Below are positions 1 to 64,000 of a stretch of 64,000 nucleotides of DNA, one piece after another. How positions within the stretch are numbered: the stretch's first letter is position 1; each line of letters begins with the position of its first letter. The notes under the pieces were generated by a model, which saw only the letters and a list, made by a program, of their open reading frames with translations, did not search any database and was not told the origin of the DNA. Source of the DNA: Qiania dongpingensis (GTDB taxonomy: Bacteria; Bacillota; Clostridia; Lachnospirales; Lachnospiraceae). The stretch lies in NCBI RefSeq assembly GCF_014337195.1, contig NZ_CP060634.1, forward strand, positions 1,178,001 through 1,242,000, in the 5' to 3' direction. Both the position numbers and the translations under genes were made by a program.

Positions 1-111
1 CTCCCGAAATCCTGTCTCCGTTTTTTCATAAAAGATCGTATCTTCATTATATTTCCGGCTCCCCTGAAAGGAGCATCCTGACGCCCTAGCTCTCATGCCC
101 ATATTCCCCGT

Positions 112-427
112 TTAGTTCCTCACCTCAAACACCTCATGCCCCATATAAAACCGCTGGCCGCTCTGTAAAAGCACTTGTTCCCCGGGATTTATACATTTTC
201 CGTCTCCCGTGCGGCCACCGTCAGAAGTACATTGGACAGATCATAGATGACCGCCCACACCACATGGCCGCCCGGAGGCAGCACACCCCGCAGCACGACT
301 GTAGCCGTGCCATAGACTTCGCCTCCCACAGCCGCATGGTCAAACGCGTAGCCCAGAGATTCTGTGGCGGAGAACCCTGCTCCTACGGCGCTGCCGATCA
401 ATATGCCTTTCAAAATATACTTTTTAT
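112..427 (-). pseudogene. PrsW-family intramembrane protease remnant
   Basis: Reading leftward from about 427, the translation carries PrsW-type membrane motifs: GAGFSATE (the F-x-x-x-E glutamate motif) and GGHVVW (the conserved histidine segment). PrsW proteins are multi-pass membrane metalloproteases that cleave anti-sigma factors. The upstream part of the family (including the EExxK glutamates) is missing. The open frame ends at 189, while a plausible tail (QVLLQSGQRFYMGHEVFEVR, stop at 112) continues in another frame, so the gene is both truncated and frameshifted. Its broken 5' edge abuts the start of the rightward GNAT gene, suggesting a deletion or insertion at that junction. The family call rests on two short motifs only. 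Confidence 0.5.
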
Positions 428-435
428 CCGATTTT

Positions 436-900
436 ATGGTAAAATGGATCAGAATAACGAAATATCCTTTACTGGCTGATTTTTTATATGAAGCTATTTT
501 TCTGCCAGACGGTATAGAACCACCCCCAAAATCTATTATATACGCCCCTGAATTGCAGGTGTATATCGACTGTTTTGGAGAAAAGAAAGATGATATGGGA
601 TTAGTCGCGGAAACGGGCGGAAAAGTCATAGGCGCCGTTTGGGTTCGTATAATGAAAGACTACGGGCATATCGATTATAAAACACCATCATTCGCAATCT
701 CGCTTTACAAGGAATATCGAGGACTCGGAATAGGTACAAAGCTAATAAAAGAAATGCTGGCCTTACTAAAAAGCAGTGGATATGAGCGAGCATCGCTTGC
801 CGTTCAAAAAACAAATTATGCTGTAAAAATGTATCAAAAGTTAGGGTTTGAAGTTATTGACGAAAACGAAGAAGAATACATTATGTTTTACAATCTATAA
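436..900 (+). CDS. GNAT family N-acetyltransferase
   Basis: A 154-residue protein with the GNAT fold: LVAETGGKVIGAVWVRI (beta strands 2-4), the acetyl-CoA pyrophosphate loop EYRGLGIGTKLIKEM (the R/Q-x-x-G-x-G/A type A motif) and the C-terminal NYAVKMYQKLGFE motif. It probably transfers acetyl from acetyl-CoA to an amine; the substrate is unknown. I chose ATG at 436 because translation becomes family-like there (YPLLADFLYEAIF). The frame is open back to 364, but that stretch is antisense to the protease remnant, and no good ribosome site precedes 436. The N-terminus may have been damaged or fused at the junction with the remnant, so function is uncertain. Confidence 0.75.
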   Translation: MVKWIRITKYPLLADFLYEAIFLPDGIEPPPKSIIYAPELQVYIDCFGEKKDDMGLVAETGGKVIGAVWVRIMKDYGHIDYKTPSFAISLYKEYRGLGIGTKLIKEMLALLKSSGYERASLAVQKTNYAVKMYQKLGFEVIDENEEEYIMFYNL

Positions 901-1065
901 ATTCAACCGGTTTGCCAGGTCTGTCTGACTCCCCTTGTTGAGAAACCGTGTCGGACACTATTATCTGACTAAAAAAACAGCCATGCCAAAGTACTCTCAC
1001 CTTTGCATGACCGCTTTGCCTGTGCTGCTTAAAACCATTGCCTGAACAACACGTTTCTTTTTTCA

Positions 1066-1139
1066 CGCGGCAGAGAAGATTCGAACTCCCGACACCTTGG
1101 TCCGTAGCCAAGTGCTCTATCCAGCTGAGCTACTGCCGC
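1066..1139 (-). tRNA. tRNA-Arg (ACG)
   Basis: Cloverleaf on the minus strand: acceptor GCGGCAG pairs with CTGCCGC, T-loop GTTCGAATC, anticodon loop CTACGGA. Last gene of a six-tRNA leftward cluster; no CCA is encoded. Confidence 0.95.
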
Positions 1140-1212
1140 ACGTCATTCCAAAAACCTATTATAATACATATTTCCAAAAATTACAAGCTTTCCGTTTAAT
1201 TTTTTAAAACAG

Positions 1213-1297
1213 TGCCGGCGACCGGAATCGAACCGGTACGGCTTTAAAGGCCGCAGGATTTTAAGTCCTGTGCGTCTGCCAGTTCCGCCACGCCGGC
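1213..1297 (-). tRNA. tRNA-Leu (TAA)
   Basis: Class II tRNA with a variable arm; acceptor GCCGGCG pairs with CGCCGGC, anticodon loop CTTAAAA. Same cluster, minus strand. Confidence 0.95.
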
Positions 1298-1336
1298 ATG
1301 ATGTCTTGTTAAAACAACGGAACAAAACTTGTAAAA

Positions 1337-1410
1337 CGACCCGGATGGGGTTCGAACCCACGACCTCCGCCGTGACAGGGCGGCGCTCTAACCAGCTGAG
1401 CCACCGGGCC
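1337..1410 (-). tRNA. tRNA-Asp (GTC)
   Basis: Acceptor GGCCCGG pairs with CCGGGTC (one G-T pair); anticodon loop CTGTCAC between CCGCC/GGCGG stems. Minus strand. Confidence 0.95.
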
Positions 1411-1466
1411 AAAATCTGACACTATAAAACTGATGATATGATTTATCTGCTTTTGTGGGAAAAGAG

Positions 1467-1540
1467 TGGACCTTCGGGGACTCGAACCCAGGACCGACCG
1501 GTTATGAGCCGGTTGCTCTAACCAACTGAGCTAAAGGTCC
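1467..1540 (-). tRNA. tRNA-Met (CAT), possibly Ile2
   Basis: Acceptor GGACCTT pairs with AAGGTCC; anticodon loop CTCATAA. The CAT anticodon fits elongator Met. A lysidine-modified tRNA-Ile2 cannot be excluded without comparing identity elements. The 5' end lacks the initiator mismatch. Confidence 0.9.
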
Positions 1541-1553
1541 AAATAAGAAGCAA

Positions 1554-1626
1554 AGCCGATGATCGGACTCGAACCGATAACCTGCTGATTACAAATCAGC
1601 TGCTCTGCCAATTGAGCCACATCGGC
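1554..1626 (-). tRNA. tRNA-Thr (TGT)
   Basis: Acceptor GCCGATG pairs with CATCGGC; anticodon loop TTGTAAT; T-loop GTTCGAGTC. Minus strand. Confidence 0.95.
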
Positions 1627-1639
1627 AAAATCATTCAAG

Positions 1640-1711
1640 TGACTCCAAGGGGATTTGAACCCCTGTTACCGCCGTGAAAGGGCGGTGTCTTAACCGCTTG
1701 ACCATGGAGCC
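1640..1711 (-). tRNA. tRNA-Glu (TTC)
   Basis: Acceptor GGCTCCA pairs with TGGAGTC; anticodon loop CTTTCAC. First gene of the leftward cluster Glu-Thr-Met-Asp-Leu-Arg. Confidence 0.95.
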
Positions 1712-1812
1712 TCATGTCTGCTAAAAAACTCCGTGGAGCCTGCTGACTTCCCGTGCACAGCTCAAAACACCACACGGGGAAACTATCTCATTCTCTTATA
1801 CTCAACGAAACG

Positions 1813-1841
1813 ATAATACCATAAACTCGGGGGGTTTGCAA
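1813..1841 (-). promoter_or_regulatory. Promoter of the tRNA cluster
   Basis: Minus strand: TTGCAA, 17-base spacer, TATTAT, placed about 100 bases before tRNA-Glu with no gene between. It matches the sigma-A pattern well and is the only good candidate upstream of the cluster. Confidence 0.7.
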
Positions 1842-1958
1842 GAACTTTTTTCTTTTATCTGAAAAATTAACACTTTTTCTTTTAGGGCATAAGTCTCCAA
1901 GGTACTATCCCGGATGTCTTACTCATATATTTTAGCAATACTGCCTCTGGTGAGTGCC

Positions 1959-2771
1959 ATGAACAAATCCTCTCAAAGAAAAAAAATCATCACACGGATC
2001 TTTATTTTTGCCCTGGCCTATCTGGTGGGATATGCGGCCGCCCGTTTTACCCGGCCGGCCCCCTCCAAAGCCGTATCCTCTTCTGCGGAAAGTAACTGGG
2101 GACTCAGCTTCCAACAGGAAGGAAAAGCGCCTGTCGGCAATGCTACCGCCGATTATCTGAAGAAATTCAACGCCTATTTCGTCCAGGAGACCGAAGATAA
2201 AGTGATCTATCTGACCTTTGACGCCGGATACGAAAACGGCAATACGGCCGCCATTTTGGATGCGCTGAAGAAGCATCAGGCGCCGGCCACCTTCTTTGTG
2301 GTGGGGAATTACATAGAAACAAGCCCGGATCTGGTCAAACGCATGGTAGAAGAAGGCCACACCGTCGGAAACCATACGTACCATCATCCGAATATGTCCC
2401 AGATCTCCACAAAGGAAGCCTTTCAAAAGGAACTGGGAGACCTGGAAAAGCTCTTTGAGGAAACCACCGGTCAGACTATGACTAAATTTTACCGGCCGCC
2501 TCAGGGAAAATACAGCGAGAGCAATCTTCAGATGGCCAATGAAATGGGCTACCGGACCTTTTTCTGGAGCCTGGCTTACGTAGACTGGTATCAGGACGAT
2601 CAGCCCACAAAAGAAGCCGCCTTTGAAAAGCTTCTGGGACGTATCCATCCAGGAGCGGTCGTTCTCCTCCACAGCACCTCCTCCACCAATGCGCAAATCC
2701 TGGATGAACTCCTGAGCAAATGGGAGGAAATGGGCTATCATTTCGATTCCCTGAATAATCTGCCCTCCTAG
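1959..2771 (+). CDS. pdaA: Delta-lactam-biosynthetic de-N-acetylase (PdaA-like)
   Basis: A NodB-fold polysaccharide deacetylase of about 270 residues. PdaA removes the N-acetyl group from muramic acid after peptide removal, the step leading to muramic delta-lactam in spore cortex. Visible motifs: an N-terminal membrane anchor (about residues 10-27), VIYLTFDAGYENG (catalytic Asp, motif 1), GHTVGNHTYHHP (metal-binding His pair, motif 2), FYRPPQGKYSE (motif 3), and the PdaA-typical DWYQDDQP and GAVVLLHSTSSTN (motif 5). I prefer ATG 1959 over 1914: it gives a compact Lys/Arg-rich N-terminus before the anchor and follows a GGTGAG about 8 bases upstream. It stands alone, converging on the sugar kinase, and implies a spore-former lineage. 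Confidence 0.88.
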   Translation: MNKSSQRKKIITRIFIFALAYLVGYAAARFTRPAPSKAVSSSAESNWGLSFQQEGKAPVGNATADYLKKFNAYFVQETEDKVIYLTFDAGYENGNTAAILDALKKHQAPATFFVVGNYIETSPDLVKRMVEEGHTVGNHTYHHPNMSQISTKEAFQKELGDLEKLFEETTGQTMTKFYRPPQGKYSESNLQMANEMGYRTFFWSLAYVDWYQDDQPTKEAAFEKLLGRIHPGAVVLLHSTSSTNAQILDELLSKWEEMGYHFDSLNNLPS

Positions 2772-2819
2772 ATTTCAGCGTTATTATCTCAATTTGCTAT
2801 GATACGCAGCTTTGCAGTT

Positions 2820-4286
2820 CTATTTTCCGCGGCAGGCCTTCAGGGCCTGCTGCCACAGCTCCAGCTTCTTGAGCCTTTCTCCATCCTCCATCTGACGCTC
2901 ATATATGGTCACGGGACGGCCTGCCCACAAGGTCCTCGCCTCATACATCCCACATTTCAGCCCTGCCATATAGGCGGCCCCCAATGCAGAATATTCCTCC
3001 ATCTCCGGCGCCAGGACACGGCTCCCCGCCATATCACTCTGAAACTGCATCAGATAACGGTTGCGTGTAGGACCGCCGTCCACATGAAGCTCTTCAATGG
3101 CAAGGCCGCTGTCTTTCTCCATTGCTCTCATTACATCCGTGATCTGAAATGCAATACTTTCCACCGCCGCCCGGATAATTTCATTCCTTCCTGTGGTGCG
3201 GCTCATACCATAAAGCATTCCTCTGGCGTCATTGTCCCAATAGGGAGCCGACAACCCGGTAAAGGCAGGCACCAGTACCGTGGTATCTATGGGATTGGCA
3301 TCCGCTGCTGCCGGTTCCAGTTCTCCCAGCTCCGAGAGCAATTTCAGGTCATCCTTCAGCCAGGTGATTACTGCTCCGGTGTAATTGATGTTTCCCTCCA
3401 GCACATAATTCACCACACCGTCTATCCCCCAGGCAAGGGAAGTGGCAAGACCGTACCGGCTTTCTTTAAAGCTGGTCCCGATATTCATCATGACGGAGGA
3501 GCCGGTGCCATAGGTGGTCTTGCTCATCCCTTTCCGATGGCAGCCGTGAGCAAACAACGACGCGTGAGAATCTCCCATAGCCGAAAGAATCGGAACGGGC
3601 GCATCAAAATATCCGTCCAAATCCGTCTCCCCGAACACACTGTTACTGTCGCATATTTCAGGCAGTATCTCTAGCGGCACTCCAAAAAAACCGCACAGTT
3701 CCTGATCCCACTCAAGGGTATGAAGATTGAAAAGCTGGGTACGGGAAGCATTCGAATAATCGGTCTTAAAGGATTTTCCGCCGGTGAGCCGGTAGAGCAG
3801 CCAGCTGTCCACCGTTCCAAGGCAGATTCCTTTATGGCCTTTAGCCCCCCAATGCTCATGGTTTTCCAGCAGCCATGCCATCTTTGCCGCAGGAAAGAAG
3901 GGTGACAGGGGAATCCCCGTCTTCTGGCGAATCTGCTCTCCATATTCTGCAAGCCGCTCTGTGATCTCTCTGGCGCGGCCGCACTGCCACACCACCGCAT
4001 TTTCCAAAGCACGGCCGCTTTTATCCCACATAACCGTCGTCTCTCTCTGATTGCTGATGCCGACAGCACGAATGGCTTTCTTAGGAACCTGGTGCTGTTC
4101 CATCACATCCCGCACCGCCAGTACCACATTTTGATAGATTTCCTCCGGGTCATGGGAAACCCAGCCCAGACCGTTCACAAGCTGGACATGCCTCCGATCC
4201 GCCCGTCCGGCAATATTTCCCTGCTCGTCCACAAGTACCGCCTTGCTTCCCTGAGTACTCTGGTCGATTCCTATGATATATGTCAT
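2820..4286 (-). CDS. FGGY-family sugar kinase (possible apulose kinase)
   Basis: A 488-residue FGGY carbohydrate kinase. Visible: N-terminal phosphate-binding GIDQSTQGSKAVLVD, a GISNQRETTVMWD segment as in glycerol kinase, the catalytic-Asp region SAMGDSHASLFAHG (glycerol kinase has GDQQAALFG here), an ATP-site TTYGTGSSVMMN, and the FGGY C-terminal signature region ELHVDGGPTRNRYLMQFQSD. It should phosphorylate a ketose with ATP in the cytoplasm. The altered catalytic loop and the operon partners (isomerase, transketolase halves) argue against a glycerol kinase. Apulose kinase is one good hypothesis. Last gene of the operon, 31 bases after the transketolase C-subunit. Start 4301 is an alternative; 4286 has GGAG at suitable spacing. 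Confidence 0.8.
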   Translation of the reverse strand: MTYIIGIDQSTQGSKAVLVDEQGNIAGRADRRHVQLVNGLGWVSHDPEEIYQNVVLAVRDVMEQHQVPKKAIRAVGISNQRETTVMWDKSGRALENAVVWQCGRAREITERLAEYGEQIRQKTGIPLSPFFPAAKMAWLLENHEHWGAKGHKGICLGTVDSWLLYRLTGGKSFKTDYSNASRTQLFNLHTLEWDQELCGFFGVPLEILPEICDSNSVFGETDLDGYFDAPVPILSAMGDSHASLFAHGCHRKGMSKTTYGTGSSVMMNIGTSFKESRYGLATSLAWGIDGVVNYVLEGNINYTGAVITWLKDDLKLLSELGELEPAAADANPIDTTVLVPAFTGLSAPYWDNDARGMLYGMSRTTGRNEIIRAAVESIAFQITDVMRAMEKDSGLAIEELHVDGGPTRNRYLMQFQSDMAGSRVLAPEMEEYSALGAAYMAGLKCGMYEARTLWAGRPVTIYERQMEDGERLKKLELWQQALKACRGK

Positions 4287-4317
4287 ACCGTCTTTCTCCA
4301 TCCACTGATCCCCATCA

Positions 4318-5262
4318 TCAAAGCTCTCCGTCCATCAAAAGCATCTGTTTTACTCTGGCTGCGATTCCCTCTGCCGTCAATCCGTACTCCCGCAGCACCT
4401 CGGAACCGCTCCCTCCAATTAAATGGCGGTCCGGCAACGCCATATTTACGACTTGTTTCGGGCAGTTGGCCGATACGATCTGTGCCACCATGCTCCCCAG
4501 GCCACCGTAAGGAGAATGTTCCTCCACCGTAAGGATACATTTGCTGTTCTTCGCTGCCGCGATCACAGCCTCCTCATCCATGGGTTTTAAGCAGTACATA
4601 TCAATGATCCCTGCCGAAATGCCCTCCTGATCCAGCATATGTGCGGCTCTCACCCCAGGGCTGACCATCTCCCCGCATGCAATAATGGTCACGTCAATAC
4701 CCTTTTTCAGCACCTGTGCCTTGTCCAGGATAAACTTCATATCCTCTCTGTACACATCCTCAGAAGCGGAGCGGCTCACACGCACATAAGCCGGATCCAT
4801 GTCCTTTAATAGAGCCTGAATCAGCTTTTTTGTTTCAAACCGATCACAGGGCAGATATACACGCATATCCGGCAGCGCACAGAATGCCGCAATATCCTGG
4901 CAGGAATGATGGGTCATGCCCAGAGCGCCGTAGCTGACACCGCCGCTGATTCCTAGAAGAGTTACATTTGTTTTGGAGTAGGCCACATCTACCTTGGCCT
5001 GCTCGTAGCTCCTGGTGGACAGGAAACTGGCCGGAGACGCCGCAAATACCTTTTTCCCGCAGGCAGCAAGTCCTGCCGACATTGCCACCAGATTCTGCTC
5101 TGCAATGCCCGTCTCAACAAACTGCTCCGGAAATTCTCTGGCAAAGGGCGCTAAGGATGCAGAATCCCTGGAATCGCTGCAGACCACCACAATCTCCCTG
5201 TCCTCTTCTGCCGCCTCCAGCAGTACCTCACAAATTACTTGTCTGTTGCTGATTGCTTCCAT
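4318..5262 (-). CDS. Transketolase, C-terminal (pyrimidine-binding) subunit
   Basis: A 314-residue half-transketolase with the pyrimidine-binding domain first and the transketolase C-terminal domain last. The conserved ETGIAEQNLVAMSAGLA carries the glutamate that activates thiamine diphosphate, and GMTHHSCQD and VEEHSPYGGLG are family motifs. It works only with the N-terminal subunit encoded just upstream, whose 3' end it overlaps by 35 bases. The start at 5262 follows AAAGGAGGAGCAGACAG, an excellent ribosome site. In this operon it probably transfers a two-carbon unit from the phosphorylated ketose made by the neighbouring kinase; the apulose-4-phosphate enzyme AptAB has the same split form. 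Confidence 0.88.
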   Translation of the reverse strand: MEAISNRQVICEVLLEAAEEDREIVVVCSDSRDSASLAPFAREFPEQFVETGIAEQNLVAMSAGLAACGKKVFAASPASFLSTRSYEQAKVDVAYSKTNVTLLGISGGVSYGALGMTHHSCQDIAAFCALPDMRVYLPCDRFETKKLIQALLKDMDPAYVRVSRSASEDVYREDMKFILDKAQVLKKGIDVTIIACGEMVSPGVRAAHMLDQEGISAGIIDMYCLKPMDEEAVIAAAKNSKCILTVEEHSPYGGLGSMVAQIVSANCPKQVVNMALPDRHLIGGSGSEVLREYGLTAEGIAARVKQMLLMDGEL

Positions 5263-6148
5263 CTGTCTGCTCCTCCTTTCCGTATTGTGTCTCATCCAGT
5301 ATCAGGCCCATGGCCGCCGCCTGTACCCTTAGATCTGCAAGCGCCTGCCGATACTGCTCCCCGCTCATCACGCCATGATGCCATGACACATTATTTTCCA
5401 TATAGGAAATGCCCTTTCCCTTCACTGTATGGGCAATCACCGCCGTCGGCTTTCCCTTTAAGATTTTCGCTTTATCATAAGCTGCCAGCAGCTGACCGCA
5501 GTCATTTCCATCAGCCACCTCGATCACATAAAACCCAAAATCCTCAAACTTTCGGCTAAGCTCGGAGCTGTCCATAATCTCCTTCGTTGGACCGGAAATC
5601 TGCAGTCCGTTTACATCCACTGTTACGCAAAAATTGTCCAGCCCATAATGGCCCGCCGCCATCATGCCCTCATAATTGGAGCCCTCGGCCATCTCACCGT
5701 CCCCGCACACCACATAGGTGCGGTATTCCTGGCTGTTCATTCGCGCCGCTAAGGCCATGCCCATGCCCACAGAAATACCGTGGCCCAGGGAACCGCCGTT
5801 TAATTCGATCCCCGGAACATCCATATTGGGATGGCCGATAAAGCGGGAACCGTATTTGCTGAAGGTAGTAACCGCCTCCTGCTTCTCGTAATAGCCCATA
5901 TCCCCCAGCACACAGTACAGGGCGTCGGCACAGTGGCCCTTGGACAAAAGGAAACGGTCACGGTTCGCGTCCCCGCTCCGCTCCGGCGATAGATTCATCA
6001 CGCCATAGTATAAGACAGTCAGTATATCGATCACGCTCAGGTCGCCGCCCACATGGCCGGATTTAGACTGATAGACCATTTCAATAATATCTCTGCGCAG
6101 CTGATGGGCCTTTCCGGCCAGCTCCGCCGCATTCATTTTCTTTTTCAT
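5228..6148 (-). CDS. Transketolase, N-terminal (TPP-binding) subunit
   Basis: A 306-residue half-transketolase. The thiamine diphosphate motif is visible (VVCGDGEMAEGSNYEG followed by DNFCVTVDVNG, the GDG...N metal/pyrophosphate site), as are SKGHCADALYCVLG and NGGSLGHGISVGMGMALA. It pairs with the C-terminal subunit downstream. ATG 6148 follows GGGAGGGTCT; the open frame further upstream lies inside the isomerase gene in another frame and is not coding. Only 10 bases separate it from the isomerase stop, so the two are cotranscribed. Confidence 0.88.
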   Translation of the reverse strand: MKKKMNAAELAGKAHQLRRDIIEMVYQSKSGHVGGDLSVIDILTVLYYGVMNLSPERSGDANRDRFLLSKGHCADALYCVLGDMGYYEKQEAVTTFSKYGSRFIGHPNMDVPGIELNGGSLGHGISVGMGMALAARMNSQEYRTYVVCGDGEMAEGSNYEGMMAAGHYGLDNFCVTVDVNGLQISGPTKEIMDSSELSRKFEDFGFYVIEVADGNDCGQLLAAYDKAKILKGKPTAVIAHTVKGKGISYMENNVSWHHGVMSGEQYRQALADLRVQAAAMGLILDETQYGKEEQTDGSNQQQTSNL

Positions 6149-6158
6149 AGACCCTCCC

Positions 6159-7559
6159 TTAAACTCCATGAATGTAATCTTGAACCTCTGCCTCATTATC
6201 ATCGTACAGATCCGGTGTGATGCCAATGTATTTACACGCTTCATAAAGCACCGGGACCACATTCTTGTGGATGCCCACACAGTGGTGTATATAGGGACCT
6301 TCCACGATTTTTGCCTCCAGCCGTTTCCAGTTCTCCACCTCAACCCATACATAGGTGCCCTTGGTATAGGGGCCGTCCACTCCTTTGGCACTGCCCAGAA
6401 GCAGCGAATATTCACCGTTGTCTCCATCAAACCGGCACAGTGTCATTTCGCCGTGCTTTGCCTCAGCTTCCACAGCGCCCGGATGATCAAAAGCCAGAGG
6501 ATAGCCGATGGTGGGGCGGCAGGAGGCACAGCTGATGGGCCACGGACCGCAATGCTGCAGCAGCTCTCCATTTTCATTGTCCGGGTGTCGCACTGTCCAA
6601 TCTGCAAAAAAAGTTCGGGCCTCGTCCATGCCTGCCGCCTCGCAGAGAACCGCTGTTACAGCTCCGTGGATATCCGTCTCGCAGACCACCGGGAAGCCTT
6701 CCTCGTTCAGCAGGCTGTTGGCGGCGCAGGGCATGATTCCGATCTCTCCCTGCAGCGCATTCCAGCACTGGATGGCTGCGGCATTGCACCCATATTTTTC
6801 TGCCAGCCTGCGGATCGCTGCCTTGAGAGCCGCTACGTTGAGAAGCTCCTCTTCCTGGATGGCAATGTTGAAGTTTGCCCTGCAGTATGCAACAACCTTG
6901 GCTGCCTCAGTGCCTTCCGCTTTAGCCAGACGCATCTCTGCTGTCAGCTCCGGCAAAGGAATGGGAGACAGCTGAATGTTGTACTTCTCCAGTAATTCTC
7001 CTTCGTTACACATGGTGGACCAGAAGTCAAAGGGCCTGGGACCAATCTGCAAAATCCTGGTATTCTGGAAGGCCTTCACCACGTTACAGACAGCCAGGAA
7101 ATTCTTCACCCCTCGTTCAAACTCTGCATCCTCCAGGCAGCAGTTACACAAATAGGTAAAGGGTACCTGGAACCTGCGTAAAACCTTTCCGGTAGCGAAG
7201 AGCCCGCATTGGCTGTCCCGAAGACGGATTCCATTCTCATCCGGACGCTCATCCCGAGGTCCCCACAGCAGTACCGGCACATGCAGCTCCTTCGCCAAAC
7301 GCGCAGCCTCATACTCCGTGCCGAAATTCACATGAGGAATAAACAATCCGTCGATCTTTTCTCTCTTGAACTTTACTGCGATCCGAATTCTGTCATTGTC
7401 ATCGTGCAGCAATCCATCCTCTGAGATATCGTCAATATCTACAAATTCCACGCCCAGCTCCCTTAATTTATGCCTTGTTAAATTGGCATACTTTACCGCA
7501 TCCGGCGCAGAAAAAATACTTCTCCTGGTCGGCGCAAGTCCGATCTTGATCTTAGCCAT
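6159..7559 (-). CDS. L-fucose/L-arabinose isomerase-like sugar isomerase
   Basis: A 466-residue protein of the fucose/arabinose isomerase-like superfamily (COG2407 type). It has an N-terminal Rossmann-like region (IKIGLAPTRRSIFS...KIDGLFIPHVNFGTE) and a C-terminal catalytic region with candidate metal ligands (VVCETDIHGAVTAVLCEAAG; GPWPISCASCRP; YIHHCVGIH). It would interconvert an aldose and a ketose, feeding the kinase and transketolase encoded downstream. First gene of the leftward operon, divergent from the LacI regulator. ATG 7559 follows GGAGGAGAAAGAA; ATG 7574 would lie on the ribosome site itself. The true substrate cannot be read from sequence. Confidence 0.75.
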   Translation of the reverse strand: MAKIKIGLAPTRRSIFSAPDAVKYANLTRHKLRELGVEFVDIDDISEDGLLHDDNDRIRIAVKFKREKIDGLFIPHVNFGTEYEAARLAKELHVPVLLWGPRDERPDENGIRLRDSQCGLFATGKVLRRFQVPFTYLCNCCLEDAEFERGVKNFLAVCNVVKAFQNTRILQIGPRPFDFWSTMCNEGELLEKYNIQLSPIPLPELTAEMRLAKAEGTEAAKVVAYCRANFNIAIQEEELLNVAALKAAIRRLAEKYGCNAAAIQCWNALQGEIGIMPCAANSLLNEEGFPVVCETDIHGAVTAVLCEAAGMDEARTFFADWTVRHPDNENGELLQHCGPWPISCASCRPTIGYPLAFDHPGAVEAEAKHGEMTLCRFDGDNGEYSLLLGSAKGVDGPYTKGTYVWVEVENWKRLEAKIVEGPYIHHCVGIHKNVVPVLYEACKYIGITPDLYDDNEAEVQDYIHGV

Positions 7560-7600
7560 TTCTTTCTCCTCCATATATTCAGCCTTTATTCCATGTCTCT

Positions 7601-7606
7601 ATTATA
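7601..7606 (-). promoter_or_regulatory. Candidate -10 of the sugar operon
   Basis: TATAAT on the minus strand, about 40 bases before the isomerase start. No good -35 sits 16-18 bases upstream, consistent with a promoter whose strength or access depends on the regulator or an activator. Confidence 0.4.
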
Positions 7607-7634
7607 AAATTGGCATAGCTTAATTTCATTTTAA

Positions 7635-7657
7635 AATTAAGTATTTTTTACTTAATT
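7635..7657. promoter_or_regulatory. Inverted repeat, candidate LacI-family operator
   Basis: AATTAAGTA and TACTTAATT form a perfect 9-base dyad separated by five T, midway between the divergent isomerase operon and lacI-type gene. Direct copies of AGCTTAATT flank it (7618 and 7661). The 5-base centre is wider than classic LacI-family operators, so the exact site is uncertain. Confidence 0.5.
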
Positions 7658-7670
7658 AGTAGCTTAATTC

Positions 7671-7699
7671 TTGCATTTTACAACCAAATCATGGATAAT
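7671..7699 (+). promoter_or_regulatory. Promoter of the LacI-type regulator
   Basis: TTGCAT, 17-base spacer, GATAAT; 51 bases before the start codon. The inverted repeat at 7635-7657 lies immediately upstream, so binding there could affect both divergent promoters. Confidence 0.6.
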
Positions 7700-7750
7700 T
7701 ATCCTCATAGAAAATACGTTTTTCATTTTTAGAATTTACAGGAGGACACT

Positions 7751-8755
7751 ATGGGAATCACTGCAAAGGAGCTTGCGAAAAAATTGAAATTATCAGAAGC
7801 CGCCATTTCCATGGCCTTAAACGGGAAATCCGGGGTCAGCACTGAAACCCGCAGGACTGTGATAGAAGCCGCGGAAAAATACGGCTATGATTTTACCCGA
7901 ATTTCCGGCCGTACCAAAAACTGCGGTTCCATCACCTTCGCACTATACCGGAAACATGGGGCAATTGTTGCAGACACGCCTTTTTTTTCCGAATTGTCAG
8001 AGGGTATCCAGCAGAAATGCAAGGAAGAGGGGTATAAGCTTAATATCATTTATCTTTATGGAGATGAAACCATAGAAAATCAAATTGAGGATATTCAGTA
8101 TTCCGACTGTATCGGCCTGATTCTTCTAGGCACCGAAATGCACCCGGAGGATTTTGCGCCCTTTTCCAGCCTGAAGCTTCCATTGGTGCTTTTAGACGTA
8201 TACCTGGACAATGTCCAACGTGACTGCGTGCTGATCAATAACCTCCAGGGCGCCTACCGAGCCTGTGACTATCTGATCTCCCGCACCAAAAAGCAGCCCG
8301 GATATCTGCGCTCCTCCTATTCCATCAGCAATTTTGAAGAGCGGGCCGACGGCTTCTACAAAGCGGTCAGGGCACACGGCATGTCCTCCTCCAAATCCAT
8401 TGTCCATTCCCTCACCCCTTCCATTGAGGGAGCCTTCGCTGACATGTCCGAGATCATCCAGAGACAGGAGGAACTGGCGGAATGCTATTTTGCAGACAAT
8501 GATCTGATCGCCATCGGAGCCATGAAGGCACTGCAAAAGGCAGGCTACCGTATCCCGGATGATATCGCCATCATCGGATTCGATAACCTGCCTATGAGCA
8601 GCTACGTGGAGCCCTCTCTGACCACCATCAATGTACCAAAGCGCTATATGGGAGAGATGGGGGCGGAGCATTTAATTCATCTGCTGAACGCCCGTCAGTT
8701 TGTCCCTGTGAAGCTGGAAGTGGGCATCAACTTGGTGAAGCGGAGGTCGGTTTGA
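7751..8755 (+). CDS. LacI-family transcriptional regulator
   Basis: A 334-residue regulator. Residues 2-25 form the LacI helix-turn-helix and hinge entry (TAKELAKKLKLSEAAISMAL NGK, then VSTETRRTV), followed by a periplasmic-binding-type sensor domain with NNLQGAYRACDYLI, DNDLIAIGAMKALQKAGYRIPDD and IAIIGFDNLPMSSYVEPSLTTI, all typical of the family. It is divergent from the sugar operon and most likely represses it, with a sugar or sugar phosphate as inducer. ATG 7751 follows AGGAGGACACT. Confidence 0.9.
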   Translation: MGITAKELAKKLKLSEAAISMALNGKSGVSTETRRTVIEAAEKYGYDFTRISGRTKNCGSITFALYRKHGAIVADTPFFSELSEGIQQKCKEEGYKLNIIYLYGDETIENQIEDIQYSDCIGLILLGTEMHPEDFAPFSSLKLPLVLLDVYLDNVQRDCVLINNLQGAYRACDYLISRTKKQPGYLRSSYSISNFEERADGFYKAVRAHGMSSSKSIVHSLTPSIEGAFADMSEIIQRQEELAECYFADNDLIAIGAMKALQKAGYRIPDDIAIIGFDNLPMSSYVEPSLTTINVPKRYMGEMGAEHLIHLLNARQFVPVKLEVGINLVKRRSV

Positions 8756-8780
8756 AAAAAGTCCCTTAAACCATAACGTT

Positions 8781-8870
8781 TTACGGTGATGAGGAAAATA
8801 TTTTAGCTCTGTACTGCGACCTTGTCTTATCTCCGCAAACAGGACAATGTACCCATTCTGTATGTTCCAT
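8781..8870 (-). pseudogene. Truncated cysteine-rich KTR-domain protein
   Basis: A 29-codon frame starting MEHTEWVHCPVCGDKTRSQY matches the beginning of the small cysteine-rich KTR zinc-ribbon proteins carried by Tn916-like and other mobile elements (WVHCPVCGNKTR is the hallmark). It then runs into unrelated residues and a stop, losing the second CPxCK knuckle. It begins 14 bases after the upstream membrane-protein stop, in the same orientation. Confidence 0.6.
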
Positions 8871-8883
8871 ACTGAACCACTTT

Positions 8884-9363
8884 CTAATTTTCAATATCAA
8901 TACTCTTTTTGTGTTGAATATGTATACCAATATGACCGATCCCTAAGATAAACGTTGCTATCAACATATATATGACCTTTCCATAGATTCCCAACATAAA
9001 AAATGCGATAACCGGCAGAGCCGCCCCGGCAAGTGGTATACCTAAAAAGCTACTGTAAAAGTCTGATAATGTGCGTTCGCTCAGAAAATAACGAATCCAC
9101 CATGCTTCATACATTATCATTAAAATGAAAGCTACGATCAGCCATAAAGACCAGAGCGTCCATTTATGAATATTAAAACTGGAAAACACCAATGAACAGC
9201 AACAAGTCAATATTTCTCCCAATCTTTCAAAAACCAGTAAGATTTTATTTTCCTTTTTAGCTGTATATCCCTGTGGTATTCTTTTTGACCACATTACATT
9301 GGGAATAAATAACATCAACAAAAAAAGTAATCCTATATATGAAAATCCAAAATTTCCAAACAT
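8884..9363 (-). CDS. Multi-pass membrane protein, unknown function
   Basis: A 159-residue protein with four to five predicted membrane helices (about residues 5-22, 45-62, 68-88, 107-125, 128-145) and a charged loop near residues 28-42. I do not recognise a characterised family, though similar small membrane proteins occur in Clostridia beside mobile genes. ATG 9363 follows GGGGGATAACTGT. It precedes the truncated KTR gene and sits between 14-base direct repeats, suggesting it arrived with a mobile element. Confidence 0.65.
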   Translation of the reverse strand: MFGNFGFSYIGLLFLLMLFIPNVMWSKRIPQGYTAKKENKILLVFERLGEILTCCCSLVFSSFNIHKWTLWSLWLIVAFILMIMYEAWWIRYFLSERTLSDFYSSFLGIPLAGAALPVIAFFMLGIYGKVIYMLIATFILGIGHIGIHIQHKKSIDIEN

Positions 9364-9444
9364 ACAGTTATCCCCCGGCTAAAAGTTTTCTTGCTTCCTT
9401 ACATCATTCTAAATATGTTTGAAAGGTGCATAATAACGTGAAAA

Positions 9445-9479
9445 GACGGTACAGCCCTTGTAGGTGGGGCCATACCGCC
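9445..9479. terminator. Imperfect hairpin, possible terminator
   Basis: GACGGTACAGCCC and GGGGCCATACCGCC form a stem with a few mismatches and an 8-base loop. There is no clear T-run, so termination is only a possibility. It may be a leftover of the mobile patch. Confidence 0.3.
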
Positions 9480-9536
9480 TAATTTGAAATTACTTCCTTA
9501 TAACTAAAAACCATAACGTTTACAGGACTTCTAAAG

Positions 9537-9608
9537 CTCCCCGAGTAGGGCTCGAACCTACAACAACTCGGTTAACAGCCGAGTGCTCTACCATTGAGCT
9601 ATCGAGGA
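9537..9608 (-). tRNA. tRNA-Asn (GTT)
   Basis: Acceptor TCCTCGA pairs with TCGGGGA; anticodon loop CTGTTAA; lies about 95 bases beyond the 23S 3' end, where a 5S gene would normally be found. Confidence 0.95.
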
Positions 9609-9702
9609 TCATCTCTGAAGGTTAGTCTGCCCGCCTTCCGGCCTTCCCATACCTTCAAAACTGCACATTGTCATCCATCTGTCAAAGCCTTCCTAAACCG
9701 CC

Positions 9703-12592
<2,890 letters not shown>

Positions 12593-12755
12593 TTTCCCTC
12601 ACAGGTAGCGTCCCGTGAGCCTGGCTTAGGTTTTTGCTTTGTTTTGAAATTGAATTGGTTTAAATCATTTCAATTTTTGATGTCTTTTCCAATGTGCAGT
12701 TTTCAAGGTACGGCGTTTCTAAAAGCTCTCTTTTCTGCTTGAAAAAAGGCTTTCC

Positions 12756-12828
12756 TGGAGATGAAGGGATTCGAACCCTTGACCCCCTGCTTGCAAGGCA
12801 GGTGCTCTCCCAACTGAGCTACACCCCC
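12756..12828 (-). tRNA. tRNA-Ala (TGC)
   Basis: Acceptor GGGGGTG pairs with CATCTCC; anticodon loop CTTGCAA. Spacer tRNA of the rRNA operon, between tRNA-Ile and 23S. Confidence 0.95.
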
Positions 12829-12879
12829 ATACGGGCTTCTGGTCATCTCTATCGTTTTTTCTCTTTTGGTCTTTCTTTG

Positions 12880-12958
12880 ATCTTTCCTTGGTTCCTTCTT
12901 GCATGGGCTTAAGCGGGCCTTACCTCCTCAAGCTCATCTTTCCTTGGTCTTTCCTACA

Positions 12959-12972
<14 letters not shown>
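12880..12972 (-). repeat. Partial duplication of the tRNA-Ile 3' end and flank
   Basis: The segment 12936-12972 covers the tRNA-Ile 3' acceptor end (GGGCTTAAGTGG on the plus strand) and its downstream flank. It recurs imperfectly at 12880-12917 (GGGCTTAAGCGG, with the same ATCTTTCCTTGGT flank). The second copy lacks the rest of a cloverleaf, so it is a remnant, not a gene. Confidence 0.6.
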
Positions 12973-13032
<60 letters not shown>

Positions 13033-13040
13033 AAAATTCT

Positions 13041-13153
13041 GGCACCCACCTGCTCTCCCATGCCGTCTCCAGCATAGTACCATCGGCCGTTCAAGTCTTA
13101 ACCTTCGTGTTCGGGATGGGTACGGGTGTTTCCCCTGAACGTATCGGCACCAG
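13041..13153 (-). rRNA. rrf: 5S ribosomal RNA, between 16S and 23S
   Basis: The minus strand begins GGTGCCGATACGTTCAGGGG and contains the canonical CCCATCCCGAACACG loop and a GGTGGGTGCC 3' end pairing with the 5' end. It lies about 180 bases after 16S and directly before tRNA-Ile. No 5S is seen after 23S, so this is the operon's only copy. Confidence 0.93.
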
Positions 13154-13330
13154 AAATTCCGTTATCCAGTTGTAAGTGCACAGGCAGGATGGCCTGACCA
13201 GGAAGCTCGCTTCCTGAGGATGGGCTCCTCACCTGTATACGCGGCTCTGCCGCGAACGAGAGGGCTGCGCCCTCGAGGTGCACTTTCCCCGATAACTCAA
13301 CAGCATATTCCAACTCCCTTACTTCTTCTT

Positions 13331-14870
<1,540 letters not shown>

Positions 14871-15050
14871 CTGATCTCTTGGTCTTAAGATAAGCTCTAG
14901 CTTTTTCTTTATCCCATTTACTTACTTTTAAGGTCGATGCTCTCGCATCGGTTCTCTGAAACTTCTTTTTTAAGAATTTTCAGGGGTTGGAATATACTGT
15001 TCAGTTATCAAGGTTCTCTTGCCGGTTCTCCATTATGATAGAAAACCGAG

Positions 15051-15139
15051 CGGAGAAGGAGGGATTTGAACCCTCGCGCCGCTATTAACGACCTACTCCC
15101 TTTCCAGGGGAGCCCCTTCAGCCTCTTGGGTACTTCTCC
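15051..15139 (-). tRNA. tRNA-Ser (GGA)
   Basis: Class II tRNA with a long variable arm; acceptor GGAGAAG pairs with CTTCTCC; anticodon loop CTGGAAA. It lies about 180 bases before 16S in the same direction. Confidence 0.94.
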
Positions 15140-15211
15140 ATCAGCCTGAATCCATTTAATATCATAAAATCTTTTGTAGTTTTAGTTCCTGGACTTATGA
15201 AAAATCCTGCG

Positions 15212-15297
15212 CGGAGAGGGTGGGATTCGAACCCACGCGCCCTTGCGGACAAACGGTTTTCAAGACCGCCTCGTTATGACCACTTCGATACCTCTCC
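15212..15297 (-). tRNA. tRNA-Ser (TGA)
   Basis: Class II tRNA; acceptor GGAGAGG pairs with CCTCTCC; anticodon loop CTTGAAA. First RNA gene after the two tandem promoters. Confidence 0.94.
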
Positions 15298-15313
15298 AAA
15301 AGTGTGCTCAACT

Positions 15314-15342
15314 ACTTTACCACACCAGAAAAGGCTTGTCAA
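15314..15342 (-). promoter_or_regulatory. Promoter P2 of the tRNA-Ser/rRNA unit
   Basis: Minus strand TTGACA, 17-base spacer, TAAAGT, ending about 16 bases before tRNA-Ser(TGA). Consensus -35 and close spacing fit a stable-RNA promoter. Confidence 0.7.
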
Positions 15343-15417
15343 TAGAAAGTCTTCGATATTTTTAAAGAATTTCAAGAATTCGTTCATTTCCGTTCTCATG
15401 CCTACGCAACAGAGTTG

Positions 15418-15446
15418 ATTTTACCATTAATATTCCAATCTGTCAA
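15418..15446 (-). promoter_or_regulatory. Promoter P1 of the tRNA-Ser/rRNA unit
   Basis: Minus strand TTGACA, 17-base spacer, TAAAAT, 104 bases upstream of P2. Tandem strong promoters are usual for rRNA operons, and no comparable promoter was found directly before 16S. I infer that the Ser tRNAs and the rRNAs are cotranscribed. Confidence 0.65.
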
Positions 15447-15483
15447 TCCAAAAAACAAAAGTATTTAGGCATATTATAGCTGT

Positions 15484-15512
15484 TTGACAATTCTGTCATC
15501 AGATATTAGAAT
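15484..15512 (+). promoter_or_regulatory. Promoter of the methyltransferase gene
   Basis: TTGACA, 17-base spacer, TAGAAT, about 84 bases before the ATG at 15596. Divergent from the rRNA promoters. Confidence 0.65.
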
Positions 15513-15595
15513 AAATGAAAGTTACCCCGCAATTAATTACTTTTTGAAATAAATTTTACCACGGTATTTATATTGAAATAATAAGGGAGGTTAAT

Positions 15596-16390
15596 ATGGA
15601 AACGAACCAATATCTAATTGAACACTACAGCAATCATTACGATGAAGACAGCCGTCTTGAATCAAGGCATGGCTCAGTTGAGTTCCTCACAACAATGCAT
15701 TATATTTCCAACTATATAAAACCCGGCGACCGTGTGCTGGAGATTGGCGCAGGGACCGGACGATATTCCCATGCGCTGGCGCGTCAGGGATATAAGGTTG
15801 ACGCTGTTGAGTTGGTCGAACATAATATAGAAATATTCCGCCGAAATATCCGGCCGGAAGAAACAATATCTGTCGTACAAGGAAACGCTTTAGATCTGTC
15901 TATTTTTCCGGATAATAAATACGACATCACGCTGCTGTTGGGCCCGCTGTATCATCTATATAATAAAGAAGATAAACGGCAGGCTCTTAATGAAGCAATC
16001 CGCGTAACAAAACCGGGAGGCGTGATCTTTGCCGCCTATGTCATATCGGACGGTTGTCTCCTTGATGAGGGATTCAAACGCGGCAATATCAATGTATCGG
16101 AATATATTGAAAATGGATTGATCGACCCTCAGACCTTTGCGGCCAAATCCGAGCCAAAGGATCTTTTCGAGCTCGTCCGCAAAGAAGATATTGATGAACT
16201 GATGTCTGTCTTCCCTGTATCCCGTCTGCATTACGCCGCGTCAGATGGATGTGCCTTATTTATGCGTGAAGCGGTGGACGCAATGAATAGAGAAGAATTT
16301 GAGTTATATTTAAAATATCACCTTGCCACCTGCGAACGCGAAGACCTGCTTGGCGTTACTAGCCACGCGGTGGATATATTCAGAAAATAG
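15596..16390 (+). CDS. Class I SAM-dependent methyltransferase
   Basis: A 264-residue protein with a Rossmann methyltransferase core: motif I VLEIGAGTGRYSHALA (SAM glycine loop, about residues 45-60), acidic VDAVELVEHNIEIF after strand 2, then GNALDLSIF and the motif IV-like YDITLLLGPLYHL, and post-motif EAIRVTKPGGVIFAAYV. The substrate is not evident; small molecules are likely given the general Methyltransf_11/25 type. The start follows GGGAGGTTAAT. The GNAT gene follows after about 56 bases, so they may be coexpressed. Confidence 0.85.
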   Translation: METNQYLIEHYSNHYDEDSRLESRHGSVEFLTTMHYISNYIKPGDRVLEIGAGTGRYSHALARQGYKVDAVELVEHNIEIFRRNIRPEETISVVQGNALDLSIFPDNKYDITLLLGPLYHLYNKEDKRQALNEAIRVTKPGGVIFAAYVISDGCLLDEGFKRGNINVSEYIENGLIDPQTFAAKSEPKDLFELVRKEDIDELMSVFPVSRLHYAASDGCALFMREAVDAMNREEFELYLKYHLATCEREDLLGVTSHAVDIFRK

Positions 16391-16446
16391 ATAATTCGAA
16401 CGATATGCCATCACACAATCAATTATGGATTTCGGAGATAATGAGT

Positions 16447-17043
16447 ATGAATTTTAAAAACACCCCCAGATTGGAAACAGAAAGGCTGATACTGCGAAGA
16501 TTTGTTGAAGAAGACCTGAATGCTCTATTTGCAATTTACAAAGATGAAAAAGTAAATCAATACCTGCCGTGGTTTCCGCTGAAGACAATGGAAGAAGCCA
16601 GTTGTTTTTGGCAGAAACAATACGTCAGTGCTTACAGACTGGACCGCGCTTATAAATATGCGATTTGTTTGAAAGATAATAATATCCCAATCGGATATAT
16701 ACACGTAAGCATGGACGATAGTCATGACCTGGGTTATGGATTATGTGAGGAGTTTTGGCACAAAGGTATCGTGACCGAAGCAGCTAGGACAGTTATTGAA
16801 CGAGTTAAGGCAGATGGAATCCCCTACATCACCGCCACACATGACAAAAATAATCCCCGAAGCGGAGGTGTGATGATCCAGTCGGGTATGAGCTATCAAT
16901 ATTCATATGAGGAGCAATGGCAGCCCAAAGACATTTTTGTCATCTTTCGTATGTATCAGTTGAATCTGGATCATAAAAAGGACAGGGTATACAAAAAATA
17001 CTGGGATAATTCTGCCGTCCATTTTATAGAAAAAGAGGTGTGA
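16447..17043 (+). CDS. RimJ/RimL-type GNAT N-acetyltransferase
   Basis: A 198-residue acetyltransferase of the RimJ/RimL type: N-terminal LETERLILRRFVEEDLNALF, middle IPIGYIHVSMDD, CoA-loop region LGYGLCEEFWHKGIVTEAARTVIE, and HDKNNPRSGGVMIQSGMSYQ. Such enzymes acetylate ribosomal-protein N-termini or small amines; the substrate here is unknown. ATG 16447 has GGAG nine bases upstream. The upstream in-frame ATGs at 16405 and 16441 lack correctly spaced ribosome sites. Confidence 0.85.
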   Translation: MNFKNTPRLETERLILRRFVEEDLNALFAIYKDEKVNQYLPWFPLKTMEEASCFWQKQYVSAYRLDRAYKYAICLKDNNIPIGYIHVSMDDSHDLGYGLCEEFWHKGIVTEAARTVIERVKADGIPYITATHDKNNPRSGGVMIQSGMSYQYSYEEQWQPKDIFVIFRMYQLNLDHKKDRVYKKYWDNSAVHFIEKEV

Positions 17044-17065
17044 CTTCTTTTATTTGATTCCCCCC

Positions 17066-17094
17066 TTGTGACCGGAGGGCTTTTCGGGTATACT
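17066..17094 (+). promoter_or_regulatory. Promoter of the PurF-like gene
   Basis: TTGTGA, 17-base spacer, TATACT, 57 bases before the ATG at 17152. Confidence 0.5.
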
Positions 17095-17151
17095 GTTACT
17101 GTCATATAATGTCGTACTATAGTTATAAAATATTTTTATGCGGAGGATACT

Positions 17152-18558
17152 ATGGGAGGTTTTTTTGGTGTCGCTTCCAAAAGCGATTGTGTATTTGACT
17201 TATTTTTTGGCACCGATTATCATTCTCATCTTGGAACAAGGCGGGCCGGTATGGCAACCTATGATAAAGAAAAAGGGTTTGACCGGGCCATCCACAACAT
17301 AGAGAACACGCCGTTCCGGACTAAGTTCGACGGCGACGCCAACTCCATGCACGGCTGTTTCGGCATTGGCTGCATCTCCGATTACGAGCCTCAGCCCCTT
17401 GTCATCCATTCCCATCACGGCACATACGCCATCACTACGGTGGGAAAGATCAATAATTCTGACGCTATTGTAGAAAAGCTCCTACAGGCGTCCCATTCTC
17501 ATTTTTTTGAAATGCGGGGCGGTCTTATAAATGCCACAGAGCTGGTCGCCGCCATCATAAACCAGAAGGAAAATCTGATTGAGGGAATCCAGTACGCCCA
17601 GGAACTGATCGACGGCTCCATGACCATGCTGATCATGACCCCGAAGGGAATCTACGCCGCCAGGGACAAGCTGGGAAGGACCCCCGTCGCCATCGGCAGA
17701 AAAGAAGATTCCTTCTGCATTTCTTTTGAAAGTTTTGCGTACTTGAATCTCGGCTATTCCGAATATAAAGAGCTCGGCCCCGGCGAGATCGTCATCGTCA
17801 CTCCCGAATATGTCAGAACTCTCATCCAGCCTGGAAAGGACATGAAAATCTGTACCTTCCTGTGGGTGTATTACGGATACCCTTCCTCCTCCTATGAGGG
17901 AATCAGCGTAGAGGAGATGCGTTATCACTGCGGAGCCAAGCTTGCAAAACGGGATGATGTCCACCCGGATATCGTGGCCGGCGTACCAGACTCCGGTATC
18001 GCCCATGCCATCGGATACGCCAATGAATCGGGAATCCCCTTTTCCCGCCCCTTTATCAAATACACTCCCACCTGGCCTCGTTCTTTCATGCCTACCATCC
18101 AGACTCAGAGAAATCTGATAGCAAAGATGAAGCTGATCCCGGTGCACAACCTGATCCAGGACAGGCGTCTGCTGCTGATCGACGATTCCATTGTCCGCGG
18201 AACACAGATGCGGGAGACTACCCAGTTCCTATACCAGAGCGGCGCAAAGGAGGTCCATATCCGTCCTGCCTGTCCGCCCCTTTTATATGGATGTAAATAT
18301 CTGAATTTTTCCCGCTCAACCTCTGAGATGGATCTGATCACAAGACAGGTCATCCGGGAAATGGAAGGCAATGACAAGTTCGCCCATCTGGATCTGTATT
18401 CCAATCCGGAAACCAGCGAACATAAAGAAATGGTGAAGCACATCGGAGAACGGCTGTCCTTTACTTCTCTCCGCTATCACCGCCTGGATGATATGATAGA
18501 GTCCGTCGGCATCGACCGTGAGAAGCTGTGCACCTATTGCTGGGACGGCAGAGAATAA
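17152..18558 (+). CDS. PurF-like amidophosphoribosyltransferase paralogue lacking the N-terminal Cys
   Basis: A 468-residue homologue of glutamine PRPP amidotransferase with an N-terminal Ntn-glutaminase-like domain (about 1-230) and a C-terminal phosphoribosyltransferase domain. The PRPP motif RLLLIDDSIVRGTQ is intact, as are DVVAGVPDSGIAHAIGYA-type residues (VPDSG) and a C-terminal LCTYCWDG. True PurF exposes a catalytic cysteine at residue 1 of a CGVFG-type start. Here the protein begins MGGFFGVAS, so the glutaminase nucleophile is absent. It may use free ammonia, do another phosphoribosyl reaction, or be regulatory. It is not in a purine operon. The ATG follows GCGGAGGATACT, and no alternative start would restore the cysteine. 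Confidence 0.85.
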   Translation: MGGFFGVASKSDCVFDLFFGTDYHSHLGTRRAGMATYDKEKGFDRAIHNIENTPFRTKFDGDANSMHGCFGIGCISDYEPQPLVIHSHHGTYAITTVGKINNSDAIVEKLLQASHSHFFEMRGGLINATELVAAIINQKENLIEGIQYAQELIDGSMTMLIMTPKGIYAARDKLGRTPVAIGRKEDSFCISFESFAYLNLGYSEYKELGPGEIVIVTPEYVRTLIQPGKDMKICTFLWVYYGYPSSSYEGISVEEMRYHCGAKLAKRDDVHPDIVAGVPDSGIAHAIGYANESGIPFSRPFIKYTPTWPRSFMPTIQTQRNLIAKMKLIPVHNLIQDRRLLLIDDSIVRGTQMRETTQFLYQSGAKEVHIRPACPPLLYGCKYLNFSRSTSEMDLITRQVIREMEGNDKFAHLDLYSNPETSEHKEMVKHIGERLSFTSLRYHRLDDMIESVGIDREKLCTYCWDGRE

Positions 18559-18562
18559 ATGG

Positions 18563-18611
18563 AAAAAGGATATTTCAGACCATCGCCGTGGTCCTGAAAT
18601 ATCCTTTTTTT
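18563..18611. terminator. Bidirectional rho-independent terminator
   Basis: A long stem of AAAAAGGATATTTCAG with CTGAAATATCCTTTTTT closes between convergent genes, with an A-run on one side and a T-run on the other. It serves the PurF-like gene and the GNAT gene opposite. Confidence 0.9.
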
Positions 18612-18612
18612 G

Positions 18613-19113
18613 TTATATCGACGCCGCCATATTCACTAGCGTCCACTTTTCTCCGTGATAATCAAATTCATCTTTTAGAATTTCCTCCGTCCGAAAGCCG
18701 GCGCTCTCATAGCAATGCCTGGCCGCCGGATTGTTCTCAAAAACTCCCAGGGTGACACTTTTCATACCCAGGATCTCGCCAGCGTACTTAAGCCCCTGGG
18801 ACACCATGAGGCGCCCGATCCCCTTTCCCCGAAACTCCGGGGAGACCACGATAAAGCCAAAGTGGACACTGTTTCTTTCATAATCTGCCTTCCGCATCAT
18901 GATATGTCCTGCCAAACGCCCTCTATCATCCAGAGCCGCCATGATCCATCCGCAGCTGTCCTTTTCAAAACGCTCATAATAGTCCAGAAGCTGCTCCTGC
19001 GTCAGCGGATATGTGAATTTTCCGGCGCTCCATCTGGAAAACTCCTCTTCGTCCGAAAACCATCCCAAGAGTTCTTTTAATTCTTCTTTTTTCCAAGGTC
19101 TGAGCCGAATCAT
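18613..19113 (-). CDS. GNAT family N-acetyltransferase
   Basis: A 166-residue RimI/RimL-like acetyltransferase: IRLRPWKKEELKELLGWFSDEEEF at the N-terminus, FIVVSPEFRGKGIGRLMVSQG as the acetyl-CoA loop (R-G-K-G-I-G), and FENNPAARHCYESAGF as the C-terminal motif. The substrate is unknown. It lies 13 bases after ispD, likely cotranscribed. Confidence 0.85.
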   Translation of the reverse strand: MIRLRPWKKEELKELLGWFSDEEEFSRWSAGKFTYPLTQEQLLDYYERFEKDSCGWIMAALDDRGRLAGHIMMRKADYERNSVHFGFIVVSPEFRGKGIGRLMVSQGLKYAGEILGMKSVTLGVFENNPAARHCYESAGFRTEEILKDEFDYHGEKWTLVNMAASI

Positions 19114-19126
19114 ATTCCTTCCCCCT

Positions 19127-19882
19127 CTATAGCACTACTCCGTTTTGTCGCAGGCCTGCCTGCGTGTTTTCACTCACGTCCCGTTCCCTCAAAAACGCCT
19201 CGGCCGCCGCGATGTCCTCCGGAGTCGTCACCTTTATGTTTCGGTAATCTCCTTCCACCAGCTTCGCTCTTTTTCTGAGAAAGATCTCCGCCAGCATGGT
19301 ATCATCCGTCACCGAAATGCGGTAACTGCCCTGTCTGAACCTCCTGTGTGCTTCCAAAATGACCGGATACGAAAATCCCTGGGGCGTATGGATGGTCCAG
19401 AGACTTCCCCGCTCCGGCGTATCCACGGCCATCCCGCTCTCATCTGAAATCTTAATGGTATCCTTCACCGGCATCCCTGTCGTACAGCTGTCATAGGTCA
19501 TCGCTCCGTCCAGGACCCGGGAAATGATCTCCGGCGTCACCATCGGCCTCGCTCCGTCATGAATCAGCACATAACTGCAGTCATCCGCCGCAAGCAGGCC
19601 CGCATAAACGGAATCGTATCGTTCCTGTCCCCCGGAAATGATCTTGGCCACCTTTTGAAATCCATACTTTTCTACAATCTGGCGCTGGCAGTATTCCATA
19701 TCCTGTTCCCCCGCCACCAAGATGATCTCATCCACACAGCTTTCCTCAAAAGCCTTCAGAGAATAATAAAGCACCTCATGCCCTCTGATCCTCAGATATT
19801 GTTTCGGCACATCGGTCCCCATCCGTTTTCCCTGCCCCGCGGCCAGAATAACAGCCGTCACCTTTTCGTATCCCATATCCAT
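19127..19882 (-). CDS. ispD: 2-C-methyl-D-erythritol 4-phosphate cytidylyltransferase
   Basis: Transfers CMP from CTP to methylerythritol phosphate, step three of the MEP isoprenoid pathway. Visible: nucleotide-binding VILAAGQGKRMG with PKQYL, ISGGQERYDSVYAGL, VLIHDGARPMV, PVKDTIK, WTIHTPQGF, VTDDTMLAE and a C-terminal NIKVTTPEDIAAAEAFL. About 251 residues, slightly longer than usual. ATG 19882 or ATG 19876 are both possible; the frame open to 19927 has no ribosome site. The family also contains ribitol-5-phosphate cytidylyltransferases (TarI-like), which I consider less likely but cannot exclude. Confidence 0.82.
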   Translation of the reverse strand: MDMGYEKVTAVILAAGQGKRMGTDVPKQYLRIRGHEVLYYSLKAFEESCVDEIILVAGEQDMEYCQRQIVEKYGFQKVAKIISGGQERYDSVYAGLLAADDCSYVLIHDGARPMVTPEIISRVLDGAMTYDSCTTGMPVKDTIKISDESGMAVDTPERGSLWTIHTPQGFSYPVILEAHRRFRQGSYRISVTDDTMLAEIFLRKRAKLVEGDYRNIKVTTPEDIAAAEAFLRERDVSENTQAGLRQNGVVL

Positions 19883-19978
19883 TGTCCCTTTCGTTTCTCT
19901 CTGGCAGCCGGGCTGCCGATACCGCACACTCCCTGCGGGGTGTTATATATTTCATATCTTCTATCATTTATAAATAGT

Positions 19979-20737
19979 TTATTGTATTTTATACCAAACC
20001 GTACTTTCCTCAGAAATCATACTGTTCAATATTCTTTCTGCATGATCTGCCGCTTTCTGCAGTTCATTCTTACTTTGAAGTGCGACTGCCTTCGGCTCCT
20101 CATACTGATAAAGCTGCGGCCACGTACTGTCCGGCACCAAAACAAGTCCTCCCAACTGTGTCTCATCATATGTTCCGACGATACCCACCACTTGGAAAAG
20201 TTTCCCCTCAATTTCCAAAGCTTCCCCTATGGCTTCTTTTTCATAAAAGAGCTGCATCGCCGCCCTGTCGTTTAAAACGGCCACTCGCTTCTGTTCCAGA
20301 ATATCCTTCTCTGTAATCCCCCGTCCTTTTTCTACCATAAGTCCCGCTGCCGGAAAGAAATCTGTCCCTACCCCAAGAACACTTCCACCCGCCAATCCAT
20401 CCAATCCACGATAAACCGAAATCTCCTCTTTTCTCAAATAAAAGGCCGCCGCTTCCGAAACGTTTTCTTCTTCCTTTATCTCCTTTATCAGGAAATCTGC
20501 CAGAGGCACCAGGGAAGGAACGGCTGCCGCTGAAGAAAAATCACATCGAACCTCTCCTTCCGACAGGGCTATCACTGCGGTCTCTTCCCCAAGGATACTT
20601 TCATTCTGTACCTCTTCGAGTTCCCCGCTTTTGCCCTTATCACTACCTTTTCCGAATTCAAAGGCTATAAAGCAGGACACAGCCAGTACAAATGCGCCGG
20701 CAAAAATTCCGGCAGCAAACTTCGATTTCTTTTTCAC
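19979..20737 (-). CDS. Membrane-anchored MacB periplasmic-core-like protein
   Basis: A 252-residue protein with one N-terminal membrane helix (about residues 6-25) and an extracytoplasmic domain resembling the MacB/FtsX core domain: GVGTDFFPAAGLMVEKGRGI, RVAVLNDRAAMQLF, and IGEALEIEGKLFQVVGIVGTYD. Usually this domain is inserted in an FtsX-type permease; here it stands alone without other helices. I chose the GTG at 20737 because AAAGGAGGAGGCT precedes it. An ATG at 20800 would overlap the upstream gene and add a charged extension. Last gene of the export operon, 19 bases after the second adaptor, so it probably assembles with that ABC transporter. Confidence 0.65.
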   Translation of the reverse strand: MKKKSKFAAGIFAGAFVLAVSCFIAFEFGKGSDKGKSGELEEVQNESILGEETAVIALSEGEVRCDFSSAAAVPSLVPLADFLIKEIKEEENVSEAAAFYLRKEEISVYRGLDGLAGGSVLGVGTDFFPAAGLMVEKGRGITEKDILEQKRVAVLNDRAAMQLFYEKEAIGEALEIEGKLFQVVGIVGTYDETQLGGLVLVPDSTWPQLYQYEEPKAVALQSKNELQKAADHAERILNSMISEESTVWYKIQ

Positions 20738-20756
20738 AGCCTCCTCCTTTTGCCTG

Positions 20757-22565
20757 TTATTCCGCCGATTCTTTCGTTCCAATCTCCATTTCTTCTCCAT
20801 AGACGACTTTGGCTTTTTTCCCTTCTTCTACGCCGTCCGCTTTCGGCTCCGCCAGATAATCGCCCAAAGAGATTCCCGAAAGCACCTCCACATCAGTCCC
20901 CAAAATGCTTCTGCCCGTCTCAACAGATCGTTTCTTTAACCGTCCCTCCTGGTCCATGGCATAGACATAGGACGTCCCATTTTCATAAGCGATCAAACTG
21001 CTGGGCAGGACAATCGCTCCCTCTCCCTTTTCTCCCATGGGAACAAGAGCCTCCGAAAGCTCCTCTGCCTTTACTTTTCCCGTGTTCTCCAGATTAGCCG
21101 TAAATCTATAATAGCTCAAATTGGGATTTCCAACAATAGTTATTTCTTCCTCCGGCTCTTTATCAATGGAAAGAATCTCTGCAGAAACGGAGATTTCTTT
21201 TCCATCGGCAGTAGCTGGCAAGGAGATTTTATCTCCCTCCTTTAGCTTAGCTGCAAGAATCTCATTCAGCTGTCCTTCCAGGTGATATCCAGAATCTTCT
21301 TTTATTATCAGCATGGGCTGCCCATATAAGACGGCCTCTTCAATCCCTAAAACCTCCTGTACCGTACCATCTCCTTTTGCTATCACAGTACATTCTTCAA
21401 TTGTTTCCTTCAGATTTAAGATCTGCTTTTCCTTTTTTCGAATAGCAAGCTCCAGCTTCTCATACTCCATCGAACGTTCTCTCACCATCTGAGCCAGCTC
21501 TTCCTTTGTAAATCCCTGAACCGCACTGTCCAGATTTCCCAGTGCCTCCTCCAGCATTCCCTCATCAAATTCTCCCTCAAAATCCGGTCGGGATTGTTCG
21601 TCCGTTCCTTCAGAACTGCCGGTACTTTCCTCTGCTTTTAAAGAGCTGCTCTCCTCTGTACCTGCGAGGCTGCTTTCATCTTCAGATTCTGTCTCCTTCT
21701 GCACCTGATCTTCATATGCTTTTCCATCAAAATTCCAAATAAAAAGCGGTTCCTTCATCAAGTCTTCCGATTCCATAATATAAAACCGCCCGCATCCTTG
21801 AATACGCATCAGCAAAACAAGGACCTCGGATGATACCTCCCCGCCCTTTTTCAAACAGTAGCAATATGGAGTATCTATTGTCCCATCACCTTGAAAGGGA
21901 ATGCTGTCTTTATCTATCTTATCATATAAGACGGTCCCCTCAGGAAAAAAAGTGTCCGTCGTCTCCCCCCCTTCAGACTCATGATCCCCGGGTTCTGTAC
22001 TGCCCTCAGATTCCGTTTTTCTTTCCTGGTTTATCTGATTCTCCAAGCTTTTTTCTGCTTTTCCAATATACAAAAGCCCTCCGGCCATCGGGGAATGGCC
22101 TTTTTCAGAAGCATAATGGACGTCCCCTTCTCCCCGTCCGAGTCCGTCCGAGACTGGTTTCATCTGCTTAAGCTCCTCAAGATAGCCTCCAAGCTCCTCA
22201 AGATAGAACTTTTCATTTTCCAGAGAAAGTTCTGCTCCCTGAAGCTCTCCCTCCGGAGCAGAGGAGTCATATTTAAAAAGAGGTGTCCCGGCTTCAACTT
22301 CCTGCCCCTTTTCTACATAGATCACCTCTACAGGACGATCACTGTCATAGTAATAAGCAGAGCTGCCGCCTGCCTCTATGGTAACCGGAACAGAGACAGA
22401 TAAGGACCATTCTTTTTTTCGAAGACCCTCCACTGAATATACCGGGACTGCTTCTTCTCCCGTTCCCATGATCCTGCGGATAGACATACCCGTCAAAAGG
22501 CCTGTGGCCATAACGATTATCGCAATAAACGCCAGTAAGACAGCCAGTTTTTGTTTCTTCTCCAT
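20757..22565 (-). CDS. HlyD/YknX-type efflux adaptor with long acidic insert
   Basis: A 602-residue membrane-fusion-type adaptor: N-terminal helix (about 8-28), first half of a lipoyl/barrel-sandwich domain (VEVIYVEKGQEVEAGTPLFKYD), coiled coil, second half (IEECTVIAKGDGTVQEVLG) and a beta-barrel tail. Between them, around residues 185-325, sits an insert with Ser/Glu-rich low-complexity stretches flanking a small folded segment (IDTPYCYCLKKGGEVSSEVL to FIWNFDGKAYED). Adaptors of about 400 residues lack this. ATG 22565 follows GAGGAGGTATAGCAG. It lies 15 bases after the first adaptor gene and presumably links to the same ABC permease on the outer face of the membrane. Confidence 0.8.
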   Translation of the reverse strand: MEKKQKLAVLLAFIAIIVMATGLLTGMSIRRIMGTGEEAVPVYSVEGLRKKEWSLSVSVPVTIEAGGSSAYYYDSDRPVEVIYVEKGQEVEAGTPLFKYDSSAPEGELQGAELSLENEKFYLEELGGYLEELKQMKPVSDGLGRGEGDVHYASEKGHSPMAGGLLYIGKAEKSLENQINQERKTESEGSTEPGDHESEGGETTDTFFPEGTVLYDKIDKDSIPFQGDGTIDTPYCYCLKKGGEVSSEVLVLLMRIQGCGRFYIMESEDLMKEPLFIWNFDGKAYEDQVQKETESEDESSLAGTEESSSLKAEESTGSSEGTDEQSRPDFEGEFDEGMLEEALGNLDSAVQGFTKEELAQMVRERSMEYEKLELAIRKKEKQILNLKETIEECTVIAKGDGTVQEVLGIEEAVLYGQPMLIIKEDSGYHLEGQLNEILAAKLKEGDKISLPATADGKEISVSAEILSIDKEPEEEITIVGNPNLSYYRFTANLENTGKVKAEELSEALVPMGEKGEGAIVLPSSLIAYENGTSYVYAMDQEGRLKKRSVETGRSILGTDVEVLSGISLGDYLAEPKADGVEEGKKAKVVYGEEMEIGTKESAE

Positions 22566-22580
22566 CTGCTATACCTCCTC

Positions 22581-23717
22581 TTACTCTCCAAAGGCCGCCT
22601 TCTGTCCTTCCCTCAAAGAATCCATAGGCCATGCAAGATAATCCGTGTAGGATAATCCCTCTTTTATCTCATAAGCGCTGTGCCTGTCGTTATAAGCTCC
22701 CAAAGTCACTTTCCGCTTTTCCAACTTTCCTTCTTTATCTACGGCCCACACATAGGGTTTTCCCTCTCCGCCTATAATATAGCTCTCTGGCAGAAGGATA
22801 GCTGTTCCTCCGGAGGTCCCCAAGGACTCTCCCGGCTTTATCAGTTCTGCATAGACATGTTGTCCTGGAAAGAATCCTTCCGCATTCTCAATCACCGCAT
22901 GAACGGGATAAGAAGTTTCTTTCATGCCTTCCGCCTTCGCTTCATTTCCTTCCGGCGCACCTGCCTCTATCCTGTTTATCACTCCCTGGCATGATGCCGC
23001 CCCGTCCCGGTCTTCCGCCGCCACTGTCATACCTGTCTGAAAGTCCTTAAGCTCTCCCTCACCGACATAAAACGTCAATTCATAGGCGCCTTCTGATACA
23101 ATGGTCAGACTTCGTTCGTCTGCCCCTATCTCGGTGACAATCCCTGTGCAGGGAGAAACCACCTGGGTCACTTCCAGCTTCGCATCAAGCCTTAAGATTT
23201 CTTTTTCTTTAAGTCCCAGATTGTATCTTGCCTGCTCAATCTGCGTATTCAAGTCTAAAATCTGCAGATCATAGCTTCCTTTCTCTGAATCATGCGCCTG
23301 TTTTCTGTCATTTTGAAGTATCCTTACCTGGCTTTCCAAGCTGTCAATGGTAAGTTCTTCCTGCTCCATATCCAGAACTGCCTGCTCCCTGTCAAGAGCC
23401 AATAAGGAATTATCATAAGACGCAAGAGCTGTCCCCTGCTCAACCTGCGCTCCCGCTTCTACCAGCAGCCCGTTTGATTCCCTGCCCTCGTCCAGATATA
23501 CTTCCACTTTATTCTTCGGTGCTAGGACGCCCAAAAAGCGGCTCCTCGCCGTCATTTCCTCGATATACCCTGTGATGGAAGCCACAGACTGCACCGGCGC
23601 TTCCTGTTTCTTATTCTCCTTCGGTATGGACGGCGTACCCAGATAAATACCAATCCCCGCCGCTCCTAAAAACAAGAGTACGATACCGAATATCACCCAT
23701 TTTTTCTTGTTCTTCAT
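22581..23717 (-). CDS. HlyD/RND-type efflux adaptor subunit
   Basis: A 378-residue adaptor: N-terminal membrane helix (about 7-27), split lipoyl domain (VYLDEGRESNGLLVEAGAQVEQG and VSPCTGIVTEIGADE), an intervening coiled coil (about 105-185), and a C-terminal barrel with ILLPESYIIGGEGKPYVWAVD. It bridges the ABC permease to an external substrate path in Gram-positive exporters such as YknX. Its ATG overlaps the permease stop by four bases (ATGA), so translation is coupled. Two adaptors in one operon is uncommon. Confidence 0.83.
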   Translation of the reverse strand: MKNKKKWVIFGIVLLFLGAAGIGIYLGTPSIPKENKKQEAPVQSVASITGYIEEMTARSRFLGVLAPKNKVEVYLDEGRESNGLLVEAGAQVEQGTALASYDNSLLALDREQAVLDMEQEELTIDSLESQVRILQNDRKQAHDSEKGSYDLQILDLNTQIEQARYNLGLKEKEILRLDAKLEVTQVVSPCTGIVTEIGADERSLTIVSEGAYELTFYVGEGELKDFQTGMTVAAEDRDGAASCQGVINRIEAGAPEGNEAKAEGMKETSYPVHAVIENAEGFFPGQHVYAELIKPGESLGTSGGTAILLPESYIIGGEGKPYVWAVDKEGKLEKRKVTLGAYNDRHSAYEIKEGLSYTDYLAWPMDSLREGQKAAFGE

Positions 23718-26116
23718 ATACCGCCCTCCTCATAGGTCCGAAAATAAAGCCAACACCCTACAGCCAGGGCTACACACCAGTAAACGATCCGCACCGCAGT
23801 CAGCCGGTACATGGAAAATCCAGTCATCATCGGAAGCAGCGAAAAATAAGTTTCTCCTATAATTCCCATCAAATATAAAAATACAGGAAGTTCCAGTACA
23901 AGCATGGCAATCAGAATCGTATGCACCATGTTCCCGCACCGTTTGGATAGCCATAAAATCAGGCCCACAGCTGCCAGCATACCAAGATATCTGGAAATCC
24001 CCACAGCGAGAAGATAAGCCCACAGCGGAATATTAAAAGGTATCTCAGATAAAACATTCAAGCTCTTTAAAGGGGCTGAAAATCCCGCCGTCCCATATTC
24101 TGAAAATACAGACAGGTATCTCGGAAGGTAGGCGATAAGATAAGCGGCCGTTCCATAAATAAAACAAGAAACGTACTTTCTGATACAAACACTTCCGCCG
24201 CCTCTTAAATATGCCTTCTGTAACATCTCCACTTTGGAGCTTTTCTCCACGGAAAAGACTGCCGACAGGCCGAGAATCAGAAAGAAACTAAGTTTTCCGA
24301 CATTCATCACATCTTCTCGCTGTCCACTCCTGTCAAAAAGAGCCTGCCAGCCAGTATCATAGAAAAGCTCCGCATCCCGCCCTGCCCTCTTCTCATTTAA
24401 GACATGCTCATACTGGCTGACCGCCCTATCAAACCCGATCATTCCGCGAGTTACAGCCATATATTTCGTATTGATCTCCTGCCACTCCATATAGGGAAGC
24501 TTCCCCGACGCATATAAATCTGAAGCACTTTTGTTTTCTTTGGCAAGTGTTTCAAACCTGTTATATTCCTCTTGGTACTTAAATGCCGTTTCCTGCAGCG
24601 GAAGCCCTTCTGCCTGATCGATATAATACTGATAAAATTTATCATCCGAATCCGTATATACCTCAAATCCCTTATATGTATTCCACTGTAAAAAGCAAAA
24701 GAGCACCAGCAAAATCCACGCTTTCTCCATAATAAAAATCTTGTAAAACTCTTTTAAGAACAGAGAAATCCTTATATTTCGTTTCTTATTCCTTTTCTTC
24801 CTGATTTTCGCCTGCAAAAAAGATATCATTCTATTTTCGATACCTGAAGATGAACTCTCTGTCAGATAACATTGAATAGAAAATGTACAGGATAGAAAAA
24901 AGGCCAGGATACCCGTTCCGATGCAAACAGGTACCACATTTACCGGCCATCCAAACAGGTTCATATTGAGATAATCTCCGAAAAACCACGGAGCATCTGC
25001 AAGGCAGACAAGATTCAGTATTTTCAGCGGGCTTAGGTAAGAATGGATCCCTATGGTCAAATACAAAAGAAACTCTATGGAAAAGGTAACCCCCATGGCG
25101 AGGCAGGCACTAATCCCATTTTTAAATACCGTGCAGAGACAGAAAATCAATATACTCCACACAAGAGCCGCCGCCGTCTTAGCAGCTAAAAAGCCGGCAA
25201 GATACTGCCCCGCTGTCATCTCGTAGGGAGAAGTCAAAAAGCCTTTTACGCTTTGAATCGGCCGTCCCAGATCTCCCATCCCGAAAACGATATGACTGAT
25301 CAAAAAATCCATACCGTAAAATATAAGAGAGGCCAGTGCAGACAAAATCAAGACCAATAAAAGCTTTGCCGTAATGGTCTCCAAATACCCCTTTTTCATA
25401 GGTCTGATGAGAAGCAATGTTCCTTCTTCTCTCTCGCCGATAAGTATGGAAATCCCCAGTACTGCCAGCAAAAAAAGAAGCAGGATATCTGTCACTTTTG
25501 ATTCTGTGGCCAAGATAATTCCTTCCGAACTCGCGGCCGGAAGCACAGTTCCTTCTAAATGCTCATAAGCCGGCGGCGTTTTCTCAATATTGCGATAGGA
25601 AAACGTCCCCGGATCTCCAAAGAGGGAAGAGGCTGTCATAATTCTGGCTTCTTCCTCTATTCCCTCTAGGTATTCTTCATAATGAGCCACTGCCGAAACC
25701 TGTTCCAATACATCAGAAAGCAAACTTTGTTCATCATAAAAATTCTTTAAGTATAGAAGATAGCTGTCCTCAATATCCAGATCCGGATACTGATTCATGA
25801 CTTCTTTATGTACATTTCGAAAGCTTTGTTTGTCTTCCTCCGTCCAAGCCTCAAAGCCGTCAGCCCACTGTCTCCAGACATCCACAGCTTCCAAAAGTTT
25901 GACTCTTTCTGTTATAGTCTCCTCTGCCTCCAAAGCGGTCATACTGTCAAGGCTCTCATAAACCTTGCTCACATCCGCCTTCAAATAGCCTTGATACCTT
26001 CCCCGGCTCTCTCTGTAGATCATTATTCCATTAAAAAGAAGGAGGAAAAGAAAGAAAAAGGGCACTGCTTTTTTGGAAAATAATTTTTTAAATTCAAAAT
26101 AAAAAAGCCTCGTCAT
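23714..26116 (-). CDS. Large ABC-2-type transporter permease
   Basis: An 800-residue membrane protein built as two similar halves. Each half starts with a helix followed by a long extracytoplasmic coiled region (residues 35-200 and about 465-615), and each ends in a multi-helix bundle (helices about 205-430 and 620-795). The first half contains LIGEREEGTLLLIRPMKKG, the ABC-2 elbow motif. The duplication makes it a pseudo-dimer that would pair with two copies of the ATPase encoded upstream. Such permeases export peptides or confer bacteriocin immunity. ATG 26116 follows AGGAGGAAGGGGG. Confidence 0.8.
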   Translation of the reverse strand: MTRLFYFEFKKLFSKKAVPFFFLFLLLFNGIMIYRESRGRYQGYLKADVSKVYESLDSMTALEAEETITERVKLLEAVDVWRQWADGFEAWTEEDKQSFRNVHKEVMNQYPDLDIEDSYLLYLKNFYDEQSLLSDVLEQVSAVAHYEEYLEGIEEEARIMTASSLFGDPGTFSYRNIEKTPPAYEHLEGTVLPAASSEGIILATESKVTDILLLFLLAVLGISILIGEREEGTLLLIRPMKKGYLETITAKLLLVLILSALASLIFYGMDFLISHIVFGMGDLGRPIQSVKGFLTSPYEMTAGQYLAGFLAAKTAAALVWSILIFCLCTVFKNGISACLAMGVTFSIEFLLYLTIGIHSYLSPLKILNLVCLADAPWFFGDYLNMNLFGWPVNVVPVCIGTGILAFFLSCTFSIQCYLTESSSSGIENRMISFLQAKIRKKRNKKRNIRISLFLKEFYKIFIMEKAWILLVLFCFLQWNTYKGFEVYTDSDDKFYQYYIDQAEGLPLQETAFKYQEEYNRFETLAKENKSASDLYASGKLPYMEWQEINTKYMAVTRGMIGFDRAVSQYEHVLNEKRAGRDAELFYDTGWQALFDRSGQREDVMNVGKLSFFLILGLSAVFSVEKSSKVEMLQKAYLRGGGSVCIRKYVSCFIYGTAAYLIAYLPRYLSVFSEYGTAGFSAPLKSLNVLSEIPFNIPLWAYLLAVGISRYLGMLAAVGLILWLSKRCGNMVHTILIAMLVLELPVFLYLMGIIGETYFSLLPMMTGFSMYRLTAVRIVYWCVALAVGCWLYFRTYEEGGI

Positions 26117-26127
26117 CCCCCTTCCTC

Positions 26128-26997
26128 CTATTCTTTAAAATAGTAAAGATACACATCCTCGAGACCCGGCCTAACAGACATAAAAACATAATCATCCGGC
26201 TCTTTATCCGAAATCACCCGCACGAAAAGAATTTTTCCCTCTCTGGAAATATTTCCAATTAAATAATCCTCTCTTCCAACGACTCTTTCCAGTTGTTCTT
26301 CCGGCACCTGAAGCTCCCAGACATGACCTGAAAGAGAAGCATTAAGCTCCTCTCTTGTGGAATCCGCCAGCATCTCCCCTTCTCTGATGAGGAGTATCCG
26401 GTTTGCCACCGATTCCACATCTGTCACCACATGGGTAGCGATAATGACAATCTTTCCCGCTGAAATTTCCGAAATCAGATTTCTGATAGCGATTCTCTGC
26501 TTCGGATCCAAACCTGCCGTCGGCTCATCCAGAACCAAAATTTTCGGTTCATCTAAAACCGCCTGGGCAATCAAGAGCCTCTGCTTCATACCTCCGGAAA
26601 AAGAGCAGATTTTTTCCTCGGCTACATCGGAAAGTCCCACCTGGGAAAGTACCTTTGGAATCCGCTCCTTCGCCCTGCTCTTTTTCATATCCCGGAGCGC
26701 CGCCACATAAGACAAAAAACCTGTCGCCGAAAAATTGGGATAGAGCGCCTGCTGCTGGGGCATATAACCCAGGATCCCACGAAAATTCCGTCCCAGTTTT
26801 ACGATATCCTCCTCATCGTATAAAATCTGACCGGAAGTCGCCTGCAAGTTCCCTGTCAAAATATTCATAAAGGTACTTTTTCCCGCCCCGTTGGGTCCGA
26901 GAAAACCATATACTCCCTCAGTCAGGGTAATATTCAAGCCTTTAAGTGCCTGCTTCTTTCCATAGGCCTTTGTGAGTCCCTTAATTTCAAGCTTCAT
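26128..26997 (-). CDS. ABC transporter ATP-binding protein
   Basis: A 289-residue ATPase: Walker A GFLGPNGAGKSTFM, Q-loop GYMPQQ, signature CSFSGGMKQRL, Walker B KILVLDEPTAGLD, and switch His in IIATHVV. It has a C-terminal extension of about 75 residues as in drug/bacteriocin-exporter ATPases. It drives the 800-residue permease encoded 11 bases downstream. It begins 93 bases after the lipoprotein gene, where a weak TATAAT (27056-27061, minus strand) could give a secondary promoter. Confidence 0.92.
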   Translation of the reverse strand: MKLEIKGLTKAYGKKQALKGLNITLTEGVYGFLGPNGAGKSTFMNILTGNLQATSGQILYDEEDIVKLGRNFRGILGYMPQQQALYPNFSATGFLSYVAALRDMKKSRAKERIPKVLSQVGLSDVAEEKICSFSGGMKQRLLIAQAVLDEPKILVLDEPTAGLDPKQRIAIRNLISEISAGKIVIIATHVVTDVESVANRILLIREGEMLADSTREELNASLSGHVWELQVPEEQLERVVGREDYLIGNISREGKILFVRVISDKEPDDYVFMSVRPGLEDVYLYYFKE

Positions 26998-27090
26998 ATT
27001 CCTCTTCTTTCTCCTGCCCCGCTGTTCAAAATTCGCTTTTCATATATCTAAGTTCATTATATCAAAAATCACCGTTTATCACATCTATAT

Positions 27091-28212
27091 TTATTCATTT
27101 AAAATTTCCCAATTTCCAGATCCCTGAATGAAATCCTCTGCCTTTATTCGGGCCAGCTCTCCTTTTTTAGAATCTCTTCCAATCAGCTGATCTTCCACCC
27201 TTACATACGGTATGAAGCATTTTGCAGTATCTCCCGTTCTCATAAGCCGGCATGTGCCGTCTTCCATATACTGATACAGTTCAAAGATCTGGCGGGTATA
27301 TCCGTCCTCTGTTACCACTGATTCCTCTCCATAAATCATAAATAATTTAAGCTCCTCGTCCCAAAAAAAATCTGAGGCGATTCCCTTCGTCCAAATATTT
27401 TCCTGATCCCCTGTTTCCAGGTCTGCAATGACAAGTTCATATTTTTCATCTTCCATAGCACTGCATAACAATGTGTCTCCCTGCACAGATCCTGTAACGA
27501 TATTTACATTTCCTAAAGGAGAGGTGATCTCCCTGGTGTCAAGATCCATCTGTCTCAACAAATTCTTCTCTCCATCCCATTCTGTGTAAATCAGTTTGTT
27601 TTTGTATTTTCCAAAAACAGAATACGCTGGACGCATATACTCCTTTTCCTCGCAAAGTACTTCCGCCTCTCCCGTATCAAAATGATAACGATAAATCCCA
27701 CTGGCCGTACCTGTCCATTCGCCCGTTGCATCATCAAAATGATCGTCTTCTGTTTCCAGCACACAAACATCACCATAAAACAGATTCACCGTCCCAATCG
27801 CATAACCATTTCCATGGGAGAACGATCCAATTTTCTTTTCATTGCCGCCGTCTAAATCACAAGAATAGAAAGCTCCCTCGTCTTCATCCGTTTTCATCAC
27901 ATGATAATACCATTTATCTCCCAATTTTCCCATAAAATCAATGTTCTGATAAAGATAAACCGCCATACATTCAGAAGAATCATGTCTGCAATTAGCCTTT
28001 GCGCAGAGTGTCAAATACTCTTTCGTCTCATAATCATAATATTTAATTTTCCCGTTTATATCCGACTTCTTATATAAAATACCTGTTTTCGTAAAGCAGG
28101 AATTCATCCGCCATACAGATTCTTCTGCATTATCTGTTTTTTTCTTCTTTCCACATCCTGCTAAGATCAGAACACTGGCGCTAAAAAATAAAAATATCCG
28201 GAACATTTTCAC
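27091..28212 (-). CDS. Lipoprotein, beta-propeller-like
   Basis: A 373-residue predicted lipoprotein: signal peptide with lipobox LILAGC (Cys at residue 20), then a Cys-containing motif LCAKANCRHDSSEC seen in clostridial surface lipoproteins, and repeated beta-hairpin units (YSCDLDGGNEKKIGSF, YRYHFDTGEAEVLCEE, RQMDLDTREI, VIADLETGDQENIW) typical of a propeller. Function unknown. It follows the solute-binding-like lipoprotein by 16 bases. The start is GTG 28212 or ATG 28206, after GGGAGGGGTGAGGG. It may sense or sequester the secreted protein or its target. Confidence 0.75.
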   Translation of the reverse strand: MKMFRIFLFFSASVLILAGCGKKKKTDNAEESVWRMNSCFTKTGILYKKSDINGKIKYYDYETKEYLTLCAKANCRHDSSECMAVYLYQNIDFMGKLGDKWYYHVMKTDEDEGAFYSCDLDGGNEKKIGSFSHGNGYAIGTVNLFYGDVCVLETEDDHFDDATGEWTGTASGIYRYHFDTGEAEVLCEEKEYMRPAYSVFGKYKNKLIYTEWDGEKNLLRQMDLDTREITSPLGNVNIVTGSVQGDTLLCSAMEDEKYELVIADLETGDQENIWTKGIASDFFWDEELKLFMIYGEESVVTEDGYTRQIFELYQYMEDGTCRLMRTGDTAKCFIPYVRVEDQLIGRDSKKGELARIKAEDFIQGSGNWEILNE

Positions 28213-28228
28213 AAGCCCTCACCCCTCC

Positions 28229-29707
28229 CTAATTTTTCGTATTCAGCTGCTGATTCATGTTATCGACCACCTCCTGTATTCCCATTCTCTCTAACGTTTC
28301 CTCTATTTTTTTTAATTCAGCTTTCCAATCTTCGCTGTTTCCGGAAAACTTCCACATGTAATCATCTTGTATCAACGTATTTACTTCGCTGACCGTCATC
28401 CCAATCTCCGTCATATCAAAGAAAAATCCATTCAGTTCAGATGGATGTATTGTCTCTACCGTATCCCACAATTCTTTATTTATAGATTCCGATTCACCTT
28501 CTCCCGGCGAAGTCAGGAACGGATTCCCAAAAGCAGAACCCGCCAGAGCATCCGAAAAGTCCTTTTCAGAATAGATCAAACTCAAAATATGGATAGCTTC
28601 TTCCTTATTCTTACTTCCTTCCAGTACACAAGCTTTATTCCCTTTACCCGAAAATGACTGGTTAAATTCTGGAAGTTCAACCGCTAGAAGCTGTATACTT
28701 TCGTCCATCTCATACGCGTTTCTGCAATACATTTCCGCACTCTCCGCACTGTACGAATATATACCAGTGACAAAAAATTCTCCTGCTCCCAAGGCTTCCC
28801 AGTAATTGTCATAGCAGATCATACCTTTTTCACCCCATCGGTTTAAAAGTTCCATGTGATCTAAAAACTCCTCATTTTTTAGAATATTTTCCACAACGGG
28901 AGCACCATCTCCCACAGACACAGCAAGCAGCTCGCAAATTGTATTTTCATAAGAGGCGCTTAAAAAATACGGCCACATTGTAGATATTACAAATGCCGGA
29001 TTTTCCTTCTTTATTCCACTGTCTATTACCTTTTCCATAAGATTTTCCATATCGGAAAATGACACCCGTTCTACATCGAGCCCAAATTCCTGCGCATATT
29101 TCTGATTAAACACTGCGTAATACTTAAAATTGGTATATGGCGTTAAAACACCATATATTTCTCCTTCATACCGGAGTGATTTCCATACGACTGCAGGATA
29201 TGCCCTTTGCAGCTCTGTGCCATTTTCTGTCTGATCTGGTTCAATATCCAATGGTTCCAGCATACCCTTTTGCGCCATAATCGCATATACATCATAGCAA
29301 TTCAAAACTCCCGGACATGTAACAATATCATAACCGCCGGTTTGAACCGCATCGATATAGGTCTGTACATAAGCCTCATAGTCCTCCTCAAAAGGAACCT
29401 TAATATCCACAAATTTTATTTTATTTTCTATTCCTTTATTTCGCAGCAGCTCATTCAGACTATCCTCATAAATCTCCAAATCTGTTCCCATATCAAAAAC
29501 TGCCCATGTCAGCGTTCCCGGCTCTATGTCCTGCTCCATATCAAATTTCTCTGAACTCTGTTCTTCTGTCTTACTGTCTTTTTCAAAACTTTCTAAGCTG
29601 CTTGTTTCTAAAGGCAGAGTGTCCTTTTCTTTTGGTTTATCCAATCCGCATCCGCAAATGTTTAATACCGATATTACAAGAACCACTATCCATATATATC
29701 TTTTCAT
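28229..29707 (-). CDS. Extracellular solute-binding-like lipoprotein
   Basis: A 492-residue lipoprotein: signal and lipobox LNICGC (Cys about residue 20), a Ser/Glu-rich linker to about residue 58, then a family-1-type solute-binding fold (GTLTWAVFDMGTDLEIYED, GYDIVTCPGVLNCYDVYAIM, KGMLEPLD, GEIYGVLTPYTNFKYYAVFNQKYAQEF, KEEAIHILSLIYSE). No sugar permease genes are nearby. In this operon it may act as a receptor or immunity factor rather than in import. It is separated from the small secreted protein gene by a hairpin. Confidence 0.72.
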   Translation of the reverse strand: MKRYIWIVVLVISVLNICGCGLDKPKEKDTLPLETSSLESFEKDSKTEEQSSEKFDMEQDIEPGTLTWAVFDMGTDLEIYEDSLNELLRNKGIENKIKFVDIKVPFEEDYEAYVQTYIDAVQTGGYDIVTCPGVLNCYDVYAIMAQKGMLEPLDIEPDQTENGTELQRAYPAVVWKSLRYEGEIYGVLTPYTNFKYYAVFNQKYAQEFGLDVERVSFSDMENLMEKVIDSGIKKENPAFVISTMWPYFLSASYENTICELLAVSVGDGAPVVENILKNEEFLDHMELLNRWGEKGMICYDNYWEALGAGEFFVTGIYSYSAESAEMYCRNAYEMDESIQLLAVELPEFNQSFSGKGNKACVLEGSKNKEEAIHILSLIYSEKDFSDALAGSAFGNPFLTSPGEGESESINKELWDTVETIHPSELNGFFFDMTEIGMTVSEVNTLIQDDYMWKFSGNSEDWKAELKKIEETLERMGIQEVVDNMNQQLNTKN

Positions 29708-29734
29708 ATGCTGCCTCCCAATTATATAGCAAAT

Positions 29735-29762
29735 GGGATAGACTATAAAAATAGTCTATCCC
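29735..29762 (-). terminator. Intercistronic hairpin after the secreted-protein gene
   Basis: GGGATAGACTA and TAGTCTATCCC form a perfect 11-base stem with a short A/T loop, 20 bases after the secreted-protein stop. No full T-run follows on the minus strand. It is better read as a partial terminator or RNA-stabilising element that lowers expression of downstream genes relative to the first. Confidence 0.6.
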
Positions 29763-29782
29763 TTTCATTAGTTCAAATATAT

Positions 29783-30127
29783 TTACGGTAAATTGAAAGA
29801 AACACTACTTTTACTTGCTCCGTGACCACTCTCCGCACCTATTACAGTACCAGATATGCTCCTTGATGTATTAGCATATGATGATCCAGAATTTTCAGCT
29901 TTTGAAGACCAATATGTACCACCGCTGGAAGTATTGTATTTAACCCTGACAGATACATACGCGTTTCCGTTCGTGTTTGTTGTTCCTGCACTTGCATACG
30001 TTGAATAAGTCTTCAGTGTTCCGCTAATCGTACCGCTTGTTTTGTTATAGCTCGCCGCAAAAGATGTAACACTAAATAACATGAGTGTCATTGCTGACAT
30101 TAATAGTATCAAGATTTTTCTTTTCAT
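29783..30127 (-). CDS. Small secreted Ser/Thr/Gly-rich beta protein, unknown family
   Basis: A 114-residue protein: Sec signal peptide (MKRKILILLMSAMTLMLF..., cleavage after about residue 25, SFAA) and a mature part of about 90 residues rich in Ser, Thr, Asn, Gly and Tyr with alternating polar/hydrophobic strands (GNAYVSVRVKYN, RSISGTVIG, SSVSFNLP). It has no cysteine and no double-glycine leader. I do not recognise the family. It resembles Sec-dependent beta-sandwich bacteriocins of the lactococcin 972 kind in size and setting but lacks their Trp/His motifs. First gene behind the repressor-like operator, followed by lipoprotein and ABC genes. The start follows GAAAGGGG. Confidence 0.7.
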   Translation of the reverse strand: MKRKILILLMSAMTLMLFSVTSFAASYNKTSGTISGTLKTYSTYASAGTTNTNGNAYVSVRVKYNTSSGGTYWSSKAENSGSSYANTSRSISGTVIGAESGHGASKSSVSFNLP

Positions 30128-30256
30128 ATCTCAAAACCCCTTTCGTTTTTATTATGAATTTTGGCCAAATTCATTTATATTAAGTGACACTTAATATTTC
30201 TTATTATTTCTCTGTCAAAGCATTTTTTTCTAATTCTAATATATTATATGTAAATT

Positions 30257-30269
30257 ATTTTACTTACTT
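30257..30269 (-). repeat. 13-base element shared with the blaI promoter, copy 1
   Basis: AAGTAAGTAAAAT on the minus strand starts five bases after the -10 of the secreted-protein promoter. The identical 13-mer lies just after the -10 of the blaI promoter (32318-32330). Confidence 0.6.
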
Positions 30270-30274
30270 ATTCT

Positions 30275-30303
30275 AGTATACATGTACACTCATATTTTGT
30301 CAA
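30275..30303 (-). promoter_or_regulatory. Promoter with overlapping BlaI-type operator
   Basis: Minus strand TTGACA (30298-30303), 17-base spacer, TATACT (30275-30280). The dyad AGTGTACATGTATACT (30275-30290) covers the -10 and half the spacer. Its TACA-TGTA core is the BlaI/MecI operator type. It would block RNA polymerase when bound by the BlaI homologue encoded upstream. The rest of 30128-30534 is AT-rich and has no other gene. Confidence 0.7.
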
Positions 30304-30500
30304 TTTATTTTATTAGTATTTATTTTATGATATGTCATTTGATATTACATAAAGTTTTATATAACCAATTATTTTTCAGTGTATTTTATATTTTATTTTC
30401 TACAAAGCCCTTTTGATTTGTAAAATTCTTTTTTTGTAAAAATAGTTTAAGCTTCTTGCACATTCATATACACCATATTCAAAGGACTTTCTCAAAATAT

Positions 30501-30526
30501 AAAAAGGGCGCCGTCCCGACGCCCTT
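30501..30526 (-). terminator. Terminator of the blaI-blaR1 unit
   Basis: On the minus strand AAGGGCG, loop, CGCCC followed by TTTTT, starting nine bases after the blaR1 stop. It separates the regulator unit from the secreted-protein operon. Confidence 0.85.
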
Positions 30527-30534
30527 ACCAATCC

Positions 30535-31902
30535 CTATCTTACAACAAACAATCCAACTGTAATATCTTTACCGGCAAGATTTTCTACATACACGCGATG
30601 GTAGCCGTTTTGGTTCACAGTGAATGTGTGAGAATACGCTCCCGTTCCGGATACGCCTCTCCAATATCCATTGGGCTGACTCAAACCGACTCCAACCTTG
30701 GCATTTGCCGGGTCCGGTGATACTGTTACAACTACCTTACTTCCATTGGAAGCGTAGAACTGCCCTGTCAGCTGGGATTTTCCGGCAGGTATATCCCATG
30801 TATAACTGTTATTCGCTCTCGTCAAAAGATCATCCGGCATTTCTATTATACTTTTGCTTTCATCAGGGAGCCATTCCACCTCTTCCAGACCTGTTAACTG
30901 CGGCTGCAAATCTTCTTCAATGATCACCTTAGTAGCTTCATATGCTGTATCATATAATGCCGCTATTCCCTGCCCCGCTGCCAGAGAGGTAACCGCTGAG
31001 GCCATAGCAAAGCCCGCCACCAACAGCAATATCCCTGCTTTTTTCAACTCTTTTTTTGGATTATACTTCATCATCCTGTTCACCCTCCCTTTCAATGATT
31101 CTAACGTTTTCTGCAAGCTCATACCAGACAGTAATTCCAATTCCATTTTACCGGAATTACGAGCTACAATATCAAAATACTGTTTAATATCCCATCCGCC
31201 GCTCCCTTCAAAACATACATATTTATCACAGCATATATCGCCCCATTTATCGACCTCCTTTTGAAGATACCGTGTGAGCGGGTTAAACCACTGAATCCTG
31301 ACTATCCAGCTGCACGCCTTTTTTAACAGTAAATCTCCTTGCCTGTAATGCCAAAGCTCATGCTCCAGGATTGCATGCAGCTCATCGTCATCATATTGTT
31401 TTTGGGGCAATAAGATTTTCTTATGCCAAAAACCAACGATCAGCGGTGTTTTCTGGCTCACCGTCATATATACAGGAACTTTTCTTGATAACCTCATATC
31501 ACTGCACACAGCGTCCGCAGCATCCTGTATTTTCTTTTCTGCCCGCATGCTGTGCCGGATAATACCTCTGACTGCGGATTCACACTGTACATATTTTATA
31601 ACTTTCCAAACAGCGCCCAATAACCAGATAACAGCCATAACTCTGAATGCAGTTCTCAAAAACGGAGTCTGCTGTGAAAACGGCGTATTCATAGACCCAT
31701 AAAACAGATTGGTCCGGAACGCCATATAAAAAAACGCTACCGGAACAACATAAAAAACAATCACAGCCAGCAGACAGGCCCTAATTCCCCTAAATTGTTC
31801 TCTCCTGTCCAATCTGCTGCTGAGAATCTTCCATCCGCCAAATACAATCGTACCAGTCAATGTAGTCATGAATATCATCAGAAATACACTAATCAAATTC
31901 AT
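30535..31902 (-). CDS. BlaR1/MecR1-type M56 sensor metalloprotease with novel extracellular domain
   Basis: A 455-residue protein: four membrane helices (about 3-22, 38-58, 88-106 and 285-305) around an M56 zinc protease domain with ILEHELWHYRQGD (HExxH) near residue 180. BlaR1 proteins sense an external ligand and then inactivate the BlaI repressor. Here the extracellular C-terminus is not a penicillin-binding domain. Instead, about 90 residues after an acidic linker (YTWDIPAGKSQLTGQFY, KVVVTVSPDPANAKVGVGL, GTGAYSHTFTVNQNGYHRVY) look like a beta-sandwich. It overlaps the blaI gene by 14 bases. The ligand is unknown, so beta-lactam sensing should not be assumed. Confidence 0.82.
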   Translation of the reverse strand: MNLISVFLMIFMTTLTGTIVFGGWKILSSRLDRREQFRGIRACLLAVIVFYVVPVAFFYMAFRTNLFYGSMNTPFSQQTPFLRTAFRVMAVIWLLGAVWKVIKYVQCESAVRGIIRHSMRAEKKIQDAADAVCSDMRLSRKVPVYMTVSQKTPLIVGFWHKKILLPQKQYDDDELHAILEHELWHYRQGDLLLKKACSWIVRIQWFNPLTRYLQKEVDKWGDICCDKYVCFEGSGGWDIKQYFDIVARNSGKMELELLSGMSLQKTLESLKGRVNRMMKYNPKKELKKAGILLLVAGFAMASAVTSLAAGQGIAALYDTAYEATKVIIEEDLQPQLTGLEEVEWLPDESKSIIEMPDDLLTRANNSYTWDIPAGKSQLTGQFYASNGSKVVVTVSPDPANAKVGVGLSQPNGYWRGVSGTGAYSHTFTVNQNGYHRVYVENLAGKDITVGLFVVR

Positions 31903-32284
31903 CCAAAAATCTCCTGAATTCCGCTAAATCTTCTTTAGAAAGACCCTCTTCGTCACCTTTTAATGCCATCATCGCATATGCAGCACTGCTTTGATTCCAG
32001 AACTTCCTCCAGTATCTCGTCTGTTCTTCCATGTAATCTTTTTTGCTTACAAGAGGAATGTGAGTCCGGCGTCCGTTCTCCGACTTTAAGATCTGAATAT
32101 AACCTTTCTTTTCTAAATGTCCCGCATATGTATTTACAGTCTGCGGCAGTACCTGCTCGTTTAGATATTCCTGATATTTTTTTCGGATATTGGAAGTACT
32201 CGTTTCCTGTCCGTCTTCCTCCACCTCCCAGATCATTCTCATCAGATCCAGTTCAGTCGCTGTCAATCTTGCTTTTGCCAACAC
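31889..32284 (-). CDS. BlaI/MecI-family transcriptional repressor
   Basis: A 131-residue winged-helix repressor: LTATELDLMRMIWEVEEDG, a recognition region LPQTVNTYAGHLEKKGYIQ, the basic wing KSENGRRTHIPLVSKKDY where family members are cleaved, and a C-terminal dimerisation helix pair. The start is GTG 32284 with AAGGAG six bases upstream. It is translated with the overlapping protease-sensor gene. It presumably binds the dyad at 30275-30290, and autoregulation is suggested by the 13-base element shared by both promoters. Confidence 0.87.
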   Translation of the reverse strand: MLAKARLTATELDLMRMIWEVEEDGQETSTSNIRKKYQEYLNEQVLPQTVNTYAGHLEKKGYIQILKSENGRRTHIPLVSKKDYMEEQTRYWRKFWNQSSAAYAMMALKGDEEGLSKEDLAEFRRFLDEFD

Positions 32285-32317
32285 CTTTTTCTCCTTATAA
32301 TTTCAATTTATTACTTC

Positions 32318-32330
32318 ATTTTACTTACTT
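32318..32330 (-). repeat. 13-base element shared with the secreted-protein promoter, copy 2
   Basis: AAGTAAGTAAAAT on the minus strand, two bases after the -10 of the blaI promoter. Identical to 30257-30269, and likely part of a common control site. Confidence 0.6.
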
Positions 32331-32332
32331 GC

Positions 32333-32361
32333 ATTTTATCACTTTTTTATATTATAATCAA
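32333..32361 (-). promoter_or_regulatory. Promoter of the blaI-blaR1 unit
   Basis: Minus strand TTGATT, 17-base spacer, TAAAAT, about 50 bases before the GTG start. Confidence 0.5.
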
Positions 32362-32411
32362 GTTTTTCAACTGAATTTTCCAAAAGATCAATTTATACAA
32401 AGTAATAGAAT

Positions 32412-32438
32412 AAGCTCTTACCATTTTGGCAAGAGCTT
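32412..32438. terminator. Terminator downstream of tsaD
   Basis: AAGCTCTT and AAGAGCTT form an 8-base stem between tsaD and the blaI promoter, with T-rich flanks on the plus strand and a weaker one on the minus strand. Confidence 0.55.
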
Positions 32439-32492
32439 TTCATTAAATCAAATATTTTATTAATAATTAGCAGATTAAACTGCAAAAGCCTT

Positions 32493-33551
32493 TTATCGCT
32501 CTCCCAGCTTCAGATTGGGGACCGCGTTCAGATCCCATCCGCTTCTCGTCCCTTTTTGATACTCATAGTAAGCCGCTGCGCCGATCATCGCCGCATTGTC
32601 GGTGCAAAGGGCGGGTGACGGGTGATAGAAACGAAATCCTTCCTTCTCACAGGCCTCTTTCATAGCTGCCCGGAGAGCCGAATTCGAGGCTACGCCGCCG
32701 GCAATGACCACATCCCGAATCCCAAACTCTCTGGCCGCCAGGACTGTGCGGCTAACCAAAGATTCCACCACCGCATTCTGAAAGGAAGCGGCCAAGTCGC
32801 TTTGGCTGACCTTTTCTCCCCGCATCTTTTCGTGGTTCAGGTAATTGAGCACCGCCGACTTCAAACCGCTGAAGCTGAAATCATAAGGCGCTCCCTCTAT
32901 TTTCGCCCGCGGAAACTCCATCGCGTGGGGATTTCCCTCCTTTGCGGCCTTGTCTATCTTCGGTCCTCCCGGATACCCGAGCCCGATTGCCCGCGCCACC
33001 TTGTCAAAGGCTTCTCCCGCGGCATCGTCCCTGGTCCTTCCGATGATCTCAAATTCTCCGTAGTCCTTCATCTTCACCAGATGCGTATGGCCGCCGGAGA
33101 CGATCAGGCACAAAAAAGGCGGCTTCAGGTCTTTGTTCTCAATAAAGTTGGCGCTGACATGGCCCTCTATATGATGTACGCCGATAAGCGGCAGCTTCTT
33201 CGCATACGCGATTGCTTTTGCCGCGGATACGCCCACCAGCAGAGCGCCCACCAGGCCGGGGCCATAGGTGACTCCCACAGCGGTCATTTCATCCAGAGTC
33301 ATACCCGCTTCATCCAAGGCTTCCTGGATCACCTGATTGATCTTTTCAATATGCTTCCTGGAAGCGATCTCCGGCACTACGCCCCCGAACAGCGTATGGA
33401 GTGCGATCTGTGACGATATCACATTGGACAAAACCTCCCTACCGTTCTTGACCACCGCCGCCGCTGTTTCGTCGCATGAGCTCTCGATGGCTAAAATATA
33501 TACATCCTGTTCCTTTTTTTCTGCTGCCATTTTATCATCCATCCCTATCAT
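32493..33551 (-). CDS. tsaD: tRNA N6-threonylcarbamoyladenosine transferase TsaD
   Basis: Transfers the threonylcarbamoyl group from TC-AMP to A37 of ANN-decoding tRNAs, as a complex with TsaB and TsaE. About 352 residues. Visible ASKHA fold motifs: [16 protein letters not shown], metal-binding [10 protein letters not shown] (HxxxH), [21 protein letters not shown], and [11 protein letters not shown]. It follows RNase Z by 24 bases, while tsaB and tsaE are a few kb upstream on the same strand. Start 33551 or 33542. Confidence 0.95.
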
Positions 33552-33575
33552 CCGTCTCCGCCTCTGCCAAAACCG

Positions 33576-34490
33576 CTAATCGTCTTCTTCAAATTTAAGC
33601 TCCGCCGACTGTCCATCCTTTGCCGCCAAAGCCCTGGGGAAAATCTTCCGCACCTCGTCCATATAGTCCTCCGGCCACATCAGGGACGGACTGTAATGGG
33701 TCAGCCAAAGCTCCGGCACATCCGCGTCTCTGGCCAGCCTCGCCGCCTCATACATGGTCATATGTTTATTCTCCCGCGCCTTGGCCGCTTTTTCCCGGTC
33801 TCCATACATACCCTCGCAGATAAACAGGTCCGCTGTTTTCGCCTCCTCTGCGATGCCGGGCGTCGGCCGGGTATCCGTACAGTAGGTCACCTTGATGCCC
33901 TTCCGCTCTTCTCCCATCACCATGTCCGGCGTATAAAGCCGGCCGTCAAGTTCCACATTTTCACCTCTCTGAAGAACACCCCAAAAACGCACCGGAAGTT
34001 CAAGCGCCTTTGCCTTCTCCACCTGAAATTTCCCCGCCCGCTTTAAAGAAACGGAGTATCCATAGCAGGGAATATTATGGTTTACCCGAAACGCGTGGAT
34101 CGAGTACGGACCCACAGTCAGATCCTGCTCCCGTTCCGACAGCTCATGAAATTCAATGGGAAAGGGAAGCTCCGGAGCTATGGTCCTCAGAGCGGTCACG
34201 ACACGCTCAAGCCCCCTGGGGCCGACCATCTTAAGCGGTTCCGTCCGTTCCGCGTTTCCCATGGTCAAAAGCAGGCCAGGAAGGCCGCTGATGTGGTCCG
34301 CGTGGTAATGGGTAAAGCATATCACATCGATGGGCTTCGCACTCCATCCTTTCTTTTTCAAGGCGATCTGTGTCCCTTCTCCGCAGTCGATGAGCAGATG
34401 ACTGCCTCCGCACCGCGTCATAAGAGAGGTCAGCCACCGGTAGGGAAGCGGCATCATTCCTCCGGTTCCCAATAAACATATATCAAGCAT
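33576..34490 (-). CDS. rnz: Ribonuclease Z (tRNase Z)
   Basis: Metallo-beta-lactamase-fold endonuclease that trims the 3' trailer of tRNA precursors. This matters here because none of the window's tRNA genes encodes CCA. Visible: FTHYHADHISGLPGLL (HxHxDH zinc motif), LLIDCGEGTQ, the C-terminal HMTMYEAARLARDADVPELWLTHYSP (His box), and VTYCTDTRPTP. 304 residues, the usual length for the short form. It appears to be the first gene of a unit with tsaD. Confidence 0.93.
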   Translation of the reverse strand: MLDICLLGTGGMMPLPYRWLTSLMTRCGGSHLLIDCGEGTQIALKKKGWSAKPIDVICFTHYHADHISGLPGLLLTMGNAERTEPLKMVGPRGLERVVTALRTIAPELPFPIEFHELSEREQDLTVGPYSIHAFRVNHNIPCYGYSVSLKRAGKFQVEKAKALELPVRFWGVLQRGENVELDGRLYTPDMVMGEERKGIKVTYCTDTRPTPGIAEEAKTADLFICEGMYGDREKAAKARENKHMTMYEAARLARDADVPELWLTHYSPSLMWPEDYMDEVRKIFPRALAAKDGQSAELKFEEDD

Positions 34491-34560
34491 GGCGATCCTT
34501 CCTTCCGAAATTCATATCCAGTTTCTTCAACCTGTCCTCACATTGCCTTATCATAACATA

Positions 34561-34608
34561 AACCGCCCCGCTGATACAAGAGTATTCTCTCTCATATCCC
34601 GGGGCGGT
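34561..34608 (-). terminator. Terminator with 9-base GC stem
   Basis: ACCGCCCCG and CGGGGCGGT pair across a 29-base loop, 19 bases after the stop of the zinc-knuckle protein gene; a weak T-rich tail follows on the minus strand. Confidence 0.6.
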
Positions 34609-34626
34609 CTGTAATTTGTTTTCATT

Positions 34627-34854
34627 TCAAAGAAGCTCAGTCTCCTCCTCTATATCCACAGGCACGGAAAACCCTTTTACAAGCTTATCATAGCAGTCCT
34701 CGCAGAGAAAGAAATGGTGCCGTTCGCCGTCCTTCCCGGAAAAATATCCCCAGGTCTTCGACACGGACAGGCCCTCCCCATAAGGAGGTGCGCCATCTGT
34801 CTTAACCGTCTTTCCGCATTGGTTGCAGATTCGGAATTCCTGTTTTGTCTCCAT
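34627..34854 (-). CDS. Small zinc-knuckle protein, unknown function
   Basis: A 75-residue protein with two CxxC pairs, ICNQCGK near the N-terminus and FLCEDCYDKL near the C-terminus, likely binding one zinc ion. A central WGYFSGKDGERHHF motif recurs in similar small clostridial proteins. ATG 34854 gives a protein starting just before the first knuckle. The frame is open to 34950 and would add another CENC pair, but neither start has a strong ribosome site. Role unknown. Confidence 0.6.
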   Translation of the reverse strand: METKQEFRICNQCGKTVKTDGAPPYGEGLSVSKTWGYFSGKDGERHHFFLCEDCYDKLVKGFSVPVDIEEETELL

Positions 34855-34973
34855 GCAATTCTCACAGCCTTTCCAAAAGCTCGTTCTTTTATTGTTATCC
34901 TTCTTTATCATTATAAAATCATGAGCCGGAATAAGAAAGCGGTAATCCATGGAATTCCTGCCGTTGTCTTCCT

Positions 34974-35468
34974 CTAAAGCTCTCTGAGCCAGAAGATCCT
35001 CGCATCCTCCGCAGGATTCCGATAATAGTCCTTTCTCCGCCCTTCTTCCCGGAATCCGTACTTCTCATACAGGGAAACGGCGGCAGTATTTCCTTCCCGC
35101 ACCTCCAGAGTGGCAGCCCCTGTCCCCCGCTCTTTCATCCAGGACAGAAATGCTTCCATGAGAAGGCCGGCGATTCCCATTCTGCGAAATTCCGGCAAAA
35201 CGGCAATCCGGTGAAGCTCTCCTTCTCCGGACACGATCATGGCAAACAGATATCCCGCCAGACGTGTTCCCTTCCACGCTCCAATGGCGCCAAAGGACAG
35301 CTTCAAAGGCTTCCCGGCCTCAAGCTCCTTCCTCCTGCTTTCCATAGCCTGCCGTATCGACTCAGAAATAAGCTTCTCCGACCAGGGTGTGCCGAAAACC
35401 CTCTGCTCCAGGGCGGCCGCTTCCAAGGCGTCCTCCGGCTCCAGGTTTCTTATCAGGATTCCGTTCAC
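34974..35468 (-). CDS. rimI: Ribosomal protein S18-alanine N-acetyltransferase
   Basis: A 164-residue GNAT that acetylates the N-terminal alanine of S18. Visible: IRNLEPEDALEAAALEQRVFGTPWSE (the FxxPWS signature typical of RimI), ELHRIAVLPEFRRMGIAGLLM (acetyl-CoA loop), and REGNTAAVSLYEKYGFREEGRRKDYY. The start is GTG 35468: AAGGAG is nine bases upstream and GTGA overlaps the tsaB stop. The open frame reaching 35639 lies inside tsaB. The tsaE-tsaB-rimI order is widespread in Firmicutes. Confidence 0.92.
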   Translation of the reverse strand: MNGILIRNLEPEDALEAAALEQRVFGTPWSEKLISESIRQAMESRRKELEAGKPLKLSFGAIGAWKGTRLAGYLFAMIVSGEGELHRIAVLPEFRRMGIAGLLMEAFLSWMKERGTGAATLEVREGNTAAVSLYEKYGFREEGRRKDYYRNPAEDARIFWLREL

Positions 35469-36196
35469 GATATGGTCTCCTTCGCCGGATCCTCCGCCCG
35501 TTTTTTCCTTTCCAGCATCTCCCGCTCCGCCTGAGAGACACGCAGATACTCCGGCGCATGGTCCCCGGCTTTCTCTGTCTTCCCTTCTTTCAGGTACTCT
35601 GCTCCCAGAGCCGCTACGGCTCCTGCCCTCTGACGGCATGAAAACGAAGGGGCAAACACGAAGGGAACGCGGGTTCTTTCTTCAATCACCGCTCTTCCCA
35701 CAGGCACTCCGTCGCCCAAAAAAACCACAGGTCTCTTCCTTTCATTGATTTCTTCCAGGAGCTCTTTAAGATCCATAGCCGCCTGCGGCTTCAGAACCCG
35801 GAATTCCGAATGGAACTCATACAGACCACAATATACCTGTCCCCTTCTGGCATCCATGATCGGGCATATGAGACGATCCGTTCCAAAATGCTGGTACGCC
35901 ATGGCGTCCAGAGTCGGCACATGGATGAGCGGCTTTTCGAGAGCCAGCCCCAGCCCCTTTGCCGTGGCCGAGCCAATCCTTAATCCAGTAAAGGAACCAG
36001 GCCCGCCGGACACCGCTATGGCATCGATCGTCTCCAGGTCCGTTTCCGTCATCCTCACGATCTCGTCGATCATGGGCAGCAGGGTCTGAGAATGGGTCTT
36101 CTTATAATCCACCGTATATTCTGCCGTCAGCCTCTCGTCTTCCCAAACTGCGGCCGAGGCTGTCAAAGAAGCGCTTTCGATTCCTAATATTTTCAT
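35465..36196 (-). CDS. tsaB: t6A biosynthesis scaffold protein TsaB
   Basis: Non-catalytic ASKHA paralogue of TsaD that holds TsaD and TsaE together. 243 residues. Visible: MKILGIESASLTASAAVWED, the SGGPGSFTGLRIGSATAKGL motif characteristic of TsaB, and LDAMAYQ with PIMDARRGQVYCGLYE. It overlaps tsaE and rimI by four bases each, indicating tight translational coupling. Confidence 0.94.
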   Translation of the reverse strand: MKILGIESASLTASAAVWEDERLTAEYTVDYKKTHSQTLLPMIDEIVRMTETDLETIDAIAVSGGPGSFTGLRIGSATAKGLGLALEKPLIHVPTLDAMAYQHFGTDRLICPIMDARRGQVYCGLYEFHSEFRVLKPQAAMDLKELLEEINERKRPVVFLGDGVPVGRAVIEERTRVPFVFAPSFSCRQRAGAVAALGAEYLKEGKTEKAGDHAPEYLRVSQAEREMLERKKRAEDPAKETIS

Positions 36197-36630
36197 TGCC
36201 TTTCCCGTCCTATGGTTATTTTCCGGTAATCAAACCCTTTTTCCATATCCTTCTCGATGGTGATCCATTCCGCTGATTCCGGTATCAGCTCCCCTATCAG
36301 GGAGGCCCACTCTATGAGGCACACCCCGGCCCCGAAAAAGTAATCCTCATATCCGATCTCCTCCATCTCTTCCACATCGCCGATCCGGTATACATCAAAA
36401 TGATACAGGGGAAGGCGTCCCTCCTCATAGACCTGCACAATGGTAAAGGTAGGACTGTTCACCGGCTCTGTGATACCGAGCCCCGCGGCAAATCCCTGGG
36501 TGAAAACGGTCTTTCCCACTCCCAGATCGCCGTCCAGACAGAATATCGTGCCCGGTCCCGCGTTCTCTCCCAGGCGCTTCCCAAAGGAAAATGTCTCTTC
36601 CGGGCCGTAAGTCTCAACCTGCTCAAGCAC
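36193..36630 (-). CDS. tsaE: t6A biosynthesis ATPase TsaE
   Basis: A 145-residue P-loop ATPase that drives turnover of the TsaBDE complex. Visible: CLDGDLGVGKTVFTQGFA (Walker A), VNSPTFTIVQVYE, PLYHFDVYRI and a Walker B-like CLIEWASLI. I chose GTG 36630, which has GGAGG ten bases upstream and overlaps the preceding stop by eight bases. A TTG at 36663 after AGGAGAG is an alternative giving 11 more residues. Confidence 0.92.
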   Translation of the reverse strand: MLEQVETYGPEETFSFGKRLGENAGPGTIFCLDGDLGVGKTVFTQGFAAGLGITEPVNSPTFTIVQVYEEGRLPLYHFDVYRIGDVEEMEEIGYEDYFFGAGVCLIEWASLIGELIPESAEWITIEKDMEKGFDYRKITIGRERQ

Positions 36631-37153
36631 TTTTGCGTTTCCTCCGTTTCCTTCTGTGGACAATGACTCTCCTGCCCTTGGCCGACTTCCGGATGAGCTC
36701 CACGACATCGTCGGCCTGCTCGGGATTCTGATCCAGAGGAAGCAGATGCGCCCTCACCTTTCCCATATAAAACAGAACGACATTTTTGAGAATGACGATC
36801 TTTGTGATATCCTTCCACTCCACCAGGCCGCCCTTGTCGCCCTGAAAGATCCCAAGGCCGTCCTTTGATATCTCCACATCGATGGGATGCTGGAAAAGCT
36901 CGGTACTAGCCGCCTGCTTTTTGGACTTATAATACAGATTCAGAGGATTTAAAACAAGTCCCCATATCAGGATAAATATGCAGAATATCTTGGCCCATAC
37001 CGCCATGCTGCCAAAATTCCCGATCAAATCCACCAATGCCATCACAGACAGCAGGACAAGCAGGACTCCGGTCAGCCCGAAATAGGTGTGATATACCTGA
37101 AATCGGAATAAGTACTTTGGTTTGATCTCCGTTGTGACTCTGATTTTTTCCAT
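36623..37153 (-). CDS. YcxB-like membrane protein
   Basis: A 176-residue protein with two adjacent membrane helices (about 22-43 and 52-70), then a soluble domain with ISKDGLGIFQGDKGGLVEWKDITKIVILKNVVLFYM, typical of the YcxB-like domain, and a very basic C-terminus (RRVIVHRRKRRKRK). Function is unknown for the family. It overlaps tsaE by eight bases, so it leads the tsaE-tsaB-rimI unit. Confidence 0.7.
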   Translation of the reverse strand: MEKIRVTTEIKPKYLFRFQVYHTYFGLTGVLLVLLSVMALVDLIGNFGSMAVWAKIFCIFILIWGLVLNPLNLYYKSKKQAASTELFQHPIDVEISKDGLGIFQGDKGGLVEWKDITKIVILKNVVLFYMGKVRAHLLPLDQNPEQADDVVELIRKSAKGRRVIVHRRKRRKRKSA

Positions 37154-37204
37154 TCTATGTTCCTTCCTCCGTCAATTCTCCGGCGGGTCTTAAAGCCTCC
37201 GGCA

Positions 37205-39349
37205 CTATTTTATCTTCATTGTCAGCTGTATCCGCTTTCTGTCCAGATCCACGCTTAATACCTGTACCTCCACGATATCTCCCACGCTGACCGCCTCCAG
37301 CGGATGCTTAATAAAGCGGTCGCTCATCTGGGAGATATGTACAAGGCCGTCCTGATGAACGCCGATATCCACGAATGCTCCGAAATCAATGACATTCCGC
37401 ACCGTACCCTTAAGGACCATCCCCGGCTTAAGGTCCTTCATGTCCAGGACATCGGTCCGGAGGATCGGCTTAGGCATCTCATCCCTCGGATCCCTGGCCG
37501 GCTTCTCCAGCTCCTTCAGGATATCGGACAGTGTGATCTCCCCGATCCCCAGCTCTCCGGCAAGCTCCTTCGGCCTTATCACCTTTCTGCTGATGCCGGA
37601 AAGTCCTCCCGCGGTTATCTGCGTCTTATCGTATCCCAGCTTGTCAAGGAGAGCGTCCACCGCCGGATAGCTCTCCGGATGGACGGCGGTGGCGTCAAGC
37701 GGGTTCTTCCCTCCCTGTATCCTCATGAAGCCGGCGCACTGCTCATAGGCCTTCGGTCCCAGCTTCGCCACCTTCAAAAGCTGCCTGCGGTCTGTGAACC
37801 TCCCGTTTTCCTCCCGATAGGCCACAATATTTTTGGAGACCGCCTTGCTGATGCCTGATATATATTCCAGCAGGGAGGCCGAAGCTGTGTTGAGATCCAC
37901 CCCGACCTTATTCACACAATCTTCTACTACCGCTTTCAGAGCCTCGTCCAGGTTCTTCTGGTTCATATCATGCTGATACTGCCCTACTCCGATGGATTTC
38001 GGATCAATCTTCACCAGCTCCGCCAGCGGATCCTGCAGACGTCTCGCAATGGAGACCGCGCTCCTCTGCGCCACGTCAAAATCAGGAAATTCCTCCGTTG
38101 CCAGTTTACTGGCAGAATAGACCGATGCTCCGGCCTCGTTGACGATGATATACTGGACCCGTTTTGGAATCTCCTTTAAAAGCTCCACGATCACCTGCTC
38201 CGACTCCCGGGATGCGGTCCCGTTTCCCACGGATATTAAGGTCACGTCATATTTCTCAATGAGCTTCTTAAGCACTGCTTTCGCTTCTTTCACCTTATTC
38301 TGAGGCGCCGTCGGATAGATGACCACCGTATCCAGCACTTTCCCTGTAGCGTCCACCACGGCCAGCTTACAGCCTGTTCGGAAAGCCGGATCCCAGCCAA
38401 GCACCACCTGTCCCACAATGGGAGGCTGCATCAGAAGCTGCTCTAGATTTTTGCCAAAAACCTTGATGGCCCCGGCTTCGGCCGTTTCGGTCAGGCTGTT
38501 TCTCACCTCCCGCTCTATGGCAGGAGCAATCAGCCTTTTATAGCTGTCTGCTATCACGTCTTTTAATACCGGAGCTGTATACGGATTATCTCTGACAATG
38601 ATCTTCCGCTCCAGATACCTCAAAATATCCTCCTCCGGGGCGGCTATCTTCACAGTCAGGAATTTTTCCTTTTCCCCGCGGTTAATTGCGAGAATCCTGT
38701 GTCCCGCGGTCTTTTTCACAGGCTCCTCAAAATTATAATACATTTCATAAACAGATTTTTCGTTTTCATTTTTGGCAGACGACTGCAAAAGCCCCTTCTC
38801 CACTGTCAGATTCCGGATATAAGTACGGTAATCCGCCTCGTCGGAAATTCTTTCTGCCAGGATGTCTCCGGCGCCTTCCAAAGCCGCTTCTGCCGATTCC
38901 ACCCCTTTTTCTTCCGACACATACCCGGCCGCTTCCGAGAAAGCCGGAACCTTGAGCATCTGCAGCATCAGAATATCCGCCAGAGGCTCAAGACCCTTTT
39001 CCTTAGCGATGGTCGCTCTGGTCCGGCGCTTCGGCTTATAAGGGCGGTACAAATCCTCCAAAAGCACCAGAGTCTGCGCTTCCAAAAGCTGCCTTTCCAG
39101 CTCTTTAGTCAGGGCTCCCTGTTCCTTTATGGTCCCCAGCACCTGGGTCTTCCTCTCCTCCAGGTTCCGGAGGTATCTGAGCCTTTCATCCAGTTCCCTC
39201 AGCACCTCGTCATTCAGAGAGCCCGTCATCTCCTTCCGGTAGCGGGCGATAAACGGAATGGTATTCCCCTCGTCGATCAGCTGCACGGCGGCCTCTGCCT
39301 GACTCCTTTTTATCCCCAGCTCTTCGGAAAGCATCTTTATAATGTCCAT
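37205..39349 (-). CDS. tex: Tex-type RNA-binding transcription accessory protein
   Basis: A 714-residue protein with the complete Tex architecture: N-terminal helical domain, YqgF-like RNase H fold (GWDPAFRTGCKLAVVD about 325-340, then YIIVNEAGASVYS), helix-hairpin-helix units (NTASASLLEYISGISKAVSKN) and a C-terminal S1 domain (GMVLKGTVRNVIDFGAFVDI...HQDGLVHISQMSD). Tex binds RNA and DNA and influences transcription and expression of toxin genes in several bacteria. It stands alone between the YcxB-like and DUF2752 genes. Confidence 0.95.
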   Translation of the reverse strand: MDIIKMLSEELGIKRSQAEAAVQLIDEGNTIPFIARYRKEMTGSLNDEVLRELDERLRYLRNLEERKTQVLGTIKEQGALTKELERQLLEAQTLVLLEDLYRPYKPKRRTRATIAKEKGLEPLADILMLQMLKVPAFSEAAGYVSEEKGVESAEAALEGAGDILAERISDEADYRTYIRNLTVEKGLLQSSAKNENEKSVYEMYYNFEEPVKKTAGHRILAINRGEKEKFLTVKIAAPEEDILRYLERKIIVRDNPYTAPVLKDVIADSYKRLIAPAIEREVRNSLTETAEAGAIKVFGKNLEQLLMQPPIVGQVVLGWDPAFRTGCKLAVVDATGKVLDTVVIYPTAPQNKVKEAKAVLKKLIEKYDVTLISVGNGTASRESEQVIVELLKEIPKRVQYIIVNEAGASVYSASKLATEEFPDFDVAQRSAVSIARRLQDPLAELVKIDPKSIGVGQYQHDMNQKNLDEALKAVVEDCVNKVGVDLNTASASLLEYISGISKAVSKNIVAYREENGRFTDRRQLLKVAKLGPKAYEQCAGFMRIQGGKNPLDATAVHPESYPAVDALLDKLGYDKTQITAGGLSGISRKVIRPKELAGELGIGEITLSDILKELEKPARDPRDEMPKPILRTDVLDMKDLKPGMVLKGTVRNVIDFGAFVDIGVHQDGLVHISQMSDRFIKHPLEAVSVGDIVEVQVLSVDLDRKRIQLTMKIK

Positions 39350-39388
39350 TTTTTTAAACCATCCTCCAAATCAATCGGTGTATCCGGC

Positions 39389-39850
39389 CTATAGGGCGGA
39401 CGCCCATTCTATGAGATTCACGTGCCAGAAAATCCAGGCCAGATTCTTGACGATCACATTTAAGATCAAAAGCACTACTGCTATTTTAATATAAATGTGC
39501 CGATAAGTCATCCCCCCTATTTTCCCTTTGGTGAAAATCCTGAAAGTATGGCTTACCATAAAAATACCAAAAACAGCCATCCCGTAGATCACCAGAGGAT
39601 GGCAAATGATACTCGCTGTTATTTTCCCCTGAAACAAGAGGCGGAAAGCCCTCGTCCCCCCGCACCCCGGGCAGAAAAATCCAGTCAGGGAATATATGGG
39701 ACAGGCCATGAGCGGACCTCCAAGAGGAATATGAAAATACCGGATGATAAAAGAGGCGGCGGCTACCACAAGGATAGCCGCCAGTCCCAATACGTACAAA
39801 GTCCGTTCTGTCTGTCCTCCGCCGCCCGCTCCGCCTTTTTTCTCAGTCAT
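39389..39850 (-). CDS. DUF2752 membrane protein
   Basis: A 153-residue protein with three to four membrane helices and the DUF2752 hallmark FFCPGCGGTRAFRLLFQGK (CPxCGxTRA). Molecular function is unknown. ATG 39850 overlaps the aspartate kinase stop by eight bases, suggesting coupled translation, although no functional link to lysine/threonine synthesis is known. Confidence 0.8.
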   Translation of the reverse strand: MTEKKGGAGGGGQTERTLYVLGLAAILVVAAASFIIRYFHIPLGGPLMACPIYSLTGFFCPGCGGTRAFRLLFQGKITASIICHPLVIYGMAVFGIFMVSHTFRIFTKGKIGGMTYRHIYIKIAVVLLILNVIVKNLAWIFWHVNLIEWASAL

Positions 39851-41054
39851 CGCCCAGATCGAACTTGTCATGGATCGCTCTCATGGCGCGCGCGACATCG
39901 TTCTCGTCGATCAGCACAGTGATACGGATCTCGGAAGTGGAGATCATCTGGATGTTGATATCCGCGTTGTAAAGCGCTTCAAACATTTTGGCCGCCACTC
40001 CGGGGTTGGAGGTCATACCCGCTCCGATGATGGATACCTTCGCCACATTTTCATCGTACTGGAAAGAACGGGCAGTAAACGTATCCTTATGCTCATCGAT
40101 AATGGCCAGCGCCTCATGAAGCTCTGTCTTCGGGACCGTAAACGCAATATCCCTTCTTCCGTCCCTCGCCACGGACTGGAGGATGATATCAATGTTGATA
40201 TTCTTCGCCGCCAGGTAGTTAAACAGCTTAAAAGCGATACCAGGCTCATCATTTACACCGATTACTGAAATTCTTGCCGTATTCAAATCCGAAGCGACGC
40301 CGCTTACGATCATTTTCTCCATTTTTGTCTCCTCCTTAACAACAGTTCCTTCCGCATAGCTCAAACTGGAACGCACCACCAGCTGAACACCGTACCGTTT
40401 TGCCATCTCCACCGAACGGTTATGAAGCACCTTGGCGCCCAGAGATGCGAATTCCAGCATCTCATCATAGGTCACCTCGCTCATCTTCCTTGCGTTGGGC
40501 ACGATCCTCGGGTCCGCGGTATAAACGCCCTCCACGTCCGTATAGATTTCACAGGCGTCTGCGTGAAGCGCGGCGGCCAGCGCAACCGCTGTCGTGTCGG
40601 AACCGCCCCTTCCCAGAGTCGTGAAATCGTCGTGCCGGTTGACCCCCTGGAATCCCGTCACGATCACGATCTTCCTGGCATCCAGTTCATTGCGGATGCG
40701 CTCTGTGTCGATCCGTTTCAGCCTGGCATTCATATAAGCAGAGCTGGTATGCATCGCCACCTGGAACGCGTTAAGAGAAACCGCGGGAATATCCATAGAC
40801 GAAAGCGCCATGGCCATATATGCCACCGACATCTGTTCGCCGGTCGCTAGGAGCATGTCCATTTCTCTTTTGGGCGGGTTGGGATTGATGTCGTGGGCCT
40901 GAGCAATCAGACCGTCTGTCGTCTTGCCCATGGCGGACAAAACCACGACCACATCGTCCCCTTTCTTGTAATCCTCGGCGCAGCGCTTCGCCACATTGAA
41001 GATTCTTTCCTTGTCGGCCACCGAGCTGCCGCCGAATTTCTTAACAATTAACAT
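39843..41054 (-). CDS. lysC: Aspartate kinase, monofunctional
   Basis: Phosphorylates aspartate, the first step to lysine, threonine and methionine. 403 residues: kinase domain with VKKFGGSSVAD, FQGVNRHDDFTTLGRGGSDTTA and YTDVEGVYTADPRIV; two C-terminal ACT domains (ISVIGVNDEPGIAFKLF and VSIIGAGMTSNPGVAAKMFE) for feedback control. It lies 53 bases after hom. No lysine riboswitch or T-box fits in that gap. Confidence 0.95.
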   Translation of the reverse strand: MLIVKKFGGSSVADKERIFNVAKRCAEDYKKGDDVVVVLSAMGKTTDGLIAQAHDINPNPPKREMDMLLATGEQMSVAYMAMALSSMDIPAVSLNAFQVAMHTSSAYMNARLKRIDTERIRNELDARKIVIVTGFQGVNRHDDFTTLGRGGSDTTAVALAAALHADACEIYTDVEGVYTADPRIVPNARKMSEVTYDEMLEFASLGAKVLHNRSVEMAKRYGVQLVVRSSLSYAEGTVVKEETKMEKMIVSGVASDLNTARISVIGVNDEPGIAFKLFNYLAAKNINIDIILQSVARDGRRDIAFTVPKTELHEALAIIDEHKDTFTARSFQYDENVAKVSIIGAGMTSNPGVAAKMFEALYNADINIQMISTSEIRITVLIDENDVARAMRAIHDKFDLGDD

Positions 41055-41107
41055 ATTATCCTCCTGCTATCCATGCTATAGAACTGCTGCCTTCCGGATT
41101 CCGTTTC

Positions 41108-42319
41108 CTACATATCCATACGGATCATCTGCAGCACGCCGCAAAGCTTCGCCGCCTTCTCCATATAGTCAGATTCCTTCATCTCCGGAGTCACAAACGC
41201 GAATTCATCCAGTCCCTCTAATTCAATATATGTCACCTTGCCGAAGGCTGCTTCCGCCTGGGCGGCCTTTTCCGACCGTTTTCCGGCCATCCGGACAAAA
41301 AACTTCCTGGAATAGGTTCCCATATCAGCCAGCGCAAGCTTCTTCGTGCTCCAGCTGGTCAGCAGCGTCGTATGAAGATTTTTCGCTTCCTCGATCACAT
41401 CTGCCACCACCGCGCTGGCAGTGGGAAGGCTCCCTGCGCCGCGTCCGTAGAACATCAGCTTATCCACCATATTGCCCTCGACCATGATACCGTTGAACAC
41501 ATCGTTCACTGCGTACAGAGGATGGCTGGAGTCGATCATCACGGGAGCCACCATCGCGTAGAACTGTTCTCCCACCCGGCGGCTGGTGCCGAATAATTTG
41601 ATCGAGGTCCCCATTTTATTGGCGTATTTAAAATCCGTATCGGTAATCTTTGTGATCCCCTCCGTATAGATATCCTCATAGTCTACCTGGCTCCCGTATG
41701 CGAGAGAAGACAGGATCGCAATTTTCCTGCACGCGTCAAAGCCGTCGATATCGGCAGAGGGATTTTTCTCCGCATATCCTTTTTCCTGAGCTTCCTTGAG
41801 GACCGCGTCAAAGGTCATCCCTTCTTTGTCCATCTTCGTCAGCATATAATTGGTCGTTCCGTTTAAAATCCCCGTGATCTCCATGATCTCGTCCGCCGTC
41901 AGGCACTGGTTCAGCGGCCGGATGATCGGAATTCCTCCGCCTACGCTTGCTTCAAACAGGAAGCTGACCTGGTTCTCCTTTGCCAGATCCAGAAGCTCCG
42001 TCCCGCACTTGGCTACCAGCTCTTTATTGGAAGTCGCCACGGATTTTCCAGCGGACAGCGCTTTTTTTACAAAGGTCCTGGCAGGTTCCACACCGCCCAT
42101 GGTCTCGACCACTATGGCCACCTCGGGGTCATTCATGATGACATCCACATCATGCACGATTTTTTCCTGTATGGGATCCCCCGGAAATTCTCTCAGATCC
42201 AGAACGTATTTTACTTCTAAAGGCTCTCCGACCTTCCTGGAAATGCTCTCTCTGTTTTCTTCCACGACTGCCGCCACTCCGGAGCCTATGGTACCGTATC
42301 CCATAATTGCAATCTTCAT
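41108..42319 (-). CDS. hom: Homoserine dehydrogenase
   Basis: NAD(P)H-dependent reduction of aspartate semialdehyde to homoserine. 403 residues: Rossmann IMGYGTIGSGVAAVVEENR, VVETMGGVEPARTFVKKAL, SVATSNKELVA, catalytic segment FEASVGGGIPIIRPLN with GILNGTTNYML and NPSADIDGFDACRKIAIL, and a short C-terminal regulatory region. ATG 42319 follows GAGAGGAAAACC; the upstream ATG 42334 overlaps the ribosome site. Cotranscribed with the ACT protein (11-base gap) and probably lysC. Confidence 0.95.
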   Translation of the reverse strand: MKIAIMGYGTIGSGVAAVVEENRESISRKVGEPLEVKYVLDLREFPGDPIQEKIVHDVDVIMNDPEVAIVVETMGGVEPARTFVKKALSAGKSVATSNKELVAKCGTELLDLAKENQVSFLFEASVGGGIPIIRPLNQCLTADEIMEITGILNGTTNYMLTKMDKEGMTFDAVLKEAQEKGYAEKNPSADIDGFDACRKIAILSSLAYGSQVDYEDIYTEGITKITDTDFKYANKMGTSIKLFGTSRRVGEQFYAMVAPVMIDSSHPLYAVNDVFNGIMVEGNMVDKLMFYGRGAGSLPTASAVVADVIEEAKNLHTTLLTSWSTKKLALADMGTYSRKFFVRMAGKRSEKAAQAEAAFGKVTYIELEGLDEFAFVTPEMKESDYMEKAAKLCGVLQMIRMDM

Positions 42320-42330
42320 TGGTTTTCCTC

Positions 42331-42774
42331 TCACTCTCTGCCTAATATTTTCAAATAATGTATCCCGTCCAGCTTCTCGATCTCGGCCAGCATGGCTGAA
42401 GTGTCGCCGGTAGTGGGCAATACGTCCACGCTAAGTGTCAGGGAAGCCACACTGTTGATGGGAATCGTCTGATGAATGGTCAGAATGTTCCCATTGTAGT
42501 CCGCTATGGTCTTTAATACCGTAGACAGAAGCCCTGGCACATCATCCATCTGGAGCACGAAGGTAATGGTCTTTCCCCTGGAATTATCATGGAACGGAAA
42601 GATATCATCTTTATATTTATAAAAGGAGCTTCTGCTGATGCCGACCCGCTCGGTGGCTTCCTGCACCGTGATCACTTTTTCCGAGTCTAAAAGCCGTTTT
42701 GCTTCCACCACTTTAAGAAGCACCTCCGGTACCGCTTTGTTCCTCACCACATAATATTGATTATCTTCTGCCAT
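42331..42774 (-). CDS. ACT-domain protein (UPF0735 type)
   Basis: A 147-residue protein: N-terminal helix-turn-helix-like segment (KVITVQEATERVGISRSSFYKYKDDIFPF) and a C-terminal ACT domain (VLQMDDVPGLLSTVLKTIADYNGNILTIHQTIPI). This family sits beside hom/thr genes in Firmicutes and probably senses an amino acid to modulate the pathway; its mechanism is not established. The start follows CGGAGGATGT. The frame open to 42894 lacks support. Confidence 0.85.
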   Translation of the reverse strand: MAEDNQYYVVRNKAVPEVLLKVVEAKRLLDSEKVITVQEATERVGISRSSFYKYKDDIFPFHDNSRGKTITFVLQMDDVPGLLSTVLKTIADYNGNILTIHQTIPINSVASLTLSVDVLPTTGDTSAMLAEIEKLDGIHYLKILGRE

Positions 42775-42898
42775 ACATCCTCCGTTTCCTCTAGGCGTCC
42801 GCCCATCAGATACAAGTGTTTTCACCACGAAGAATCTTAGCACATTTGTACCAAAGATGCAACTACTTTTTTTACAAAAGACAATTTCCCGCAATTTT

Positions 42899-42930
42899 AA
42901 GGGATATCCGCGCAGAGCAGATACCCCTTA
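42899..42930 (-). terminator. Hairpin downstream of prfB
   Basis: TAAGGGGTATC and GATATCCCTTA pair with one mismatch, starting nine bases after the prfB stop. The tail is only moderately T-rich. Confidence 0.5.
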
Positions 42931-42939
42931 TTATCTCTT

Positions 42940-44053
42940 TTATTCCTTGCCCAGCTGAATATACTTCAAATACGCGCTGATGAAGTTGTCCAGGTTCCCG
43001 TCCAGGACGCTGGCCACATTTCCGCTCTCCTCATTGGTCCTGTGGTCCTTCACCATGGTGTAGGGCTGCATGACATAAGAGCGGATCTGGTTCCCCCAGC
43101 CGATCTCCTTCACATCCCCGCGGATATCAGAAATCTTTTCCGCATTTTCCTGCTGCTTCAAAAGCAGCAGCTTCGCTTTCAGCATCTGCATGGCTTTGTC
43201 CTTATTCATATGCTGAGAACGCTCATTCTGGCACTGTACGACAATCCCAGTGGGTATATGGGTAATCCGGATGGCCGAGGATGTCTTATTGATATGCTGC
43301 CCGCCGGCCCCGCTGGAACGGTACGTATCCACTCGCAGATCGTCGGGATTGATATCGATATCGATATCCTCTTCTATATCCGGCATCACGTCGCAGGACA
43401 CAAAGGAGGTCTGCCTTTTTCCCGCCGCATTGAAGGGCGAGATGCGGACCAGGCGGTGGACTCCCCGCTCCGATTTCAGATATCCAAAGGCGTTCAGCCC
43501 GTTTATCTGCACAGTAACGGATTTAATGCCCGCTTCTTCACCGTCCAGATAGTCAAGGACTTCAATGGAAAATCCCTTCCGTTCCGCCCAGCGGGTATAC
43601 ATCCGGTACAGCATGCCGGCCCAGTCGCAGGATTCGGTGCCGCCGGCTCCCGCGTGGAGCGTCAGGATGGCGCCGTCGCGGTCGTATTCCCCGGACAAAA
43701 GCGTGGACAGACGGAGCTCCTCCAATTTATCCCTGAGCGCAGTCAGACTCTCCTCGATCTCCGGGATAACGGAAGCGTCATTTTCTTCGTATCCCATATC
43801 GATGAGGATCTGTATTTCTTCTTTCTTTTCTTCCAGCTCGTGGAATTCTTCCACGGTATCCTTCAGATTTTTAAGCTCTTGCATGATCTTCGTAGAGCGC
43901 GCCGTATCATTCCAGAAATCCGGCTCCTCCAGATACTTCTCCAGCTCCGCGATCCGTTCACTTTTCCCAGCCAGGTTAAAGTGAATCCCTCACTTCCACT
44001 AAAGGTTTTGCCAGAGCTGCGAGATCGACTTTAAACTGATCAAGTTCTACCAA
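42940..44053 (-). CDS. prfB: Peptide chain release factor 2, programmed +1 frameshift
   Basis: RF2 releases peptides at UGA and UAA. The body carries the GGQ motif (SSGAGGQHINKTSSAIRITHIPTG) and the RF2 region GERGVHRLVRISPFN-like (SERGVHRLVRISPF). The first 25 codons are in another frame: TTG 44053 (after AAGGTGAAGCTA) reads VELDQFKVDLAALAKPLVEV to a stop at 43976-43978. A +1 shift at CTT TAA C then continues NLAGKSERIAELEKYLEEPD into the main frame, giving about 370 residues, as in other bacteria. The zero-frame stop is UAA, not the standard UGA. An ATG at 43884 is internal. The gene follows secA by 21 bases. Confidence 0.93.
43975..43990 (-). promoter_or_regulatory. prfB frameshift site with UAA
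   Basis: On the minus strand AGGGATTCACTTTAAC: an SD-like AGGGA, four bases, the slippery CTT codon, the UAA stop and C. Spacing of the AGGG to CTT equals that of the classic AGGGGG-TAT-CTT-TGA-C site. Confidence 0.85.
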
Positions 44054-44074
44054 TAGCTTCACCTTCTTTCATTT

Positions 44075-46651
44075 TTATTTCTCCAGCCTTCCGCAGCACT
44101 GCTTATATTTCTTTCCAGAACCGCAGGGGCATGGATCGTTGGGATAGATTTTCTTATTTTCTCTCTTCTTGGGTGTATTGACAGCCGAATCATCCTTGTT
44201 GGTCCCGGTCACCTTGGCGACCTGTTCACGCTCTACCTTCTGCTCCACACGTACATGGAACAGGAGCTTGACCGTATCCTCCTGGATATTGGCCGTCATG
44301 GCGTCAAACATCTCGTAACCGGCCATTTTGTATTCCACCAGAGGATCTCTCTGGCCGTAGGCCTGCAAACCGATACCCTGGCGAAGCTGGTCCATATCGT
44401 CGATGTGGTCCATCCACTTCCGGTCGATCACTTTCAAGAGTATCACCCGCTCCAGCTCACGGACCTGCTCCGCTTCAGGGAACTGGGCTTCCTTCTCCTC
44501 ATAAAGCTTCACGGCCTCTTCCTTCAGCATGTGCTTCAGCTGGCTCTTATTATAATTCTTGTATTCCTCTTCCGGTATCACGATGGGCTTGATCGGGATA
44601 ATGGGGGAGATCAGGTCATTAAGCCCTACGATATCCCAGTCCTCCGGCGCCTGATCGTCGGAGATGGTGCCGTCCACCGCGTTCTCCACCGTATCGGTGA
44701 TCATCTTGTAAATGACATCCCGCATGCTTTCCCCGTCCAGCACACGCCGGCGCTCCTTATAGATCACCTCGCGCTGTTCGTTCATGACCTCGTCGTAATC
44801 CAGCAGCCTCTTACGGATGCCAAAGTTATTTCCCTCTATCTTTTTCTGGGCTTTTTCAATGGCGCTGGAGAGCATCTTATGCTCAATCTCCTCTCCGTCC
44901 TCCACTCCCAGTGTATTGAACACGGACATCAGGCGCTCTGAGCCGAAGAGACGCATCAAATCGTCCTCCAGGCTGATATAGAACCTGGACTCGCCGGGGT
45001 CCCCCTGACGGCCGGAACGCCCGCGCAGCTGATTGTCAATACGCCTGGACTCATGCCGCTCCGTACCGATGATCTTCAGCCCGCCTGCGGCGCGCGCTTC
45101 ATCATCCAGCTTGATGTCGGTACCTCTGCCGGCCATGTTGGTAGCGATGGTCACCGCTCCGTGCACACCGGCTTCCGCGACAATCTCCGCTTCCATCTCA
45201 TGGAACTTGGCGTTCAGCACCTTATGGGGAATCCCCTTTTTCCGAAGCAGGTTGCTGATTTCCTCCGAGGAATCGATATTAATGGTGCCGACCAGCACAG
45301 GCTGTCCCTTCCGGTGCGCTTCCATGACCGCTTCCACAACGGCGGCCAGCTTTTCTCTCTTCGTCTTATATACGCCGTCCTGCCTGTCGTCACGGATGAC
45401 CGGCTTATTGGTCGGGATCTCGATGACATCCATCCCATAGATATCACGGAATTCCTTTTCCTCCGTAAGAGCCGTTCCGGTCATGCCGGCTTTCTTGTCA
45501 AATTTATTGAAAAAGTTCTGGAATGTGATCGTGGCGAGGGTCTTGCTCTCCCGTTTTACCTTCACATGCTCTTTTGCCTCGATCGCCTGATGCAGGCCGT
45601 CGGAATAGCGCCGGCCCGGCATGATACGCCCTGTGAACTCATCTACAATGAGCACCTGGTCGTCCTTGACCACATAGTCCTGGTCCCGAAACATCAGATA
45701 GTTAGCGCGGAGAGCCAGGATAATATTATGCTGGATCTCGAGATTCTCCGGATCGGCCAGGTTTTCAATATGAAAGAACTGCTCCACCTTCTCCACGCCC
45801 TGAGCCGTCAGGTTCACGACCTTTTCCTTTTCATTGACAATGAAATCTCCGGTCTCAGTGATCTCCTCCTTCATGATGGCCGCCATCTTGGTCATCTCTC
45901 CGCTTTCTTCTCCCCGCTGAAGCCTCTTCGCAAGGCTGTCACAGATTTCATAAAGCTTCGTGGACTTCCCGCTCTGCCCGGAAATGATAAGAGGGGTCCT
46001 GGCCTCGTCGATGAGCACCGAGTCCACCTCGTCGACAATGGCGTAATGGAGCTCCCGGAGCACCAGCTGTTCCTTATAAATGACCATATTGTCCCTGAGG
46101 TAGTCAAATCCCAGTTCGTTGTTGGTCACGTAAGTGATATCACAATTATAAGCGGCGCGCCGCTCATCACTGTTCATGCTGTTTAACACGACTCCGACGG
46201 TCAGCCCGAGAAACTCATGGACCTGCCCCATCCATTCCGCATCACGGTGGGCCAGATAATCATTGACCGTCACGATATGGACGCCCTTTCCCTCCAGAGC
46301 ATTCAAATAAGCCGGAAGAGTAGCCACCAGGGTCTTTCCTTCACCGGTCTTCATCTCAGCGATACGTCCCTGATGTAGGATAATGCCGCCCAGGATCTGC
46401 ACCGGATAGTGCTCCATGTTAAGGACTCTCCTGGCCGCCTCACGGACCACTGCGTAAGCCTCCGGCATGATATCGTCCAGGGTCTCCCCCTTTTCCAGCC
46501 TTCCTTTGAATTCCTTGGTCTTTCCGCGGAGCTCCTCGTCGGAAAGCTTCATCATCTCCGGGCGGAGGGCCACCACCTTGTCCGCGGTCGGCTTAATGAG
46601 CTTTATCTCGCGCTCACTGTGTGTTCCAAATAATTTTTGTACTAAACCCAT
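44075..46651 (-). CDS. secA: Preprotein translocase ATPase SecA
   Basis: ATP-driven motor of Sec protein export. 858 residues: N-terminal [17 protein letters not shown], Walker [22 protein letters not shown]-type [20 protein letters not shown], preprotein crosslinking domain, the helicase-like second motor with [12 protein letters not shown] and [16 protein letters not shown], and a C-terminal zinc finger [21 protein letters not shown] 46651 has GGAG nine bases upstream; the frame open to 46717 lies in the leader. Confidence 0.97.
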
Positions 46652-46742
46652 ATCTGTACGCTCCTGCTTCTTTACTAATCTGGGACCCGGTCCCGTCAAA
46701 AGTACACAGCTATCCAATGATAATCTACGATAAATCTTTCTT

Positions 46743-46771
46743 ATTGTATCACCAACCTCATCTCAGTTCAA
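46743..46771 (-). promoter_or_regulatory. Promoter of secA
   Basis: Minus strand TTGAAC, 17-base spacer, TACAAT, about 90 bases before the secA start. Confidence 0.6.
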
Positions 46772-46907
46772 CTGTTTTTCCGGAACTCTTCCCCCCCTCC
46801 TCTCTTCTTTTACCCTCAAGGAGCGTTTTTGACACAAATTTTGCTTTTTATACATGTTGCACAATTCGACAAATCGATTTGCGGCTTTCGACATGTGATG
46901 TAAAAAG

Positions 46908-47000
46908 TTATCCACATTATCCACAAAAGTTATACACAATCTTATTCGTTGATTTTACAAGGTTTTATAGTTGTCCACGGACTTATCCACACTATCCACA
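46908..47000. promoter_or_regulatory. DnaA-box cluster between secA and hpf
   Basis: Within 93 bases: TTATCCACA at 46908-46916 and directly abutting at 46917-46925, TTATACACA at 46930-46938, TTGTCCACG (two mismatches) at 46971-46979, TTATCCACA at 46983-46991 and CTATCCACA (one mismatch) abutting at 46992-47000, all on the plus strand. Four match the TTATNCACA consensus exactly. A 12-base palindrome CAAATCGATTTG sits at 46870-46881 and AT-rich DNA follows to 47220. The rest of the 46652-47300 gap holds the secA and hpf promoters but no gene. Confidence 0.8.
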
Positions 47001-47185
47001 ATTTTACCCTTGTTTTGTGTGGACTACCCCCTTCGTCGAAAAAAAACACTTGTTTTGTGAACTTAACCAATTTTTCATTTTTTCGACCTTTTCTTTCCTT
47101 TTTCCCTTGACTTTTTCCGTCACCACGTTCCTACATTTTTTCACATTTTGTTGTCAAACAATTCGCCTTCTTTTCATCTTTTGCC

Positions 47186-47213
47186 TTGTATATATTTTGC
47201 TTTATGATATAAT
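47186..47213 (+). promoter_or_regulatory. Promoter of hpf
   Basis: TTGTAT, 16-base spacer, TATAAT, 87 bases before the hpf start. Confidence 0.55.
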
Positions 47214-47300
47214 TTCTATATAATCCATCTGAGGTTTTCCGTGGATTTAGGAAGTCTTTTTACAGGACCTCCAAGAATACGCAGAAAAGGAGTTGATGTT

Positions 47301-47828
47301 ATGCAGTACATCATTACAGGAAGAAATATCGACATTACAGAGGGTCTTAAATCGGCCGTCCATGAAAAGATCGGTAAGCTGGAGCGGTATTTCAGTCCCG
47401 CCACCGAAGTCCATGTTACACTCAGCGTTGAAAAGGACCGTCAGAAAATCGAAGTCACCATTCCCGTAAAAGGCTCTATTATCCGTTCCGAACAGGTCAG
47501 CAGCGACATGTATGTGTCCATCGATCTTGTGGAGGAAATTATTGAGCGGCAGTTAAAACGCTATAAAACGAAATTGATCGACCAGAAGCAGAATGCTGCG
47601 TCTTTCTCAGAAGCGTATATGGAAGAAGAGGCCGAAGAAGCCGAAACCATAAAAATCGAACGTACCAAGCGGTTCGCGGTAAAACCCATGGACCCGGAGG
47701 AGGCCTGCGTACAGATGGAGCTTCTGGGACACAGCTTTTTTGTTTTCCGGAACGCAGATACGGATGAAGTCAATGTGGTATATAAAAGGAAGGGCAACAC
47801 CTACGGTCTCATAGAACCGGATTTCTGA
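47301..47828 (+). CDS. hpf: Ribosome hibernation promoting factor, long form
   Basis: A 175-residue long HPF, which pairs 70S ribosomes into inactive 100S dimers in stationary phase. N-terminal ribosome-binding domain: YIITGRNIDITEGLKSAVHEKIGKLERYF. C-terminal dimerisation domain: FAVKPMDPEEACVQMELLGHSFFVFRNADTDEVNVVYKRKG. A linker of about 30 acidic residues joins them. ATG 47301 follows AAAGGAGTTGATGTT; the in-frame ATG at 47241 has no ribosome site. Confidence 0.95.
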   Translation: MQYIITGRNIDITEGLKSAVHEKIGKLERYFSPATEVHVTLSVEKDRQKIEVTIPVKGSIIRSEQVSSDMYVSIDLVEEIIERQLKRYKTKLIDQKQNAASFSEAYMEEEAEEAETIKIERTKRFAVKPMDPEEACVQMELLGHSFFVFRNADTDEVNVVYKRKGNTYGLIEPDF

Positions 47829-47875
47829 TGCCTGTCTGAAAAATAGGAATCTGCAAACAGGAAGGAGGATTTCCA

Positions 47876-48478
47876 ATGGCCAAACGCGTAGTTACCATCA
47901 ACCGTACCTATGGAAGCAACGGAAGAGTCGTCGGTATCCGGCTGGCGGAAGCATTGGGTATCCATTTCTATGACAAGGAGCTTCTCAAGCTGGCTCAGGA
48001 GCAGAAAAACATCCCATATGAAGAACTGGTTAAAGTAGATGAACAAAGGCCCAATCCGTGGCGTTATCCTGTGGATGATCCCACGTTAATGGAAGGGCAG
48101 TACCGGTTTTATCCGATGAATGACGTGCTGTTCCACACCCAGGAGGATATCATCCGGGCGCTTTCTGAAAAGGAAGACTGCCTGATCGTCGGACGCTGTG
48201 CCAACCACATCCTTTCCGATGTGCCTCATGTACTCCGTGTCTGCATCAGCGCTCCGTACGCGTACCGTGTGGACGCCATCATGGAACGGGCCGATATTGA
48301 CAGATCCAAGGCCGCGTCCCTGGTGAAAAAAACGGACAAGCAACGAAGAGATTACTACGAACATTACACCGGACAGAATTGGCTGGATTTAAGCCAGTAT
48401 GACATCTGCCTGGACAGCAGCCGCTTAAGCGAGAAACAAATTATCACCACACTGGCGGCGCTGTACGAAACCTTATAA
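47876..48478 (+). CDS. Cytidylate kinase-like family protein
   Basis: A 200-residue P-loop protein: VVTINRTYGSNGRVVGIRLAEALGIHFYDKELL (Walker A variant and helix), CLIVGRCANHIL, VCISAPYAYRVDAIMER, and DKQRRDYYEHYTGQNW. These define the cytidylate-kinase-like 2 family, whose substrate is not established. The start follows AGGAGGATTTCC. 47 bases after hpf, probably cotranscribed. Confidence 0.85.
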   Translation: MAKRVVTINRTYGSNGRVVGIRLAEALGIHFYDKELLKLAQEQKNIPYEELVKVDEQRPNPWRYPVDDPTLMEGQYRFYPMNDVLFHTQEDIIRALSEKEDCLIVGRCANHILSDVPHVLRVCISAPYAYRVDAIMERADIDRSKAASLVKKTDKQRRDYYEHYTGQNWLDLSQYDICLDSSRLSEKQIITTLAALYETL

Positions 48479-48484
48479 AACGGC

Positions 48485-48525
48485 AAAGAAGGGGCGTTCC
48501 GCGCATGGAACCGCCCCTTCTTTTT
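48485..48525. terminator. Bidirectional rho-independent terminator
   Basis: AAAGAAGGGGCG pairs with CGCCCCTTCTTT and is followed by TTTT; it lies between the convergent kinase-like and FtsX-type genes. Confidence 0.9.
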
Positions 48526-48527
48526 AT

Positions 48528-49682
48528 TTATTCCAACATAATACCTTTCACAGAAATCCGTCTTATCTTCAAGGCATAGAAGCCCATGACTGCTTCATAT
48601 ACCAGGATAAAAGAAACGAGTACCGCCGCAAAGCCCGTAAAATTGAAACTGGTTTCCGGCACAGCTTTTTCAGTTGAAGCAAAAAATCCGACCATGATCT
48701 TGATCAGCATATACTGGTAAGCGGTCCCAACCGCAAAGCCAAGATATGCCGCAGGCCTATATCCATTCAGTACCGCCCCCCTGCATTCCTGATAGGAATA
48801 ACCGAACACCTTCATAAGGGAAATACTTTTGGCGTTGGCATTCACGACCGTCGTGACAGCCAGGAGCAGGGTGACCAAGGATAGGAGAATACCGATGCCG
48901 AAAACGATCGCTGTAAACATGGGCCCGGCCAGCTCATCCTTTGTGATACTTACGGACATCTGCATCATCGACGCATAGCAAAAAGAGGAAAACGCAATAA
49001 AGAAAACGAGGGCGGGCCGGCTCCTCACGGTGCTCCTCCTGAGCTCCCGCAGGAAATGGCTCTCCTCCGGCGCCCGACTCCTTTTTCTTCTCCGCCTTTT
49101 GGATGCCTCCGGCCTTTCCCGTATCAGATCCAGCGGAGGACATTTCATCTTATAACAGCCATATAAGACGGCCAGTGCTCCAAAAAACACCGCGGGCAAA
49201 ATGGCCAGGCACACTGCCAGAATAATATGAAAGTGAGGCGTGACATCCGGCAGGATTCCGCCTCCGTTCATCGCGTCGTAAAAAATCGGCATCAGTAAAT
49301 GAGAACCGGCAAAACCTGAAACTGTACCGATGAGGATACTCAGTCCGAAGATCCAGAAGCCTTTCGCGGTTTTCCAGTTGGAATATCCCAGCGCCTTTAA
49401 GATTCCCAATTCTTTTTTATGGGCGTCTATGTAGTGCTTGATATAAAAGAACAGCATGACGACGGAAGTCAGCAAAAGACATCCTCCGCTGACGGAACTG
49501 ATCACATTCCCCATCAGCACCTGGGCATCATAAAATGCCATCGCTTCACCGGAAGGAACGAGAGACTCTACCCCCGCCATGTCAAGATTGAAGTTCAAAA
49601 ACAGAGTACATACAAATACTGCACAAAAGGCGATGACGGAGATACCGGCAAGCCTCAGCGCATCCTTGGTCCTGACGATCAT
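48528..49682 (-). CDS. FtsX-like ABC transporter permease
   Basis: A 384-residue permease with the FtsX arrangement duplicated in compact form: helices about 12-30, 58-80, 105-125, 155-178, then 222-240, 258-280, 310-330 and 350-370. Cytoplasmic loops KKELGILKALGYSNWKTAKG and NANAKSISLMKVFGYSYQECRG are the characteristic coupling helices. It is shorter than usual FtsX/MacB proteins because the extracytoplasmic domains are small. It pairs with the ATPase encoded four bases upstream. Substrate unknown; peptide or lipid efflux is likely for the family. Confidence 0.85.
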   Translation of the reverse strand: MIVRTKDALRLAGISVIAFCAVFVCTLFLNFNLDMAGVESLVPSGEAMAFYDAQVLMGNVISSVSGGCLLLTSVVMLFFYIKHYIDAHKKELGILKALGYSNWKTAKGFWIFGLSILIGTVSGFAGSHLLMPIFYDAMNGGGILPDVTPHFHIILAVCLAILPAVFFGALAVLYGCYKMKCPPLDLIRERPEASKRRRRKRSRAPEESHFLRELRRSTVRSRPALVFFIAFSSFCYASMMQMSVSITKDELAGPMFTAIVFGIGILLSLVTLLLAVTTVVNANAKSISLMKVFGYSYQECRGAVLNGYRPAAYLGFAVGTAYQYMLIKIMVGFFASTEKAVPETSFNFTGFAAVLVSFILVYEAVMGFYALKIRRISVKGIMLE

Positions 49683-49686
49683 ATGG

Positions 49687-50379
49687 TCACCATCCTATCT
49701 CGTAGGCGGTCCTGCGCGCCTGGCCTGTGTAGCTTTCCACGATCTTTCCGCTGTTCATCCGGATGACCGTATCCGCCATCTCCGCTATATTGACGTTATG
49801 CGTGACCATGACAACCGTAAATCGAAGCCGCCGCTGAAGCCGGTCAATATAATCCAGAACAAGCCTTCCTGTTTCTTCATCCAGCGCTCCTGTCGGTTCA
49901 TCCAGATACAGCACTTTCGGATTCTTTGCCAGAGCTCTGGCTATAGACACCCGCTGCTGTTCTCCTCCGCTCAGCTCATCCGGATATTTTTTTTCCTTCC
50001 CTCCCAATCCAACGGCTTCAATGATATGACTGTATTCTTTATTTCCGGCCAGATTGGCGCCCATCTTCACATTCCGGTCCACATCCAGATTCGGCAGCAG
50101 ATAATACTGCTGAAAAATAAAACCTACGTTTTCTTTCCGGAACTTTGTAAGCTGCTTATCTCCCAAAGCGCTGATATCCGTCTCGCCATAACGGACGCTC
50201 CCGCTGTCAGGGCGTTCCAGGCCGGAGGCCACGTTCAGAAGCGTAGATTTTCCAGAACCGGAAGGGCCCAAAATGACTGTAAACGTCCCATTCTCAATCT
50301 TCAGGGATATGCCGCGAAGCGCCATAAAAGAGCTTTTACCGTTTCCATAGGACTTTCTGACTTCGCTGATCTCAATCAT
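49687..50379 (-). CDS. LolD/MacB-type ABC ATPase
   Basis: A 230-residue ATPase: Walker [22 protein letters not shown]-loop [12 protein letters not shown], signature [17 protein letters not shown], Walker [17 protein letters not shown], switch VMVTHN. It overlaps the TetR gene by eight bases and the permease follows directly, so the three form one operon. Confidence 0.93.
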
Positions 50380-50959
50380 CTTTTCTCCTCCTGACGCCTC
50401 CCAGCTTTATCAACATTCCTTCGCATATATCCGTCAGCATTCCCCCTATCTCGGGTTCTGTAAAACGGCATACTCCATTCGCACACAAGGTGGCGATCCC
50501 ATGGGTGAAAATCCACAGGCACTGATAGAGTCTCCGAGAATTCTCCTCGTCCATGCCGTATTCTTCCTTTACAGCTTCCAAGATTCGGCCGCTGTTTTCA
50601 TCGATGGCGGACAGGACATCCGGCAATCGCGGAGAGACTTCTCTCCCTGTCATGAACAGTAGTTTAAACAGATTCGGTTCCTCCCTGGCAAAGCGTATGT
50701 ACTGTATCCCCACTCCTTCAAAAGCGGCTTCTTTCGATAATCCTTCCTGAATGTATCTGTTATAGATACCCTTTACCGCATCCACTGTCTCCTGATATAC
50801 TTCTTCCATATTCTGGAATATAGTAAAGACCGGCCTGGAAGAGCTGCCCAGTTCCTCTCCCAGGCCTCTGGCTGTCAGACCGTCTCTGCCGTTTCTCCTG
50901 ATGATCTCCACTGCGGCCGCGATCATCTCTTCTTTCGTATACTTCTGTTTCGGCGGCAT
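50372..50959 (-). CDS. TetR-family regulator
   Basis: A 195-residue regulator with an N-terminal helix-turn-helix (TKEEMIAAAVEIIRRNGRDGLTARGLGEELGSSSRPVFTIFQNMEEVY) and a ligand-binding all-helical C-terminal domain (WIFTHGIATLCANG). It leads the ABC/FtsX operon and probably represses it through the dyad just upstream. Confidence 0.9.
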   Translation of the reverse strand: MPPKQKYTKEEMIAAAVEIIRRNGRDGLTARGLGEELGSSSRPVFTIFQNMEEVYQETVDAVKGIYNRYIQEGLSKEAAFEGVGIQYIRFAREEPNLFKLLFMTGREVSPRLPDVLSAIDENSGRILEAVKEEYGMDEENSRRLYQCLWIFTHGIATLCANGVCRFTEPEIGGMLTDICEGMLIKLGGVRRRKDD

Positions 50960-50984
50960 AACGTCACTTCCCCCCTCTCAATAT

Positions 50985-51012
50985 AAAACGTTTGTTTTGC
51001 AACATATGTTTT
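50985..51012. promoter_or_regulatory. TetR-type operator dyad
   Basis: AAAACGTTTGTT, TTGC, AACATATGTTTT: 12-base arms with nine matching positions, 26 bases upstream of the TetR-family start codon. Suited to autorepression. Confidence 0.6.
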
Positions 51013-51080
51013 ACATTATACCGGTTCTGTGCTTTTCTGTCAACCGTATGATCTAATTACGCATAATCCCGCGGCTTCGG

Positions 51081-52478
51081 TCACGCCAGCCGGCGTCCCA
51101 AAAGGATTCCCATGGCGGAGGCCATCATAAGCCCTCTGGTCCATCCGCTGGAGTCTCCCAGGCAGAACAGGTTCTGTACGCTGGTAGTGAGCTCTTTATC
51201 CATCTTTACCCGGTTGCTGTAGAATTTAATCTCCGGAGAATAGAGCAGAGTCTCGGTACTGGCGAAGCCCGGCACTACCATGTCCACGGCCTGAATAAAG
51301 TTTATGATATTCGTCATAGCCCGGTACGGCATAGCGGACGTAATATCTCCCGCCACCGCGTCGGGAAGTGTGGGCTTTACGTTGGAGCGAGACAATTCCT
51401 TCTGCCAGGTCCGCTTTCCATCCAGGATATCCCCATAACGCTGTACCAGGATATGGCCGTCTCCCAGCATATTGGTGAGCTCTCCCATTTTTCTGGCATA
51501 GGCGATGGGCTGGCTGAACGGTTCCGCAAAATTATGGGAACACAGAATGGCCAGATTCGTGTTGCCTGATTTGAGTTCCTTGAAGGAGTGTCCATTCACC
51601 ACCGCTAAATTGCCTTCATAGTTTTCCTGGCTGACAAAGCCGCCGGGATTCTGGCAGAAGGTACGGACCTTATTCTTAAAAGGCTTCGGATAACCGATCA
51701 GCTTGGATTCATACAGCACATTGTTGACATCCTCCATGATTTCATTCCGCACCTCTACCCGAACTCCGATATCCACGGTGCCCGGCTTATGGGCAATTCC
51801 ATATTTGAAGCAGATTCCCTCCAGCCAGTCGGCTCCCCGCCGGCCGGTTGCGAGAACGATGCTGTCCGCATCCACATATTCTCCCTCATCCTGCGCTCCA
51901 TTCTTTTTAAGCAGGACGCTGCGGCAGACATTGTCTTCTATCCGGATGTCCTCGCACCGGTGACCAAACCATATTTCCACGCCGTGCTCCAGCAGATATT
52001 CTTCTATGGACCGATAAAGGGCCTGAGCTTTTTCCGTGCCCAAATGACGGATTGGACAGTCGACCAGTTTTAGCCCTGCCTGTATTGCCCTCTTCCGGAT
52101 TCCTTTAATCTTTTCTCCCTGGCCGACCCCCTCGACCTTTTTGTCCGCTCCGAACTCCAGATAAATGCTGTCTGCATAATCTATGGTTTCCTGGGCGAAT
52201 TCTTCTCCGATGAGCTCCGGCAGATCTCCGCCTACCTCACAGCTCAAAGAAAGCTTTCCGTCGGAAAAAGCTCCGGCTCCGGAAAACCCCGTCGTAATGC
52301 TGCAGGGCTCGCAGCCGATACACCGGCCGGCCTCTCCCTTAGGACATTTCCGCTTTTCCACCGGCCGACCCTGCTCCACCATCAAAATCTTCTTACTGCT
52401 GCCCTTTCTGAGCATCTCCAAGGCCGTAAAAATTCCGGCCGGCCCCGCGCCGATAATCACTACATCATACTTCATCAT
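51081..52478 (-). CDS. FAD-dependent oxidoreductase (COG2509 type)
   Basis: A 465-residue flavoprotein: N-terminal FAD motif DVVIIGAGPAGIFTALEMLRKG, a Cys cluster KRKCPKGEAGRCIGCEPCSITTGFSGAGAF that is typical of this family, mid-region VLATGRRGADWLEGIC, and C-terminal LFCLGDSSGWTRGLMMASAMGILLGRRLA. These proteins are annotated as FAD-dependent dehydrogenases related to geranylgeranyl reductase-like enzymes; their reaction is not established. The gene stands alone. The start is ATG 52478 or 52475 after AAAGGGGTTTT. Confidence 0.82.
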   Translation of the reverse strand: MMKYDVVIIGAGPAGIFTALEMLRKGSSKKILMVEQGRPVEKRKCPKGEAGRCIGCEPCSITTGFSGAGAFSDGKLSLSCEVGGDLPELIGEEFAQETIDYADSIYLEFGADKKVEGVGQGEKIKGIRKRAIQAGLKLVDCPIRHLGTEKAQALYRSIEEYLLEHGVEIWFGHRCEDIRIEDNVCRSVLLKKNGAQDEGEYVDADSIVLATGRRGADWLEGICFKYGIAHKPGTVDIGVRVEVRNEIMEDVNNVLYESKLIGYPKPFKNKVRTFCQNPGGFVSQENYEGNLAVVNGHSFKELKSGNTNLAILCSHNFAEPFSQPIAYARKMGELTNMLGDGHILVQRYGDILDGKRTWQKELSRSNVKPTLPDAVAGDITSAMPYRAMTNIINFIQAVDMVVPGFASTETLLYSPEIKFYSNRVKMDKELTTSVQNLFCLGDSSGWTRGLMMASAMGILLGRRLA

Positions 52479-52500
52479 TAAAACCCCTTTCTTAAAAACT

Positions 52501-53243
52501 CTTGGGTATACTATAAAATACTTTTTGGAATCATTTTAGTAAATTCCGATTACGCTCCAGTTAGGCACCGGCAGAAGTTCCGGACCGTCACGATTTCGGT
52601 TCACTGACGATGCAGGGGCCGCTTTAACCCCGCTCCGGCAGTACCGCTCACATGTCGACGGAAAATCCGGATAATTTTTCGTCTCCGGTTCGCTCAGAAA
52701 CGAAATCGGTATTTTTCGTTTCTGCCTCCCTCCGCCTGGGGAACACCGGCCGTTGCCCTGCGGCGCTCACCTTTAGGCCGGCCCGGAATCTTTCTGCCGG
52801 TGCCCTGCCTGCCGCACCACGTTGGACGAATTTCATTTCTTAGATTCCAGAAAAAGATTGAACATCCATACGCCCGCGCGCCTAATGGCAGCTGGCTGCG
52901 GCGGACCGCCCCAATGACTTTCAAAACAAATGAGCGCTTATTTCAGTGCAGGAGGAAGAGCAAGAGGAAGGATTCGATTCCATCGTAAGGCGAGCGCCGC
53001 AAAGCCGTTAGCAGGCTCTTCCCGGCCGCAGGGAGGTAAAAACCGAATTTCATGCAGGTTTTTATTGGAATCTGACATGGAAAAATTAAGGTTTATCCAT
53101 GTCAGTTGGAAAGGACCGACTGGAGGCCGTAAAGATGCTGGTTATGACTGCCAGCGAGCCGCCTGGATGGAAGTGGGTTTCCTCTTGCCTTGTAAACTAG
53201 ATTAAGAAAGCTAGTTTGAAAGATCTTTAAAGGTATACCCAAG
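52501..53243. repeat. Structured non-coding repeat, copy A (complete)
   Basis: A 743-base element bounded by the inverted ends CTTGGGTATAC (52501-52511) and GTATACCCAAG (53233-53243). It shares long near-identical blocks with copy C (60921-61532), including the CCGGCAGAAGTTCCGG hairpin region near 52569 and the stretch 52966-53180. Stems visible in the 3' half: CTGACATGGA/TCCATGTCAG (53072-53105), TAAAAACC/GGTTTTTA, GCTGG/CCAGC, and AAACTAG/CTAGTTT. It has about 115 extra bases relative to copy C. No credible protein is encoded. Confidence 0.75.
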
Positions 53244-53249
53244 GGCATC

Positions 53250-53400
53250 ATACAAAATACTTTTTGGAATCATTCATAATAAGCTCCGATCAAGCTTCAG
53301 TTAGTCACCGGCAGAAGTTCCGGACCGTCACGATTTTGGTTCACTGGCGATGTAGGGCCTTTGAAATCCCATCCTGCCCCATTACTAGTCAAAGAAAATT
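53250..53400. repeat. Structured non-coding repeat, copy B (5' part only)
   Basis: Starts at AAAATACTTTTTGGAATCATT, immediately after the end of copy A. It matches the first roughly 110 bases of copies A and C (CCGGCAGAAGTTCCGGACCG, then the GTTCACTGGCGATG stretch) before diverging near 53370. Confidence 0.65.
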
Positions 53401-53609
53401 TGTTTGTAAGGTATTGAAAGATAAAAATCAAAAACTGCCGTCCTGCGGCTACAGCTTCTCCTTAGTGAGAACCTATAGTCAACTGAAACGGCAGTTGGTA
53501 GAAACATTCATCCATGCTATGAATATATATACGCTCAACGACATCATTTTATAATAAAACAGCGGACTCGTCAAGCAGAACCTATTCTTAAATGGCAGTA
53601 ACTGCTTAC

Positions 53610-53638
53610 TTGCAGACGGTATCGAATGACGGTATAAT
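53610..53638 (+). promoter_or_regulatory. Promoter of the XRE regulator
   Basis: TTGCAG, 17-base spacer, TATAAT, about 104 bases before the start at 53742. Between copy B and this promoter (53401-53609) I see no supported gene. Confidence 0.6.
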
Positions 53639-53741
53639 ATCCTTACCAATTTGAATTTGCCTACAATGTTAAAATGCGTTGCTTGCAGCAACGGGGCTGA
53701 TTTCTTATAGTATTATTAGAAAACAAGAAAGGAGCCTGGAA

Positions 53742-54251
53742 ATGTTAAGCGAAAATATTAAGGCAATCAGAAAATCAAAGGGGCTTTCACAAGAAGAGTT
53801 TGCAGTCAAATTAAATGTTGTCCGACAAACTATATCAAAGTGGGAAAATGGATTATCTGTTCCTGATTCAGATATGCTCATCTCCATTTCGGAAGTCCTT
53901 GAAACCTCGGTTAGTGTATTACTTGGCGAACCGGTTATTGAGCAAGAATCAGATGATTTAAAAGCGATTTCAGAAAAGCTTGAAGTTATCAATTTGCAGC
54001 TTACACAAAGGAAGGAAACTAGACGAAAGGTCTTGCATTGGTCCTTTATGGCATTGAGTACATTATTGGCAGTGACTTTTGTGCTTTTATTTTTCTCAAA
54101 TAGTGTTTATCTAAATTGGGATTACGGCAATTCAGAAACCGCGGTTATGGGAGTTGGAATTCATATCTTTGAGTGGCTGTTTATTAGAATCGCACCAGCC
54201 GCGCTTTTAGCTGGAATCATCGGAGCTCTTTTGACTCGAAGCAGAAGATAG
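53742..54251 (+). CDS. XRE-family regulator with two membrane helices
   Basis: A 169-residue protein: N-terminal HTH_3 domain (NIKAIRKSKGLSQEEFAVKLNVVRQTISKWENGLSVPD), an acidic/helical linker, and two C-terminal membrane helices (about 104-126 and 142-164). This membrane-anchored XRE type is common in Clostridia, with unknown signal. ATG 53742 follows AAAGGAGCCTGGAA; the frame open from 53679 includes the ribosome site. Lower GC than the core genes around it. Confidence 0.85.
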   Translation: MLSENIKAIRKSKGLSQEEFAVKLNVVRQTISKWENGLSVPDSDMLISISEVLETSVSVLLGEPVIEQESDDLKAISEKLEVINLQLTQRKETRRKVLHWSFMALSTLLAVTFVLLFFSNSVYLNWDYGNSETAVMGVGIHIFEWLFIRIAPAALLAGIIGALLTRSRR

Positions 54252-54392
54252 CAATCATATTTGTGCGAATGATAAATTTCAGTTTGAAAATATCAATTTT
54301 ATATGAGGTTATCGCCTGGCTGGTAAAACAAATCACCAAAAGAGAAAGTGCAGCAGAGACAGGCACTCAAGTTTGATATTCGCATAATACAG

Positions 54393-54425
54393 ACGGGAGG
54401 CGGTGTGTTACATACCGCCTCCCGT
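54393..54425. terminator. Bidirectional terminator
   Basis: ACGGGAGGCGGT pairs with ACCGCCTCCCGT and is followed by TTTTAT; it lies between the convergent XRE and TetR genes. Confidence 0.85.
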
Positions 54426-54445
54426 TTTATAATCCCCAAAATACA

Positions 54446-54979
54446 CTAAAGCTCCTGTGCCTTAAACAGTTCGGCAATTTCATCAGCAGTTTCCAGCATC
54501 CCCCTTTGAAACCATACGTCAATCCAGCCATACAGAGAATAAGCAACAAATGCCGTAGCATAGGCTTGGGTCTTTTCATACTCTGGTTTGGGTCCGCAAA
54601 TACCAATAATAGCATCTTTCAACATATAGATAAGACCTCTTTCATTCAAAAGCTGGTAAAAGGAACGGTGCTTTTCAAAATGAGCAATCATTGTACACAC
54701 TTGTTCACTTAAGGGCGCACCGTCTTTTTCTTCCCATTCATCCGTCCACTCACGGAATAGAGTGTCTAAATGTGATCTCAGAATATCTTCTTTACGTTCG
54801 TAATTGCGGTAGAAAGAGGCTCTTCCAACCCCTGCTGTATCAACCAATTCGCTGATAGAAATATCTTCCAGTGGCTTCTCGGCAAGCAGTGAAAGAAAGG
54901 CGTCCGTCAAATGTTTTATAACATACGCATTTCGTCCCTCGTTGCTCATCGGTGATACTTTTTTACTGTTTCGTCTCAT
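54446..54979 (-). CDS. TetR-family regulator (DhaS/TetR_C type)
   Basis: A 177-residue regulator: NAYVIKHLTDAFLSLLAEKPLEDISISELVDTAGVGRASFYRNYERKEDIL is the DNA-binding domain, and the C-terminal half has the pattern of the TetR_C_7-like group (FEKHRSFYQLLNERGLIYML). It is divergent from the membrane peptide/esterase pair and likely controls it. The start is ATG 54979; upstream ATG 55009 is less likely. Confidence 0.85.
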   Translation of the reverse strand: MRRNSKKVSPMSNEGRNAYVIKHLTDAFLSLLAEKPLEDISISELVDTAGVGRASFYRNYERKEDILRSHLDTLFREWTDEWEEKDGAPLSEQVCTMIAHFEKHRSFYQLLNERGLIYMLKDAIIGICGPKPEYEKTQAYATAFVAYSLYGWIDVWFQRGMLETADEIAELFKAQEL

Positions 54980-55109
54980 TTTCAATACACCTCTTGATTT
55001 TCCAAACACATGATGATACGATAATCTCGTCGAAACAAATGTATTATCATTTTAATATAAAAGAGAGCAGCTGTCAATAACAAAGCTAATAATATCAGGA
55101 GGAAAGGGA

Positions 55110-55244
55110 ATGTCACTTACAATGAAACGGACTATTATCATATGGGCTATCATAGTAATTGCTTTTATACTCGGAAGGCTTGCCGTGCGTGCAGTTATGA
55201 ACTTACTGCTCGGTGGGACGATGTTCGGAGGTAATTTTCTATGA
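55110..55244 (+). CDS. 44-residue single-pass membrane peptide
   Basis: ATG 55110 follows AGGAGGAAAGGGA, a very strong ribosome site, and the frame ends in ATGA overlapping the esterase start. The peptide begins MSLTMKRTII, has one helix (about residues 8-24) and a short Gly-rich tail ending GGNFL. The strong ribosome site and coupled stop argue that it is translated. No family is recognised. Confidence 0.6.
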   Translation: MSLTMKRTIIIWAIIVIAFILGRLAVRAVMNLLLGGTMFGGNFL

Positions 55245-56215
55245 GAGAGGGTGTAAAAAAAGATATGAAATCAGGAGCGTTTGTTTTTCTGTGTATCGTG
55301 ATTTTTATCGTTACATTTGTAGCATCCATAGTAATTAAAATAAGCTATAAATCTCCCGAGATAAAGAAATATTCAGTACAATGGAGCGATGAGATTGGAA
55401 CAGTCCAAACAGACCTTATATACGGAGAGAAACCGGCAAATAAATTCGACTTATATCTCCCGGCGGACAACAGCAAGGAAAGCTACGGTTTAGTTGTGTA
55501 TCTGCACGCAGGCGGATTTACAAGCGGTGATAAAACAGACGATAGAGAAATATTACAATGGCTCTGTTCCAAAGGTTATGTCGCAGCGGGAATTAACTAT
55601 ACCTTGCGTGACGACGCTCATCCCGAAGCGAATGTTCTTTCTCAGTCGAACGAAATAAAAGCAAGTATTCCAATTGTGGCAGAGGAAGCAAATAAGTACG
55701 GATACAATATTGACCGTATGGCTGCGGCAGGCGGTTCGGCAGGCGGATGTCTTGCGCTGATCTACGCTTACCGTGATGCCTCCTCTTCTCCCATACCTGT
55801 AAAGATGGCATTTGAGGGAGTAGGACCAACCTCTTTCTATCCGGAAGATTGGAAATGCTATGGTTTCGACCAGAACAAGAATGCTGCGGCAGCAATGTTC
55901 AGCGTAATGACAGGCAAAGATATCAACCCCGAAATGTTCGGTACAGCAGAATATGACGCACTCGTCAAAGATACTTCAGCCCTTTTATGGGTGGATGAGA
56001 ATACTGTTCCCACCGTAATGGCATACGGTCTGCACGACAAATTCCAGCCTTATGAAGCCTCTGTTCGTCTTGATAAAGCCTTAAAAGAAAATGGTGTGCC
56101 GCATGAATATATCGTCCTTCCCCATTCGGGTCACGGTCTGCAAAATGACAATAAGTTGTATGCCGAATATATGGCGAAGGTCGAAGAATATTTGCACAAG
56201 TATATGGGTAAATAA
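55241..56215 (+). CDS. Membrane-anchored alpha/beta hydrolase (esterase)
   Basis: A 324-residue protein: an N-terminal membrane helix (about 12-32), then a BD-FAE/hormone-sensitive-lipase-like hydrolase with oxyanion motif YLHAGGFTSGD, nucleophile elbow AAGGSAGGCLAL (Ser), an acidic residue in AYGLHDKFQPYEAS (Asp) and histidine in LPHSGHGLQND. It would hydrolyse an ester or acyl group outside the cell. Start ATG 55241 overlaps the small peptide stop; ATG 55265 is an alternative. Probably induced through the divergent TetR regulator. Confidence 0.85.
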   Translation: MREGVKKDMKSGAFVFLCIVIFIVTFVASIVIKISYKSPEIKKYSVQWSDEIGTVQTDLIYGEKPANKFDLYLPADNSKESYGLVVYLHAGGFTSGDKTDDREILQWLCSKGYVAAGINYTLRDDAHPEANVLSQSNEIKASIPIVAEEANKYGYNIDRMAAAGGSAGGCLALIYAYRDASSSPIPVKMAFEGVGPTSFYPEDWKCYGFDQNKNAAAAMFSVMTGKDINPEMFGTAEYDALVKDTSALLWVDENTVPTVMAYGLHDKFQPYEASVRLDKALKENGVPHEYIVLPHSGHGLQNDNKLYAEYMAKVEEYLHKYMGK

Positions 56216-56250
56216 AAGAAAGAAGCGAGGTATGCAAAAATTACTTAAGG

Positions 56251-56380
56251 CTTTATACCCTTGGATACCTCTAAAACTAACTTATCTCCATAACCAGATG
56301 AGACAAGAGGAAATAAGCTTTCATTTGCCTCCAAAGTCATTGGGACAGACAAAATACCGTCGGTATTCAAGGGCATGTAT
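56251..56380. repeat. Possible remnant ends of the non-coding repeat
   Basis: The minus strand AGGTATCCAAGGGTAT (56255-56270) and plus strand GGTATTCAAGGGCAT (56362-56376) resemble the GGTATACCCAAGGGCAT end of copies A and C, in inverted order. The segment between them has no gene. Confidence 0.3.
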
Positions 56381-56399
56381 TAAGGGGTGCGGCAAGGTA

Positions 56400-58160
56400 T
56401 CACACCGAGAACTGGCTGTTATACAGCTTCGCATAGAACCCATCTTTCTCCAGCAGGCCGGCGTGGTTTCCCTGCTCTACTATATTCCCGTCCTTCATCA
56501 CCAGTATGATATCCGCCTCCCGGATCGTAGAGAGCCTGTGGGCCACGATGAAGCTGGTCCTTCCCTCCATCATCTTGGCAAAGGCCTTCTGTATCCGGAT
56601 CTCTGTCCGGGTATCTATGGAAGAGGTGGCCTCATCCAGAATCAGCATCGGAGGCAGGCAGAGCATGACTCTCGTAATGCAGAGGAGCTGTTTCTGTCCC
56701 TGGGACAGGTTATCGCCGTCCTCAGCGATCACAGTATCATAGCCCTGAGGCAAACGCTTTATGAAACTGTGGGCATGAGACGCCCTGGCTGCTTCTATGA
56801 TCTCCTCCTCTGCAGCGTCCGGCCGGCCCATTGCGATATTCTCCCGTATGGTGCCGTTTCTCAGCCAGGTATCCTGAAGTACCATGCCATAACTGCTCCG
56901 AAGGCTCTTTCTGGTCATGTCCCGGATCTCCGTCCCGTCCACCCGGATCTCTCCGCTGTCCACGTCGTAAAAACGCATCAGAAGATTGATCACTGTGGTC
57001 TTTCCGCATCCGGTCGGTCCCACGATGGCCACTCTCTGTCCGGGCTTCACATTCAGGTTGAAATCCTCGATCAGCTTCTGCTCTGGGCTATAGGAAAAAC
57101 GCACATGATCCAATGAGACATTTCCGTCTGCGTGCTTCAGCTCTATGGCGTCTGCTCTATCGGGAACCTGGGGCTCCTCCTCTATAAGCTCAAAAATCCT
57201 CGCCGCGCAGGCAACGGCATTTTGAAGCTCCGTCACCACCCCTGATATCTCATTGAAAGGCTTCGTATATTGATTGGCATAGGTCAGAAAACAGGCCAGC
57301 TGTCCGACACTGATTCCGCCGGCTATGGCAGACAGCGCCCCTGTTATGCCGACTCCGGTGTACACGAGACTATTCACAAATCGAGTACATGGGTTCACCA
57401 GAGAAGAAAAGAAAGTTGCCCGAAGGGAGCATTTTTCCAGGCGGCCGTTGATCTCGTCAAACTGCTTCTGGCTCTCTTCCTCATGTCCAAAGGCCTGCAC
57501 AACCTTCTGATTTCCAATCGCCTCTTCAATGAGCGCGGTCTGCTCTCCTCTCGTCTCTGACTGGAGTTTAAACATAGAATAGGTTCTTTTGGCGATAAAG
57601 CTGGCCGCAAACAGAGAGACCGGCGTAATCAGCACCACGACCAGCGTGATCTTCACATTCACCAGCAACATAAAGCCGAGTGTACCGAATATTGTCATGA
57701 CTCCTGTGAACAGCTGGGTAAACCCCATGAGAAGTCCGTCGGCAAACTGGTCCACATCGGCGATCACGCGGCTCACGATTTCTCCGTAGGAATGGCTGTC
57801 AATATACTTTAACGGAAGAATCTCTATTTTGGCAAAGGCATCCCTTCGGATATCCCGGATCACATGATAAGTGATCCTGTTGTTGCATACATTCATCACC
57901 CACTGGGCCAACGAGGTCAAAATGATCACAACAACGATCGTCTGCAGTACATTCCGCACTCCGTTAAAGTCCACCGCTCCAGGGCCCAGGATACCGTCAA
58001 TGGCCCGGCCGGTCAAAATCGGAATATATAAAGTCAAAGCCACCGTCACCGCCGCGAAGATCAGAGACAGCCCGACAAAAAACCAGTGTTTCCGAATATA
58101 TTTCAGTATCTTTCGATAGGTATCCTTTTTGACGGTTTTCTTTTTCCATTTGTCATCCAT
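56400..58160 (-). CDS. ABC exporter, fused permease-ATPase, subunit B
   Basis: A 586-residue type IV exporter half: six membrane helices (about 20-320) with LPLKYIDSHSYGEIVSRVIADVDQF, then an ATPase domain with Walker A IVGPTGCGKTTVINLLMRFYD, signature DNLSQGQKQLLCITRVM, Walker B MLILDEATSSIDTRTE, switch VAHRLSTI. ATG 58160 follows GGAGGACAGACAGA and overlaps the partner gene stop by eight bases. It forms a heterodimer with that partner; multidrug or lipid/peptide export is likely. Confidence 0.93.
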   Translation of the reverse strand: MDDKWKKKTVKKDTYRKILKYIRKHWFFVGLSLIFAAVTVALTLYIPILTGRAIDGILGPGAVDFNGVRNVLQTIVVVIILTSLAQWVMNVCNNRITYHVIRDIRRDAFAKIEILPLKYIDSHSYGEIVSRVIADVDQFADGLLMGFTQLFTGVMTIFGTLGFMLLVNVKITLVVVLITPVSLFAASFIAKRTYSMFKLQSETRGEQTALIEEAIGNQKVVQAFGHEEESQKQFDEINGRLEKCSLRATFFSSLVNPCTRFVNSLVYTGVGITGALSAIAGGISVGQLACFLTYANQYTKPFNEISGVVTELQNAVACAARIFELIEEEPQVPDRADAIELKHADGNVSLDHVRFSYSPEQKLIEDFNLNVKPGQRVAIVGPTGCGKTTVINLLMRFYDVDSGEIRVDGTEIRDMTRKSLRSSYGMVLQDTWLRNGTIRENIAMGRPDAAEEEIIEAARASHAHSFIKRLPQGYDTVIAEDGDNLSQGQKQLLCITRVMLCLPPMLILDEATSSIDTRTEIRIQKAFAKMMEGRTSFIVAHRLSTIREADIILVMKDGNIVEQGNHAGLLEKDGFYAKLYNSQFSV

Positions 58161-59910
58161 TCTGTCTGTCCTCCTTCGGAAACTGAGAATAATAAATTTC
58201 CTGATATACCGGGCAGCTTTCCAAAAGGCTTTTGTGGGTGCCGATGCCGGCCACTTCCCCATCGTCCAATACCACAATCTGATCCGCATACTGGATGGAA
58301 GAAGCTCTCTGAGAAACGATAAACACGGTAAGCCTTTCCTTCATAGCCCGAATGGCTCCCCGCAGCTTTGCGTCTGTGGCAAAATCCAGAGCGGAAGCGC
58401 TGTCGTCAAGGATCAAGATCTCCGGCTTTTTCACCAGCGCCCTGGCGATCGTCAGGCGCTGCCGTTGACCGCCTGAAAGATTTTTTCCTCCCTGGGCTAT
58501 GTGAACATCCAGTCCATCCTCTTTCTTTTCCACAAATTCCTTCGCCTGGGAGAGCTCCAGCGCTTCCCACATCTCGCTGTCCGTCGCGTCCTTTTTGCCC
58601 CACCGCAGATTGTCCCGTATGCTTCCGCGAAATAATACTGCTTTCTGAGGCACTACTCCTATCTTACTCCTCAGCACTTCGATTGGATATTCCCTCACAT
58701 CCACGCCGTCCACCAGCACTTCGCCGCCGCTTACATCGTAGAATCGCGGGATCAAGTTTACCAGGGAAGACTTCCCGGAACCGGTCCCCCCGATGATTCC
58801 GATGGTCTGCCCCCGTTCCGCGCGGAAATGGATATTAGTGAGCGACTCTGCACCGGCATTTTTATAAATAAGAGAGGCATGATCGAATTCCACTGTACCC
58901 CGCTCAAAACCGGCTTTTTCCTCTTTACCGGTACGAAGCCATTCCTCCAGCCTGGGGCTCTCCATGCTGGATCCCGTATCCAGAACGGCGGAGATCCGGT
59001 TGGCGCAGGCCAGAGCTTTCGTGATAGTGATGATCAGGTTTGCAAGCTTGATGAGCTCCACCAGTATCTGAGACATATAATTCACAAGCGCCACGACTTC
59101 GCCCTGCGTGATGATCCCGTTGTCCACCTGTATGGCTCCCGTCCAGATGAGTACCACCACCGCGCCGTTGATGATCACATATGTGACAGGATTCATGAGA
59201 GCAGATATCCTCCCAGCAAAAATCTGCATCTTGGTCAGAGATTCGTTCCGCTCAGAAAAACGCGCCCGTTCTTCCTCTTCCTTATTAAACGCCCGCAGCA
59301 CACGCACACCGGTCAAGTTCTCCCTGGTAGTTCCCAGCACCTTATCAAGTCCCGCTTGTACCTTGCGGTACAGTGGGATTGTGGCCAGCATAATGCCGAA
59401 CACTACCACCGACAGAAGAGGAATCGTGACCACGAAGACCATGGCCGCTTTCGCATTGATGGTAAATGCCATGAACATGGCTCCAAATACGATGAACGGA
59501 GAGCGAAGGAACAGGCGCAGCGTCATATTGACACCCGACTGGGCCTGATTGACGTCACTCGTCATCCTGGTGATCATCGTCGATGTACCAAGCGTATCCA
59601 TTTCCGTATATGACAGCCCCTGAATATGGGAAAACAGCGCGCGGCGCACCCCTGTGGCAAATCCCACCGCCGCCTTTGCCGCGAAGTACTGGGCTGTGAC
59701 CGAGCTGGCAAGCCCGACGATTCCCAGTCCAACCATAATGAGGCACATACGGATCACATATCCGGAATCCCGGTTGGCAATGCCGGTGTCAATCACAGCC
59801 GCCATTACAAGCGGAACCAGCAGCTCAAAGGATGCTTCCAGGAGTTTAAAAAACGGACCCAGGATGCTCTCCTTTTTATAATCCTTCAGATAAACGAGAA
59901 GCTTTTTCAT
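58153..59910 (-). CDS. ABC exporter, fused permease-ATPase, subunit A
   Basis: A 585-residue partner half: membrane domain (about 10-310) with YTEMDTLGTSTMITRMTSDVNQ, Walker A IIGGTGSGKSSLVNLIPRFYD, signature KNLSGGQRQRLTIARAL, and an altered Walker B region ILILDDSASALDFATD, where the catalytic Glu is replaced by Asp. That makes this the degenerate-site subunit, as in heterodimeric exporters such as BmrC/D. First gene of the pair, divergent from a LysR gene. Confidence 0.93.
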   Translation of the reverse strand: MKKLLVYLKDYKKESILGPFFKLLEASFELLVPLVMAAVIDTGIANRDSGYVIRMCLIMVGLGIVGLASSVTAQYFAAKAAVGFATGVRRALFSHIQGLSYTEMDTLGTSTMITRMTSDVNQAQSGVNMTLRLFLRSPFIVFGAMFMAFTINAKAAMVFVVTIPLLSVVVFGIMLATIPLYRKVQAGLDKVLGTTRENLTGVRVLRAFNKEEEERARFSERNESLTKMQIFAGRISALMNPVTYVIINGAVVVLIWTGAIQVDNGIITQGEVVALVNYMSQILVELIKLANLIITITKALACANRISAVLDTGSSMESPRLEEWLRTGKEEKAGFERGTVEFDHASLIYKNAGAESLTNIHFRAERGQTIGIIGGTGSGKSSLVNLIPRFYDVSGGEVLVDGVDVREYPIEVLRSKIGVVPQKAVLFRGSIRDNLRWGKKDATDSEMWEALELSQAKEFVEKKEDGLDVHIAQGGKNLSGGQRQRLTIARALVKKPEILILDDSASALDFATDAKLRGAIRAMKERLTVFIVSQRASSIQYADQIVVLDDGEVAGIGTHKSLLESCPVYQEIYYSQFPKEDRQNG

Positions 59911-60036
59911 AAGTTCACCTCAGTATTCTTGCATTTTTCTGTTCCCTATACTATCATAAAACATGATATATGAATATTATTTAATTTATATGGTTCCCAT
60001 ATTTTATTCGTATGGTTTATCTGAATGGAGGATTAA

Positions 60037-60918
60037 ATGGATTTTAAACAATTGACTTATTTCATTACCGTGGTCAACGAGGGGACCATCTCCGCCGCGG
60101 CCAAAAAGCTTCACATGACACAGCCGCCTCTCAGTACTCAGCTCCGTCTTCTGGAAGATGAGGTCGGCTGTCTGCTCTTCGAACGCGGCCCCCGCTCCAT
60201 CCAATTGACCGACGCCGGCCGTATGATGTACAGCCGCGCCTCCACTCTGCTCCATATGTCATCCCTGATGAAGGATGAGCTGCAGGAATACAGACACGGC
60301 TCCCACGGTACCCTGCGCCTGGGCATCGTCTCCTCTGTGGGCAGCACGCTTTTTTGTCAATGGTTCCGCGAATTTCATGAAAGCCATCCTGATATCCGAT
60401 TTGAAATTTCAGAAGCCGACACGTATCAGCTTCTGGAAAAGCTCCGCGGGGGCCTCATTGAACTGGCCATTGTGAGGACGCCTTTTCCTGCAGGTGATTT
60501 TCATTGCATCCCTCTCAAGAAAGAGCCCATTCTGGCAGCCGGGCACCGCAGTTTTCTCGAACAGATATCCTCTGACAAGATCACCCTGCAGGAATTATCC
60601 CGCCTGCCGCTGATTCTCTACCGCCGGTGGGAGGGCATCCTGGAAGAAGCGTTTCATTCCGCCGACCTGGAGCTGTCCCCCTTCTGTAAAAATGACGATG
60701 CCAGAACTACCGCGTTCTGGACTGACGCCGGATTGGGCGTCGGCATCCTGCCTGCTTCCACCATGACCTTGTTCCGCCATGAGGATATCATCTGGAAACA
60801 GATCGACGATGAACGCCTCACCTCCAGTATCTCCGTTATCCGGAGCAAAAATGCCTATTTATCAGCCATCGCCCGGATATTTATCGAATACCTGCAGTCT
60901 TGGTCCGAGCAGGAATGA
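60037..60918 (+). CDS. LysR-family regulator
   Basis: A 293-residue regulator: N-terminal winged HTH (MDFKQLTYFITVVNEGTISA, AKKLHMTQPPLSTQLRLLED) and a C-terminal effector domain (GTLRLGIVSSVGSTLFCQWF, LIELAIVRTPF, TDAGLGVGILPAST). It is divergent from the ABC exporter with a gap of 126 bases and probably regulates it. The stop is followed almost directly by copy C of the non-coding repeat. Confidence 0.92.
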   Translation: MDFKQLTYFITVVNEGTISAAAKKLHMTQPPLSTQLRLLEDEVGCLLFERGPRSIQLTDAGRMMYSRASTLLHMSSLMKDELQEYRHGSHGTLRLGIVSSVGSTLFCQWFREFHESHPDIRFEISEADTYQLLEKLRGGLIELAIVRTPFPAGDFHCIPLKKEPILAAGHRSFLEQISSDKITLQELSRLPLILYRRWEGILEEAFHSADLELSPFCKNDDARTTAFWTDAGLGVGILPASTMTLFRHEDIIWKQIDDERLTSSISVIRSKNAYLSAIARIFIEYLQSWSEQE

Positions 60919-60920
60919 TA

Positions 60921-61532
60921 CGAAATGCTTTTTAGAATCATTTTTGGTTAATTCCGATTAAGCTCCAGTTAAGCGCCGGCAGAAGTTCCGGACCGTCACG
61001 ATTTCGGTTCGCTGGCGATGCAGGGGCCGCTTTATCCCCGCTCTGGTAGTACCACTCACATGTCGGCCGGCCCGGAATCATTCTGCCGGTATTCTTTCTG
61101 CCGCACCTTTTCGGATGATTTCCGTTCCCTTGATTCCAGAAAAGTATCAGGTATCCACACGGCCCGCGCGCCTAACGGCAGCGGGCCGTGGTTGGCCGCC
61201 CCAAAAGCTTTCATAACAAACAAAAATCTATTTAGGTGCGGGAGGAAGAGCAGGAGGAAGGATCTGATTCCATCGTAAGGTGAGAGCCGCAGAGCCGTTA
61301 GCAGGATCTTCCCGGCCGCAGGGAGGTAAAAACCGAATTTCATGCAGGTTTTTATTGGAATCTGCCATGGAAAAATATCGATTTATCCATGGCAGTTGGA
61401 AAGGACCGACCGGAGGCCGTAAAGATGCTGGTTACGGCTGCCAGCGAGCCGCCTGGATGGAAGCAGATTTCCTCCTGTCTTTCAATCATATATAGAAAGT
61501 TTGCTTGAAAGGTATTCGAAGGTATACCCAAG
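60921..61532. repeat. Structured non-coding repeat, copy C
   Basis: About 612 bases. It matches copy A from TACGAAATGCTTTTTAGAATC to the end GTATACCCAAG (61522-61532), but the left inverted end is missing. The stem at 61362-61395 reads CTGCCATGGA/TCCATGGCAG where copy A has CTGACATGGA/TCCATGTCAG: both sides changed together, keeping the pair. Open frames here on both strands are judged non-coding. Confidence 0.75.
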
Positions 61533-61554
61533 GGCATCCCTTAATATTAAAATC

Positions 61555-61585
61555 AAAAAAGCGGGTATGCTCACCGCATACCCGC
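61555..61585 (-). terminator. Terminator of the NlpC/P60 gene
   Basis: On the minus strand GCGGGTATGCGGTGAGCAT, closing with ACCCGC, followed by six T; starts 19 bases after the stop. Confidence 0.92.
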
Positions 61586-61604
61586 TTATATCTTTCAGCT
61601 ATTG

Positions 61605-62945
61605 TCATCCGAGCACGTCCACCGCGCAGTACGGTGTCGTGAAATACATGGAGGAAATACCGATTCCATGCGCTTCATCTATGGCATGGACAATCTTTCC
61701 GCCTCCGATATAGATTGCCACATGGTAGATACTTCCGCCGCTGGCGTAGAAAATCAAATCGCCAGGCTCCACACTGTTGATGGAAACCTGATATCCGTCT
61801 CCCGCCTGGGACCTGGAGGTCCTGGATATGGATACCCCAAAGTGAGCCATAACTCCCTTTGTGAAACCAGAGCAGTCAGTACCATTTGTCAGGCTGGAGC
61901 CGCCCCATACATAGGGATTTCCGATAAACTGCTTCGCATATGCCACCACAGCGCTTCTGGTAGAAGACTGTGCCTCTGCCGCTTCTGCCTTCTTGGCCGC
62001 TTCTTCTGCTGCCTGCGCTTCAGCCGCGCGCTGCTTCTCTTCTTCAATCTTGGCCTTCTCTTCTTCTAAAGAAATGGCCTTGTCAAACTTTACATAGACA
62101 TCTACAAACTGTTCCGACACATATCCTGTGATCGCCTCACCGTTTTCATCATCTCCCAGTGACAGCTTCACAAAACCGTCCGCCTCTTCCAGAACAGTAT
62201 AAGTCTCACCACTGTAAAGCTTGGTGATCACTTCGCTCTCCGTGTTCGGCTCCGTTCGAACCCTCAGGCCGCCTTCTTCCACATATCCGAACATCTTTCC
62301 GATCTGAATCGCCAAAGCTTCCGCTTCATCGCCTGTCACAAAGTAATCTGCCTTGATATAACCGTCCACAGAGCCAGAGTGAATCTTGTACCAGGTTCCG
62401 TCTTCCGCCTCTACTGTCTCTTCAATCGTAGCCGCGCTGTTGTTGTAAATCTTTCCTACTATCTCACCTTCTGTGCTGGCGGCATCACGGATATTCACAT
62501 AGTCCTCGTCATCCCCCACCTTCGAAACGGCCACGTCTGCATAAGGAGAAGGATCTTTGGCGGGAGCTGTCTCGGGCGCTGCCTCTGTGCCAGGCTGATC
62601 CGCTGTGTTTGCCGTAATCTCCGCCGGCTGGCTCTGAGATGTATCTGATGTATCCTTTATATTCTGAGAATTTTGTCCTTGATCCGCAGAACCAGCGCCA
62701 TTACCGGATGTCCCGGTAGCTACGCTCACTTTAGAAGCCACGGTCAGCGCCGCGGCTCCGCCTGCAACCGCTCCTGTCTCTTTGATATCATGTTTCTCTT
62801 CCGTTATATTTGAGGAGGCGGCAGCCGTCGTCTTCGGCGTAACCGTCACCAGGCTTGTCGCACCGGGCATCGCATATGCTGTACTGCCTATAGTCATGGC
62901 AGCGCACAGGCACCCCGCCGCGATCAACTTCCTTGTTCTGCTCAT
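61605..62945 (-). CDS. Secreted SH3-domain NlpC/P60 peptidoglycan endopeptidase
   Basis: A 446-residue secreted cell-wall hydrolase: signal peptide (residues 1-25, cleavage near AYA), Ser/Thr/Ala-rich linker to about 135, two bacterial SH3 domains (YVNIRDAASTEGEIVGKIYNN and LRVRTEPNTESEVITKLYSG), an Ala/Glu coiled linker (about 305-340), and a C-terminal NlpC/P60 domain with catalytic Cys in NGTDCSGFTKGVMAHFG, His in SIYHVAIYIGGGKIVHA. It cleaves peptide stems, typically D-Glu-diamino acid bonds. Alone in its unit with a consensus promoter and strong terminator. Confidence 0.93.
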   Translation of the reverse strand: MSRTRKLIAAGCLCAAMTIGSTAYAMPGATSLVTVTPKTTAAASSNITEEKHDIKETGAVAGGAAALTVASKVSVATGTSGNGAGSADQGQNSQNIKDTSDTSQSQPAEITANTADQPGTEAAPETAPAKDPSPYADVAVSKVGDDEDYVNIRDAASTEGEIVGKIYNNSAATIEETVEAEDGTWYKIHSGSVDGYIKADYFVTGDEAEALAIQIGKMFGYVEEGGLRVRTEPNTESEVITKLYSGETYTVLEEADGFVKLSLGDDENGEAITGYVSEQFVDVYVKFDKAISLEEEKAKIEEEKQRAAEAQAAEEAAKKAEAAEAQSSTRSAVVAYAKQFIGNPYVWGGSSLTNGTDCSGFTKGVMAHFGVSISRTSRSQAGDGYQVSINSVEPGDLIFYASGGSIYHVAIYIGGGKIVHAIDEAHGIGISSMYFTTPYCAVDVLG

Positions 62946-63020
62946 TAAATTCCTCCAAACCGATTCTTATATTACATATTTTCTTCATTTGTTACGAATT
63001 TATTACAACTCATGTAACCG

Positions 63021-63049
63021 ATTATAACAATTTGCGGAGGGCTTGTCAA
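63021..63049 (-). promoter_or_regulatory. Consensus promoter of the NlpC/P60 gene
   Basis: Minus strand TTGACA, 17-base spacer, TATAAT: a perfect sigma-A promoter about 75 bases before the start codon. Confidence 0.85.
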
Positions 63050-63064
63050 CCTTTTCCACATATT

Positions 63065-64000
63065 TTATAGCTGCGGCACATATCCATATAAGCTTTCGGC
63101 CAGGATTTTTTTTAATGATTCTGTGTAAGGCGGATACGCAATTCCATATTCTGTGACAATTCCCGTTATCAAATCGTTATCTGTGACATCAAAGCTGGGA
63201 TTATAGGTATTGATTCCCTCCGGCGCCATTCTTTCTTTAAACCACATTTCCGTGATTTCTTCGCCGGGTCTTTCTTCTATTATTATGTCGTCCCCAGTCT
63301 TCATCTCCATGTCAATGGTAGAGGTCGGCGCGCACACATAAAAAGGAACCCCATACCTCTTGGCCGCAAGAGCCGCCATGGATGTGCCGATCTTATTGGC
63401 CGTATCCCCATTGGCCGCCACCCGGTCACAGCCGACAAAGACTGCATTGACCCAGCCGCTGCGCATTACCGAAGCCGACATATTATCACAGATCAGGATA
63501 ACCTCAAGGCCCGATTCATGGAGTTCAAAGGCTGTCAGGCGGGCTCCCTGCAAAAGCGGCCTTGTTTCATCGACAAAAATGCGGAATCCATATCCGCGTT
63601 CGGCTCCCAGGTACATTGGGGCCGTCGCCGTTCCGTACCTGACGGCAGCCAGCTTTCCCGCATTGCAGTGGGTCAGGAGCCCGTCTCCCGGCTTCACGAG
63701 GCTGAGTCCATATTCCCCCATCTGCCTGCACACGGAAACATCCCTGTCGCGAATCTCTTCCGCTTCTTTAAGAAGCGCTTTCTTTATCTCTTTTACCGGC
63801 TTATCCTTATTTCTATTACAGACAGCTTCCATCCGCTTCAATGCCCACGAAAGGTTTACCGCCGTCGGCCTGGCCGAATCCAGATAATCCTTTGCCTTTT
63901 GAAATTCTTTGTAAAAGGCCCTGTAGTCCTCACTTCCGATTTCCTTTGCCGCCAGATAAATTCCAAAAGCCGCAGCAACACCTATGGCCGGCGCTCCCCG
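63065..64000 (-). CDS. mtnA: S-methyl-5-thioribose-1-phosphate isomerase, 5' end beyond the window
   Basis: Isomerises methylthioribose-1-phosphate to the ribulose form in methionine salvage; eIF2B-alpha-like fold. The visible 311 residues begin RGAPAIGVAAAFGIYLAAKE at the window edge and include ARPTAVNLSWAL, THCNAGKLA (catalytic Cys), IFVDETRPLLQGARLTAFEL, FVGCDRVAANGDTANKIGT (catalytic Asp) and a C-terminal YNPSFDVTDNDLITGIVTEYG. About 40 N-terminal residues are missing off the right edge. The ATG at 63841 is internal. It is the only methionine-salvage gene in view. Confidence 0.93.
   Translation of the reverse strand, partial: RGAPAIGVAAAFGIYLAAKEIGSEDYRAFYKEFQKAKDYLDSARPTAVNLSWALKRMEAVCNRNKDKPVKEIKKALLKEAEEIRDRDVSVCRQMGEYGLSLVKPGDGLLTHCNAGKLAAVRYGTATAPMYLGAERGYGFRIFVDETRPLLQGARLTAFELHESGLEVILICDNMSASVMRSGWVNAVFVGCDRVAANGDTANKIGTSMAALAAKRYGVPFYVCAPTSTIDMEMKTGDDIIIEERPGEEITEMWFKERMAPEGINTYNPSFDVTDNDLITGIVTEYGIAYPPYTESLKKILAESLYGYVPQL

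Follow-up and report, generated by a model that had tools for sequence, protein, structure and literature searches.

A putative BlaI/BlaR-type switch, a polymorphic secreted protein and a duplicated ABC permease in Qiania dongpingensis: a possible bacteriocin-like system

The ten genes between tsaD and ispD

The window analysed here, a 64-kb stretch of the Qiania dongpingensis contig NZ_CP060634.1, contains a cluster of ten genes, all on the minus strand (19979-32284), in the order BlaI, M56 protease, secreted protein (SEC), lipoproteins LP1 and LP2, ABC ATPase, permease, HlyD-like proteins 1 and 2, and MacB domain (Table 1). This agrees with the initial annotation, which had described ten same-facing genes of these families, with a secreted protein behind a sensor-protease pair and accompanied by lipoproteins and a complex ABC machine. 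The genes occupy a 12.6-kb low-GC stretch flanked by tsaD and ispD, and their GC content is 0.39-0.49, as opposed to 0.54-0.55 for the two flanking genes. Since tsaD and ispD are direct neighbours in the related genomes (frames overlapping or at most 30 bp apart in 8 of 8) and the GC content drops, the stretch reads as an inserted island built from exchangeable modules; the Pfam search matched no integrase or transposase domain among the cluster genes. Module 1 consists of BlaI and the M56 protease with a non-penicillin-binding sensor, module 2 of SEC, LP1/LP2, the ABC ATPase and the duplicated permease, and module 3, found in the close group of loci only (see below), of the two HlyD-like proteins and the MacB domain.

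Table 1. Features of the cluster and its surroundings (positions in the window)
Feature	Position	Strand	Basis or remark
Stretch read as inserted	19928..32492	.	between tsaD (32493-33551) and ispD (19127-19927)
BlaI-type winged-helix repressor, 131 aa, GTG start	31889..32284	-	Penicillinase_R E 1.4e-9
BlaR1-like sensor-protease, 455 aa	30535..31902	-	Peptidase_M56 E 2e-20, HELWH site
Terminator-like hairpin after the switch pair	30504..30526	-	hairpin scan
Promoter-like site TTGACA-17-TATACT before SEC	30275..30303	-	11/12 consensus matches
21-bp perfect palindrome ATATTAAGTG-T-CACTTAATAT	30177..30197	.	proposed operator (or leader hairpin)
Second dyad around GGCC (ATGAATTTGGCCAAAATTCAT)	30154..30174	.	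like-placed dyads in other loci
SEC, 114-aa secreted beta-sandwich protein	29783..30127	-	signal peptide end at about residue 25 (by eye)
12-pair hairpin between SEC and LP1	29735..29762	-	-19.4 kcal/mol, z -5.2
LP1 lipoprotein, 492 aa, solute-binding-protein-like (DUF3502)	28229..29707	-	PF12010 E 1.5e-6
LP2 lipoprotein, 373 aa, without Pfam family	27091..28212	-	Pfam search, alignment
ABC ATPase, 289 aa	26128..26997	-	ABC_tran E 1.9e-31
ABC-2-like permease, 800 aa, internally duplicated	23714..26116	-	ABC2 matches below cut-off
HlyD/RND_mfp-like protein 1, 378 aa	22581..23717	-	TIGR01730 63 bits, cut-off 94.9
HlyD/RND_mfp-like protein 2, 602 aa	20757..22565	-	TIGR01730 56 bits (cut-off 94.9); HlyD_3 E 2.9e-4, just below cut-off
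MacB_PCD domain without FtsX membrane part, 273 aa	19979..20800	-	PF12704 E 7.7e-16

The BlaI/BlaR switch is best known from beta-lactam resistance. The pair found here resembles BlaI/BlaR1 (MecI/MecR1) in the family of the repressor (a Penicillinase_R member with 38.8 bits, cut-off 22.6), the M56 protease with its HExxH site, the adjacency of the two genes and the presence of a C-terminal domain past the last hydrophobic segment. The protease residues H181, E182, H185 and D226 are invariant across 21 aligned sequences (alignment A4). However, the penicillin-binding sensor is replaced by a 128-aa beta-sandwich (predicted model, pLDDT 89) with fold matches of the PliG/GOLD/PPC kind, predicted by analogy to be extracytoplasmic, and the neighbouring cargo is neither a beta-lactamase nor a PBP. 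Pfam searches of the sensor-protease at E up to 1 gave no match to a penicillin-binding or transpeptidase-like sensor domain, the NCBIfam BlaR1 model scored 55 bits (cut-off 400), and a Pfam PPC match sought for the sensor domain was not obtained. From the families alone, cleavage of BlaI triggered by a ligand is plausible. In four other BlaR loci (L189, L192, L198, L202) a secreted copy of the sensor domain is encoded directly after the receptor.

SEC belongs to no Pfam or NCBIfam family over cut-off, and a search of 5.8 billion proteins yielded no more than two other clusters at E up to 1. Its AlphaFold model is a confident beta-sandwich (pLDDT 88.5) with generic structural neighbours only, among the matches listed. 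A derivation of SEC from the sensor domain was considered and rejected (hhalign 0.2%). As a small beta-sheet protein that carries a signal peptide and is encoded near membrane, ABC and regulator genes, SEC recalls the lactococcin 972 family, of which mediterrocin, from the same bacterial family, is the nearest characterised analogue and has, like SEC, 114 aa and a 25-aa signal peptide (PMC12345188). The cluster of the window differs in that it contains lipoproteins and BlaI/BlaR instead. At E up to 1 there was no match of SEC to PF09683 (lactococcin 972), nor of any of the ten proteins to the DUF1430 seven-helix neighbour, and comparison of SEC with a profile of 18 family members gave a probability of about 0.1% (hhalign; the 18 come from 26 PF09683 loci, after removal of two with in-frame stops, three without an ORF and three near-duplicates). 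By sequence, membership of SEC in this family, which the initial annotation had also denied, was therefore rejected, and a C-terminal likeness noticed by eye was dropped because there is no profile similarity. The absence of lactococcin 972 among the structural matches listed for the SEC model has no bearing either way.

The lipoboxes of both LP1 and LP2 were read by eye. The LP1 profile matches the structures 5suo, 5swa and 5mlt (E ~3e-24) and hence a solute-binding-protein fold, which fits uptake or sensing equally; in LP2, C70, C75, H77, C82 and C150 are invariant in 12 aligned sequences. The arrangement of lipoprotein(s), ABC ATPase and ABC-2-type permease adjoining a secreted product is reminiscent of LanI and LanFEG, but here the permease is a single duplicated protein of 800 aa and LP1 has a solute-binding fold. 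The Pfam search revealed no lantibiotic modification gene among the ten genes, and the ATPase falls outside the lantibiotic-protection model TIGR03740 (165 bits, cut-off 309.75). The duplication within the permease, already noted in the initial annotation, is genuine (N half against C half: hhalign 98.5%, E 2.6e-15), and the protein is 87% identical to a permease from Lacrimispora sp. NSJ-141. Neither HlyD-like protein can be assigned to the RND/HlyD adaptors by TIGR01730, their homology being weaker. Together with the MacB periplasmic core domain they resemble MacAB/YknWXYZ; however, the MacB domain lacks the FtsX part, and the permease is ABC-2-like, not MacB-like.

Occurrence of the modules in other genomes

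A search of the genomes of eight relatives with SEC (A3) reported nine strong matches (E below 1e-18) as well as weaker ones. BlaI-BlaR-SEC-LP operons were found in six of the relatives' genomes (L010, L102, L104, L105, L106, L112), so that with the window the same order is seen in seven loci of seven genomes, each with LP1 or LP2 behind SEC. Two further strong matches are L248, with SEC, LP1 and LP2 and no BlaI/BlaR next door, and L247, with no recognised partner of SEC within the piece examined. Another locus (L271) shows the end of the protease gene, an operator-like site, two tandem SEC-like genes, of which the first alone passes the SEC profile (E 1.3e-7), and then LP1. This is the one tandem SEC pair among the loci, which also include tandem lipoproteins and LP1-LP2 fusions. 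The mature parts of SEC are widely divergent (17-60% mutual identity). Two loci, L003 and L004, possess the switch, LP1 and the ABC genes and lack SEC, so the rest of the cluster has some use without it.

The SEC branch looks rare, judged from 299 genomes of the family, which yielded just two strong matches, both already known. Weaker matches to the SEC profile (E up to 0.001) occur in 26 further genomes and mostly cover the signal-peptide part; those of L122, L123 and L125 extend longer.

Relatives of the permease were examined at 80 of 145 loci found, of which 10 are close (56-65% identity) and 70 distant. The HlyD-HlyD-MacB set is present in 9 of the 10 close loci; queries with the window proteins detected it at none of the 70 distant loci, some of which are truncated at a contig end. 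A small signal-peptide protein (111-177 aa) is encoded before or among the lipoprotein and ABC genes at 19 or more of these 70 loci, in Paenibacillus, Fontibacillus, Ruminiclostridium, Anaerobacterium, Herbinix, Ruminococcus and others. The distant module proteins used for comparison were picked manually at 22 of the 70 loci, the criteria being position and signal peptide, and a simple rule was applied to all 70; ten of them were tested against Pfam and NCBIfam and received no name over cut-off. When 3824 ORFs were ranked with a profile of the nine close SECs, 5 of the 18 distant module proteins chosen in advance came among the first 30, as against 0 for the reversed profile and 0-2 for 60 column shuffles; taken singly, every match of the SEC profile to a distant protein had an E-value above 0.1. 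In profile-profile comparisons the Paenibacillus and clostridial group reached a probability of 32-45% (E 2e-4 to 5e-4; controls with lactococcin 972 and the sensor: 0.05-0.25%) and the Ruminococcus group only 2%. Homology to SEC is thus likely for the Paenibacillus and clostridial group and no more than possible for the others. In a 23-row alignment of SEC with some of the distant proteins, one His near the C-terminus is invariant.

The regulators near the distant modules are varied: BlaI with an M56 protease (L075), AgrB with a GHKL kinase (L024, L033), LytTR (L011) and an OmpR-type protein (L071). Control of the agr type is familiar from bacteriocins. BlaI/BlaR pairs of the kind seen in the window also occur alone or ahead of other cargo in other loci (the neighbourhood table was built with a simple ORF and hydrophobicity rule, by which some genes are mislabelled and L110 and L111, with short M56 frames, were lost). 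The ten genes had been proposed to form one fixed system, and a neighbourhood survey had been suggested as a check of their co-occurrence. The parts vary independently to some extent, with the switch alone or before other cargo elsewhere, SEC-LP without a switch in L248, agr-type genes beside distant modules and the HlyD/HlyD/MacB set confined to close loci as far as the window proteins could detect it, and a single fixed system is not supported. Our literature searches found nothing joining BlaI, M56, ABC transporter and Lachnospiraceae, nor BlaR1, M56, sensor domain and bacteriocin; the portion of PMC13289728 that was accessible contains nothing on a BlaI/BlaR-SEC system.

The region upstream of SEC and co-variation of the parts

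SEC starts 407 bp past the end of the switch pair. A terminator-like hairpin followed by a promoter-like site lies in between, on account of which the switch pair and the SEC gene look like separate transcription units. In the scan terminator-like sites numbered 23 against 9.0 in shuffled sequences and promoter-like sites 27 against 24.7, so that the SEC promoter is weak evidence. The hairpin between SEC and LP1 is possibly an attenuator, by which the lipoprotein and ABC genes would be expressed more weakly than SEC.

The 21-bp palindrome before SEC is unique in the window for arms of 9 bp or longer and a 1-nt centre. A dyad with a one-base centre precedes SEC in all seven BlaI/BlaR-SEC loci, with 9/9 inner pairs in the window, L010, L102 and L112 and 8/9 in L104, L105 and L106, and its halves change in step across the loci. 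The centre lies 60-88 bp upstream of the SEC start codon (142 bp in L102), and past it come TATAA and the second dyad around GGCC (GGCT in L102), which elsewhere is GGCC- or GGCT-centred, in the same place, and imperfect in some loci. Compared with shuffled upstream DNA, the arm lengths in the window, L010, L102, L106 and L112 each have P 0.004 or less; the unbroken arm is only 4 in L104 and L105. An exact search for the palindrome pattern in eight genomes returned six sites, all before SEC behind BlaR-type genes; one of these lies at the edge of a contig, where just a broken piece of SEC is left. Distances between the palindromes correlate with those of BlaI (r 0.49, exact P 0.006) and BlaR (r 0.45, P 0.012), and not with those of SEC (r -0.02). 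As the dyad recurs before SEC in seven loci and follows BlaI, the palindrome is likely a BlaI operator; possibly the dyads instead form tandem RNA hairpins in the leader. No comparable palindrome was recognised before blaI. In Clostridium thermocellum, according to PMC8457756, the inverted repeats bound by BlaI proteins have different half-sites and occur in front of the proteins' own operons as well. In the window a 13-base word recurs in the promoters of blaI and SEC (P ~0.03); as it had no such pair in 10 other loci, it was dropped.

Correlation of the protein distances (small samples, with uncorrected P-values from eight such comparisons) revealed that SEC diverges together with LP2 (r 0.74-0.76, exact P about 0.003, 7 loci; r 0.50, P 0.009 with 8 loci, and r 0.74, P 0.0125 without L102, which has several LP2 genes, the first of which was entered). 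LP1 does not co-vary with SEC (r 0.25, P 0.21, 5 loci). BlaI and BlaR are tightly correlated (r 0.97), and across the two pairs SEC gave r -0.29 with BlaI and r -0.19 (P 0.80) with the sensor domain. Judged by these correlations, two uncoupled cassettes are inherited, one of BlaI and BlaR and the other of SEC and LP2; the SEC-LP2 correlation may reflect mere joint inheritance of neighbouring genes.

These data bear on a signalling loop, in which SEC would be the ligand of the BlaR sensor, serving as a protein autoinducer or in surface communication, with LP1 as a solute-binding co-receptor. The SEC gene adjoins the receptor gene in seven loci, and the secreted sensor-domain copies mentioned above would also suit such a loop. 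However, SEC and sensor distances are uncorrelated, so that co-variation does not support SEC as the ligand, and the SEC-LP module stands without BlaR next door in L248; we regard the loop as improbable. Less credible still is a chance neighbourhood, namely a general ABC exporter operon that merely happens to lie beside a small surface protein and a regulator unrelated to it. It would account for the switch pair often being alone or with other genes and for the confinement of the HlyD/MacB part to the close group, but not for the BlaI-BlaR-SEC-LP order kept in seven genomes, the SEC-specific palindrome, or the small secreted proteins, some SEC-like, in the same place in distant Bacillota.

Possible roles of the secreted protein

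A role in toxin/immunity or in envelope defence, as put forward in the initial annotation, was judged the most sensible reading. We tentatively favour, with a confidence just short of even, the reading of SEC as a bacteriocin-like protein of a new kind that leaves through Sec, its producer being protected by the lipoproteins and the ABC genes and its production governed by a non-beta-lactam BlaR switch; here we infer toxicity, ligand and immunity. The sensor would bind a cue from outside the cell (an antimicrobial of a competitor, a host factor or damage to the envelope), the M56 protease would cause the loss of BlaI from the palindrome, and SEC would be made in bulk, exported via Sec and act on other bacteria, the receptor setting the timing of its production. 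At the producer's surface LP1 and LP2 would capture SEC, and the ABC machine, here with the two HlyD-like proteins and the MacB domain, would keep it off the membrane. The link of the polymorphic SEC to a surface lipoprotein and to an ABC pump of its own, together with the tandem copies and LP1-LP2 fusions, suggests such a pattern of toxin and protection. The bacteriocin-like reading would also be in keeping with the constant company of LP1 or LP2 in the seven loci and, free of the switch, in L248, with a SEC divergence that appears to track LP2 and neither BlaI nor the sensor, and with SEC-like modules adjoining AgrB and the GHKL kinase in L024 and L033. Against it speak the lack of a Pfam or NCBIfam family for SEC, the solute-binding fold of LP1 and its lack of co-variation with SEC, and the retention of lipoprotein and pump without SEC in L003 and L004.

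A broader proposal, which we consider conceivable and rather doubtful, is that SEC could be the first recognised branch of polymorphic Sec-secreted antagonism proteins in Bacillota, each paired with its own lipoprotein immunity and duplicated ABC pump. In one Lachnospiraceae group these would have come under BlaR-type receptors in which a PliG/PPC-like ectodomain stands in for the beta-lactam sensor, and the attack would be triggered, via proteolysis of BlaI, when a competitor or host factor is sensed outside the cell. Should the reading hold, Bacillota of gut and soil would turn out to compete with a hitherto undescribed protein family as well, secreted and equipped with matching lipoproteins and pumps, and BlaI/BlaR would emerge as a general module with a different ectodomain and varied surface and ABC cargo. 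Direct tests are feasible, given a secreted protein of 90 residues, a defined 21-bp site and a one-step receptor.

The main rival to the bacteriocin-like reading is envelope defence, which we hold to be unlikely. The switch would then sense an outside antimicrobial (host lysozyme-like or a competitor peptide), SEC would be a secreted shield or decoy and no weapon, LP1/LP2 would bind the drug and ABC/HlyD/MacB would remove it. Against this, SEC is polymorphic and its variation goes with that of LP2, not of the sensor, and the modules beside agr genes do not look drug-induced.

Other surroundings of the BlaI/BlaR pair

The same pair of a BlaI-type repressor and an M56 sensor-protease (the receptor, BlaR) precedes a second type of cargo in other loci (L096, L097, L098, L180, L182, L185 and L189), which comprises an ATPase and two small ABC permeases, in most cases with a lipoprotein, and with a small unnamed secreted protein either present or absent. 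Other pairs stand alone, among neighbours without obvious cargo (L113, L114, L115, L116 and L117); their proteases are 39-42% identical to that of the window and belong to its closest relatives.

The BlaR-type sensor domain is also encoded as a separate protein with a signal-peptide-like start in six loci, in four of which the receptor gene immediately precedes it. These free-standing copies could possibly serve as a decoy or a co-receptor.

Lipoprotein fusions and a copy with broken frames

Two L102 frames each unite counterparts of LP1 and LP2, the lipoproteins encoded after the 114-aa secreted protein SEC in the window, which points to joint action of both lipoproteins. The ATPase and permease frames are broken in L105, and the BlaI-BlaR-SEC-LP1-LP2 series upstream of them is open.

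RNA features of the window

The window also carries a purine riboswitch and a ribosomal RNA operon of unusual order (16S, then 5S, then Ile/Ala tRNAs, then 23S).

Positions of features in the other loci and in the window
Feature	Locus	Position	Remark
Free-standing sensor domain	L189	5420-5980	directly after receptor gene
Free-standing sensor domain	L192	3018-3509	directly after receptor gene
Free-standing sensor domain	L202	6432-6842	directly after receptor gene
Free-standing sensor domain	L198	gene after protease	directly after receptor gene
Free-standing sensor domain	L207	4182-4589	
Free-standing sensor domain	L208	5936-6361	
LP1-like/LP2-like fusion	L102	5265-7757	single open frame
LP1-like/LP2-like fusion	L102	10375-12897	single open frame
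Broken ATPase and permease	L105	6529-8444	
Ribosomal RNA operon	window	9702-14871	
Purine riboswitch	window	53456-53552	minus strand
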